From a virus, in the IMG/VR virus record IMGVR_UViG_3300044949_000561, positions 1 through 40,260 of that record: a DNA stretch of 40,260 bases, one strand, 5' to 3'. Shown piece after piece: positions 1 through 40,260 of this stretch (positions are counted from its first letter, which is position 1; every line of letters starts with the position of its first letter). The notes under the pieces were generated by a model that was not told the DNA's origin, made no database searches, and was given only the letters and a program-made list of their open reading frames with translations. Both the position numbers and the translations under genes were made by a program.

Positions 1-197
1 ACCGTAATGCTGTCGCCGTACTTCAGGCCGCCAAAGTCGGCAGCGCGTGCAGTCAGCGTGTAGTCGGTGCTCAGCACCATGTCGCCGGAGATGATCTGGC
101 TCGGCATGTCCAGAATCCCGAGCGCGGTCACGGCGCCAGCCGTGCAGCTGACGCCAAAATCATCGAGGAAGACGTTCAGATCTTCACTCAGCGCCAT
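1..197 (-). CDS. Head-tail joining protein (gpFII-like position), C-terminus cut off
   Basis: This is the N-terminal 65 residues of a small virion protein that runs off the left edge of the contig. Its full-length counterpart is the 92-residue protein at 38360-38638, with only a few residue differences. It lies directly downstream of the small protein at 184-366, overlapping it by 14 bases. The position after the capsid and before the tail terminator matches the lambda gpFII/head completion slot. Function is inferred from position and from a short beta-rich sequence with an ALGILDMP segment; no catalytic motif is visible. Confidence 0.75.
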   Translation of the reverse strand, partial: MALSEDLNVFLDDFGVSCTAGAVTALGILDMPSQIISGDMVLSTDYTLTARAADFGGLKYGDSIT

Positions 198-366
198 CGG
201 CCTTCACCTTGCGTGCAGGCTTTGCCTTCGGCTCCTCAGCAGGTGCAGCCACGGCCCGGCCGATGCGCAGCAGCTCCGCAGCCACCTCGCCAGCCAGTTC
301 GTAGACCTTGCCCTCCTCGAGGTGCTGCCCTTGAGCAGCGCAGGAGCGGGTGAGAAGTACCTTCAT
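184..366 (-). CDS. Small conserved head-region protein (60 aa)
   Basis: A 60-residue protein with an ordered N-terminal half (MKVLLTRSCAAQGQHLEEGK) followed by an alpha-helical ELAGEVAAELLRIGRA segment, then a Lys/Ala/Pro-rich tail. A second version, 63 residues, sits at 38625-38816. Proteins of this shape, about 60 residues with a beta-strand start, a 'G..Y.L....A..L...G.A' core and a charged tail, are common between capsid and head-tail connector genes in siphoviruses. The function is unknown; the position suggests a head-decoration or joining role. It lies just after the terminator behind the capsid gene. Confidence 0.7.
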   Translation of the reverse strand: MKVLLTRSCAAQGQHLEEGKVYELAGEVAAELLRIGRAVAAPAEEPKAKPARKVKADGAE

Positions 367-369
367 CAG

Positions 370-398
370 AAAAAAAAGGGGGCCGGTTGCCCGGCCCC
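370..398 (-). terminator. Rho-independent terminator after the capsid gene (left copy)
   Basis: On the minus strand an 8-bp perfect stem GGGGCCGG/CCGGCCCC with a 4-base loop (379-398) is followed by a run of eight T (370-377). It lies 8 bases past the capsid stop codon. The same element is conserved in the other copy at 38820-38847. It probably reduces read-through from capsid into the head-tail and tail genes. Confidence 0.85.
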
Positions 399-406
399 GT
401 CTCCTA

Positions 407-2299
407 TCAGGCGGTGGTGACGTCGAGGATGGCAGCGAAGCTCTCAGCGTGCCGCACGGCCACGTCGTACGTGATGATGCCGCGGACAGAGGTCAGAGCC
501 TTGCTGAAGTCGTCCTGATCCTCACCCACGGTGATCTCGAGGCCGTTGCCCCAGAAGCCCACCATGGCCTGGCTGAAGTCGCCCATCAGCACAGCGGAGC
601 AGACGCCGCTGGAGGTGCCCTTGGTCAGGTTGCTGGGAACCTGGTTGGTCACGCCGATGGGGTAGCCGTTGATCTGGGTGCCGGCAGGGCCGCGGCCGAG
701 AGCGTTGGGAACGCTGTTGACCAGGAAGGGGCCGTCGCCGGTGGTGGAGCCACCAGCGCGCAGCTTCTTCAGAGCGCCCATCACCTTGGCGTTGGTGACA
801 TAGGCCACGGCGTCGCGGTTCACGGCGCCGTTGTCGATCATCACCTCAGTCTCGAGGTCGACCAGCTTCTCGAGGGTGATGGCGCCACCGTTGGTGCCCA
901 TCGCCACCGAGCCGATGCCGGAGGTCTGCATGATGCCGGTGGGCTGGCCGCTGGAGCCAGAACCGTTGAGGATGCCGAGATCGACAGCCAGGTTTAGGCC
1001 ATCGGTCAGGTCACGGCGCACCAGCTCCTCGATGCCAGGGGTGCCCTGCAGCAGGGTCTGGCGGCTGTACTTGGACAGGGCGGCCAGGTTCTTGGGAGCC
1101 ATGGTCACCTGATCGAAGGTGGACTCCGACTGGGTGATCGCGGTGGTCTGGGTGCTCAGGTAGTAGGTGTTAGCCACACCAGAGCGACGAGGCACAGCCA
1201 CGTTGCCGACCAGGCCGGGCATGGTGCGCACGCCCAGGCTGAGCATCAGCGAGTTGTTCCGCAGATACTCGATGAAGTCATCGGCCAGCAGGTCGGTGGC
1301 CACCAGGTTGCCGCCGGTGGTGGCACCAGAGGTCACGTAGGTGGCGCGCTTGGCCAGAGCGGAGAAAGGCACGAAGAAGGAGCGCTCAGCGGTCTTGCTG
1401 ACGCCAGACTTCTCCACCTCGCGGGACAGCTCGCGCACCAGGCCAGCCTCGCGGCTCGACCAGTCGCCGGTCAGGGCAGCGCGGATGCCGGCGGTGATGC
1501 TGTAGGCAGCGCGCTCCTGCGCAGCCATCTCAACGGGTGCCACGGTCTCGACGGGCTTGGCGCCGATCTTCTCGAGCACAGCAGCGCGAGCCTCATCGAG
1601 GCTGCGGCCACCCTCGATCAGCTGGCGGCCGAGATCAGCCATGCCGTGCTTCTCAGTCAGAGCAGTGATGCCGGAGATGCGGGCGCGCTCAGCTTTGGCA
1701 GCCTCAGCAGCCGCTTCAGCCCGCACCGCCGAGATGTCGGGGGTGTTTTCCATCGGAACCTCAGGTTCTGTTTCGGGGGTTGGTGATGCGGCTGGGGCCG
1801 CAGGATCAGTCTCAAGAGACCGACCCACACCCACAGTGGGGTCTGCAGGTATGCTAACCACGCTCACTTCGTACGGAGCCCAGCTGGTAGCGACAAAATC
1901 ACCGCTGCCGCGTTGCTCCATTTCGTTGATCGCGTAGCCGAAGCTCACATTACGCAGTACGCCGTCGCGCACATCTGCAAGCACTTCTTGCGCGAACGCA
2001 TTACGGCTGAACCGCACGTTCACATAGCCGCGCTTTTTCTTGCCATCGATCCAAGCGCGCTCCACAACGCCGATCACCTTGTTGGGATCGTGGTTGAACA
2101 GCAGCGGCGCAGAATCATTCAGGCGGCTGAGGTCAGCGCTGCGCTCATCATGAGACAGCACCTCATTGCCGAAGTAACGCGAAACCGGAAACTCAGAGCT
2201 GAAAGGAAACTCGATCGAACGCTCGTCATCGCTGACCGTGAAATCAGCTACCTCCGAGCGCTTCAGCAGCTGCCCTTCAAGATCACGCAATAGGTCCAT
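407..2299 (-). CDS. HK97-type prohead protease fused to major capsid protein
   Basis: One 630-residue polypeptide joins an S78/U35-type prohead protease to an HK97-fold major capsid protein. The protease half has the FNHDP histidine (residue 70), the VSFGY serine (119) and a PYEVSVVSIPADP strand that usually follows. A Pro/Glu/Thr linker leads to the scaffold-like delta segment (MENTPDIS, Ala/Glu-rich helix) and then the shell domain. I chose ATG 2299 because AGAGG lies six bases upstream; ATGs at 2335 and 2326 lack a visible ribosome-binding site. It overlaps the portal gene by 17 bases with the chosen start. The protease should remove the delta segment during head maturation (family knowledge). 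An internal start at 1753 may give free capsid protein. Confidence 0.92.
   Translation of the reverse strand: MDLLRDLEGQLLKRSEVADFTVSDDERSIEFPFSSEFPVSRYFGNEVLSHDERSADLSRLNDSAPLLFNHDPNKVIGVVERAWIDGKKKRGYVNVRFSRNAFAQEVLADVRDGVLRNVSFGYAINEMEQRGSGDFVATSWAPYEVSVVSIPADPTVGVGRSLETDPAAPAASPTPETEPEVPMENTPDISAVRAEAAAEAAKAERARISGITALTEKHGMADLGRQLIEGGRSLDEARAAVLEKIGAKPVETVAPVEMAAQERAAYSITAGIRAALTGDWSSREAGLVRELSREVEKSGVSKTAERSFFVPFSALAKRATYVTSGATTGGNLVATDLLADDFIEYLRNNSLMLSLGVRTMPGLVGNVAVPRRSGVANTYYLSTQTTAITQSESTFDQVTMAPKNLAALSKYSRQTLLQGTPGIEELVRRDLTDGLNLAVDLGILNGSGSSGQPTGIMQTSGIGSVAMGTNGGAITLEKLVDLETEVMIDNGAVNRDAVAYVTNAKVMGALKKLRAGGSTTGDGPFLVNSVPNALGRGPAGTQINGYPIGVTNQVPSNLTKGTSSGVCSAVLMGDFSQAMVGFWGNGLEITVGEDQDDFSKALTSVRGIITYDVAVRHAESFAAILDVTTA
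1751..1764 (-). promoter_or_regulatory. Internal ribosome-binding site and ATG for free capsid protein
   Basis: On the minus strand TGAGG (1763-1759) lies five bases before ATG 1753, inside the protease-capsid fusion gene. Translation from here would yield a 448-residue capsid protein starting MENTPDIS, without the protease. The site is identical in the right-hand copy (ATG at 40202). Whether it is used is inference; the spacing and strength are those of a good Shine-Dalgarno signal. Confidence 0.55.
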
Positions 2300-3866
2300 C
2301 GGAATCCTCTGGATCGTCTTCCCCATTATCGTCATTCAGATCAGGGTCACCTGCAGGCTCAACATCCTCGGCCTGATCCTCCGCCACGTCACCGGCTTGC
2401 TGTGTGCCGGATGCGTTCACCTCATGCGGATCGGTGTCGAACATCAGGTCGAGCGCATCGGCCATCTCAAGCTCGGCAGCGCGCGCCATCAATAGCTCCT
2501 CAAGGTCGCCGCCCTGCTCAGCCACCACTTGGCCAAGCGTCTTGAAACCACAGCGCACGGCATCCTTATACGCCTGCACCTCCTTGGCCGGATCCACCCA
2601 CGCCCAACCGCGCGGCATCCACCGCACCATGCGGTAACGCTCTGGGTTCGTCTCATAGGCCGGCAGGTTCAGCACACCGCTCAGCACAGCCATCTCGAGC
2701 CATGCTTCAAACACCGGCTGGTGGAAGTTTTCGATCAGGTACTGCTGCAGCGCACGCCAGTGGTCGCGATCCTCCAGCAGCGATAGCCGGCTTGAGCTGT
2801 AGTTGCTTTGGCTGAAGTCCCGTGAGATCGACTCATAGGAGCAGCCCACACCAGCCGCCATCGCGCGCAGCATCGCCCGCAGGAACGGCTCGAACTGCCC
2901 GTCAGGAGCATCGAGCTGCGGCACCGTCACCGACTCACCCGGCGCTAGGTACTTAAACACGCCCGGTTCGAAGTTGCTCACCCGCTCGCCGTCATAAACC
3001 TCATCGCCCTGCAGCTCACCCTCGTCGCTGGTGATGAACCCCATTAGCGCGCTCGAGGCCCGCGCGCGGATCACCTCGGCCTCCTCATAGCCCTGCAGGT
3101 GATGCAGCCGCTGGATCGCAGTCGCCAGCCACGGCACACCGCGGGTCTGGCCCGGTCGATCCATCAGATACAGGTGGATGATTTCATCGGCAGGCACCAG
3201 CTTGTGCCGTGGTCCCGGCTGCCCTTGGAACGGGCTGTCGCCGGGGTGCTTGTTTAGGAATGCGTACTGAACCGGCCGGCCCCACTTGTCACACTCGACG
3301 CCCATGCGCCACTCGTTGCCGTCCACCGTGCTCTTGCCGGTGTAGGTGTCATCAAGCAGGTCCGACTCGATCACCTCAAGCGCAAACGCCACACGGCTGC
3401 CGCCAAACGGTTGCCGCACCTTCCGAATAAACACCTCGCCCGACTCGCACATCGAGCCGACCACCAGCCGCTCCATGTCGTGCCAGCTGAGCCGGCCGCC
3501 CGTGTGGCAATACTGCTTCTTGCTCCACTCGCGCCAGGCCATCTCGATCGCGTCGTTCACCGGCTGATCCAGCCGGCCGCCGCCGCGTTGCATCCGCACC
3601 TGCGCCTGCAACTTGATGCCCGTGCCCACCACGTTGTTGCGCACTGCACGCACCGCCTGGCGCGCGTAGTCGTTGTCACGCACCAGCTGACGCGAGCGGT
3701 TGCGCAGCCGGGGCAGGCTGCCCTTGATCTCAGCGTCGGCTGAGGTGCTCTGCGTCACCCAGTCGCTGGTCAGTCGGCTGACCGTTGCGCCTTGGTACAT
3801 CCGGCGCCGCGGCTGCTCAGGAGCGCCGCGCTGCAACCAGCCAAGGATCGAGGATCGGATGCCCAT
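2283..3866 (-). CDS. Portal protein (lambda gpB family)
   Basis: This 527-residue protein forms the dodecameric portal through which DNA is packaged and to which the tail connector attaches. The family signature is clear: an N-terminal R-N-R-S-R-Q-L-V-R-D-N-D-Y-A segment, the AVRAVRNNVVGTGIKLQ block near residue 75, an HIYLMDRPGQTRGVPWLA-type loop near residue 240, and a clip/wing region ending in an acidic Asp/Glu-rich tail. Length is typical for the lambda/GpB group. It starts on the last base of the gpW-like gene stop codon and overlaps the protease-capsid gene, so the head genes are translationally coupled. Confidence 0.93.
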   Translation of the reverse strand: MGIRSSILGWLQRGAPEQPRRRMYQGATVSRLTSDWVTQSTSADAEIKGSLPRLRNRSRQLVRDNDYARQAVRAVRNNVVGTGIKLQAQVRMQRGGGRLDQPVNDAIEMAWREWSKKQYCHTGGRLSWHDMERLVVGSMCESGEVFIRKVRQPFGGSRVAFALEVIESDLLDDTYTGKSTVDGNEWRMGVECDKWGRPVQYAFLNKHPGDSPFQGQPGPRHKLVPADEIIHLYLMDRPGQTRGVPWLATAIQRLHHLQGYEEAEVIRARASSALMGFITSDEGELQGDEVYDGERVSNFEPGVFKYLAPGESVTVPQLDAPDGQFEPFLRAMLRAMAAGVGCSYESISRDFSQSNYSSSRLSLLEDRDHWRALQQYLIENFHQPVFEAWLEMAVLSGVLNLPAYETNPERYRMVRWMPRGWAWVDPAKEVQAYKDAVRCGFKTLGQVVAEQGGDLEELLMARAAELEMADALDLMFDTDPHEVNASGTQQAGDVAEDQAEDVEPAGDPDLNDDNGEDDPEDSDGPIA

Positions 3867-4456
3867 CAGAAGCGCACGAACAGGTTGTGGGGGTTGCCGA
3901 GACCGTTAGCCGCCAGTGCAGCAGCCTGCTCGCGCTTCACCTCGGCCTTCAGTTTGCCTTCCAACGCCAGCAAATCTGCCAGCTCATACTTCTTCAGGCT
4001 TCTGGCACCGATCTTGTATTCGGACACCGCACCGCCCGAGATGATCGCGCGGATCGCCGCCTGCACCGCATCCAGATCCTTCTGCGCCTGCGTGCGGCCA
4101 TCGAACGCGCTCGGCTGGCCCGTGTAGTCCAACCCCGGCAGCACCGTCAGCTGGCCGGCGCCGATCGTTGTCACCGCACCGCCAACCGTGGCGGTCGCCA
4201 CTGCCTGCCAATACCAAACATCGGCCACGAACCCATCGGTCGTCGCCTTCGCAATCGTGAACGTCCAGCCAGTCCCGCTCGGCGTGCCCGGCACCGTCAC
4301 GCCCGCCACCGTCGCGCCTTGGTGGTTGTGGTTCGTGCGCAGGTAGTAAGTCAGCCCGTGGTTTGAGCCATCAATCGGATTGCCCAACGTGTCGCGGGTT
4401 GCTTCATCCCGCCACGTCACCGTGTCGCCAGCTCTGATTTGCGCAGGAATGTTCAC
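3866..4456 (-). CDS. gpW-like head-tail connector with extra N-terminal beta domain
   Basis: A 196-residue protein sitting exactly where lambda gpW lies, between large terminase and portal. The C-terminal 80 residues resemble gpW: a helix with LDAVQAAIRAIISGG, a short strand with a lysine-rich SLKKYELADL segment and a long charged helix KLKAEVKREQA. Lambda gpW is about 68 residues, so the first 110 residues are additional. That part is strand-rich (GDTVTWRDEATRDTLGN, GWTFTIAKATTDGFVADVWYW) and looks like a small immunoglobulin- or carbohydrate-binding-type beta sandwich. The connector role is inferred from position and the C-terminal match; the role of the extra domain is unknown. Confidence 0.7.
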   Translation of the reverse strand: MNIPAQIRAGDTVTWRDEATRDTLGNPIDGSNHGLTYYLRTNHNHQGATVAGVTVPGTPSGTGWTFTIAKATTDGFVADVWYWQAVATATVGGAVTTIGAGQLTVLPGLDYTGQPSAFDGRTQAQKDLDAVQAAIRAIISGGAVSEYKIGARSLKKYELADLLALEGKLKAEVKREQAAALAANGLGNPHNLFVRF

Positions 4457-4462
4457 GGCGCC

Positions 4463-6337
4463 TTACCACTGGGTTGCAAACGCCGGCGCTGCGGCTTTCC
4501 TCGATCTTAGCCGCGGCTTCTCGCCGCCAACAGCTGCGCTTTCCAGCCTTCTTTCCAGCTGATCCCAGATTGTTCGCCGGTCGTACCGCGAATACATCCG
4601 ATTTAACGCCGCATAGGCGTACACCAAGCAATCCAGCGCCTCATTCCTTGCGCTTGGCTTCTTCACCCATTCCCTCACGGGAAATCCCTTGACGTACCGC
4701 AGCGCCTGCTTCTCAGCCGTCAACTGCTCGAAATACTCACCGCCCGTCTGCGCATGGAAGTGCAGGTAACCATCGCCGGGTTCGTTGTGCTTCAGCCGCC
4801 CGAACAGCGTTGTCTTGATCGTGTCGCTGCCCACCGGCCACACCTGCGCGCCGCGCTTCAGCGTCTGCCCCTTGGCGTTGATGTCCACCTTGCCCGGCTT
4901 GCCGATCGGCGGCTTGCCGCGCTGGCTCTGGCCCTTGATCGCAATCACGCCCACCGCCTGCCGCTCCCGCGCGTACTGGTACACCTCAGCCGTCGCGTGG
5001 CCGCCAGAGTCCACCGCCACCACATCCGCGCGCAACTTGCCGCCACCCGCGTGCTCCCATTCGTGCAGCACCAGCAGATCCAGCTGCTTCCACACCTCCG
5101 CTTTGCACGGGTCGCCCGCGATCTCTTGGTGATCGATCAGCCAGCCCTCCTCGCCACGGCCCCAGCCCCACACGCTCACCGCCAAGCGATCACCGGCCGA
5201 GCCGCCACCACCCTGCACGTCCACGCCGATCGTCACAGCCAGCGCACCATCAGGCAGCTGGCCAGCCGCATAAGGCTCACACCGCTGCAGCAGCGCATCC
5301 GCGCTCACCTTGCTTGCAAAGTCCTCCTCCCATGTCTCCGCCAGCCGCGTGTTTACAAAGCTCTTCAACATCGGCGCGTCCGACTTGGCCCGCAGGAAGT
5401 CATCCACCATGTCCGCCCAGCTCAGCCAGCCCAGCGGCGAATACAGCCCCGACAGCTGGAACCCTGCCGTCTTGCCATCGCTCGGCGCTGTCGCCCGCCA
5501 CTCGCCCTGCCGCAACATCGCCGGCTTGTGGATCTCAGCGAACCGCTCGCCGCAGTGCTCACACTCATACGCCGCTGTCGCCGGGTCGTTCTTGTCCCAC
5601 TTAAGCTGCGGCCACTTCAACCACTGCATTGCCCCACAGCTCGGGCACGGCACATAGAACCGCCGCTGATCGCTGCGCTGGAACTCCGCCTCGATCCGGC
5701 TGAAGTCCTTCACCGTTGGTGTGCTGGTCAGCAGGATCTTGCGCCGCGCAAACGTCGTCGCACGCTTCTCCGCCAGGCTCACCGGGTCGCCCTCGCCATC
5801 AACGTCCAGCGGAAAGGCGTCCACCTCATCGCAGAAGATGTAGCGGCACGGTGTCGAGCGCAGCCCCGTCGCGCTGTTGGCGCCCGTCAGCAGCATCATG
5901 CCGCCGGGGAACTCCTTCGAGAACATCGTGTTCCCAGAGTCTCGGCTGCGGCTCGGTGCGATCTTCTCAGCCAGGATTGGCGTCTCAGTGATCAGGCTCT
6001 CAAGACGCTGCTTGCTCAGCCTCTTCGCCATCTCCACAGTCGGCTGCACCAGCAGCATCGGCCCCGGTGCGTGCGCAATCACATAGCCCAGCCAGTTGCT
6101 GCCGCTCTCTGTCTTGCCCGTCTGCGCCGCAAACATCATCACCACCCGCTGCACCGTGCTGGTGGTGCTCAGGCAATCCATCGGCTCACGCAGGTATGGC
6201 GTCCGGTTAGTGCGCCACGGTCCAGGCTCCGCCGATGCCTTGCTGCTCAGCCGCCGGTGCGCATCCGCCCACTCACTCACCGTCAGCGGTGGCTCCGGCC
6301 GCAGCCCATCCATGAACGCATCGCGCCACACGGTCAC
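4463..6337 (-). CDS. Terminase large subunit (GpA family)
   Basis: This 624-residue protein is the packaging motor ATPase and nuclease that cuts concatemers and pumps DNA into the prohead. Walker A is FAAQTGKT (residues 69-76) and Walker B is YIFCDEVD (166-173). Two CxxC pairs at 231/234 and 259/262 form a zinc site, as usual in the GpA family. The RNase H-like nuclease has IGVDVQGGGG (Asp 373), VAVDSGG (Asp 443) and a late Asp 569 in EALDCLVYAY. Length and order match lambda gpA. Its ATG overlaps the small terminase stop by four bases. GpA enzymes generally cut at cos sites, which argues for defined or cohesive ends. Confidence 0.95.
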   Translation of the reverse strand: MTVWRDAFMDGLRPEPPLTVSEWADAHRRLSSKASAEPGPWRTNRTPYLREPMDCLSTTSTVQRVVMMFAAQTGKTESGSNWLGYVIAHAPGPMLLVQPTVEMAKRLSKQRLESLITETPILAEKIAPSRSRDSGNTMFSKEFPGGMMLLTGANSATGLRSTPCRYIFCDEVDAFPLDVDGEGDPVSLAEKRATTFARRKILLTSTPTVKDFSRIEAEFQRSDQRRFYVPCPSCGAMQWLKWPQLKWDKNDPATAAYECEHCGERFAEIHKPAMLRQGEWRATAPSDGKTAGFQLSGLYSPLGWLSWADMVDDFLRAKSDAPMLKSFVNTRLAETWEEDFASKVSADALLQRCEPYAAGQLPDGALAVTIGVDVQGGGGSAGDRLAVSVWGWGRGEEGWLIDHQEIAGDPCKAEVWKQLDLLVLHEWEHAGGGKLRADVVAVDSGGHATAEVYQYARERQAVGVIAIKGQSQRGKPPIGKPGKVDINAKGQTLKRGAQVWPVGSDTIKTTLFGRLKHNEPGDGYLHFHAQTGGEYFEQLTAEKQALRYVKGFPVREWVKKPSARNEALDCLVYAYAALNRMYSRYDRRTIWDQLERRLESAAVGGEKPRLRSRKAAAPAFATQW

Positions 6338-6876
6338 AGCTCCACCTCCTGCAGCGCCAGCAGCGCATCACGATGCTCGTCGCTCAGCAGTTGGTGGATC
6401 ACCGCAGGGTCAGTCTCACCTGCCAGCTGGTGGCTAAGCCGATCGGCCAAGTTCGACAGCGCCTCACGCACGCTGCGCCCAATCTGGAACGCCTGCTTCT
6501 TCACCTCCTCCGCCGGCACCAGCTCACGCCGCTGCTGCGCCACCTGCAGCTTCGACAACTCCGCCTGGTAATGCTCACGCCGCGCCCGGCTCTCATTCAG
6601 CTCCGGGATCGCATCATCCGGCAGCGCGTCGATTGCCTTGCGCAGATCACGCGGGCTCGCCGGTAGCTCCACCTCCACCGGATCCGCCACGCTCACCTTC
6701 GCGTTGTGCGTTGCCTTGGTGTTCCGGTTCCACAGCTCCAACGCCTGGTCGCGGTCCAGCCACCGCTTCCCGTCCTTCTCCACCACAGCTGCCGCAATGC
6801 GCGATCTGACCGCAGCAGTTACCGCAGCCTTCGAGCATCCTTTCAGTGCGGCAAACTCAGAAAACGTGACGAGCAC
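6334..6876 (-). CDS. Terminase small subunit (Nu1/gp1-like)
   Basis: A 180-residue protein directly upstream of the large terminase with a four-base overlap. The N-terminal part has a winged helix-turn-helix look (FSEFAALKGCSKAAVTAAVR, then GKRWLDRDQALELW), as in lambda Nu1. A central helical region ESRARREHYQAELSKLQVAQ is followed by the conserved RRELVPAEEVKKQAFQIGRSV segment seen in Nu1/terminase-small families. It should recognise the packaging site and recruit the large subunit. The start is GTG at 6876; no strong ribosome-binding site is visible. The direct repeats just upstream are candidate binding sites. Confidence 0.85.
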   Translation of the reverse strand: MLVTFSEFAALKGCSKAAVTAAVRSRIAAAVVEKDGKRWLDRDQALELWNRNTKATHNAKVSVADPVEVELPASPRDLRKAIDALPDDAIPELNESRARREHYQAELSKLQVAQQRRELVPAEEVKKQAFQIGRSVREALSNLADRLSHQLAGETDPAVIHQLLSDEHRDALLALQEVEL

Positions 6877-7074
6877 TAGCGTTGTCGGCTCTAGCGTTCA
6901 GTTAACTCACCCTAGTTAACCGCTTAACTCTTGGGGGATCTATGGCCGTTTGTCTCACGCTGAGTCCCGTTTGAGACCGCTGAGATCTGACGCTAGATAA
7001 AGCGCGCGGTCTGCGATCACCCCCGACAGATCTGGGCGGAAGGACCCGTGAAATCCGTTGCGGCGCAAGGGATC
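6877..7074. other. Non-coding region upstream of small terminase; candidate cos/packaging site
   Basis: About 200 bases without a gene. It contains a perfect inverted repeat GTTAACTcaccctAGTTAAC (6901-6920), two direct copies of CTAGCGTT (6876-6883 and 6891-6898), a second inverted pair GTCTCA/TGAGAC (6952-6957 and 6972-6977), and a reversed CGCTAG at 6991-6996. In phages with GpA-type terminases the cos site and small-subunit binding sites lie immediately upstream of the small terminase, so this is the best candidate for them. No cleavage site can be assigned from sequence alone. A promoter for the packaging operon could also be here. Confidence 0.45.
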
Positions 7075-7743
7075 TCAGCGAGCCGATGCCACAGCCTTCT
7101 CCAGGCTTGAGCGGAGGTAGCGACCGAAGCGGCGCTCAGCGATCTTGGTGCCGATGTCGTTGATCGGGAAGATCGGCCGATAGGTGGCTGAGGGCACGGC
7201 AACAAAGATCGGGACCAGCCTGCCTTTGGTGCCGCGCTGGTAGACGCCAGGTGGGCGGTTGCCACCGGCCGGGGTTCCGACGAACACCGAGCCCTTACCC
7301 GTGGTGCCGATCTTCGCTGAGAGGCGCCTGAGAGCGGCTAGAGAGACGTTCCCCTGTGCGTTGCGCCTCACCACAGCGGGGATGAGCTTCAAGCTGTCTG
7401 AGAGGCTTCCAGAGGCCTCTCCGAGGAACTTGGCCTCGAATGGCTTGGTGCCACGTCTGCCGCCCGTGATGTTGGCGCGCAGGTATGGCTCACGCTTGGC
7501 CTCGGGCAACACGGTTACCACCAGGTTGCGCTTGTTGCTCTTGTCCACCCGCCATGCGTTCTGGATGAACGGGGTGGGCTTGTCGAAGTAGGTGCGTGAG
7601 GCGCCCTTCAGTGCGGTGCGTGCGTCGAAGCCCACGCTGTTGAGCGCCTGGCTGATGGCGAAGGGGAGCTGCTTGGTCATGGTGTCGGTCCACCTGATGG
7701 CCTTGGGCAGCTCTGACTTGATGTCGAGGGTGAGGGTCGCCAT
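7075..7743 (-). CDS. gpZ-like minor tail/tail-completion protein
   Basis: A basic 222-residue protein. The N-terminal half has an AISQALNSVGFDARTALKGA helix followed by KPTPFIQNAWRV, and the C-terminal half a strand-rich SVFVGTPAGG...GVYQRG core followed by the terminal helix RFGRYLRSSLEKAVA. This arrangement resembles lambda gpZ and related minor tail proteins, which are close in length. The assignment is by overall pattern and is not certain. A longer reading to GTG 7821 adds 26 residues of low plausibility, so I took ATG 7743. It is unusual in lying between the replication genes and the terminase, while no gpZ candidate exists in the expected slot between head-tail joiner and tail terminator. 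Confidence 0.6.
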   Translation of the reverse strand: MATLTLDIKSELPKAIRWTDTMTKQLPFAISQALNSVGFDARTALKGASRTYFDKPTPFIQNAWRVDKSNKRNLVVTVLPEAKREPYLRANITGGRRGTKPFEAKFLGEASGSLSDSLKLIPAVVRRNAQGNVSLAALRRLSAKIGTTGKGSVFVGTPAGGNRPPGVYQRGTKGRLVPIFVAVPSATYRPIFPINDIGTKIAERRFGRYLRSSLEKAVASAR

Positions 7744-7949
7744 GCGCCAAGGGTAGGCCCGAGGCAAGGGCGAGGCGATCGAAATCGGGTGAACCGGCGC
7801 TTGCCAACCTTCCAACTTCACCTACCTGCGCCCTATGTAGCCCTATTTCCCCTCCTCCCCCTCTCCCCTTTTACCCTTTATCTACTAGGTTAGAAGGTTA
7901 GAAAGGATAGAAGAAGGGGGATGGGGCAAGGGATTTGAGCTTGCTAACC
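7744..7949. other. Non-coding strand-biased tract with tandem repeats; candidate origin or control region
   Basis: This gap next to the primase-helicase gene has a pyrimidine-rich stretch (about 7841-7886) followed at once by a purine-rich stretch (about 7887-7940). Two tandem GGTTAGAA units (7888-7895, 7896-7903) and a degenerate third (AGGATAGAA, 7904-7912) sit at the switch. A hairpin AACCTCatttcaGAGGTT (7946-7963) overlaps the primase stop codon. A CCTTCCAAC motif occurs at 7808-7816 and again near 7987. Iteron-like repeats beside a primase gene suggest an origin, but that is inference. Confidence 0.4.
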
Positions 7950-9992
7950 TCATTTCAGAGGTTGGCAAAACACCCACTTTTGCCGACCTTCCAACGTTGT
8001 TCGCTTCTTTTGAAAGCCGAGATCACGCAAGAGGGTGGCCACCTGCATCTGGTCCGCTCGGGTCTGGCGTTCCACTGGTTTGCCGATCGCCTCGGTCAAA
8101 AGCAGCTCTGATGTGATCAGCCTGGCGGCATTGCGTGGGGCTCCCAGCCAGTCCTCGATGGCAGCCTTCCATGGGCTGTCAACCAGATAGCCGAGGTTCT
8201 CGATGTCCACCTGATCGGCCAGCTCGCGGGGTAGGTGGTTGGCCTCGCCGGCCCTGTAGGCCTGCACAGCAGCGGACCAGATGGCGTCACGCTCGAGCAG
8301 CAGCTCATCGACGGGGATCTGGCTGGGCACAGCCACAGGGATTACCCAGAAGCGACGGTTCCCGGTGTCATCAACTAGGAAGCCGGTGTCTCGGTTGGTG
8401 GAGCCGACGATGATCGATCGCCTGGGGTAGTCCTCGGTGCTGCGTGCGTATGGCGCGCGGAAGGTGTCGGTCTGCTGCGTCAGGAAGGCCTTGATCTGGC
8501 CAGCGTGCTTGCGGCCGGTGATGTGATCGAGCTCGGCCCACTCCATGATCCAGGAGCGGTGGAGCACCATCAGGTCATCGCGTGATGAGACATCGCGCAG
8601 GGCATCTGAGAACCAAAGGCCGCCGAGGTTGCGCCAGAAGGTGGACTTACCGCACCCCTGTGGACCCATGAGCACACAGGCTGAGTCGTGCTTGCAGCCG
8701 GGCTCAAACACGCGGCGCACAGCTGCGACGAGCGTGGCCTTCAGCATGGCGTCGTAAAGGCTGCCTGGTTGATCAGCAGGGCGTAGGTAGGCGGTTGCGA
8801 GGTGACCAATGTCGGTGGCTGGTACGTGATCGGCTACGTGCTCGAGGTATTCGCGGACCGGATCGAACGGGTTCTCGAGGGCAACCTTGTGGAGGGCATC
8901 TGCTGCAAGCTCCTTGGTGGCCTTGATGCCGTCTTCTGCGAGCTTGAGGTAAAAGTGCTCAATGAGCTCGATGGGCTGCAGGTCAAGCTCGATGCGCTGA
9001 GAGAAGACGTTCCAGCGAAGGGTGTCACCGAGTTGCTGACGTAGCAGGGTCATGAGCTCGTTTGAGTCGAGCTTGAGGAGCTTGTCGGGTTTGGCTGTAG
9101 CCTTTGCCGTGCTGCGCTCCTGTGGCTGGGACGTAGGCCGCTCGGCTGGAGACGGGCGGCTTTTTTCATGGCCAGCGAGGTGCGCGAGGGTGCCGAGGGA
9201 AACGCCGCCGGTTGTGGCGTTGAATGTGCGCCATTTGGCTTCGCAGACGCCGGGCTCGAACTTGCCGGATGCAGCGGACCAGCTGATCCAGTCGGACAGG
9301 AGGGAGTCATCACCGACGCTGTGGAGCGCCATGCCGACCTTGACCCAGGTGTCGTAGTCGTCTGCATCTGCTGCCGGGATGCGATTGAGGAAATCGCGCG
9401 CGCGGGTGCTGTCGGATTCGGGCAGGCGCAGCAGGGGTGCAGGGTCGGGCTTGTGGCGCTGCATCTGCTGCAGCAGGAGTGATGGAGCCTCTGCGATGGG
9501 CAGATCACCAGGCGCGCGACCTGTGAGCCAGCGGTAGGCGCCAGTGATGGGGTGAGCGCCTGCGACGACAGACTGACAGCCGGACCAGCGGAGCTCGAGC
9601 TGCTCGCCCTTGATTGAGCTGCGCAGCTTGGTGGTCTTGATGGTGGCCCAGAAGGGTTCGGGCACCTGGTAGATGATCTGTACGCGAGCATCACGGCCTG
9701 AGGTGACGGCCCAGGATTTTGGGAGATCGCGAAGGGGTGCGCCGATGTTCTCGAGCACCTCTGAGGCGCCGAGGCCATCGTGATCAACGAAGAGAAGGCC
9801 GCCGGATTGCGGGCCTGCGATCACACCAATGGCAACGGCACGGCCGGCGAGGATCTCGGCGGTGAGGTCATCGCGTGAGATGGGGTGCTTCTGCCATTCG
9901 GGCTGGTATGGGCGCTTGTCGTTGCCTACTGCGACGAGAGCCCATTCGGAGGGGAGTTGGGAGAGCTGCTGGAGGAGGGGGTGGCTGGACAT
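7950..9992 (-). CDS. Primase-polymerase / VirE-type helicase
   Basis: A 680-residue replication protein. Residues 15-160 form a PrimPol (bifunctional primase/polymerase) domain with the metal-binding LLFVDHDG (Asp 70, Asp 72) and a GCQSVVAGAHP histidine segment. Residues 195-275 look like the PriCT helical domain (DTWVKVGMALHSVG). Residues 310-620 are a VirE-type P-loop ATPase: Walker A GPQGCGKS (443-450), Walker B WIMEWAELD (481-489), then IIVGSTNRDTGFL and NRRFWVIPV. This family primes and unwinds phage DNA; the phage therefore probably uses a host polymerase, since none is encoded. It is transcribed together with the nuclease and helicase upstream. Confidence 0.9.
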   Translation of the reverse strand: MSSHPLLQQLSQLPSEWALVAVGNDKRPYQPEWQKHPISRDDLTAEILAGRAVAIGVIAGPQSGGLLFVDHDGLGASEVLENIGAPLRDLPKSWAVTSGRDARVQIIYQVPEPFWATIKTTKLRSSIKGEQLELRWSGCQSVVAGAHPITGAYRWLTGRAPGDLPIAEAPSLLLQQMQRHKPDPAPLLRLPESDSTRARDFLNRIPAADADDYDTWVKVGMALHSVGDDSLLSDWISWSAASGKFEPGVCEAKWRTFNATTGGVSLGTLAHLAGHEKSRPSPAERPTSQPQERSTAKATAKPDKLLKLDSNELMTLLRQQLGDTLRWNVFSQRIELDLQPIELIEHFYLKLAEDGIKATKELAADALHKVALENPFDPVREYLEHVADHVPATDIGHLATAYLRPADQPGSLYDAMLKATLVAAVRRVFEPGCKHDSACVLMGPQGCGKSTFWRNLGGLWFSDALRDVSSRDDLMVLHRSWIMEWAELDHITGRKHAGQIKAFLTQQTDTFRAPYARSTEDYPRRSIIVGSTNRDTGFLVDDTGNRRFWVIPVAVPSQIPVDELLLERDAIWSAAVQAYRAGEANHLPRELADQVDIENLGYLVDSPWKAAIEDWLGAPRNAARLITSELLLTEAIGKPVERQTRADQMQVATLLRDLGFQKKRTTLEGRQKWVFCQPLK

Positions 9993-10001
9993 TCATAGGA
10001 C

Positions 10002-10400
10002 CTATGAGCCGTCAGAGTTTGGCGGGAAGGTTGGCGAGTTGGCAACCAACTGGTGCGCATCTGTAACCGACCGGGCGATGCCGGCGATGCCACCAGCGGC
10101 CTGAACGGCCTGCAGCCAGTGCTGTTGTGCGGGTGCGATGCGGCCTGTGGGTGTCTTCACCTCGATGCTGGTGAACACGGCGATCCGCTGGCCGACCATC
10201 TCAGGGGTCACCACCACCGTGCGCCAGCCGATCAGATCAGCGGAACCTCGAGCTAGGCCGAAGGTGACCAGGCGGCCGGTGCGTGGATCGGGCAGGCTGC
10301 CCACCTGATTGCGGAAGATGCGCGCATCGGGCCTGGTGCCGAGCGCCAAGCGGATCTGCTGCTGCAGGGTGGTCTCAACGTTGGCCACGATGCCCGGCAC
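10002..10400 (-). CDS. VRR-NUC domain endonuclease
   Basis: A 132-residue stand-alone VRR-NUC nuclease of the PD-(D/E)XK superfamily. The expected elements are present in order: an N-terminal helix (ETTLQQQIRLAL), FRNQVG, a GLARGSADLIGW motif carrying the catalytic Asp, then FTSIEVKTPTGR with the Glu-x-Lys pair, and a C-terminal AQQHWLQAVQAAGGIAGIARS helix. Phage enzymes of this family probably resolve branched or flap structures during replication and recombination. It lies nine bases upstream of the primase-helicase gene in the same minus-strand operon. Confidence 0.88.
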   Translation of the reverse strand: MPGIVANVETTLQQQIRLALGTRPDARIFRNQVGSLPDPRTGRLVTFGLARGSADLIGWRTVVVTPEMVGQRIAVFTSIEVKTPTGRIAPAQQHWLQAVQAAGGIAGIARSVTDAHQLVANSPTFPPNSDGS

Positions 10401-10412
10401 TGGTGGGCTCCA

Positions 10413-10619
10413 TCATTGCCGGCGGGTGAAGTATTTGCAGGCGATGGCACCTAATGGGATGGGCTTCTGCCAACGGCCGGTCATCTGCTTGGCTTTGGAG
10501 CAGCAATGGCGTTGAATCTGCACGAAGGGGCGCGGAACGTAGAAGGTGCAGTCGTTGCAGCGTGCGTTGATCGATGGATCTGCGAAATGTGCCTGGCCTG
10601 GGTAGGTGTAGTCATTCAT
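10413..10619 (-). CDS. Small Cys-rich protein, possible zinc binding
   Basis: A 68-residue protein with a CNDC pair, an HCCSKAK segment and a late IACKYF cysteine, a spacing that could hold one zinc ion. No family is recognised. It sits between the helicase and VRR-NUC genes and its ATG overlaps the helicase stop codon by four bases, which supports real translation. A role as a replication accessory or DNA-binding protein is only suggested by context. Confidence 0.65.
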   Translation of the reverse strand: MNDYTYPGQAHFADPSINARCNDCTFYVPRPFVQIQRHCCSKAKQMTGRWQKPIPLGAIACKYFTRRQ

Positions 10620-12004
10620 CGCCTGCTCCTTGCTTGATGGATGCGGTATGCCCAGCCGGGTGAGTAGCCGCGGTTTTTAGCAACCATCAGCAGCTCCGCC
10701 AGGGTGCGAGCGCGGCCGACTTCAGTGCGGCGTGCGTGGCGCTCCTCGAACTCGAGCACTTTGGCAGTGCGCTTCAGCTCGCGCAGCTCGCCATCGACCT
10801 GGCGCAGCGCGCGAGTGGCCTGGGGGGCGCACTGTGCGCCACAGCAGGGGCAGATCGGTTGTGGTGCAAATGCCGCAAAGCACACCTCACATGTGCGAAT
10901 GCACGGTGCTGCGCCACCAGCTCGGCTGCGCTTGAGGCGATCGTCTAGCGACCAGTCGCGGTGATCATCGGGGAAGCCATGCCGGTGAACGTTGCCAACG
11001 TGGTCGAGGATGATCGCGGCATCCTTGCCAGCTGCTGGGCGCAGCACCCGGCCGACCTGCTGCAGATAGAGCCCGAGCGACTGCGTTGGCCTGAGCAGGA
11101 TGGCGGCTTCTGCTGCTGGGCAGTCGAAACCCTCGGAAACGACATCCACGGTGACCAGCACCGACAGATCACCTGCGGCAAGCTGACGCACCAGCTGGTC
11201 GCGCTCATCCGCTGGTGTGGTGCCCAGCAGGGTGGCGGCCCGGACTCCACTCCGGTTGAACGCTGTGTTCACAGAATCAGCGTGTTGGGTGGAGCAGCAA
11301 AAGGCAATGGCCCGCTTGTGGTTGCACAGGCGCTGGTAGTGGCTGATGGCATCACCCGTCACGGTGGGCCGATCCATGCGCTCGGCGGCCTGTTCTGGGG
11401 TGAAATCACCACCGCGTGTGCGTAGGCCGGAGAGATCCGCAACGGCCGGCGGTGCGTAAAGGCGCGCTGGTGTGAGGAACTTTGCAGCGATCAGCTGCTG
11501 AACTGAAGGCCCGAGCACCAGCTGGTCAAACACAGCACCGAGGCCGCGGCCGTCTTGGCGCACCGGGGTGGCTGTGACGCCGAGCCTATAGGCGTCAGGC
11601 CAGTGGCTGAGCACTGCCGACCAGGTGCCAGCGACAGCGTGATGGGCTTCGTCGATCACGATCAAATCAGGCGACCACGTGCTGCGGCTAAGACGCCGTG
11701 CCAGGGTCTGCACTGACGCGACCTGAACTGGCGCGTGGTTTGGCTCAAAGCCGGCCGCGATGATGCCGTGCGGCACACCAGCCAGGTCGAGCTTGTGGCT
11801 GGTCTGGGTGATCAATTCTCGCCGATGGACCAATACGAGACCCGTGCGACCGCGATCTGCGAGGGAGTAGAGGATTTTGGCTATTACGCAGGTCTTGCCC
11901 ATCCCGGTTGGGCCAACAAGCAATGGCGCCCGCGATCCTTCACGAAATGCGCGGCGCAAATCGTCTATGGCTTTGCTTTGGTACGGCCGAAGCTCAATAG
12001 CCAT
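10616..12004 (-). CDS. DEAD/DEAH-box (superfamily 2) helicase
   Basis: A 462-residue helicase. Walker A is GPTGMGKT (residues 31-38), the Walker B box is IVIDEAHH (DEAH, 118-121), and LGVTATPVR is motif III. The C-terminal RecA-like lobe has FCCSTQHAD, VDVVSEGFDCP and QQVGRVLRP. A Cys cluster (TCEVC...CPCC) near residue 360 may be a small zinc ribbon. This type resembles the SSL2/UvsW group that remodels replication and recombination intermediates. ATG 12004 is preferred over the more upstream start, because GAAAGG lies six bases before it; it overlaps the HNH gene by 11 bases. Confidence 0.9.
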   Translation of the reverse strand: MAIELRPYQSKAIDDLRRAFREGSRAPLLVGPTGMGKTCVIAKILYSLADRGRTGLVLVHRRELITQTSHKLDLAGVPHGIIAAGFEPNHAPVQVASVQTLARRLSRSTWSPDLIVIDEAHHAVAGTWSAVLSHWPDAYRLGVTATPVRQDGRGLGAVFDQLVLGPSVQQLIAAKFLTPARLYAPPAVADLSGLRTRGGDFTPEQAAERMDRPTVTGDAISHYQRLCNHKRAIAFCCSTQHADSVNTAFNRSGVRAATLLGTTPADERDQLVRQLAAGDLSVLVTVDVVSEGFDCPAAEAAILLRPTQSLGLYLQQVGRVLRPAAGKDAAIILDHVGNVHRHGFPDDHRDWSLDDRLKRSRAGGAAPCIRTCEVCFAAFAPQPICPCCGAQCAPQATRALRQVDGELRELKRTAKVLEFEERHARRTEVGRARTLAELLMVAKNRGYSPGWAYRIHQARSRR

Positions 12005-12464
12005 GCTTGGCCTTTCGAGCTGCACGCATTTCTTCCAGATGCATCCGAACGTGCTCGGATTGCGTCATGACCTGCAGGTTGCTGGGGTCGTTGTTGTGCT
12101 TGTTGCCATCGATGTGATGAACAATCTCGTTGCGCTGCAGCGGCCTTCCCAGCATTTGTTCAGCGACCACACGATGCTCGTGTCTGCCGTGCAGCTTCCG
12201 ATAGGTGGTCGGCTTTACCTCATCGACACGAGCCAGCATTGCGGCCCTGTTGTTCGCACGGCGCTGGGCTTCAGGTGTGATGTAGTTGGGGTCGCCATAC
12301 CGACGAACGCGCTGTGCGTGCATTCCACACATGCCGCCTGCGCCTTTTTCAATCGTGTTGTTGCACCCCTCGATGCAGCAGGGCTTGGCCACGGGCACGC
12401 AATGCGATTTCCCGCAACTGTAGGTGATTGCCAAGAACTGTCGGCGGTAATTGGTGAGACTCAT
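11994..12464 (-). CDS. HNH homing-type endonuclease with Cys-rich N-terminus
   Basis: A 156-residue protein whose C-terminal half is an HNH_3-type nuclease: HRVVAEQMLGRPL, NEIVHHIDGNKHNNDPSNL and a final QSEHVRMH helix, giving the conserved His-His-Asn-His set. The N-terminal 50 residues contain KPCCIEGCNN and MCGMH cysteine/histidine groups that may bind zinc. ATG 12464 has AGGT eight bases upstream; the reading frame stays open further to 12677, but that part is antisense to the exonuclease gene and looks non-coding. It is the first gene of the leftward block and probably a mobile (free-standing homing) gene. Confidence 0.8.
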   Translation of the reverse strand: MSLTNYRRQFLAITYSCGKSHCVPVAKPCCIEGCNNTIEKGAGGMCGMHAQRVRRYGDPNYITPEAQRRANNRAAMLARVDEVKPTTYRKLHGRHEHRVVAEQMLGRPLQRNEIVHHIDGNKHNNDPSNLQVMTQSEHVRMHLEEMRAARKAKHGY

Positions 12465-12548
12465 TGGACTAGACCTGCGATAGCGGTAGTGGTATCCGAG
12501 ACGCAGGCCGAATTGCCAAATGATTTCAAAGAGTTGGGAGGAACTAGC
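12465..12548. promoter_or_regulatory. Divergent intergenic region between leftward and rightward blocks
   Basis: These 84 bases separate the leftward HNH-helicase-primase block from the rightward recombination block, so promoters for both directions are expected here. The strongest visible signal is the GGGAGGA ribosome-binding site at about 12536-12542, six bases before the GTG of the exonuclease gene. I cannot assign -35 and -10 boxes with confidence. Confidence 0.5.
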
Positions 12549-13442
12549 GTGACGATAGCCGAAGATGCGGTAAGCTCCGTGAGCCCTGATGAAGATGCCC
12601 TGGAGAACGCCGACTACCACCGCCACCACGCGGTGAGCAAAAGCCACCTCGATCAGGTGGCGCGCAGCCCGTTGCATTACTGGGCGCGTTATGTGGATCC
12701 GAATCGGATCGACCCTGAGCCAACGCCGGCGATGCGCCTAGGCACTGCGGTTCACACGTTGACGCTGGAGCAGGACACTTGGGACAGCCGCTACATCACA
12801 GCTCCGGCCGTTGATCGCCGCACCAAGGAAGGCAAAGCCCGCTGGGTTGAGTTTGAAGCTGAAGCTGGCGGCCGTGAGCTGATCAGTGCGGAGGATCGCG
12901 CTGTCGTCAGCCGAATGGCCGAGGCGGTGTGGACGCACCCTGCTGCAGCGCTGCTGCTTAAGCAGCTGCCGGGCAAGGCCGAGACCACATGGATGTGGAT
13001 CGATGACGCCACAAACCTTGACTGCAAATGCCGGCCGGACTGGCTGACGGATGACCGCAGCCTGATCATCGACCTGAAGACCACAGAGGATGCGAGCCCT
13101 GCTGGGTTCCGGAAGTCGATCGGCAACTGGCGCTACCACGTCCAGGCCAGCTGGTACCTCGACGGGGTGCAAGCCGCCACCGGCACACGGCCGGATCAGT
13201 TCATCTTTATCTGCGTGGAGAAGAAGCCGCCTTATGCCGTGGCGGTCTATGCGGCTGATGCCGAGATGATCGCGCTCGGTGCGCAGACTGCCGCGCGTGA
13301 CCTGGAGGTGCTCGCCACCTGCAAGGCCGCCAACAGCTGGCCCGGCTACAGCGATCAGATCGAAATGATCAGCCTCCCTGCATGGATGCGGCCGCGGCCG
13401 GATGGATCCATGCCCCAAATCACTGAGATCGAGACTTACTAA
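12549..13442 (+). CDS. PD-(D/E)XK exonuclease (RecE/Cas4-like, DUF3799 type)
   Basis: A 297-residue nuclease. Conserved elements in order: YHRHHAVSKSHLDQVARSPLHYW near the start, MRLGTAVHTLTLE with the active-site His (69), the CRPDWL aspartate (164), and SLIIDLKTTEDAS with the Asp-x-Lys pair (175 and 177), then RYHVQASWYLDG and a FIFICVEKKPPY strand. Such proteins act as 5'-3' dsDNA exonucleases that feed single strands to an annealing protein. GTG 12549 was chosen since GGGAGGA lies six bases before it; the open frame continues upstream as antisense of the helicase. The annealing-protein gene follows after two bases, so this is a lambda exo/bet-like pair. Confidence 0.88.
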   Translation: MTIAEDAVSSVSPDEDALENADYHRHHAVSKSHLDQVARSPLHYWARYVDPNRIDPEPTPAMRLGTAVHTLTLEQDTWDSRYITAPAVDRRTKEGKARWVEFEAEAGGRELISAEDRAVVSRMAEAVWTHPAAALLLKQLPGKAETTWMWIDDATNLDCKCRPDWLTDDRSLIIDLKTTEDASPAGFRKSIGNWRYHVQASWYLDGVQAATGTRPDQFIFICVEKKPPYAVAVYAADAEMIALGAQTAARDLEVLATCKAANSWPGYSDQIEMISLPAWMRPRPDGSMPQITEIETY

Positions 13443-13444
13443 CC

Positions 13445-14113
13445 ATGACCGAATCAACAGCACTTGCTACAACGCAGCAGGGAGGAGTCTTTTCCAGCAC
13501 TGCTGCATTTGACGAGGCTCAACGCTTTGCCAAAGCTCTCGCCAGCAGCACGCTGATCCCAGCTCAGTTCCAAGGGCAAGCTGGCTACGCCAACTGCTTG
13601 GTGGCGCTGAACATCGCGCGCCGCATGAACTTGGACCCGCTAATGGTTGTCCAGAACCTCCATGTCATCCACGGCCGCCCCAGCTGGTCGAGCCAGTTCA
13701 TCATTGGCCTGATCAACGGTTGCGGCCGGTTCAGCCCGCTGCGGTATGAGATCAGCGGCAAGGGCGACACGCTGGCCTGCACCGCTGTGGCGACTGAGCT
13801 GGCCACCGGCGAAGAGCTGCGCGGCCCTGAGGTGAGCATGGCAATGGCCAAGCGTGAAGGCTGGGCCACCAAGGCCGGCAGCAAGTGGGCGACGATGCCT
13901 GAGCTGATGATCCGCTACCGATCGGCAGCGTTCTGGGGCCGGCTGTATATCCCTGAGCTGCTGGTTGGTATCCAGACGCAGGAGGAGGTGCTTGATGTCG
14001 AGCCGGTGACCGTGAGCGAGGCGCCGGCGCCTGCAAAGGCAAGCATCGAGGATCTAAACGAGAAGATCACCAAGCAGACGGAGGCAGTAAATGACGCAGA
14101 CGAGATCTTCTGA
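13445..14113 (+). CDS. RecT-like single-strand annealing protein
   Basis: A 222-residue protein immediately downstream of the exonuclease. It shows the RecT-family pattern: an AQRFAKALASSTLIP helix, a CLVALNIARRMNLDPLMVVQNLHVIHGRPS core in which a hydrophobic helix leads to a 'G+P' turn, SSQFIIGLING, and a late MIRYRSAAFWGRLYIPELL segment. Residues after 170 are a flexible, charged tail that ends NDADEIF. That tail resembles the acidic phenylalanine-ended tip of SSB proteins. The role as recombinase/annealing partner is inferred from pattern plus gene neighbourhood. Confidence 0.7.
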   Translation: MTESTALATTQQGGVFSSTAAFDEAQRFAKALASSTLIPAQFQGQAGYANCLVALNIARRMNLDPLMVVQNLHVIHGRPSWSSQFIIGLINGCGRFSPLRYEISGKGDTLACTAVATELATGEELRGPEVSMAMAKREGWATKAGSKWATMPELMIRYRSAAFWGRLYIPELLVGIQTQEEVLDVEPVTVSEAPAPAKASIEDLNEKITKQTEAVNDADEIF

Positions 14114-14324
14114 GCCCGGCTATCTCCAGCCGCGCGAGCTTGCTGAGCGTTGGCGCGGTGTCGTCACGTTGAGCACGCTCGATAACTGGCGCAGTCAGAA
14201 CCGCGGGCCAAGGTTCGTGAAGATCGGCGGCCGTGTCCTTTATCCCGTGGCGGAGGTCGAGGCGTATGAGCTTCGGAACCTGCGCGGGATCCCCAATCAT
14301 CCACCTACCCAACCGAGACCATGA
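14091..14324 (+). CDS. Helix-turn-helix (excisionase/MerR-like) DNA-binding protein
   Basis: A 77-residue protein with a winged HTH of the Xis/HTH_17 kind: a YLQPRELAERWRGVV helix pair, STLDNWRSQNRGP as recognition helix, then the wing FVKIGGRVLYPVAEVEAYE. The family binds DNA as excisionase, packaging or transcription factor. No integrase is present, so a true excisionase role is unlikely; a regulator of the small-gene operon is more plausible. It overlaps the RecT-like gene by 23 bases and the next gene by four. Confidence 0.8.
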   Translation: MTQTRSSEPGYLQPRELAERWRGVVTLSTLDNWRSQNRGPRFVKIGGRVLYPVAEVEAYELRNLRGIPNHPPTQPRP

Positions 14325-14647
14325 GCTTCAAACTGAACCTGAGCATCTTCAAGAGCACCAAGCCCGACAGCAAACTGGACTTCACCGGAATGATGAACGT
14401 GAAGGTCGAGGACCTTGATGCGTTCTGCGCGTTCGTGATGAGCCAGACGCCTGACCAGTACGGCAGCGTGCAGGTGCCAATCAGCGGCTGGAAGAAGACC
14501 AGCAGCAAGGGCCTGGCGTATGTGAGCGCAGTGGCACAGCCGCCGCGTGACTGGGTGCCGCCTGCGACTGCACAGAGCGCCGCTCAGAGCCTGGCGCAGG
14601 CCACTGATGGCGTGGTGAGCGAGATCACAGAGGCCGATCTGTTCTAG
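14321..14647 (+). CDS. Possible SSB-like protein with acidic C-terminal tip
   Basis: A 108-residue protein with a strand-rich first 75 residues (SFKLNLSIFKS, DFTGMMNVKVEDLDAFCAF, SVQVPISGWKKTSSKGLAYVSAV) followed by an Ala/Gln-rich linker and the ending SEITEADLF. A short beta domain, flexible linker and acidic tip finishing in phenylalanine is the layout of single-stranded DNA-binding proteins. It lies in the recombination cassette behind the RecT-like gene. The SSB reading is inference; I do not recognise the fold from primary sequence. Its start overlaps the HTH gene by four bases, and its 3' end overlaps the opposing gene at 14625 by 23 bases. Confidence 0.6.
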   Translation: MSFKLNLSIFKSTKPDSKLDFTGMMNVKVEDLDAFCAFVMSQTPDQYGSVQVPISGWKKTSSKGLAYVSAVAQPPRDWVPPATAQSAAQSLAQATDGVVSEITEADLF

Positions 14648-14831
14648 GGAAGCCCATCAGCTCGCATTCAAGGCGAGCGATCTCGTTGACGGCCTGCTGG
14701 AGCAGCTGCTGCTGGTAGCAGGCCTGTTTGAGAAGAGCTGCAGCCATAACGCCCGCATCCTTGCTTGCCAGCAGGGTGCGGGCTTGTTTTTCGATCTCGA
14801 ACTGTTGCTCTGGCGATAGCTCGACCGCCAT
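14625..14831 (-). CDS. Small helical protein, NblA-like pattern
   Basis: A 68-residue, largely helical protein on the opposite strand to all its neighbours. It begins with ELSPEQQFEIEKQARTL and continues with helices containing AAALLKQACYQQQLLQQAV and EIARLECEL. The opening 'L(T/S).EQ.F' followed by two helices recalls NblA, the phycobilisome-degradation adaptor that several cyanophages carry. The remainder matches weakly, so this is only a hypothesis. An isolated, oppositely oriented gene with its own start region is typical of an independently expressed 'moron'. ATG 14831 is chosen as upstream sequence is antisense to the zinc-ribbon gene; no clear ribosome-binding site is seen. Confidence 0.5.
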   Translation of the reverse strand: MAVELSPEQQFEIEKQARTLLASKDAGVMAAALLKQACYQQQLLQQAVNEIARLECELMGFPRTDRPL

Positions 14832-14850
14832 CCACTGACCGAAGTTCACT

Positions 14851-14866
14851 GTGCCATAGTGGCGGG
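14851..14866 (+). promoter_or_regulatory. Candidate rightward promoter motif, copy 1
   Basis: GCGGGGTACAGGTT (14852-14865) is close to GCGGGGTATAGTTT at 18845-18858 and related to the promoter-like segment at 15154-15167. It lies 20 bases before the zinc-ribbon gene start and just upstream of the divergent small gene. The recurrence in front of three separate plus-strand genes suggests a shared promoter or operator element; this is inference. Confidence 0.4.
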
Positions 14867-14885
14867 GTACAGGTTCAGGATACCT

Positions 14886-15119
14886 ATGGAGTGCCCACGC
14901 TGCGGTAGCGGTGAAATCAGAGCGATCGCAACGAACGGGAAGCAGCCTGACAAGGTGACCCGCCAGCGGAGGTGCGTGGACTGCCGGCATGTCTGGTACA
15001 CGGTCGAGCTGCCGGTGAGCTTGGTGGCGATCGGCTGGGCGCGCACGCCGGACACAAATAAGAGCGTGCCCGTTCTGCGGTTGCCTGTTGAGCTGGCGGT
15101 CGGCACTAATGCCGTGTGA
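14886..15119 (+). CDS. Zinc-ribbon protein (NrdR/Ogr-like N-terminal ribbon)
   Basis: A 77-residue protein with two CxxC knuckles (ECPRCGSG at residues 3-6 and RRCVDCRHVW near residue 30) separated by a charged loop: a classical zinc ribbon like the N-terminus of NrdR and of phage transcription activators such as Ogr. The second half is strand-rich and unassigned. ATG 14886 has AGGAT six bases upstream. A transcriptional regulator function is plausible; it is the first plus-strand gene after a candidate promoter and lies before the long small-gene run. Confidence 0.7.
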   Translation: MECPRCGSGEIRAIATNGKQPDKVTRQRRCVDCRHVWYTVELPVSLVAIGWARTPDTNKSVPVLRLPVELAVGTNAV

Positions 15120-15301
15120 AGAACTGTTACACGCGCCGTGACGTGCACCGCCGGCGGTGTAGTATTTGATCACGAGGGGAGCGGTCCACTCGCAAAACTC
15201 AACCGCCGCGGAACCGGGCACACGACGCGTCACCACGAGCCCAACACGGCCTGAGTAAGCCCACACCGCCGGTTGGTCCGGCACACCCATCCACTCCAGC
15301 C
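15120..15301 (+). promoter_or_regulatory. Promoter with perfect operator palindrome before the small-gene operon
   Basis: This gene-free stretch holds GTGACG (15138-15143) and TAGTAT (15160-15165) spaced by 16 bases, a plausible sigma-70 promoter. The spacer contains a perfect 14-bp palindrome CACCGCCGGCGGTG (15146-15159), well placed for a repressor, and a half-site ACCGCCGG recurs at about 15269. TGCACCG and GCGG elements are shared with 18835-18862. The remaining 130 bases are a long leader. A GTG-started 38-codon frame lies inside (15139-15255) but nothing supports it as a gene. Confidence 0.5.
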
Positions 15302-15496
15302 ATGCTCACCGCCACTCTGTTGGTGATCTGGAAGCTGATCCTGCCGCTGCTGTTTGTAGTGGCAGTGATCGACTGGCTGACTGCATCAGAAACCCGTCGC
15401 GTTCGCATCTTGCGTCGCACGGGTCTCAGCCAGCGACAGATCGCCACCCGCCTCAACCTCACCCGCTATCGCGTCCGTCAGGCGCTCGCATCATGA
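15302..15496 (+). CDS. Membrane-anchored helix-turn-helix protein
   Basis: A 64-residue protein combining an N-terminal membrane segment (about residues 4-26: LLVIWKLILPLLFVVAVIDWL) with a C-terminal HTH (RRTGLSQRQIATRLNLTRYRVRQAL). The HTH is of the resolvase/sigma-4 type. It is the first gene of the small-gene operon behind the operator-like palindrome. A membrane-tethered DNA-binding protein of this size is rare; it could sense membrane state, anchor phage DNA, or autoregulate the operon. All of these are inference. Confidence 0.65.
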   Translation: MLTATLLVIWKLILPLLFVVAVIDWLTASETRRVRILRRTGLSQRQIATRLNLTRYRVRQALAS

Positions 15497-15624
15497 TCAA
15501 CCGCATCAACAACGCCATCTGCCTGCTGATCGCTGCAGCCGTGTTCGCCATGATCGGCATCGAGTCCGGCGCACATCACAGCCCCACCCACTCCGGCACG
15601 CAGCAGGTGGTGCGTCATGACTGA
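15493..15624 (+). CDS. Tiny single-pass membrane protein (43 aa)
   Basis: A 43-residue peptide starting at an ATGA overlap with the previous stop codon. It has one hydrophobic helix (ICLLIAAAVFAMIGI) and a His/Ser-rich tail. No family is recognised. Support comes from the tight overlaps on both sides (four bases upstream, eight bases with the next ATG). Confidence 0.5.
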   Translation: MINRINNAICLLIAAAVFAMIGIESGAHHSPTHSGTQQVVRHD

Positions 15625-15790
15625 GCGCCGCTTCTACTTCCAGATCAAGGCCGCCAACGTCATCGAGTGCGTGCAGGCGCGCAGCCTGTGCGAAGCCAAG
15701 CTGATCGCCGCCGACACTTGGCTCGAGTGGTGGTCAGAGCTCGAGTGGCTCAACCCTGAAACCGTTACCGATCCGAACTGCCATGTCTGA
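15617..15790 (+). CDS. Small hypothetical protein (57 aa)
   Basis: A 57-residue protein with strand-like RRFYFQIKAANVIECVQ and a Trp-rich helix LEWWSELEWL. The N-terminus looks like the short 'ferredoxin-like' peptides often found in cyanophage early operons. It overlaps both neighbours by eight bases. Function unknown. Confidence 0.55.
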   Translation: MTERRFYFQIKAANVIECVQARSLCEAKLIAADTWLEWWSELEWLNPETVTDPNCHV

Positions 15791-16019
15791 GATCACCGGC
15801 GCCATGCTGCCCTGGCAATGGGCAGAGGATGAGCCCACTAGCAAACACGGCGACGGCATCAGCCGGCCGCGGCCCAAGACACGCACCAAAGAGTTTCGCC
15901 TGATCGTCTACCCGCAGGGTGCCCAGCCGATGACGTGGATCACGCGCGCTGAATCGAAAAAGCACGCGATCCGCTACGCCGAAGCCCGCTGGCCTGGTGC
16001 CACGGTGGAGGTGGCGTGA
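15783..16019 (+). CDS. Small hypothetical protein (78 aa)
   Basis: A 78-residue protein with a disordered first 35 residues and a compact second half (FRLIVYPQGAQPMTWITRAESKKHAIRYAEARW) that reads as strand-strand-helix. The 'ITRAESKKHAIRYAEARWPGA' segment resembles the pattern of the 57-residue neighbour upstream and of the 62-residue protein at 19085, so these may be related small folds. It overlaps the preceding gene by eight bases. Function unknown. Confidence 0.65.
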   Translation: MSEITGAMLPWQWAEDEPTSKHGDGISRPRPKTRTKEFRLIVYPQGAQPMTWITRAESKKHAIRYAEARWPGATVEVA

Positions 16020-16354
16020 TGGACTGCAAAGCAAAGCCGGAGGATTGGGAGCTGCAGACCAAGTGGGCGAGTGATTGTCAAGACGCTCGCTGCTTGCTCG
16101 AACTCCGCGCGAGGGTCGAGTTGCTGGAGGCCACCCAGCACGCGCACATTGAGGGCAACTACAAGCCAACTCCTAATCCAAACCAAATTAGGAGTTTGCT
16201 GGTGGAGCGGGTGATGACTGCCATTGAGCGTGCGGACGGAGATGACGAAGCCCGCGCTGCGATCTGCGAGGTGGCGGCGTGGATGAGAAGCAATCCCGAC
16301 CACCACTTCCCGCCAGCCCTTGTATTTGCTCTTGAGCATGAGGCCGAGATATGA
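16019..16354 (+). CDS. Hypothetical protein (111 aa)
   Basis: A 111-residue, mostly helical and acidic protein (ARCLLELRARVELLEATQ; SLLVERVMTAIERADGDDEARAAICEVAAWM). No family is recognised. ATG 16019 overlaps the preceding stop (TGATG), which is why I prefer it to GTG 16016; the stop overlaps the next ATG by four bases. Confidence 0.65.
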   Translation: MDCKAKPEDWELQTKWASDCQDARCLLELRARVELLEATQHAHIEGNYKPTPNPNQIRSLLVERVMTAIERADGDDEARAAICEVAAWMRSNPDHHFPPALVFALEHEAEI

Positions 16355-16533
16355 CCGATTACAAGTTTGTGCCACTTGACAGTCTTGAGAATCGCCTTGG
16401 TGACGCCTTTGGTCTAGCCATCGCAATGATCCGCAAGCCCGAAACCATTGACAACAAGGCCATGGCTCAGATCGAAGCACCGTTCAAGGAATGGTGTGAT
16501 GCCCTTGTTGATGGAGGTCTGTTAAATGACTGA
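16351..16533 (+). CDS. Small hypothetical protein (60 aa)
   Basis: A 60-residue acidic helical protein (NRLGDAFGLAIAMIRKP; IEAPFKEWCDALVDGG). Tight overlaps on both sides (four and eight bases) are the main evidence that it is translated. Function unknown. Confidence 0.6.
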   Translation: MTDYKFVPLDSLENRLGDAFGLAIAMIRKPETIDNKAMAQIEAPFKEWCDALVDGGLLND

Positions 16534-16723
16534 CATTCGCCACCGCATCGAGCAGCTGCTCAGCGACACCAGCGCTTTCTCCGCTGGTCAGACTGAGGAG
16601 CGCCAGCGCATCCGCCAGTTGATCGACATCCGCATCGATCAGCTATGTGGCACCGTTGGAATCCGCAACCGCCAGCAGCTTTGCGCTGAGCTGCTCCACA
16701 TCCGCCAACTGCTTGAACCATGA
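16526..16723 (+). CDS. Small helical protein (65 aa)
   Basis: A 65-residue protein that is almost entirely amphipathic helix (IRHRIEQLLSDTSAF; QRIRQLIDIRIDQL; LCAELLHIRQLLEP), suggesting a coiled-coil adaptor or inhibitor. No family is recognised. It overlaps the upstream gene by eight bases and the downstream one by four. Confidence 0.6.
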   Translation: MTDIRHRIEQLLSDTSAFSAGQTEERQRIRQLIDIRIDQLCGTVGIRNRQQLCAELLHIRQLLEP

Positions 16724-16986
16724 ACCCTGTCCAGCTTGACCAGCAACGCGCCGACATGATGGACGCGCTCTATGAACGCAGCGGCCGTACCTGCAGCACC
16801 TACACCGGCCTGTGGGAGGAGTTTTGCCGCGACATTGCCGCTAACTTCCGCGACACCAGCTATCCCGAGATGCTTGCCCGTGTGGTGCGCGCCATGGATG
16901 CCACTGAGTCGGTGATGACGCAGAAGCAGGCGCAGCAGGCGATCGAGGTGTGCCGCCAACAGCTGCTGGGTGACAAGTGGAGGTGA
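16720..16986 (+). CDS. Hypothetical protein (88 aa)
   Basis: An 88-residue helical protein (LDQQRADMMDALYERSG, GLWEEFCRDIAANFRD, KQAQQAIEVCRQQLLG). Similar short helical proteins are common in cyanophage early operons. Function unknown. The ATG overlaps the previous stop by four bases, and the next gene begins ten bases before its end. Confidence 0.65.
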   Translation: MNPVQLDQQRADMMDALYERSGRTCSTYTGLWEEFCRDIAANFRDTSYPEMLARVVRAMDATESVMTQKQAQQAIEVCRQQLLGDKWR

Positions 16987-17180
16987 TCCCGCGCGGCCGG
17001 CCATTCAAGGCTGGCGAGGAGAACATCGCCGCAATCCTGACGCCGGAGCTGGTGCGCAAACTGCGCCAGCTGCGCACCGAGGGGTGGAGTTACCGCCAGC
17101 TGGCGGCTGAATTTGATGTTGACGAAAAGCACGCATGGCGTATCTGCAAACGCATCGCATGGAGCTGGCTCGATGAGTGA
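16977..17180 (+). CDS. Small helix-turn-helix protein
   Basis: A 67-residue basic protein with a clear HTH: ELVRKLRQLRTEGWSYRQL, AAEFDVDEKHAWRICKRI. This pattern is the 'Lxxxg.s...IA..f.vs...v..I' type found in resolvases and as the DNA-binding tail of phage HNH nucleases. It may be a free regulator or a remnant of a homing nuclease. The start is GTG 16977 (GTG 16983 is an alternative). Confidence 0.6.
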   Translation: MEVIPRGRPFKAGEENIAAILTPELVRKLRQLRTEGWSYRQLAAEFDVDEKHAWRICKRIAWSWLDE

Positions 17181-17385
17181 CCAGATCAACCCAGCCCACT
17201 ACAAGCAGGGTGGCATCGAGTGCATCGATGCGATCGAGGCTGCTTTGACGCCGGAGGAGTTTCGCGGCTACTGCAAGGGCAACATCATCAAGTACACCTG
17301 GCGCGAGCGCCATAAGGGCGAGTCGGTGTCGCTGGCCAAGGCCGCCTGGTATATCCGCCGCCTACTCGGCAAACTGAAGCAATGA
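17173..17385 (+). CDS. DUF3310-type phage protein
   Basis: A 70-residue protein with the DUF3310 signature: NPAHYKQGGIECIDAIEAAL near the start, GYCKGNIIKYTWR in the middle and KAAWYIRRLL at the end. The domain is widespread in phage early/nucleotide-metabolism regions and its biochemical role is not established. I took ATG 17173 (eight-base overlap with the preceding gene) rather than the longer frame, as homology begins right there. Confidence 0.85.
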   Translation: MSDQINPAHYKQGGIECIDAIEAALTPEEFRGYCKGNIIKYTWRERHKGESVSLAKAAWYIRRLLGKLKQ

Positions 17386-17612
17386 TGCACCTGCCCGGCC
17401 TGAACCTGCTCGAGCGCGCTGCGCTGTGGGTGCTGGTGCGCAGCCCGCGGACCAGCATGGTGGTGGTGAAGGAGCTGCACTGGCCGACCGTGTTCGTGGC
17501 GGCCAACCCAGCTGATCCGGTGGCGGCACACGTCACCGCTGGTGAGCCTGAGCCGGCCAGCATGACGCTCGAGCGCATCTTCCATCAACCGAGTTACGGC
17601 GAAGACGAATGA
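17382..17612 (+). CDS. Small hypothetical protein (76 aa)
   Basis: A 76-residue protein; the first half is hydrophobic and strand/helix mixed (LLERAALWVLVRSPRTSMVVVKELHWP), the second half is acidic and flexible. No family is recognised. It overlaps both neighbours by four bases. Confidence 0.6.
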   Translation: MMHLPGLNLLERAALWVLVRSPRTSMVVVKELHWPTVFVAANPADPVAAHVTAGEPEPASMTLERIFHQPSYGEDE

Positions 17613-17932
17613 TCAGCCTGCACGCCGGCCGTCTGCTGCTGGTGTGCAGCCGCTCCGACCGGAACTGGCACGCGCGCATCGTGCTCGGTCCGAAGCCCGA
17701 GCTGCAGATCGAGACTGATACCGGCACGGTGCAGCTGCAGGAAGCGCTGCTGCGCGCGCAGTCGATCTATCGGGCAGCGGTCACCAGCTTGCGGCCAGCT
17801 GGTGGCCCGCCAATGTGTTGGGACTGTCGCTTCTGGGAGATGAACCAGCAGCGCTGCGGGTATGAGTTGCCAGAATCAAAGAGAAGCGGTGGCCGTTTTG
17901 CGGCCAGGTGTGATCTGTATGTTCGGGCCTGA
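17609..17932 (+). CDS. Hypothetical protein with possible C-terminal zinc site (107 aa)
   Basis: A 107-residue protein. The first 60 residues are strand-rich (RLLLVCSRSDRNWHARIVLG), the last 40 contain four cysteines (MCWDCRFW, RCGYEL, ARCDLY) arranged like a small zinc-binding module. Function unknown. It overlaps the next gene by 14 bases. Confidence 0.6.
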   Translation: MISLHAGRLLLVCSRSDRNWHARIVLGPKPELQIETDTGTVQLQEALLRAQSIYRAAVTSLRPAGGPPMCWDCRFWEMNQQRCGYELPESKRSGGRFAARCDLYVRA

Positions 17933-18089
17933 AGTGATCAGCCGCACCGAGCGCGATGGCGGCAGCATCGAGACGATCATGCCCGTGAAGGGTGAGGTCT
18001 ACTACCGCAGCTGCGTCGGTGGCATCTGCCGCTATTCGAGCGACCTATGGCAGGCCGAGCTGTACCTCGACCACCTGCTGGCCCGCTGA
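17919..18089 (+). CDS. Small hypothetical protein (56 aa)
   Basis: A 56-residue protein: strand-rich (EVISRTERDGGSIETIM, GEVYYRSCVGGICRYS) with a short final helix. ATG 17919 is preferred; the frame remains open to 17862 but that would add 57 bases of overlap. Function unknown. Confidence 0.5.
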   Translation: MFGPEVISRTERDGGSIETIMPVKGEVYYRSCVGGICRYSSDLWQAELYLDHLLAR

Positions 18090-18175
18090 TGCTGCGCGAC
18101 GTGCTGATCCTGATTGTTGAGTATTGGGCAACGTGCTTCATCGCCCTGTGGGTGTGCAGCAGGATCCTGCCGTGA
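18089..18175 (+). CDS. Possible 28-aa membrane peptide
   Basis: A 28-codon frame starting in a TGATG overlap with the previous gene. It is a single hydrophobic helix (VLILIVEYWATCFIALWV). The tight junction and hydrophobic pattern support it, but it is near the limit of what can be called. The 100 bases that follow (18176-18277) hold no gene that I can support; a weak CTAGA/TCTAG inverted repeat lies near 18246-18268. Confidence 0.35.
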   Translation: MLRDVLILIVEYWATCFIALWVCSRILP

Positions 18176-18277
18176 TAGGGGTGGCCGGTGGCTGGTCCTC
18201 ACGCGGTGCCAGCCTGTTGCCCGCAGCCGGCCGCTACGGGACCGCCTAGATCCTCAGAAAAGGTCTAGGGCGACAGA

Positions 18278-18583
18278 TTAGCCCTCACCTGCCACCCAGC
18301 GCGCGATTGCCCACTCGCCTAGTGGTGTCCAGAAGTGCTGCGCGCGATACCAGGCGATCCAGTCCTTGTGGCCTTTCTGGCTGTTGCACATCAGGCAGCA
18401 GCTCACCAAGTTCTCGCGCACCGTCAGGCCGCCGTGCACCTTGGGCACAACGTGATCGAGGGTAGGGCTGCGGCCTAGCGGATCGTTGCAATAGGCGCAG
18501 CGGTAGTTCCAGGCGAGGTGGATCTGATCGCGCGCTGAGCGACGGGTGACCAGGCGCGTCTCATCAATGTGGTGCTGGTCCAA
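18278..18583 (-). CDS. HNH endonuclease
   Basis: A 101-residue classical HNH nuclease: WNYRCAYCND with the first CxxC, the PTLDHVVPKVHGG catalytic His segment, and ENLVSCCLMCNSQKGHKDW with the second zinc pair and Asn. Stand-alone phage HNH proteins of this size act as homing nucleases or packaging nickases. It is far from the terminase here, so a mobile role is more likely. The start is TTG at 18583, overlapping the upstream gene by 20 bases. Confidence 0.85.
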   Translation of the reverse strand: MDQHHIDETRLVTRRSARDQIHLAWNYRCAYCNDPLGRSPTLDHVVPKVHGGLTVRENLVSCCLMCNSQKGHKDWIAWYRAQHFWTPLGEWAIARWVAGEG

Positions 18584-18746
18584 GGTCCGGCGGCAGGGGA
18601 ACGGCTGTCACCTCGATGTCGATGATGTCTTCATCGTTCGGGATGAACTCGGCCAGCTGGGAATAGATGTCCGCTGGCAGGTCTTCGGGTTCCGTATCGG
18701 ATCGGATGATGAGCTTGGCGGTGATCTCTAGGTAGAACGCCCGCAT
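18564..18746 (-). CDS. Small acidic hypothetical protein (60 aa)
   Basis: A 60-residue acidic protein on the minus strand: a strand (AFYLEITAKLIIRS), a short helix (PADIYSQLAEFI) and a second strand (DIIDIEVTAVPLP). ATG 18746 is chosen; the frame stays open upstream to 19082 but there it is antisense to another gene. It is the promoter-proximal gene of the HNH pair. Function unknown. Confidence 0.6.
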   Translation of the reverse strand: MRAFYLEITAKLIIRSDTEPEDLPADIYSQLAEFIPNDEDIIDIEVTAVPLPPDLGPAPH

Positions 18747-18879
18747 GGGCTGGCCGCCGCTTGGCCAACGGTAGCGGGCGCGACTGGATCGGGCTTGTGA
18801 CGGATTGTGAACGGACCCCTGCAGCCCGGCATTGTGCACCGTCTGCGGGGTATAGTTTGCACATCGACGCACCGGACCA
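18747..18879. promoter_or_regulatory. Divergent control region with tandem TTGTGA repeats
   Basis: This 133-base gap lies between a leftward and a rightward gene. It contains TTGTGA at 18795-18800 and again at 18805-18810, exactly one helical turn apart and each followed by (A)CGGA, which looks like a tandem operator. A block at 18835-18862 begins TGCACCG and continues GCGGGGTATAGTTT; it matches 15 of 18 bases of the promoter region at 15144-15161. TATAGT at 18851-18856 could be the -10 box for the plus-strand gene at 18880. Confidence 0.5.
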
Positions 18880-19053
18880 ATGCTCGCCACCTTCACCGCC
18901 AAGCTCGCCACCCTGACCACCGCCGACTTGCTCGAGCTGATTCGCCAGCTCATTGCCGAGGAGATCTTCAACGCCTGTTTTGATGCCGCCCTGGACGAAG
19001 CCTGCAACCGCGACCCTGATCTGGCCTTCACCATCGAGGCCATGATGGCCTGA
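18880..19053 (+). CDS. Small helical protein (57 aa)
   Basis: A 57-residue acidic protein: a helix with TADLLELIRQLIAEEIFNA followed by a DAALDEACNRDPDLAFTIEAMM helix. No family is recognised. It starts 18 bases after a TATAGTTT promoter-like element that is shared with other plus-strand genes, so it may be the first gene of a short transcript that includes 19085-19273. Confidence 0.55.
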   Translation: MLATFTAKLATLTTADLLELIRQLIAEEIFNACFDAALDEACNRDPDLAFTIEAMMA

Positions 19054-19084
19054 CCGGCCGGGCCGGCCCTCCTACTCTCCACCC

Positions 19085-19273
19085 ATGCAATACATCCTCC
19101 GCATCGGCCCGTGGCACGTCGGGCCGTTTGACACCCACCAAGGCGCGCAGCACTGGGCAGAGCGACACGGGTGCGACGATTACACGATGATCCCGCTCGA
19201 TGACCCGGCCGAAGCGCCGATCAGGATCCACCGGCTGCGCATGGCAGAGCTAAAGCATCCAATGGCCAAATAA
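19085..19273 (+). CDS. Small hypothetical protein (62 aa)
   Basis: A 62-residue protein beginning with MQYILRIGPWHVGPF, then an AQHWAERHGCDDYTMIPL helix-strand unit. The strand-helix-strand layout resembles other small proteins of this operon. A GC-rich hairpin follows directly. Function unknown. Confidence 0.6.
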   Translation: MQYILRIGPWHVGPFDTHQGAQHWAERHGCDDYTMIPLDDPAEAPIRIHRLRMAELKHPMAK

Positions 19274-19299
19274 AAGCCCCAGCTGCGCAGGCCGGGGCT
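19268..19299 (-). terminator. Terminator for the dCTP deaminase transcript
   Basis: AGCCCC (19275-19280) pairs with GGGGCT (19294-19299), and the stem extends to nine pairs with one mismatch. Read on the minus strand the hairpin is followed by TTTTATTT (19275-19268), a good intrinsic terminator for the leftward gene at 19331. On the plus strand the hairpin lacks a T run but may still act as a weak stop for the small genes. Confidence 0.7.
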
Positions 19300-19330
19300 C
19301 TGTCCCACAGGATCGTTCTCCGCGATCAGG

Positions 19331-19849
19331 CTAGCCCTTGCTGGCGGTCACAGCGAGGTCGCCGTTGTACCTGCCGGTGACGGCGTAGCTGCGGCCGGGG
19401 ATGCCCTCCATTTTGTGGAACACCATCTGCCCGATCTTCATGCCGGGCCAGATCGCGACCGGGTGCATCTTGCGCGCGTTGCTTAGCTCGAGCGTCAGGC
19501 GGCTGCCATGCCAGCCCGGATCACACCAGCCGGCCAGCAGGTGCTCGAGGCCCTCGCGTGCGCGGCTGGACTTCAGCACGAACTGCGCGGCGATGCAGTC
19601 GGGCAGGTTGAAGATCTCGCGCGTTTCCGCGAGGCAGAACTCACCCGGCTGCAGCCAATAGGGATCCTCTGCCGTGTGGCCGCTGATGCCGTGGATCTGC
19701 AGCTCGCGCGCCTCTGGCACCTCGATCATGATGCGATCGCCCAGCAGCACATCAAGGCTCGCGGGGTTGACCAGATCAGGATCGAACGGCACCACCATCG
19801 CGTGGCGCTTGCAGAGGTCGTGGATCTCGTAGTCGGGCAACGGTGCCAT
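19331..19849 (-). CDS. dcd: dCTP deaminase (dUTPase/DCD family)
   Basis: A 172-residue enzyme that deaminates dCTP to dUTP, the precursor step for dTTP. The family core is visible: NPASLDVLLGDRI near the start, LQPGEFCLAET, FVLKSSRAREGL (Ser/Arg binding the triphosphate), GWCDPGWHGSRLTLELSN with the catalytic Glu, and WPGMKIGQMVFH. ATG 19849 gives a typical trimeric-family length. The Dcd rather than dUTPase reading rests on the SSRARxGL and DPGxxG segments; a bifunctional enzyme cannot be ruled out. It is a lone leftward gene with its own terminator, transcribed away from the HNH gene beside it. Confidence 0.88.
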   Translation of the reverse strand: MAPLPDYEIHDLCKRHAMVVPFDPDLVNPASLDVLLGDRIMIEVPEARELQIHGISGHTAEDPYWLQPGEFCLAETREIFNLPDCIAAQFVLKSSRAREGLEHLLAGWCDPGWHGSRLTLELSNARKMHPVAIWPGMKIGQMVFHKMEGIPGRSYAVTGRYNGDLAVTASKG

Positions 19850-19922
19850 GCAGCAGCAGTAGGATTGGTGTGCCCCAGCGGGTTGCCGCCCCTGGAGCGT
19901 GACCACCTGCAATCACCAGGCG

Positions 19923-20477
19923 ATGACCACCAGCGTAGAGGTGTGGAAGCCCGTTGTCGGCTACGAAGGGCTTTACGAAGTGTCAAATCAAGGCAGAGTG
20001 CGGAGCCTGCCACGTCAAATAAAAAGAGGCAGCGGGACTTGGCTCAGGCCGGCGGTTTTTCTGAAGTGCTGCATCGACAAAAAAATTGGCTACCCCTTTG
20101 TGCGTCTGTACAAGGGAAGGCAATCGCAAATGTTTAGGCTTCACACTCTTGTGCTAACCGCCTTTGTCGGAGCACCTTCTCCCGGTGACCAATGCCGCCA
20201 TTTGAACGGAGATCGCAAGGATGCCAGGCTTTCAAATCTGGTGTGGGGGACGGCAAAGCAAAATTCTGCCGACAGACAAGTTCATGGCACCCAAGCGAAG
20301 GGCAGTCTTCATGGGATGTCAAAACTTACAGCAAAAGATGTGCGGTCTATTAGGCGCAGGTATGTGTTGAGATCCGCCAAGCATGGAAACGGCGGGGAGC
20401 TTGCCAGAGAGTATGGAATTTCAATCGGACAAATCCATCGAATTGTGCGAGGCAAGTCTTGGGCACACGTTCAGTAG
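19923..20477 (+). CDS. NUMOD4-HNH homing endonuclease
   Basis: A 184-residue nuclease with three modules: NUMOD4 (VEVWKPVVGYEGLYEVSNQGRVRS), an HNH_3 core (LHTLVLTAFVGAPSPGDQCRHLNGDRKDARLSNLVWGT) and a C-terminal HTH (AREYGISIGQIHRIVRG) for DNA recognition. Its base composition is visibly more AT-rich than that of its neighbours, a sign of recent transfer. It stands between two leftward genes (dcd and endolysin) on the opposite strand and overlaps the endolysin 3' end by seven bases. Confidence 0.9.
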   Translation: MTTSVEVWKPVVGYEGLYEVSNQGRVRSLPRQIKRGSGTWLRPAVFLKCCIDKKIGYPFVRLYKGRQSQMFRLHTLVLTAFVGAPSPGDQCRHLNGDRKDARLSNLVWGTAKQNSADRQVHGTQAKGSLHGMSKLTAKDVRSIRRRYVLRSAKHGNGGELAREYGISIGQIHRIVRGKSWAHVQ

Positions 20478-21562
20478 TCCCAGACCACCTTGGGCCGGCC
20501 TTGTCTAATTCCGCTGTGAATAAACCCTTTAGGCGCGCCCTTGCCAGTGCTGAACGGCCAGTTCTTGATGCACCAATCCTGCAGAGTGTAGATGTTCACG
20601 CCCTCGATGTACCAGTCAACGGCGCCGACGCCGGGGGCATTGAACAAGTGCTCTGAACGGCTGGCGCCACCAACCGAAGCGTTGACCTTTGGGTTTCTGT
20701 AGCCGCTGGTGATGATCACCGGTCTGCCGCCGAAATGAGCCCGCGCCTTTTCCAAGAACTGTGCAAGCTCGATGGCCGTCTCAACCTGATGCTGCGCGAC
20801 AAACCGGCGGCTTTCCTGTCCGAGCGCAAACTCACCCAGCGTGATGTGCTGCGTAAGCGGCGTGCTGAAAGGGGACCATGGCGTCACCTTCGCAACCGCA
20901 GGCTGCGTTTGAGAAGGCAGCCCAAGCCCTTCTAGCCAGAGGCGGCCCTCTGCCTTCCGGCGACGCAGCAAACCCGCCTCAACGTTGGTGTTCGGGTTGC
21001 GGTACAGAAGCAAGGCGTCTGGGACTTTGGACCAGTCCTTCTCTTGCAGCCTGGCCGAGATGGTTTCAAAACCGCTGGCGCCGTAGAAGGAGCTTCCAAC
21101 GTTGTAAGCCAGCGAGATCAGCGCGCACTTCTGCTGGTCCGTCATCTCCACCCAGAAGGGGATGGTGCTGCGCAGCTTGGTGGCGATGCGATCCACCTCT
21201 TGGCGCAGCAGCATGTCGGCCTCAACGGCGTTGATCTTGTCGCCGCGGCTGACGCGCCGGCCGTCTTGGTAGCGCGTGGTGCCGTAACCGATCGTCCAGG
21301 GGTCGCCGCCTGATAGCGGGTCAGGGTATGCCTCGAGGTGACAGCCCTCAAAGTCGCGGATCAGCTTCAGCGCCGCGCTCAGGTCCGCCTGCTTGCCGTC
21401 TTGGCTCCAAGTGTTGAACCATGCCCGATCGCGGCGCATTGCGGCTGCGTAGCCGTTAATGGCGAGATCCTGCTCCAGCTGCTGGATGGCTGCAGCCTGG
21501 TGGGGCAGGGCTTTGTAGAACCGAAACAGCTGCTCGAGTGTGATCGGGCTGGGGTTGCTCAT
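20471..21562 (-). CDS. Bifunctional endolysin: GH24 lysozyme plus M15-type peptidase
   Basis: A 363-residue endolysin with two cell-wall activities. Residues 60-212 are a T4-type GH24 muramidase, with Glu 72 (RDFEG), Asp 81 (YPDP) and Thr 90 (WTIGYG) as catalytic set. Residues 235-363 match the M15_3/DUF882 peptidase fold: ITSGYRNPKVN, then the zinc ligands His 305 (SEH), Asp 316 (AVDWY) and His 349 (IHSGI). A linker of about 20 residues joins them. There is no signal peptide, so release depends on a holin. ATG 21562 overlaps the stop of the predicted -1 frameshift product as ATGA. Confidence 0.92.
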   Translation of the reverse strand: MSNPSPITLEQLFRFYKALPHQAAAIQQLEQDLAINGYAAAMRRDRAWFNTWSQDGKQADLSAALKLIRDFEGCHLEAYPDPLSGGDPWTIGYGTTRYQDGRRVSRGDKINAVEADMLLRQEVDRIATKLRSTIPFWVEMTDQQKCALISLAYNVGSSFYGASGFETISARLQEKDWSKVPDALLLYRNPNTNVEAGLLRRRKAEGRLWLEGLGLPSQTQPAVAKVTPWSPFSTPLTQHITLGEFALGQESRRFVAQHQVETAIELAQFLEKARAHFGGRPVIITSGYRNPKVNASVGGASRSEHLFNAPGVGAVDWYIEGVNIYTLQDWCIKNWPFSTGKGAPKGFIHSGIRQGRPKVVWDY

Positions 21563-21704
21563 GGCTCCGTCCAGGGTGCGCGAATCCGCAGTTCGTCGGT
21601 GTGGATGATCGGCGGCGGGATATTGGGCGGCTGCGTGGCGTGCCAGTCCTCGATGGCTGCGTCCAAGCGTGCAGCCGTATCGATGGCTGGGCCGCTCAGC
21701 GCTT
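21559..21704 (-). CDS. Minus-one frame extension of the holin-like protein (candidate frameshift product)
   Basis: After the slippery heptamer A-AAA-AAG (21708-21702, read CCA AAA AAG in the zero frame) the -1 frame stays open for 47 codons and ends at 21559, overlapping the endolysin ATG as ATGA. The encoded tail (KALSGPAIDTAARLDAAIED, then a Pro-rich TQPPNIPPPIIHTDELRI) looks like real coding sequence. It has no ATG or GTG start in frame; the first possible start is a TTG at 21666 without ribosome-binding site. A frameshifted protein of about 95 residues is the simplest explanation. Confidence 0.55.
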
Positions 21705-21845
21705 TTTTGGAAATGCCATCCGTGCTGCGGTGAGCAGCAGCTGGATCCAGCTGTTGGACTTGAGCGGGGTTAGGGCGATGATCTCGCTACCTGCGGCGAT
21801 GATCACAGCAATGATCGCGATGGTTTCGGGGTTCATGGCATCCAT
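21696..21845 (-). CDS. Small holin-like membrane protein (49 aa)
   Basis: A 49-residue protein with one strongly hydrophobic helix (ETIAIIAVIIAAGSEIIALT), a second amphipathic stretch (NSWIQLLLTAARMAF) and a basic end PKKR. Size, position just before the endolysin and basic C-terminus fit a small class III-like holin or pinholin. ATG 21845 has GAGGG seven bases upstream; ATG 21836 is an alternative giving 46 residues. Its last sense codons form a perfect -1 slippery heptamer, so part of the product may be extended. Confidence 0.65.
   Translation of the reverse strand: MDAMNPETIAIIAVIIAAGSEIIALTPLKSNSWIQLLLTAARMAFPKKR
21702..21708 (-). other. Slippery heptamer A AAA AAG in lysis gene
   Basis: The zero-frame codons CCA AAA AAG CGC TGA contain A_AAA_AAG, one of the most efficient bacterial -1 frameshift sites, two codons before the stop. 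A short stem CAGCC/GGCTG (21689-21685 with 21676-21672) lies downstream on the minus strand, a little far (12 bases) for a classical stimulator. Confidence 0.55.
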
Positions 21846-21860
21846 GGCTCTGCCCTCAAG

Positions 21861-22094
21861 TTAGTCGCGGAGTTCAAGCGCGCGCACGCGCTTATCAAGG
21901 TCTGCCATTTCAGCGCGCGCATCAGTCTTCAGCTCATCCACTGATTTGGCCATCTGCACGATGGTGGCCTCGATCCGTGCGGACTGCACCTGCATGGAAA
22001 TCAGAAGCGCCCCGATGGCGACCATTCCTGCGGCGAGTGCTGCCGGGAGGGAAGCAGCGAAAACACCGCTGACGGTTTTGGTGTCGTCGGCCAT
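21861..22094 (-). CDS. Membrane protein with coiled coil, lysis cassette (77 aa)
   Basis: A 77-residue protein with a membrane helix (about residues 11-34: FAASLPAALAAGMVAIGALLIS) followed by a long charged heptad region (ARIEATIVQMAKSVDELKTDARAEMADLDKRVRALEL). This TM-plus-coil layout is found in holins, antiholins and spanin-like proteins. Its position 15 bases before the small holin-like gene suggests a lysis role, for example a second holin or an inhibitor. The exact function is not clear. Confidence 0.65.
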   Translation of the reverse strand: MADDTKTVSGVFAASLPAALAAGMVAIGALLISMQVQSARIEATIVQMAKSVDELKTDARAEMADLDKRVRALELRD

Positions 22095-22164
22095 CGGGGC
22101 GCTTTGGCTCGGTCACATCGTAGCGATCGGGACCGTTACCGATCCGCGGCGATGTCGCAAGCGT

Positions 22165-22305
22165 TTACCCGCGGCCCTGTCCCCGGAGCTTCTTGCGGCC
22201 TCTGCGACGTGGGCGCGAATGTTGACCGAATCCTTGGCGTGTGGTCTTGGGCGGGCCAGGTTGGTGATCGATCCTGGCAGTCCCGGTCTTAGCGCGAACT
22301 GCCAT
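22165..22305 (-). CDS. Small, very basic protein (46 aa)
   Basis: A 46-residue protein opening MAVRAKTGTARIDH, then a proline/glycine-rich PGPPKTTRQGFGQHSRP and an Arg/Lys-rich end (RRRGRKKLRGQGRG). It is strikingly basic, Gly-rich and likely disordered and nucleic-acid binding. I recall peptides with this 'K-T-G-x-A-R...K-T-R-Q-G-x-G-Q..S-R-P' pattern from cyanophage genomes, which I cannot verify here. ATG 22305 lies in a TGATG overlap with the upstream stop codon, strong support for translation. Role unknown. The next 70 bases (22095-22164) have only a GATCGG/CCGATC inverted repeat at 22125-22144. Confidence 0.65.
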   Translation of the reverse strand: MAVRAKTGTARIDHQPGPPKTTRQGFGQHSRPRRRGRKKLRGQGRG

Positions 22306-22378
22306 CAGACAGCGCCGCTATCGCCAGCAGGCTGTACCCCATCAGCAGGAGCAGGCTGAGCAGAAGCGTTGGGATCAC
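22289..22378 (-). CDS. Possible 29-aa membrane peptide in overlapping frame
   Basis: A GTG-started frame of 29 residues that is a single hydrophobic helix (VIPTLLLSLLLLMGYSLLAI, then AALSDGSSR). It overlaps the 3' end of the upstream gene by 74 bases and the basic-peptide gene by 17 bases. There is no clear ribosome-binding site. The hydrophobicity is striking and lysis-cassette peptides are often nested, but the overlap makes it doubtful. Confidence 0.25.
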   Translation of the reverse strand: MIPTLLLSLLLLMGYSLLAIAALSDGSSR

Positions 22379-22808
22379 TAGGCCAGGCGGGGTAATCAGC
22401 GCCGGTAATGTAAGCGGCCAGCTCGTCGGTGGCTGTCGTGGCCTTGATGGCTGTGACCTTCGTGCCTGATGCGACGCGAATTGATTCACGCCATGCCTTG
22501 ATGACCGGATCAGCGGGAGTGCCGTTGTCCGCCTCGCGAATGATCACCCAGTCAGTCGGCAGCAACAGGGTGCCGGCGGTATTGCGGGTTGCCACCGTCC
22601 ATTGCTTCACCAGCTCAGCGTGATCCTTGGGCACGTTTGGCCCCCAGTAAAAGCGCTGATCGTATGGCTCGGGATCGGGCACCTCGGTGATTCCGATTTC
22701 AGCCCGCTCTTCAGGCGATGCAAGCCGCAGCCAGTTGGCGGGGTACTGCACACCGTTGTGGACAAAAGCCACATCGGGGCTGATTGGGTGACCGTCGAGA
22801 AGAAACAT
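22305..22808 (-). CDS. Hypothetical protein, possible tail-fibre chaperone (167 aa)
   Basis: A 167-residue protein directly downstream of the LamG fibre. It begins with strands (FLLDGHPISPDVAFVHNGVQYPANWLRLA) then has PEPYDQRFYWGPNVPKDHAELVKQW and TLLLPTDWVIIREADNG...VIKAWRESIR, and ends with an Ala/Pro-rich flexible tail. The 'PTDW.i.R..d.......i..yR..iR' segment is typical of the tail-fibre-assembly/DUF4376 type proteins that accompany fibres in many phages. So a fibre chaperone is the best guess. ATG 22808 is the only reasonable start. Confidence 0.6.
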   Translation of the reverse strand: MFLLDGHPISPDVAFVHNGVQYPANWLRLASPEERAEIGITEVPDPEPYDQRFYWGPNVPKDHAELVKQWTVATRNTAGTLLLPTDWVIIREADNGTPADPVIKAWRESIRVASGTKVTAIKATTATDELAAYITGADYPAWPSDPNASAQPAPADGVQPAGDSGAV

Positions 22809-22831
22809 GGGTTCAGGGCTCCATGGAGAGA

Positions 22832-25210
22832 TTAGCGGGCGCGGGCAGACTGAAATGGGGATTCAGCAAATGCCGCGTAAACATAGGTGTACAAAGAGCT
22901 ATTTGCCCAACTGTCAGTAGTACGCAGCTTAAAACCGTTGCTTAATATATCGATGCCATTGCTGATGCCATTAGCGTTTTCTTCTCCGCCGCTGCTTGGA
23001 TCTAGGTCGTTGTCCGTGAGATTAAAAGTATTGCGAGCGGTGTCGTAAATCTGCCAGCCAGCTCCTGCATTAGAACCTTTAATCAAGACAAATCTTGGCT
23101 TAAATCCGGTATAGACGAAGATGCCATCAAGCGAACTGTTGCCGACGTAGCTGCCAAATGCGCTAAACCCGGCGACGGGCGCAAAACAGTAGGCGACATA
23201 CTTCTCGCCTGTTGCATTAGTACGGGTTGACGCCCCAACGCTAAAGACAGTGCTGGCCGGCAGCGTTCCCGACCATATTGTTGAGTTGGTATTTACAGCA
23301 GCGGTTGAGTTAAGCTCAACATATTCAGTCGTTGAAAAGCCATTAAATCGTGTTGCCCAGCCGAATGTTCCTACGTCTCTGTTTTTGACAATTAGCAATC
23401 CGGGCGCAACACCTAAGCCATGCCCGACAGTCGCGCCAGCCGTTTGATTGCCGGTATAAGTCACAACAGAAATACCGGCTGAAGCATTGGCCCTGACTTG
23501 CGCGCTAATACTGCCAGCGGTGTTGGTGACTGTTGAGCTGCCGGCATCCCAGCACCAAGCTGCGTAGACAGCAGCGTTGGTATTGACCTGCGCCAACGTG
23601 CCAAGGGTAAATCCGGCGCTGTTAAAGGCAGTAACGCCACTGTCCGTTGCAACCTCTGCGTCGGTGGTGTTTGATTCCAGCCGGATCTGTGCGCCACGCA
23701 CTGAGTCATAAATGGCGTGATCCGTGGCAGCAGATCGTGACTTGATCCAGATCAGATCAGGATTGAAGCCAAGCGTGCTGGTGGGCGTCAAACTGCTGCC
23801 ATTACCTATGTAGGTCACCACATCCATCGCCGTGGCGCCGTTGGCAACTGTTGGGGCAGGCAGGTTGGTGGTGCACAGCGCCTTGAAACCGCTTGGGGCG
23901 GTGTAGGCGAAGGGGCGTTGCCCCGCGTTGAAAGCGCCCGTAGTAGCGAAGCAGCTGATGCCTGGGTAGTAAGTGCCCGAGGCTATTCCAGTAAACGCAG
24001 TTCCTTGAGAGGTGCCGTTTTTGTAAAATGTAATAGAGCCTGCATCTAAGTCAAAAGCTACGCCGATAATATCTCCAGTGGTGTATGTCGCACCGTATGT
24101 AGACACCGAGCCGTAGTTGTATTTATTGCCATTCTGGTAATAGGCAAATCCAGTTGTGCCAACGTGGTCAGTGCTTGCCGCAGTGACAATTCCAACCATA
24201 AAGGTGGGGCCGGACGTTGTTGGCGATGCTTCAAAGTACCACTTGCCGCTGGTGACTCCAATAGTGGAATAGCGAGAACCCCACGCGGACCCAGGGCCCG
24301 CGTACTCCAGATTTCCGTTTGATAGCGTTCCCGTATTTGAGGAAGAATAAAACCACAACGGATTAAGCGTCGCGTAGTTCCCCCTCACCTCACCACCAGC
24401 ACCTGTATCGGTTCCGTAGTTAGTTGGTGTATCAACCAGGGAATCGTTGCCTGCGCCAGCAGTAACGCTCAGGTTGTTGACGGTCCAATCGTTGCTGCCA
24501 GCAGCGTCATTACCAAGGGCAGCGGCCGTGCTGTTGTCCGCGAAATCAAGGTGAAACCCGTTGGTGCCGTAGCTGCCGGTGTATGCCTTGGGCTGCCAGA
24601 CGTTGTTGGCGTCAAACTCGCCGAAGCTGGTGGGGTCTAGGGCTTGGCCGTCGATGAAGTGGATGTCGGCGAGGTAGCCGTTAAAATATTGACTTGATTG
24701 AGCCAAGTCTCCTATTGAGTGAAGAAAAGCTCCATTGAAAGCAAGGTCTGCGTTTGGGCTAGGGTATGTTGCCGATGAAAACTGGGTAACTTGTTGGCCA
24801 TTAACGTAAACCTTAAAACGATTGCTGTCTGTTCCCTGCGTGGTATCGCTTACTAAAGCGACATGAAACCAGCCACTTGGGTCTCGAAAAACTTGAGATG
24901 TTGTAAGAACTAATTGCGACCCCCCACCGTCCCGCGAATAAATATCTAGCGTGTCTGAAGAGGTAAAACGGAAATAGCTGTTGACAGAACCTGAGCTATA
25001 CGCTGCGAAAAAACTTTGGTTAGTGGAAAGTGTCGATCGCTTCACCCACCCCGCCCAGGTCCACGTCTTGCGGTTGCCGGCTGATGCAGGAGTGCGGCTG
25101 AGATACGCCGAATCGGCTGAGTTAAATCTGACGCTGCGTTCAATCTGGTAGCCGCCACCGCCACCGCCTGCAGGTGCACCAAGCAACAGAGAGTTGTTGA
25201 GAACGCTCAT
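22832..25210 (-). CDS. Tail fibre/spike with LamG and SPRY-like domains
   Basis: A 792-residue host-recognition protein. A Gly-rich N-terminus is followed by a LamG/concanavalin-like domain (about residues 25-215: TWTWAGWVKRS, GWFHVALVSD, FKVYVNGQQVT, GYLADIHFIDGQAL). A SPRY-like domain follows (about 290-440: GKWYFEASPTTSG, GDIIGVAFDLDAGSITFYKNG). The last 330 residues are a repeat-rich domain (PDLIWIKSRSA, PGLLIVKNRDVG, PRFVLIKGSNAGAG), typical of marine and freshwater cyanophage fibres. Carbohydrate or protein binding at the host surface is inferred from these folds. Base composition is more AT-rich than in the structural genes. Confidence 0.8.
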   Translation of the reverse strand: MSVLNNSLLLGAPAGGGGGGYQIERSVRFNSADSAYLSRTPASAGNRKTWTWAGWVKRSTLSTNQSFFAAYSSGSVNSYFRFTSSDTLDIYSRDGGGSQLVLTTSQVFRDPSGWFHVALVSDTTQGTDSNRFKVYVNGQQVTQFSSATYPSPNADLAFNGAFLHSIGDLAQSSQYFNGYLADIHFIDGQALDPTSFGEFDANNVWQPKAYTGSYGTNGFHLDFADNSTAAALGNDAAGSNDWTVNNLSVTAGAGNDSLVDTPTNYGTDTGAGGEVRGNYATLNPLWFYSSSNTGTLSNGNLEYAGPGSAWGSRYSTIGVTSGKWYFEASPTTSGPTFMVGIVTAASTDHVGTTGFAYYQNGNKYNYGSVSTYGATYTTGDIIGVAFDLDAGSITFYKNGTSQGTAFTGIASGTYYPGISCFATTGAFNAGQRPFAYTAPSGFKALCTTNLPAPTVANGATAMDVVTYIGNGSSLTPTSTLGFNPDLIWIKSRSAATDHAIYDSVRGAQIRLESNTTDAEVATDSGVTAFNSAGFTLGTLAQVNTNAAVYAAWCWDAGSSTVTNTAGSISAQVRANASAGISVVTYTGNQTAGATVGHGLGVAPGLLIVKNRDVGTFGWATRFNGFSTTEYVELNSTAAVNTNSTIWSGTLPASTVFSVGASTRTNATGEKYVAYCFAPVAGFSAFGSYVGNSSLDGIFVYTGFKPRFVLIKGSNAGAGWQIYDTARNTFNLTDNDLDPSSGGEENANGISNGIDILSNGFKLRTTDSWANSSLYTYVYAAFAESPFQSARAR

Positions 25211-26142
25211 TTCACGTCAGAAATCAGGCGAGCTGTGATGCGGCTTGCAGACTCGACGTAGTACGCGATCACGTCCACGGCCGCTGCGGTCGTCGTGAGT
25301 GTAGGCGCGGTCCCGCCTGGAAACTTCCAGTTGCCGCCATAAGCCAGCGTCCGCGAGCCAGTGCCGTCTTGCGTGATCACAATGGTGCCCGCTTGGCCAG
25401 CGGTCAGGTTGGTCGGGTTGGCCAGCGTGCGGTTGCCGGCCAGCGTGACGCTGAAGTTGTTGCCAGCTGCAAAATCAGGCGTGATCGTCGCGCCATCCGT
25501 CAGTGCCACCACCGAGCCGCGCTGCGCTGCGGTGAACGTCTGAGCTGCGGCGAGCAACGCCACAGAACTCCAGCCGAGAACGCCGCTGCCGTTGGTGGTC
25601 AGTGCTTGATTGGCAGTGCCATCAGCCGCCGGCAGTGTCAGTGTGTAGTTGGTGGCAATCGAGCCTGGTGCCTGCAGTGCCACCCAGTTGCTGCTGTCGA
25701 GATCCGCAAAGCGCAGGTCACCCTGAGCGTTGATCGTGACATCGCCAGTCAGCGTGCCACCTGCCAGTGGCAGGTAAGTGCTGGCGGCCGTGGCTGTAGT
25801 CAGATAGCCGCTGATGCTGGCGCCACCTGGAATTGTGACCGTGCCAGTGAACGTCGGGCTTGCCAGTGGTGCGTAGGTCGATGCTGCAGTAGCAGCGCTC
25901 AGCAGACCAAGGTTGGCAGCCGTGACATCACCGACGGTGATCCACGCGCTGTTGGCCGCGTTCCGAATCTTGAGAAGCGCCGGGGTGACGCCGGTGTCAA
26001 TCCACCACTGGTGGGCGTAGGTCGTTGCAGGCGCTGTCGAGCCGCTGTTCTGGCTGACGATCGCAGCCAGAATCGTGTTCAGCTCAGAGCGGAAGTTCGC
26101 GCCGCTCTGGTTGGCTATCGAGTAGTCAGTCGCCTGAGCCAT
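25207..26142 (-). CDS. Tail fibre protein with Ala/Thr-rich repeats
   Basis: A 311-residue protein. The N-terminus (YSIANQSGANFRSELNTILAAI) and the WWIDTG...LKIRNAANSAWITVG segment are typical of phage fibre head domains. The middle has 'AATAASTYLPLAGGTLTGDVTI' repeats that form triple beta-helix shafts, and the C-terminus (FTAAQRGSVVALTDGATITPDF...GNRTLANPTNLTAGQ...IVITQDGTGSRTLAYGGNWKF) is a known fibre/receptor-binding tail pattern. It lies directly after gpJ and its stop overlaps the LamG fibre start (four bases). Trimeric side or central fibre is likely. Confidence 0.8.
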   Translation of the reverse strand: MAQATDYSIANQSGANFRSELNTILAAIVSQNSGSTAPATTYAHQWWIDTGVTPALLKIRNAANSAWITVGDVTAANLGLLSAATAASTYAPLASPTFTGTVTIPGGASISGYLTTATAASTYLPLAGGTLTGDVTINAQGDLRFADLDSSNWVALQAPGSIATNYTLTLPAADGTANQALTTNGSGVLGWSSVALLAAAQTFTAAQRGSVVALTDGATITPDFAAGNNFSVTLAGNRTLANPTNLTAGQAGTIVITQDGTGSRTLAYGGNWKFPGGTAPTLTTTAAAVDVIAYYVESASRITARLISDVK

Positions 26143-29100
26143 TAGGTGATCTGCCTGCCGTGACCCACGGCCTGATAGTCAAAGACCTTCGAGACCATAC
26201 TACCCCCGCTGTTCCTGAACGTAACTGCAAAGCCAGATCGGGTCACGCTAGAAATCGTGAAGTAGTCGCCTGCTTCCATGTCTTGCGCTGTGATCCCGAT
26301 ACTGGGCACGGTGTAGAAGGCTGTCGGGAAGGTCACTGAGTAGCTTGCGGCACCGCTGGTGAGATTGCGTTGCGTTTCGGTACGTCGCTGGAATGTGGTC
26401 ACAACGCCCAGCTGCTCGACCACGACGTTTTCGCCTTTGTTGCTGCTGGTCGCTACGAGTTTGAACTGGAAACCGCGGCCGCGCGCGGTGTTGTTGACGA
26501 AAGGCTGCCAGCTGCTCCACGTTGGCGCGCTGCTTGGATTGGCAGTGGTGGTGCGAACGAACAGGCTGCAGTTGGCTTGTCCTAAATCGTCACCGTCGAC
26601 GGTCGTCCAAAGATCGACGTTTTCGACGCGATCATCCCAAAGGTTTCCGGGCTCGTAAGCGCGAGTTCTGAGGATGTTGCGGATGTCCACGTCGAACACT
26701 GCGCCAAGGTCGAGCGTTTCGCTGAACTGATAACTGCCCTCGCTCACTGCGCCGCCGATGTAATCAATCAAGCTCAGCGCGTCCCAGTCACCGTCTGGCG
26801 CCATATCATCCACCAGGGTGCCAGATGCCAAGATCAGCCCGCTCTCCTCAGAGCTGTAGCTCATTGAAGTGGTGGTGCCATTGAAGGGAGGGCTGTTGTC
26901 TTCTTCGCGGTACTCCTGCACGACAAAAGCATCCTGCGGCGCAGGTAGGTCAACCACCACGCTGGCAACACCAGCGGATTCATTGCCAAGGCTGTCTACG
27001 GCGCGGATGAAATAGGTGCCCTCAAGCAAGGGGACAATCTTGCGAGTGCTGCTGCCATTGACCGCTGGAACGATGTCGTTTGAGCGGCCCCAGGTTGCTG
27101 TGCCATCAACGAGAGGTGAATGGCGGATCCGGATCTCGCCACCAACCCGCACGTCCAAGTCAACCGATTGCGGCCAGTACAGTTCGGCGTTTTTGTCGTC
27201 GATTGGTGCGATAAACAGATCCGGTATTGTGACCGGCGGCGCAGTCTTGCCGATGGCGTCGAAGGTCAGCGGCGTAGGCGCCGATGCTCTCAGTGCAGCC
27301 GACAGGGACAGAACTTCAATCGAGTAGCGCCCGACGTTGCTGTTTGTGATTTCAAAATCTGGAGCGGTGGTGTCACCACTCACCCAGTTGCCGTCAGCGA
27401 AGCGATAACGCACGCGATAGCTCGTTGCAGTTGAGACTGGCCTCCAGCTGACGATAATCTTGGACAAAACCTGGCCGTTGCTTTCGTATAGAAGCTCATT
27501 GGCCTTTAGCTCGCTTGGCGGTGCCGGCGGCTCATTCAGGTTGCTGATGTCTCTGGTGACAAGCGGCACATCGCGCTCGATGAAATCGTATTTGCTGGGG
27601 TTATATGCCAGAGCGGTTATCGCGTATTTGACACCATCCTGCTCTTCAACTGCAAGCACGCGGAACAGCTGAGTTTTGATGCCACTGTCTTGGTAGATCC
27701 AAACCGCACCAGGTTGGGGCGTCTGACTGAAGGGCGCGTCAGTCGTGAAGACGTTATCGGTGCGATTGGTCAGGGCTTTGGTTTCAACCGATCCGTCTGG
27801 CAGAACAACAGAAAGCGTCGGCGCAGCGCCTGAGAATCGAATCGAATCCAGGTTATCTACCGTCACTGTCGTGGAAGTCGCTTCCACAATGCGGCCACCA
27901 GTGCGTTCACCAGAGCGCACGGGATCCGCGATTTCAATGACTTGCCCAGGCCGCACAATGATGCCAGCTTCAAGGCTTGTCGCAAAACTGACAGTTTCGG
28001 TTTCGTACTGTTCGCTGTAGAGCAACCACTCACCGAGACGGCGGGCTTGCCCGCGACTGGTGCAGGCGAAAGCGTCGATCTCTGCTTTGATCACGCCATA
28101 GCGCGCAATCGCTTCCTGATTCTCAACAACCTCGAACGACGCATCTCGAGCGTTGAGGTCAAGGTATTTTACGATTGCAACAGTATGGCGCGTCTTTAGT
28201 GCGCTGCCTGAGTAGGTAAAGCCTTCCTCGGTTACGTTGCTTTGGTTGAACAGATAGGCAGAGTCCTGTGGCTTGTCTTGTGTGACAGCAATCGCTCCCG
28301 CGCTCCAGTAGGGCATTGCGCGAAACACAGACGCCATCTGATTGATGACGTTGTACGCTTCATCGAGCGTCTGAATGTTGACGTTACAACTGAACCTAGG
28401 CTCAGTGCCGCCAAAGCCATTGATGACGTTTTGACCGCAGTATTGGCTGGCGGCGTAGAAATCCCACTTATCCAGCTTGGTTTCGTCGATGTGGTTGCCG
28501 GCGCCGTATCGTTTCGATGTGAGCAGATCGTAAAGACACCAAGCCGGATCAGTCGTCCATTGCGCTTGTGCAAACGTGCCGTTCCAGATCCCGGTGTAGG
28601 TGAGCTGGCCTGTTGTGCTGTTGACGCTGGCATTACTTGGGATGCGAACCTTGATGCCACGGATTCGGTACGATCGCGCCGGGATGTTGCTGAACTGCCT
28701 AGCGTCAACACGCAAGCCGACCAGTGCGCTGTTCGGATAGCGCAGCCTGGCGTAACTGATCTCGGTATAGGAAGACCAGAACAAGTCGCCAACCTTGTTG
28801 CTGGTCGTGTAGTCGGGAGTGATGCGAACAACTCTCACGTCAACCGGCAGCGAGCCGGTAAAGTTCAAACGAAATTCACGCTGGTAAAGGTCCGTAGTGC
28901 GACCCGTGAACTTGTCTGTAATCACACGGACAAACGGACCGCCATCGTAGGCAAGCTCGATGCCGAACTCGATTGTGTTGCCAAAGATGTCGTTTTTATC
29001 CGAAAACTCTTGAAGCTGTGGCGTCGAAAGCGTTACTCGAACACCGTTGACGCCAGCTGTGCTGACTGTGCGAGTAACGGGAATGTCTTTTTCGATCTTG

Positions 29101-29492
29101 ACGCCTACTGCGTATTCAGATTGCAGCGTGCGCGATAGCGGTATGAATTCCTGATCTTGCGTGCCGTATCGCGTAAATATCGTTAGGTTTTGAAAATTGT
29201 AGTCGCTAGGCTGCGGTGCGTTGGGATCAGCACCGGCTCGCAAGATTGGGGTGTTGTCTAGGTAGACATCTTTTAGCAGCGCAATATTGTAGGCATCAGA
29301 ACCACGCGCAAAACCGGCGGCGCTTGGAAAGCCTTCGATTTCGCCTTCAGACAGCAAATCAATGACTTCAGCGAACTGGGTTGAATCGAGATTGTCTGGC
29401 GTGGTCGATGGCGTGTAACTGCCGCCGCCACGATTGCCGCCGCCTTTACCGCCGCCACCACCACCACCACCAGCGCCACGAATAGCTTTCAT
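26142..29492 (-). CDS. Tail tip attachment protein (gpJ-like host specificity protein)
   Basis: An 1116-residue central tail-tip protein. It starts with a Gly-rich stretch and then FAEVIDLLSEGEIEGF, the classical gpJ opening. A beta-rich region (YTEISYARLRYPNSALVGLRVDA, GIKVRIPSN) and the block AYNVINQMASVFRAMPYWSAGAIAVTQDKP follow, then QARRLGEWLLYSE near residue 480. Residues about 665-860 look like two fibronectin-type III domains, and the rest is a terminal receptor-binding part. In lambda, gpJ forms the tip that contacts the receptor. The start overlaps the gpI-like gene stop by four bases. Confidence 0.92.
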   Translation of the reverse strand: MKAIRGAGGGGGGGGKGGGNRGGGSYTPSTTPDNLDSTQFAEVIDLLSEGEIEGFPSAAGFARGSDAYNIALLKDVYLDNTPILRAGADPNAPQPSDYNFQNLTIFTRYGTQDQEFIPLSRTLQSEYAVGVKIEKDIPVTRTVSTAGVNGVRVTLSTPQLQEFSDKNDIFGNTIEFGIELAYDGGPFVRVITDKFTGRTTDLYQREFRLNFTGSLPVDVRVVRITPDYTTSNKVGDLFWSSYTEISYARLRYPNSALVGLRVDARQFSNIPARSYRIRGIKVRIPSNASVNSTTGQLTYTGIWNGTFAQAQWTTDPAWCLYDLLTSKRYGAGNHIDETKLDKWDFYAASQYCGQNVINGFGGTEPRFSCNVNIQTLDEAYNVINQMASVFRAMPYWSAGAIAVTQDKPQDSAYLFNQSNVTEEGFTYSGSALKTRHTVAIVKYLDLNARDASFEVVENQEAIARYGVIKAEIDAFACTSRGQARRLGEWLLYSEQYETETVSFATSLEAGIIVRPGQVIEIADPVRSGERTGGRIVEATSTTVTVDNLDSIRFSGAAPTLSVVLPDGSVETKALTNRTDNVFTTDAPFSQTPQPGAVWIYQDSGIKTQLFRVLAVEEQDGVKYAITALAYNPSKYDFIERDVPLVTRDISNLNEPPAPPSELKANELLYESNGQVLSKIIVSWRPVSTATSYRVRYRFADGNWVSGDTTAPDFEITNSNVGRYSIEVLSLSAALRASAPTPLTFDAIGKTAPPVTIPDLFIAPIDDKNAELYWPQSVDLDVRVGGEIRIRHSPLVDGTATWGRSNDIVPAVNGSSTRKIVPLLEGTYFIRAVDSLGNESAGVASVVVDLPAPQDAFVVQEYREEDNSPPFNGTTTSMSYSSEESGLILASGTLVDDMAPDGDWDALSLIDYIGGAVSEGSYQFSETLDLGAVFDVDIRNILRTRAYEPGNLWDDRVENVDLWTTVDGDDLGQANCSLFVRTTTANPSSAPTWSSWQPFVNNTARGRGFQFKLVATSSNKGENVVVEQLGVVTTFQRRTETQRNLTSGAASYSVTFPTAFYTVPSIGITAQDMEAGDYFTISSVTRSGFAVTFRNSGGSMVSKVFDYQAVGHGRQIT

Positions 29493-30103
29493 TGCGCCAC
29501 CTGCTCCGTGCTGACGCCAGCCGAAATCACGATGCTGCCGACCAGCGTCTCGCCGTAAACGATTGGCACTGGCAAACCTTGTCTTGAAGCGTTCTGGATG
29601 CCGCTGAAGCTGTAGGACTTGCGCGGATCGGCGTCGCTGTTCTGACCTTTGGTTTGCAGCTGTGGCGTTGGTGTAAGAAGTTGAGCCACGCCACCAAGCA
29701 CCAAGCTGGCGCCAATGCCAACGCCAATCGAAACCGCTGTCGGGCCAAGCGTAAAGAGTCCGCCAGCCAGCGCTGCACCGGGCGCAAACAGTAGCGATAC
29801 GGCAATCAATGCAACGCCAGCTATGATCCGTCCCGCCGTGCCGGCACCAGCTACCACCGGAACGATTGAGATGGTTTCACGCTTGCCGGTTGGCAGGTGA
29901 AGCTCGCCGGGGTCCTCTCCCAACATCAATGGATGATCGCCGACCTTCACTTCATAGTGCTGCTCAGCCATGTGGCGCTCAAGCTGAGGAAAGTTGGCCA
30001 ATAAAAACTTGACGGCTTCAGCAGCCGTAGCAACATCAGCCTTGAATGATCGACGCTTGAGGAACTTGGCTAGGTTGCCGTAGATCCGAACGGTGCGCAG
30101 CAT
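29489..30103 (-). CDS. Tail assembly protein gpI-like
   Basis: A 204-residue protein. Residues 1-85 form the ubiquitin-like TAI domain (VRIYGNLAKFLKRRSF, EAVKFLLANFPQ, YEVKVGDHPL). Hydrophobic Gly/Ala helices follow (GAGTAGRIIAGVALIAVSLL and AVSIGVGIGASLVLGGVA), and the last 60 residues are a polar tail with YSFSGIQNASRQGLPVPIVYGE, a gpI/gpJ-contact pattern. It is needed for tip assembly in lambda. Order K-I-J is conserved. Confidence 0.88.
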   Translation of the reverse strand: MLRTVRIYGNLAKFLKRRSFKADVATAAEAVKFLLANFPQLERHMAEQHYEVKVGDHPLMLGEDPGELHLPTGKRETISIVPVVAGAGTAGRIIAGVALIAVSLLFAPGAALAGGLFTLGPTAVSIGVGIGASLVLGGVAQLLTPTPQLQTKGQNSDADPRKSYSFSGIQNASRQGLPVPIVYGETLVGSIVISAGVSTEQVAQ

Positions 30104-30106
30104 CTC

Positions 30107-30814
30107 TCACTCCATCCTGCTGCTGTGGCGCAGGGCGCGGCCAGTGCTTTTCAGATAATAGCCGCCGTAAACGTCCCGACTGCTCAGGCGTCCGCGGATG
30201 TGGTGCAGCAGCATCTGATCGCCCAGGTAGACGCCGCAGTGGTTCAGCTTGCTGTTCTCTAGTGCCATCAGCACCAGATCGCCGCGCTGCAGCTTTTCGA
30301 TCGAGATCTCGACGAAACCAGTCTGCTCCCAGCAGTCGTCAAAGGTTGGGCAGGCGTTGAACTCGAGCATCGAGGCCGGCCGCTCCCAGTCACGCAATTC
30401 TAAGCGCCACTCTTCTGCGTACCAGTCGCGCGCCAAGGTCCAGCAGTCAGACACTGCCCAAACCCACTCCCTGCCAATCAAGGGCGCTTTGTAGCCGCTT
30501 GGCCGCACCTCGTTCCACTGCTGTAGGTGAGGGCTGTAAATGTGCCAAGGCAAGCCGCTGCGTTCGCACGCGATCAGATCGGCCTGGCTTGGCCGCGAAT
30601 CACCGAACGGATGGCTGTGAACCACAGCCGTGATCTCTCCTGCATCCTCAGCAGCTGCCCAGTCCAAGGGGTCAAGCACAAAAAACTGCTGATCTGTTGC
30701 CAAGTTGCGACAGGGCCAGTAGCGCTCACGGCCCTTGACGACAACGACCAAACCGCACGCCTCACGCGTCACGTCAGCGGCTAGGTGCTTAGCAGCGGCA
30801 TCTCGCCAGCTCAT
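30107..30814 (-). CDS. Tail tip assembly protein gpK-like (JAMM plus NlpC/P60)
   Basis: A 235-residue protein with two hydrolase domains. The N-terminal JAMM metalloprotease has Glu 18 (EACGL), His 66 and His 68 (VVHSHP), Ser 76 and Asp 79. The C-terminal NlpC/P60 domain has catalytic Cys 124 ([11 protein letters not shown]) and His 192 ([10 protein letters not shown]), with a third polar residue in LLHHIRG. Lambda gpK has the same arrangement; it probably processes tail-tip components or cell-wall peptides during entry. ATG 30814 overlaps the gpL-like gene stop by four bases. Confidence 0.9.
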
Positions 30815-33636
30815 GCGAAATACTGCCCCACACCAGGGAAGCTGCCAAATGGCAAGTCCGCCTGATCACCAAAGCGCAACCGGCAGCTGCTTAACCGCTT
30901 GCCGCATACATCAACAAAATCACTGCCATCTCCTGGAATCTTGGGCTCTACGGCCGTGAAATAGCCAGCGTTCCAGACTGGGTTGTTATTGACATCAAAC
31001 AATACAAAGTTTCCATCGTTTTGCAGGCGCAGCGTTCCATTGGAACTGAGTACACCTAGGATTCTGTACTGGCGTCCAACGGAACTCATCGTGCCCAATG
31101 GGTGAACCCTAAATGGATTGGCTGTTGATAGAGTGATGAACGCATCAACAAACTCGTCGAGATACCAGCGGCCAACGCTGGAAAGGTAAGTTTCGCTTGT
31201 AAGCGACCATGATTTGTTTTGGTTGCTGTAGTGACCAGCAGGCAGATCAACATTTGCCACGCCAGTAAAGCTCACAGTCAGAGAGCGTGTTCCGAATACA
31301 AAAGTTCGGGTTACGGTCTTGGTCTGCCCGGCTTGAGAAACAGCGCTACCAAATATCTCCCAGAAGAAAGCGTGCGCACGGTTGTCGCCAGTCTCCTGCT
31401 TGATGCCAGGTTCTGAGTCGTTTGTGTAACCGTTCGACCATCGAACGCTGCCGTTTGTGGAGATGGTGAGCGTACCTGTGCCGCCGATCGTCAGGGTTGA
31501 AGTCGGATAAGCAGGAAACGACGGCTCAACCGATGAGCCGGTAGCTGTGCTCCAAAGCGGGGTGTCCCATGTTTCGTTGGTGACCGTAATGGTTGGCTCG
31601 GACTGCTTTCCTGTCCAACTACGCCAGATCGGTGTGTTATTTCGATCAAACAGCGCAAACTCACCGCTGCCATCAAGTCGCCAGACGTAGCCAATGTTTT
31701 GTGGGTACTGCCCTCGGTTTGTCCACCAAATAGGCGTCACCCCGTCTACGGCATACAGCACGAGGTTGCCATCCGGCTGGAACGCGGCGAAATGTGCAGC
31801 CGTTCCGAATGTGCCGCTATTCCAAGTAACCGCGCCAGCCTTGTCGGTGATGACAAGATTGCCGTCGGTTTGCATCGACAGCCGGTACCAGCCGTTTGTC
31901 GAATAAAGCGACTGCCCTTTGTAAAGCCGACTGCCATCGCCAGCGCCAACAAAAATCTGGCCAGTGCCGATCGGATAATTGGGGGCTGGCACCCTGACTG
32001 TCGAAGTGCTGCCGCCAACGCCGTAGATGACCATATTGCCGTCGGGCTGCAGCACCAAGCGCTTGCCTGCGTTAACTGGGTACGAGCCACTGTTTGACTG
32101 CCACTTAACGCCTCCACTGTTGTCGTAAAGAACAAGGTTGCCGTCAGCCTGAAATTGCGCGTAGGTAGCGCCCGATCCGGCGGTGTTGGTTTGCCAGACG
32201 ACGACGTTGCCCTTGCTGGTGATCGACAGGTTGCCGTTCACCGCCATGGAAAGGCGATACCAGCCGTTGGTTGAGTAAAGGTTCTGCCCAGCCGAAAGCC
32301 TGCTGCTGACGGTGCTGCCCGCAAGTAGCTCACCGGTGCCAGACGGGAAATTCCCAGCAGCGCCTGTGGAAGTTGGCGCGATACCAGTGCCACTGCTCCA
32401 GATCGCTGCGCCATCTGAATAGCGATAGAGCACTAGGTTGCCGTCAGGCTGGAACCACGCATAGGAGGGCTGGCCACCTGTTTGCGTGCTCCAGACGGGG
32501 TAATTTGATTTGTTGTAGACGACTAGGTTTCCATCCCGCTGCATTAGCAGGCGATACCAGAGGTTGGCCGATGTCAGCGATTCTCCAGGGTAAAGCTGAA
32601 AACCGGAACCAGTCGATGATGCTGAAGAGGCTTGCGCCGAAAAGTTGGGCGCAGGCGTCCATAAAAAATTACCGCTATCACCATTTGGATAGGAGTCGGG
32701 AACTAGCTTCGTGAAATCGAGACTAGAAATTGTCGCCTGGTTCTGAGTATTTGAGTTCCAAGTTGGGCGGTTGAAAGCGTCGTAAATTACAAGGTTGCCG
32801 TCTGCTTGGTAAGCAAAAGTAGATAAGCCTTTGCCGTAGGTAAGCGTGCTCCAGACTGCTTTGAGCGCCTTGTTAAAAATTACCAAGTTGCCATCAGTCT
32901 GCATAATTACTTTGTACCAGCCGTTAGGAGATACAAGGAATTGATTCGGGCCTAAGCCTTCACCTGGCGTTAGTTGCGTCGCCGCAGCTGAAAAGTTTGG
33001 CGCAGTGACAAGGTTGGCTGGGTTGTCGTTCTCGTCAAATACAGCCGAACCGGTGTAGCCGCACTCAGGGGATCGGTACACCCATTGGCACACGCTGCTG
33101 ATGCATTGCCGTCCCGGCAGCTTGACGTTCATCAGATCGATAGCCGCAGCCAGCTCAAACTCAATTAACTCGCGGTTTTCCGTGACCTTGCGATCAATGT
33201 AGTAAACCTCGCGCGGAGCTTCTGCTGTCGGGTCAGGGCTGCCGTAAGGGTTCTGATTGCCTTCAAAGTTAACAGCGTCCAAATACCGAGCGCAGGTCCG
33301 GATGCGAATGATCTTCGCTCCGATCAGATCGTTGCCTGGCGTTACGTCATTAACGTTTAGCAAAACGGAAGTGATAACGCTGAATAGGTTGCTGACTCTT
33401 AGCCTTGGCCGAGGCAACTGCTGGCCGTTGTATTCAAAACCATCGGCCTCAATCGGGAATTGCTGGTAGCGATTGCCATTCCACACGATGTCGCCGCGTG
33501 AAAATTTCTGATTTATTCCAGAGTGGAATCTATAGATCTCAGTGGCGCCATGTAGCTGCAGCTCAGTGTGCAGCTCAAAAAGCTCGATTATGGCGGACGG
33601 CGCAAGTGATTGCAGCTCGGAGATAATGCTGGCCAT
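30811..33636 (-). CDS. Tail tip protein gpL-like with large bulb-type lectin insertion
   Basis: A 941-residue protein, about four times lambda gpL. Residues 1-200 match gpL, ending [21 protein letters not shown] (Cys 183 and 192). The final 35 residues match the rest of gpL ([15 protein letters not shown], Cys 911 and 918, LPFGSFPG). The spacing of both Cys pairs is that of the four ligands of the gpL iron-sulfur cluster (C-x8-C and C-x6-C). Between them lie about 700 residues with some eleven bulb-lectin (B_lectin) units; at least six carry the complete mannose-binding QxDxNxVxY motif. [17 protein letters not shown] beta region near residue 735 separates the last unit. The sheath of lectin units probably binds surface glycans. 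Confidence 0.85.
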
Positions 33637-33977
33637 CAGATTGCAATCACCTCACGAAAAGTAGCCTGAATGTTGTTCAAGTTGCATCCCGCGTGGTCTA
33701 CGCTCCACTCCTCGCACACATAAAAGGCGGCTCCACCGTAGGGATTTGTCCAAGTAAAAGCATCAACGCCACGTCGAGCCTCTAGAAACCCCTTGATTTG
33801 CTCCGCTTCATCGTCGGATCTGTTGTCAAAACGTAGCTGCCAAGTCTTAAAGTCAGTCTTCAAGCCAAAGCTAAGGCGCTGCTCGTATCCATCGCTGAAC
33901 CGCACGATTCGCGTTGCGGGCTTGCTCGACTCAACTGCCGAGTAGCTGGGTGTGTAGGTGAACGCGAGTGTTGTCAT
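33636..33977 (-). CDS. Minor tail protein gpM-like
   Basis: A 113-residue tail-tip protein of the gpM family. It has the typical VRFSDGYEQRLSFGLKTDFKTWQLRF start, the EAEQIKGFLEARRGVDAFTWTNPYG middle, and a C-terminal strand block with EWSVDHAGCNLNNIQATFREV. It joins the tail tube to the tip in lambda. The stop codon overlaps the start of the gpL-like gene by one base; tape measure lies three bases upstream. Confidence 0.92.
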   Translation of the reverse strand: MTTLAFTYTPSYSAVESSKPATRIVRFSDGYEQRLSFGLKTDFKTWQLRFDNRSDDEAEQIKGFLEARRGVDAFTWTNPYGGAAFYVCEEWSVDHAGCNLNNIQATFREVIAI

Positions 33978-33980
33978 GGG

Positions 33981-36182
33981 TTACGCCGCCAACAGGCCGC
34001 CAGGCCGCTTCTGCCGTACCAATTCTGCCTGCACCGCCTGCGAAATGGCACGGCCAAGCTGCTCACCCTGTCCGCTGTTGCCCTGCACGTTAGTGCCCTT
34101 GGCATCCACATTTACCACCACGCTGGTGCCGCCACCACCGGCTACGCCCAGCTTGCCGTCACGGCCGCGCTTCAGCGGGATGATCGCCTCAGGGCCAGCC
34201 TCTCCCATCAGGCCGTTGCGGAGTGCGCCACCGCTGGCGAACTTGAACAAAGTGGGGCTGTTTACGATGCCGTTCGTGAAGGTGCCGCCACTGGCGAAGG
34301 CCCCAAGGGGGAAGAGTTTGCTAGACGACAACGCGCCAGCGCCGCTCAGGTTTGCATTGGCGCTAGCCAGCGGCCCGCCTGGCAGCAGGCTTTGAATAAA
34401 CTGCAGGATCGGCGCGATGATCAGCATCCGCGTCACCATCCGGGTCAAGTCCTCGATCACCGACAGGGCAAATTCCTTAAAGCTGAACTTGCCTGTCATC
34501 GTCAGGCTGACGATCGCATCCTCAAGGCCCTTCAAAGCGTTCTGCGCCGCGTTGCTGATGTTCTCGGCCAGTGAGCCGATGCCTTCTAGGTAGACGGCGA
34601 TGCCATCGCGTGCGCCCTTGATGGCGCCTTGCTGTGCCTCCGCGGCATCAGTGAACTCGAGCAAGTCGATCGCAGCCTCGGCCGCGCGGTCGCCAATTTC
34701 CTTCAACCCTTGCTGATACTCCTTGTCTGCCAGCGCGACGTTGCCCTCTGAGATCTGGTTGATTAGATCCTCAAAAGGCTTGATGTCGATCTGGCCGCCA
34801 GCCTCGTTGATCTCGAGGGCCAGCTTCACCACGTCGCGGGTCAGCTCATCGACCAGCCGATTGTTTTCGGTGATCGCTTCATTGCGGCGCAAAGCCAGCT
34901 GGTCAAACTCATTGGCGCCCACGCCTGCATAGGCGCTATTAAGATCCTCCACGCTTTCACGCAACTGCCGCTGCAGATCCAGCGCACGCTGGCCAAGGTC
35001 ACGCCGGCGCTCTTCTAGACGCTCCTGTTCAGCCGCTGCACGCTTGGCCGCGGCCTCAGCCTTTTTGGCTGCCGCTTCAGGATCAGATGCCCGGCCAGGG
35101 AGCAATGCTGGGATGGCTCGTTGCGTTGGCCGTGTCAGCCTGTCGGTCTTGCTGAACTCAGGCTGCTGCTGCAGCAATCTGATGAAGTTCTGAGTGTCAA
35201 AGCCAAAACCCAAAAAGCCAGGGCCAGCTTGCTGCTGCAGCTGACGCCGGCGCGCTTCACCGATGATGCGATCGAGCGCCTCAGGACCGCCGAACGGCAG
35301 TTTGCCTGCCTTGATTGCAGCCCTAGTGTCCGCCTCCTGAGGTCCGTTGATCGCAGTCTTTATGGCAAGGTTGATCGTGTCGAGGATGTTGATCGCATAG
35401 TCCAGGATCGCCTTCATCGCAGGCGCAAGGATGTTGCCAAGCGTCTGGGACAGAGCGGTGATGTTGTCCTTCAGCGTGCTGAACTTGCCGTTTAGCGTGT
35501 CGCTCTGAGCGATTGCGCCGTCTGCGTACTTGCCGCCGGCATCCGTAAGCCGCTCGATCGCCAGCTCAACAGCCTCGGCGCTAATCCGGCCACCTTCCAA
35601 TGCCTTGGTGAACTCTTGGCCCTGCAGCTTGTACATCTGCTGCAGTTCTGCAGATAGCGCTACGCCGCGCTCTTGGAACTGAAGCAGCTCCTCACCCTGC
35701 AGGCGGCCCTTGGCCACAACTTGCCCGTAAGCGGTCGCCAGCTCCGTCAAGTTGGCGCCAGTTGCACCAGCCACGTCGCCAAGGTTTTTCACCACCTCAA
35801 CAACGCGCACAGACTCCACGCCAAAAGCGTTCAGGCGCTTTGCTGTTTCGATCAGCTCTGTCGCCTCAAAGGGAGTGGCCGCTCCGTAGGACTGCAGCTC
35901 TCTGATGATCTGCGAGGCTTGCTGCGCGCTGCCGGTCAAAACCTGAAGGCTTTTTGCTTGGCTTTGCAGGGTGGCAGTATCACCAAAGATCTTTGTAAAG
36001 ATCACGCCGCCGCCAACCAGGCCAATCAAGCCGCCGATGCCGCCGCGCAGCCCAGCCATCGCTAGGTTCAGGTTCTTGACCCGCCCCTCGACGCCCTGCA
36101 TCGAGTTACCGAGCCGGCGAATGTTGTTCTCGCCCTGAACGTCCGCCTTGATGCGGAGCATGGCCTGTAGGTTCATCGCCAT
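33981..36182 (-). CDS. Tape measure protein
   Basis: A 733-residue tape measure. N-terminal residues 1-60 include MLRIKADVQGENNIRRLGN and a Gly-rich hydrophobic helix (GLRGGIGGLIGLVGGG). The 70-210 part (LQVLTGSAQQASQIIRELQSYGAAT, TELATAYGQVVAKGRLQGEELLQF) is the TMP core domain of this family. Long charged coiled coils (AKKAEAAAKRAAAEQERLEE) lie at 370-440, and a C-terminal Gly/Ser/Ala-rich part ends GEAGPEAIIPLKRG, a hallmark of lambda-like tape measures. By the usual 0.15 nm per residue the tail would be about 110 nm (inference). Confidence 0.92.
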   Translation of the reverse strand: MAMNLQAMLRIKADVQGENNIRRLGNSMQGVEGRVKNLNLAMAGLRGGIGGLIGLVGGGVIFTKIFGDTATLQSQAKSLQVLTGSAQQASQIIRELQSYGAATPFEATELIETAKRLNAFGVESVRVVEVVKNLGDVAGATGANLTELATAYGQVVAKGRLQGEELLQFQERGVALSAELQQMYKLQGQEFTKALEGGRISAEAVELAIERLTDAGGKYADGAIAQSDTLNGKFSTLKDNITALSQTLGNILAPAMKAILDYAINILDTINLAIKTAINGPQEADTRAAIKAGKLPFGGPEALDRIIGEARRRQLQQQAGPGFLGFGFDTQNFIRLLQQQPEFSKTDRLTRPTQRAIPALLPGRASDPEAAAKKAEAAAKRAAAEQERLEERRRDLGQRALDLQRQLRESVEDLNSAYAGVGANEFDQLALRRNEAITENNRLVDELTRDVVKLALEINEAGGQIDIKPFEDLINQISEGNVALADKEYQQGLKEIGDRAAEAAIDLLEFTDAAEAQQGAIKGARDGIAVYLEGIGSLAENISNAAQNALKGLEDAIVSLTMTGKFSFKEFALSVIEDLTRMVTRMLIIAPILQFIQSLLPGGPLASANANLSGAGALSSSKLFPLGAFASGGTFTNGIVNSPTLFKFASGGALRNGLMGEAGPEAIIPLKRGRDGKLGVAGGGGTSVVVNVDAKGTNVQGNSGQGEQLGRAISQAVQAELVRQKRPGGLLAA

Positions 36183-36183
36183 G

Positions 36184-36504
36184 TCAGCTGCTCCTGCTGT
36201 TGATGCTCAGTAACGCCGCGGCCTCCATCACCTGCAGATCCTCCAGCAGAGCGCGCGGGTCTTCCACTTCGTACAGTCTAAGGATCCACGCCACAGCCCC
36301 ATAATCGAGGCCCAGCAGGCCGTTCATCGTGGTGCGCCACTGCGTCTGCAGGCGTAGGAACATCTGAACCGCTGGCCAGTTCTGCTCGAGCACCTCAAAG
36401 TCCTCCGGAGGCTGCTCCGGCATCACGATGCCAAGGGCTGCCGCGTCTGCTTGCGTTTCATCCACCACGCCGCCGCTTGCCCAGTGCTCGGCGGCCTCAA
36501 TCAG
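36184..36504 (-). CDS. Tail assembly chaperone GT part (DUF1799 type), expressed by -1 frameshift
   Basis: The -1 frame open after the slippery site at 36510-36504 encodes 106 residues and ends two bases before the tape measure gene. Its core ALGIVMPEQPP... and LQTQWRTTMNGLLGLDYGAVAWILRLYEV matches DUF1799, the usual second chaperone domain of lambda-like tails. A GTG 36468 start exists, but the reading frame is contiguous with the upstream G protein through the slip, as in lambda gpG/gpGT. A frameshift product of about 225 residues is predicted. Confidence 0.8.
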   Translation of the reverse strand: MIEAAEHWASGGVVDETQADAAALGIVMPEQPPEDFEVLEQNWPAVQMFLRLQTQWRTTMNGLLGLDYGAVAWILRLYEVEDPRALLEDLQVMEAAALLSINSRSS

Positions 36505-36860
36505 TTTTTTCGCTTGGCTCCCTTGATGCTGTCCATGTAAGCCTTCAGCACCGCAACAGCGAGAAAGGGCACCTCCAGCAGCTGCTCGAGTGCTTTCTGG
36601 CTGTAGGGAATCTCCTTGCCGTCGTCGCCGGTCACACCGGACCAGCCAACCAGCACCTCAGCAGCGATCTCGTTAAGCCGATCGAGATCGCTCAAGTCTT
36701 CAAGCTTCATCATCTCGGCCACCATCGGGCCGATCTTGCTCTGCGGCAGGCGTTTGAACTCACCGTCGAATGTTTGCCGCTCGTGCCGGCCACCATCGAC
36801 GGGGAGATCGAAGGCAACCGGCCAGATGTAGGTGTCGGACTGTTTGAGAACAAACGCCAT
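36501..36860 (-). CDS. Tail assembly chaperone G-like protein
   Basis: A 119-residue protein of the gpG-like chaperone group. It has an N-terminal strand FVLKQSDTYIWPVAFDLPVDGG, a conserved RQTFDGEFKRLPQS motif typical of this tail chaperone group, then helices (IGPMVAEMMKLEDL; LDRLNEIAAEVLVGW) and a lysine-rich end. It binds the tape measure and recruits the tail tube protein in the lambda system. The zero-frame codons CGA AAA AAC TGA at its end form a -1 slippery site. Confidence 0.82.
   Translation of the reverse strand: MAFVLKQSDTYIWPVAFDLPVDGGRHERQTFDGEFKRLPQSKIGPMVAEMMKLEDLSDLDRLNEIAAEVLVGWSGVTGDDGKEIPYSQKALEQLLEVPFLAVAVLKAYMDSIKGAKRKN
36504..36510 (-). other. Slippery heptamer A AAA AAC of the tail chaperone pair
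   Basis: On the minus strand CGA AAA AAC TGA gives A_AAA_AAC immediately before the zero-frame stop (36503-36501). Slipping by -1 continues as CTG ATT GAG into the DUF1799 reading frame without interruption. Position and logic match the lambda G-GT frameshift. Confidence 0.8.
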
Positions 36861-36872
36861 GCAGGGCTCCTA

Positions 36873-37802
36873 TCAAGTGAATGCGAGGCTCAGCTCATCA
36901 TTGCCGCTGCCGGTCGGCACCGCAACGTAGGGGATGCTCAGCATCTGCACGCCATCCTGATCCGCGTAGGTCGGATTGGTGATGTCGCACTGGCCAGCGG
37001 TGAAGGTGACACGGTTGCCGGCGGTGGTGCCGTGCAGGAACGTGAGGTTTCCAGTGGTCTCCGTCTGAGCGATGCTGAAGTAGTCCTTAGTGGCCAAAGC
37101 AGGGGCCTCAATCACAACGGTGCCGCTCGGGGCGCGGTTGGTGATCAGCACCTCCTTCGTGCAACCCACCAGCTCGCGGTAGATGGTCTCGTTCGCGATG
37201 TCGAAGCTGACCGACTGCAAGCAGCCGGCGTAGCTGAAGAACTGGAAGGCGGAGGTGTTGCCTTCCCTGAAGATCAGCGGGCTGGCCTGGTTGCTGTAGG
37301 TAGCAGTCGGCTGCGCGGTGTCAGTCGGTGCGTTGTAGATGCCCACCATCGTGAAGTCGATCGTGGGAATCTGGCCCACTTCACCGTTCAGCGTGAAGGT
37401 GCCGCGGCAGCCGGTCAGGATGTGACGGATGCCGTCATTGTTGAAGTAGATCGTGGCCGAGCTGAAGCTGCTGCTGACCGGCGCATAGGTCACGCTGGTG
37501 CTGGCCACCACCGTCTCGCTCAGGCCGCAAGCCTGCAGCAGGCCACCATAGCGGGGTGCAGTGCCAGCAGTGCCAGAACCAGCTAGCTCAACCTGGAAGG
37601 TGACGCTCACGCGGCTGTTGGCAAGCAGCTGCGGGCTGTTGCCCAGGTAGGGGCGGATAAGGTCGCGGCTGACGACATCAGCCTCGATCGGAGTGATCTC
37701 CAGGTTGCGCACCAGCAGGGCATCGGAACCGGCAGGAGTGCTGTCGGTGCCGTAGGTGCTTTCCTTCTTAACCTGGATCAGCCTTTTGCGGGTCAGAGCC
37801 AT
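36873..37802 (-). CDS. Major tail tube protein
   Basis: A 309-residue tail tube protein of the siphovirus gpV-like type. The opening RKRLIQVKKESTYGTDSTPAG is highly typical of tail tube proteins, followed by IEADVVSRDLIRPYLGNSP, and a beta-rich body (RGTFTLNGEVGQIPTIDFTMVG, a sentence-like motif in the family). It is followed, after 12 bases, by the chaperone pair. The start ATG 37802 is 35 bases within the preceding small gene (37768-37935). Length is at the upper end, perhaps due to an extra C-terminal surface domain. Confidence 0.9.
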   Translation of the reverse strand: MALTRKRLIQVKKESTYGTDSTPAGSDALLVRNLEITPIEADVVSRDLIRPYLGNSPQLLANSRVSVTFQVELAGSGTAGTAPRYGGLLQACGLSETVVASTSVTYAPVSSSFSSATIYFNNDGIRHILTGCRGTFTLNGEVGQIPTIDFTMVGIYNAPTDTAQPTATYSNQASPLIFREGNTSAFQFFSYAGCLQSVSFDIANETIYRELVGCTKEVLITNRAPSGTVVIEAPALATKDYFSIAQTETTGNLTFLHGTTAGNRVTFTAGQCDITNPTYADQDGVQMLSIPYVAVPTGSGNDELSLAFT

Positions 37803-37935
37803 CGCTCGCTACCTCTGTTTGGGGTTCTGAGGGATTGGCCGGCTCTGTCCGCTCAATGAGCTTCCTTTTGCCGGTTTTCGGGTCCAGCAGGTAGGTCCCG
37901 CCTTGCCCGTGGTATTCGTCCACCATCGTAGCCAT
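37768..37935 (-). CDS. Small acidic/polar tail-region protein (55 aa)
   Basis: A 55-residue protein in the gap between tail terminator and tail tube genes: MATMVDEYHGQGGTYLLDPK, then TGKRKLIERTEP and a Pro/Ser/Glu-rich end. ATG 37935 lies in a TGATG overlap with the upstream stop codon, and the frame runs 35 bases into the tube gene. ATG 37926 is an alternative. A 'G.GG.Y..dpktG.r.LieRT' pattern is commonly seen in small hypothetical proteins at this locus in siphophages. Function unknown. Confidence 0.7.
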   Translation of the reverse strand: MATMVDEYHGQGGTYLLDPKTGKRKLIERTEPANPSEPQTEVASDGSDPQKADPG

Positions 37936-38363
37936 CACGCTGTTGCCAGATTAGTCACACTGGTGCGATAGCGGATCAGGTAATCGCAGCTGATCACACC
38001 AGCCGGCTGATCTGCTTCCACCATCTCAAAATTCACACTCTGCGGCTGGATGTCGATTGCGTAGCCGCCCAGGGTCAAATCCGCCATCAGCTTGCTGTGC
38101 AGGCTTTCGATGATCGGATCAGCTACTTGGTCAGGGATCGCGCCGCGCACGATCACAGCAACCCGCACCGTCAGGCTCCAGTCCAGCGTGGGCAGGCTGG
38201 TGTTCTGCTCGGCCGTGTCGTTCACCGGCTCGACCACAATCGCCGGGCTCTCAGCCCGTGCCATCGGTTCAACGCGGCTGCGATAGATCCGCGTGCTCAC
38301 GCCTGTGGTGCCGGTCAGCGCCGTGCGCACTGCAGCCAGAATCGTCTCGCGCCGGGTCGTCAT
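37935..38363 (-). CDS. Tail terminator-like protein (gpU-like position)
   Basis: A 142-residue protein with an N-terminal helix RRETILAAVRTALTG, then IYRSRVEPMARAESPAIVVEPVND, a strand DWSLTVRVAVIVRG, helix ADPIIESLHSKLMADL and a final strand pair ending ISCDYLIRYRTS. This matches the alpha/beta fold pattern of tail terminator proteins of the gpU type. It sits between the head-tail joiner and tail tube genes as expected. Its ATG overlaps the joiner stop by four bases. Confidence 0.78.
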   Translation of the reverse strand: MTTRRETILAAVRTALTGTTGVSTRIYRSRVEPMARAESPAIVVEPVNDTAEQNTSLPTLDWSLTVRVAVIVRGAIPDQVADPIIESLHSKLMADLTLGGYAIDIQPQSVNFEMVEADQPAGVISCDYLIRYRTSVTNLATA

Positions 38364-38638
38364 GTCTTCTGCAGTCCGATTTCGACAAAGGCGCCGTCGT
38401 CAATCAGGCGCGTCTCGCGCACGGTGTAGGCCACCGTCGCCACCGTGATGCTGTCGCCGTACTTCAGGCCGCCGAAATCGGTCGCCCGTGCCGTCAGGGT
38501 GTAATCGGTGCTCAGCACCATCTCACCCGCCAGCACCTGCGTGGGCATGTCGAGTATGCCCAACGCTGAAACAGCGCCAGCTGTGCAGCTGACGCCAAAA
38601 TCGTCCAGAAATACGCCGAGGTCTTCAGTCAGCGCCAT
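38360..38638 (-). CDS. Head-tail joining protein (gpFII-like position), full-length copy
   Basis: A 92-residue beta-rich protein: FLDDFGVSCTAGAVSALGILDMP, DYTLTARATDFGGLKYGDSITVATVAYTVRE and a C-terminal strand GAFVEIGLQ. Size and location between the capsid region and the tail terminator fit a head completion/stopper protein; several gpFII-group proteins contain such a 'YGD.v.V.g..Y.V.e' block. It is the full version of the gene cut at the left contig edge. Confidence 0.78.
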   Translation of the reverse strand: MALTEDLGVFLDDFGVSCTAGAVSALGILDMPTQVLAGEMVLSTDYTLTARATDFGGLKYGDSITVATVAYTVRETRLIDDGAFVEIGLQKT

Positions 38639-38816
38639 CGGTCGCCTCTGCCTTGGGCTTGCGCGCAGCCTTGGGCTTTGCTTCTTCAGCAGGCGCCTCC
38701 ACAGCCCGGCCGATCCGCAGCAGCTCGGCTGCTACATCAGCGGCCAAGTCGTAGACCTTGCCTTCCTCGAGGTGCTCACCTTGGGCGGCACAGGTGCGCT
38801 TGATCAGTAGCTTCAT
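38625..38816 (-). CDS. Small conserved head-region protein (63 aa), right copy
   Basis: A 63-residue protein, the counterpart of 184-366 with about a dozen residue changes and three extra residues. The core EEGKVYDLAADVAAELLRIG is retained and most changes lie in the Lys/Ala/Glu-rich tail, a pattern of purifying selection that supports it as a real gene. Function unknown; position as for the left copy. Confidence 0.7.
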   Translation of the reverse strand: MKLLIKRTCAAQGEHLEEGKVYDLAADVAAELLRIGRAVEAPAEEAKPKAARKPKAEATDGAD

Positions 38817-38819
38817 GCG

Positions 38820-38847
38820 AAAAAAAGGGGGCCGGTTGCCCGGCCCC
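38820..38847 (-). terminator. Rho-independent terminator after the capsid gene (right copy)
   Basis: Minus-strand stem GGGGCCGG/CCGGCCCC (38847-38840 with 38835-38828) with a four-base loop, followed by seven T (38826-38820). It is the same element as at 370-398 and preserved despite sequence differences on both sides. Confidence 0.85.
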
Positions 38848-38855
38848 TCCTCCTA

Positions 38856-40260
38856 TCAGGCGGTGGTCACGTCGAGGATCGCGGCGAAGCTCTCCGCATG
38901 GCGGACAGCCACGTCGTAGGTGATGATCCCGCGAACCGAGGTCAGAGCCTTGGAGAAGTCGTCGGAATCTTCGCCCACGGTGATCTCGAGGCCGTTGCCC
39001 CAGAAGCCAACCATGGCCTGGCTGAAGTCACCCATCAGCACAGCAGAGCAGACGCCGCTGCTGGTGCCCTTGGTCAGGTTGCTGGGAACCTGGTTGGTCA
39101 CGCCGATGGGGTAGCCGTTGATCTCGGAACCGGCAGGGCCGCGGCCGAGGGTGTTGCCAACAGCGTTCACCAGGAAGGGGCCGTCGCCGGTGGTGGAACC
39201 ACCTGCGCGCAGCTTCTTCAGGGCGCCCATCACCTTGGCATTGGTGACATAGGCCACGGCATCGCGGTTCACGGCGCCGTTGTCGATCATCACCTCGGTC
39301 TCGAGGTCCACCAGCTTTTCCAGGGTGATAGCACCGCCGTTGGTGCCCATCGCCACGGAGCCGATGCCGGAGGTCTGCATGATGCCGGTGGGCTGGCCGC
39401 TGGAGCCAGAACCGTTCAGGATGCCGAGATCGACAGCCAAGTTCAGGCCATCGGTCAGGTCACGGCGCACCAGCTCCTCGATACCAGGGGTGCCCTGCAA
39501 CAGGGTCTGGCGGCTGTACTTGGACAGGGCGGCCAGGTTCTTGGGGCTCATGGTCACCTGGTCGAAGGTGGACTCCGACTGGGTGATCGCGGTGGTCTGG
39601 GTGCTCAGGTAGTAGGTCGAGGCAACACCGGAGCGGCGGGGAATCGCCACGTTGCCCACCAGGCCAGGCATGGTGCGCACGCCAAGGCTCAGCATCAGGG
39701 AGCCGTTGCGCAGCGCCTCGATGAAGTCATCAGCCAGCAGATCGGTAGCAACCAGGTTGCCGCCGGTGGTGGGGCCGGAGGTCACGTAGGTGGCGCGCTT
39801 GCTCAGAGCAGAAAAAGGCACGAAGAAGGAGCGCTCAGCGGTCTTGCTGACGCCGGACTTCTCAACCTCGCGGGACAGCTCGCGCACCAGGCCAGCCTCG
39901 CGGCTCGACCAGTCGCCGGTCAGGGCGGCGCGGATGCCAGCGGTGAGGCTGTAGCCGGCGCGCTCCTGGGCAGCCATCTCAACGGGTGCCACGGTCTCAA
40001 CAGGCTTGGCGCCAATCTTCTCGAGCACAGCGGCACGGGCCTCATCGAGGCTGCGGCCACCCTCGATCAGCTGGCGGCCGAGATCAGCCATGCCGTGCTT
40101 TTCGGTCAGAGCAGTGATGCCGGAGATGCGGGTGCGCTCAGCTTTGGCAGCCTCAGCAGCCGCTTCAGCCCGCACCGCCGAGATGTCGGGGGTGTTTTCC
40201 ATCGGAACCTCAGGTTCTGTTTCGGGGGTTGGTGATGCGGCTGGGGCCGCAGGATCAGTC
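38856..40260 (-). CDS. Protease-major capsid fusion, right copy, N-terminus cut off
   Basis: This is the capsid part (448 residues from the internal Met at 40202) and a short stretch of upstream linker that runs off the contig end. It is homologous to 407-1811 with about 20 residue changes, most of them clustered in the shell domain (for example Tyr-to-Ala after FIE, Asn-to-Gly before SLML, SVPNALGR versus AVGNTLGR). The protease half is outside the window on this copy. The internal TGAGG-ATG start (40202) is preserved. Confidence 0.9.
   Translation of the reverse strand, partial: TDPAAPAASPTPETEPEVPMENTPDISAVRAEAAAEAAKAERTRISGITALTEKHGMADLGRQLIEGGRSLDEARAAVLEKIGAKPVETVAPVEMAAQERAGYSLTAGIRAALTGDWSSREAGLVRELSREVEKSGVSKTAERSFFVPFSALSKRATYVTSGPTTGGNLVATDLLADDFIEALRNGSLMLSLGVRTMPGLVGNVAIPRRSGVASTYYLSTQTTAITQSESTFDQVTMSPKNLAALSKYSRQTLLQGTPGIEELVRRDLTDGLNLAVDLGILNGSGSSGQPTGIMQTSGIGSVAMGTNGGAITLEKLVDLETEVMIDNGAVNRDAVAYVTNAKVMGALKKLRAGGSTTGDGPFLVNAVGNTLGRGPAGSEINGYPIGVTNQVPSNLTKGTSSGVCSAVLMGDFSQAMVGFWGNGLEITVGEDSDDFSKALTSVRGIITYDVAVRHAESFAAILDVTTA

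Follow-up and report, generated by a model that had tools for sequence, protein, structure and literature searches.

Background

Can the hub protein at the tip of a phage tail, and not only its fibres, bind glycans, and if so, where in the hub would the binding domains be accommodated? The question is raised by the IMG/VR virus record IMGVR_UViG_3300044949_000561, which was analysed at positions 1 to 40,260 (i.e. a stretch of 40,260 nucleotides, referred to here as the window). A preliminary description, made from the letters of this stretch, had proposed that one of its proteins has the ends of lambda gpL, that an array of bulb-type lectin repeats is looped out of its iron-sulfur (Fe-S) domain, and that the tail tip would thereby become a multivalent glycan binder. 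In phage lambda the cluster cysteines of gpL are Cys173/182 and Cys205/212, the Fe-S domain sits at the outside of the tail tip, and the function of the Fe-S cluster of gpL hubs is said to be uncharacterised so far (PMC10721106). The C-terminal region of gpL has been called a focus of hypervariability in a 2026 paper (PMC13243795).

By combining profile searches, structure prediction and a survey of relatives, we arrived at a reading that we consider probable, namely, that the window protein would be a lambda-type tip hub, the inter-cysteine loop of which bears a glycan-binding side arm composed of four bulb-type (beta-prism II) lectins and one unnamed domain.

A gpL-type protein in a lambda-type tail-tip operon

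The 941-residue protein matches the Pfam family Phage_tail_L (PF05100) with E=2.4e-53 and 180.9 bits, against a curated cut-off of 25. Both halves of the profile are matched: model positions 5-174 align to residues 32-211 and positions 175-205 to the C-terminus, the insert point lying between model positions 174 and 175. For the N-terminus the closest solved relatives by sequence are gpL-type hubs, and in a Foldseek comparison the predicted N-terminal domain resembles lambda gpL (8iyk_L) with a TM-score of 0.55-0.56 on the target. The surrounding genes, as assigned by Pfam and PHROG, follow the tape measure gene in the order M-L-K-I-J (loci other than the window are denoted below by L numbers):

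33981..36182, minus strand: tape measure protein (PF20155, PF09718)
33636..33977, minus strand: gpM-type distal tail protein (PF05939)
30811..33636, minus strand: gpL-type hub protein with lectin insert (941 amino acids plus stop, ATG start)
33091..33636, minus strand: N-terminal attachment (HDI) domain of gpL, residues 1-182 (PF05100; Foldseek to 8iyk_L)
33061..33090, minus strand: Fe-S domain, first half, Cys183/Cys192 (C-x8-C; sequence and alignment)
30883..30906, minus strand: Fe-S domain, second half, Cys911/Cys918 (C-x6-C; sequence and alignment)
30814..30921, minus strand: C-terminal segment of gpL (protein identical in L003)
30107..30814, minus strand: gpK-type JAB and NlpC/P60 protein (PF14464, PF00877)
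29489..30103, minus strand: gpI-type tail assembly/plug protein (phrog_32)
26142..29492, minus strand: gpJ-type hub/central fibre (PF24801, PF13550, phrog_31)

Judged by its sequence and its neighbours, the 941-residue protein is the gpL of a lambda-type tail-tip operon; the assignment that had been proposed from the ends of the protein thus agrees with the match to both halves of PF05100, the cysteine spacings and the position in the operon.

The protein contains six cysteines (115, 178, 183, 192, 911 and 918), the last four of which form the two pairs that had been described, with spacings equal to those of lambda. The pairs are separated by 718 residues, and in the PF05100 alignment the insertion falls exactly between them, gpLs that lack an insert being gapped at this point. 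In an alignment of 60 sequences Cys183 is invariant, Cys192 is conserved in at least 90%, and the four-cysteine pattern is kept in the 60 relatives. Given the presence of this pattern, the window gpL has a putative [4Fe-4S] cluster. By analogy with hubs of known structure (see below), the Fe-S domain likely folds across the gap, with the array pointing outward.

Anatomy of the insert

A search of the insert against the B_lectin profile (PF01453), which the preliminary description had put forward as a check, yielded a match with E=1.2e-29 and 103.3 bits (curated cut-off 32.4). A motif scan recovered six exact copies of the mannose-binding consensus QxDxNxVxY (at residues 277, 366, 396, 496, 530 and 620), in line with the at least six that had been claimed. 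A chance origin of these motifs can be dismissed, as none of 2000 shuffled sequences contained a single exact copy. Together with three sites in which only the Tyr is changed (246, 589 and 872) and three degenerate ones (465, ~654 and ~709), the repeats amount to twelve, where about eleven B_lectin units had been estimated; the B_lectin identity itself is borne out by the profile and by the predicted fold. The insert is made up as follows:

30922..33003, minus strand: complete insert, residues 212-905 (~694 residues; gapped in gpLs without insert)
32737..32982, minus strand: lectin A, repeats A1 and A2 (motifs at 246 and 277; motif scan and alignment)
32383..32619, minus strand: lectin B, repeats B1 and B2 (366 and 396; motif scan and alignment)
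32014..32343, minus strand: lectin C, repeats C1-C3 (465, degenerate, 496 and 530; motif scan and alignment)
31609..31971, minus strand: lectin D, repeats D1-D3 (589, 620 and ~654, degenerate; motif scan and alignment)
31441..31539, minus strand: degenerate repeat X, residues ~700-732 (motif ~709), proposed third repeat of lectin B (inferred from L006 and short relatives)
31072..31431, minus strand: unnamed domain, residues ~736-855 (FFWEIFGSA...NPFR; also present in short-insert gpLs)
30943..31053, minus strand: repeat Y (motif at 872, QNDGNFVLF), proposed third repeat of lectin A (alignment)

Four lectin starts, each marked by a segment of the type ...NGWYR..., can be recognised. Lectins C and D have three consecutive repeats each, lectins A and B two, and the repeats X and Y stand singly further on, with the unnamed domain of ~120 residues between them. 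On this basis the twelve repeats are read as four beta-prism lectins, which share the insert with one unnamed domain. The view that the stretch between the cysteine pairs is a lectin array therefore holds for most of its length, but residues ~736-855 form a separate, non-lectin domain. In none of the eight members searched did the unnamed domain give a significant Pfam match; a single weak PDB profile match (flagellin-hook protein, E 0.0008) was not taken as meaningful. For the insert as a whole, the closest solved relatives by sequence are pyocin L1, LlpA and plant lectins.

Predicted fold

Two AlphaFold2 models were obtained, from 34 (model 1) and 60 (model 2) aligned sequences, with a mean pLDDT of 77.7 and 78.4 and a pTM of 0.45 and 0.37, respectively. 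Because of the low pTM the arrangement of the domains in these models is unreliable, and at the Fe-S cysteine pairs model 1 gives pLDDT values that lie for the most part below 50, and model 2 values of ~40-66. The lectin blocks have a pLDDT of mostly 70-93 (model 1). Foldseek matched the models to lambda gpL (8iyk_L), pyocin L1, LlpA and the Scilla lectin (entries including 4led, 3m7h and 1dlp), and the lectin blocks are predicted to adopt the beta-prism II fold.

Genome and host

A picocyanobacterial host is likely on two grounds: the portal protein shares 62-64% identity with that of the Synechococcus phages S-LBS1, S-CBS1 and S-CBS3, and for the terminase the nearest relatives are those of S-CBS3 and S-CBS1. 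By annotation, the three phages have head genes in common with the window but a different set of tail-tip genes; the tail genes thus appear to come from elsewhere, i.e. the genome appears to be mosaic.

The two ends of the window (1-1811 and 38442-40260) match each other over 1.8 kb with 89% identity. Each encodes a copy of the major capsid protein, the left one being fused to a prohead protease (407-2335) and the right one lying at 38856-40202. The genome is probably circularly permuted, with ends that derive from two strain variants and a unique length of ~38.4 kb; the alternative is a true duplication of the capsid gene.

Several other genes deserve mention. Positions 22832-25210 encode a large protein that resembles a fibre, contains SPRY and DUF7483 domains and has kin in aquatic phages, among them those of Pelagibacter and cyanobacteria; further candidate glycan binders besides gpL are thus present in the tail. 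A two-domain endolysin (phage lysozyme, PF00959, and peptidase M15, PF08291) is encoded at 20471-21562, and a dCTP deaminase-like gene (PF22769) lies at 19331-19912.

Conservation of the reading frame

Since strain variants appear to have been co-assembled at the ends of the contig, it has to be asked whether the gpL frame is itself an assembly chimera, or else a recent non-functional fusion. The same frame was, however, recovered with 60-92% identity from separate contigs of IMG/VR, and further contigs were found by means of the lectin profile. In comparison with L003, dN/dS is ~0.03 (about 0.033) in the N-terminal core domain and likewise in the insert; these are pairwise NG86 estimates, some with a dS near saturation, and the ratios are accordingly rough. 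The last 36 residues of gpL are identical to those of L003 at the protein level at a dS of 0.81. The recurrence of the architecture in several independent contigs refutes a chimeric frame and, together with the low dN/dS, argues that the frame is neither chimeric nor decaying; we regard the chance of either as negligible. The sugar-binding motifs are mostly kept in the orthologues as well (A2 in 9/9, B2 in 10/10, B1 in 8/9, and C2 and C3 in 9/11), in counts that include near-identical contigs and hence rows that are not independent.

The insertion site across gpL relatives

To place the insert in the context of the family, we compared 152 distinct complete gpL frames, taken from the best 80 loci of each of five scans, a sampling that does not reflect natural frequencies. 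In 103 of the 152 fewer than 40 residues separate the cysteine pairs, that is, the site is empty, and these proteins continue from NDNP without any insert. Gaps of 60-250 residues (9/152) hold non-lectin domains that differ among themselves, gaps of 250-400 residues (35/152) are filled by the unnamed domain together with a single lectin, or by a decayed form thereof, and gaps of more than 400 residues (5/152) hold three to four lectins. Lectin motifs were found in the gap of 30 of the 152 frames. A tree built from the N-terminal domain allows a common clade for the gpLs with one and with several lectins (p-AU 0.79, a value that does not prove such a clade), and the other inserts require about five separate changes on it.

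The survey bears on the possibility that the insert is mainly structural, i.e. a rigid decoration or collar, or a surface that other tail proteins contact, and that the binding of sugars is secondary or lost. Several relatives (L016, L021, L085 and L063) keep a recognisable insert in which the residues of the sugar-binding motif are degenerate, as are three of the twelve sites in the window itself, and the same site accepts non-lectin domains (in L025, L244, S-2L, L257 and L260). As L016, L021 and L085 have lost motif residues and yet keep the insert, some members of the family may use it for a different ligand or as a structural element. In the clade of the window, however, the motifs are mostly exact, are kept in orthologues and are under strong purifying selection, and for the window protein we consider a mainly structural insert unlikely.

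Other positions in these proteins vary too. A lectin precedes the gpL N-terminal domain in L079:4611-5672; in L111:4687-6354 one follows the fourth cysteine, and the N-terminal domain has an extra insert. A second insertion hot spot of gpLs lies after the fourth cysteine and ahead of the LPFGSFPG tail; it is occupied by a domain of ~215-236 residues in L032, L042, L059, L066, L309, L310, L330 and L340. The cysteine pairs are missing, for example, from L073, L074, L075, L083, L084, L089, L010 (cyanophage MED4-117) and L008 (marine virus AG-345-A17), and from part of L080-L093; such Fe-S-less gpL-like proteins have ~192 residues and a short ...EFPSIGT tail, and that of L008 also has an insert in its N-terminal domain. 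Finally, L104:4651-9039 encodes a hub-like tail protein of 1463 residues that belongs to a different tip system and the middle part of which is an array of B_lectins (six motifs), and the resemblance of these lectins to those of the window suggests an exchange of modules between tip proteins.

Among 50,697 records of isolated phages no lectin-bearing gpL was found; four Pseudomonas phage records have a separate B_lectin gene, with non-tail surroundings in both of the two that were inspected. Among the best matches in plasmids, gpL and lectin genes occur apart and without fusion, and of the 67 gpL loci from bacterial genomes one has a lectin insert (L138, a MAG contig with a broken frame). Lectin-bearing gpLs are probably already present in databases without having been described, because a viral fold library contains a 'Bulb-type lectin domain containing protein [uncultured Caudovirales phage]' and a 522-residue 'putative minor tail protein L'.

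Proposed nesting and growth of the array

The short relatives have one lectin start and two repeats, followed by the unnamed domain and a last repeat shortly before DVCGKR. Because of this order, the simplest unit would be a lectin A whose third repeat is separated from the second by the unnamed domain. In L006, three lectin starts and nine repeats were counted, and in the window gpL four starts and twelve repeats. The simplest reading of the lectin order in the window is therefore one of nesting, which would run A1 A2 [B1 B2 [C][D] X] [unnamed domain] Y. Judged by the same order, the array probably grew by the insertion of whole lectins into the gap that precedes the third repeat of an existing lectin.

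Comparison with known systems

The closest parallel is provided by the hubs of RcGTA and of the roseophage R4C. In the RcGTA hub (gp13, Rcc01696) an ion-binding domain consists of residues 143-167 and 250-263 and encloses an oligosaccharide-binding domain (168-249); in the R4C hub the iron-binding domain consists of residues 142-161 and 244-266, with an insert at 162-243. The cryo-EM structures of both show an Fe-S cluster, and the sugar-binding label of the insert itself rests on structural likeness (PMC7296036, PMC10276861). In the R4C sequence the cysteines are 147/157 and 244/251, and the C-x6-C pair is followed two residues on by RF, as in the window gpL. What these hubs have in common with the window protein is thus a trimeric gpL-equivalent hub with a two-segment Fe-S domain, in which the cysteine pairs flank an insert. 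Their single insert of ~82 residues differs from the four B_lectins and unnamed domain of the window, which are ~8-9 times larger, and they belong to PF09931 and PF09356, whereas the window protein belongs to PF05100 and PF01453. The window gpL would thus work like the split hub of RcGTA and R4C while lying outside their sequence family, with sugar binding suggested by homology.

Lambda gpL, T1 gp36 and the F2-pyocin hub share PF05100 or its profile and the operon position with the window protein, and lambda shares the four cysteine spacings; in lambda, however, the pairs are 22 residues apart and there is no glycan-binding insert. LlpA and pyocin L1 are the nearest solved lectins by sequence and fold and have QxDxNxVxY sites (PMC3585409), but they are free bacteriocins with two lectin domains and not parts of a virion. 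In the gpL of the isolated cyanophage S-2L the same site is occupied by an insert of ~180 residues that lacks lectin motifs. The one-lectin gpLs of IMG/VR (L018-L054, L219 and others) have lectin A, the unnamed domain and the last repeat at the same site, and differ from the window in having one lectin instead of three or four.

The preliminary description knew of no described case. Within the open-licence papers that were searched, this stands for B_lectins within a gpL, and no case of bulb-type or mannose-binding lectins in phage tails was found there; it does not stand for the splitting of the Fe-S domain, which was already known from RcGTA and R4C. In other words, the principle is known and the lectin array in gpL is a large and different variant of it.

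Proposed role of the array

In lambda the Fe-S domain faces outward at the tip, and the role of the array is for that reason likely to be multivalent glycan binding during adsorption. The two Fe-S halves would rejoin around the cluster, as they do in the RcGTA and R4C hubs, and a trimeric hub would present ~12 lectins per tip, which would allow high-avidity attachment to the host polysaccharide. Related bacteriocin lectins with the same motif bind mannose and D-rhamnose (PMC3585409; titles of entries 4led and 4gc1), and the lectins of the window may likewise recognise residues resembling mannose or rhamnose in the polysaccharide of the host surface, holding the tip against the cell until gpJ reaches its receptor. 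The earlier suggestion of a multivalent glycan binder at the tip is in agreement with the gpL identity, the insertion site, the B_lectin homology and the conservation, on which it can now be based.

The relationship to pyocin L1 and LlpA, i.e. the fact that the closest solved bacterial lectins are bacteriocins, could also point to lectins that kill in the manner of LlpA, or that attach the particle to non-host material (environmental polysaccharide or mucilage). The module is, however, embedded in a core tip protein and not encoded by a separate secreted gene, and LlpA-type lectins themselves recognise sugars of the LPS of the target cell (PMC6465234); a non-host or killing role therefore seems to us very improbable, and adsorption to the host remains our preferred reading.

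Implications

At a higher level, we see an even chance that the Fe-S domain of gpL-type hubs serves generally as a docking point at which glycan-binding side arms can be exchanged, and that in this lineage repeated nesting (one lectin being opened by another, and that one by two more) has enlarged it to up to 12 lectins per tip, with the cluster acting as a staple that tolerates a very large loop without disturbing the hub. The fact that the inter-cysteine site accepts unrelated domains of ~90 to 740 residues suggests that the cluster may be a rigid clamp, able to accommodate insertions at the surface. The relatives, with no, one, three or four lectins, constitute a graded natural series in which the valency of the tip could be related to adsorption, and phage tips, besides fibres, may display glycan binders at such sites.
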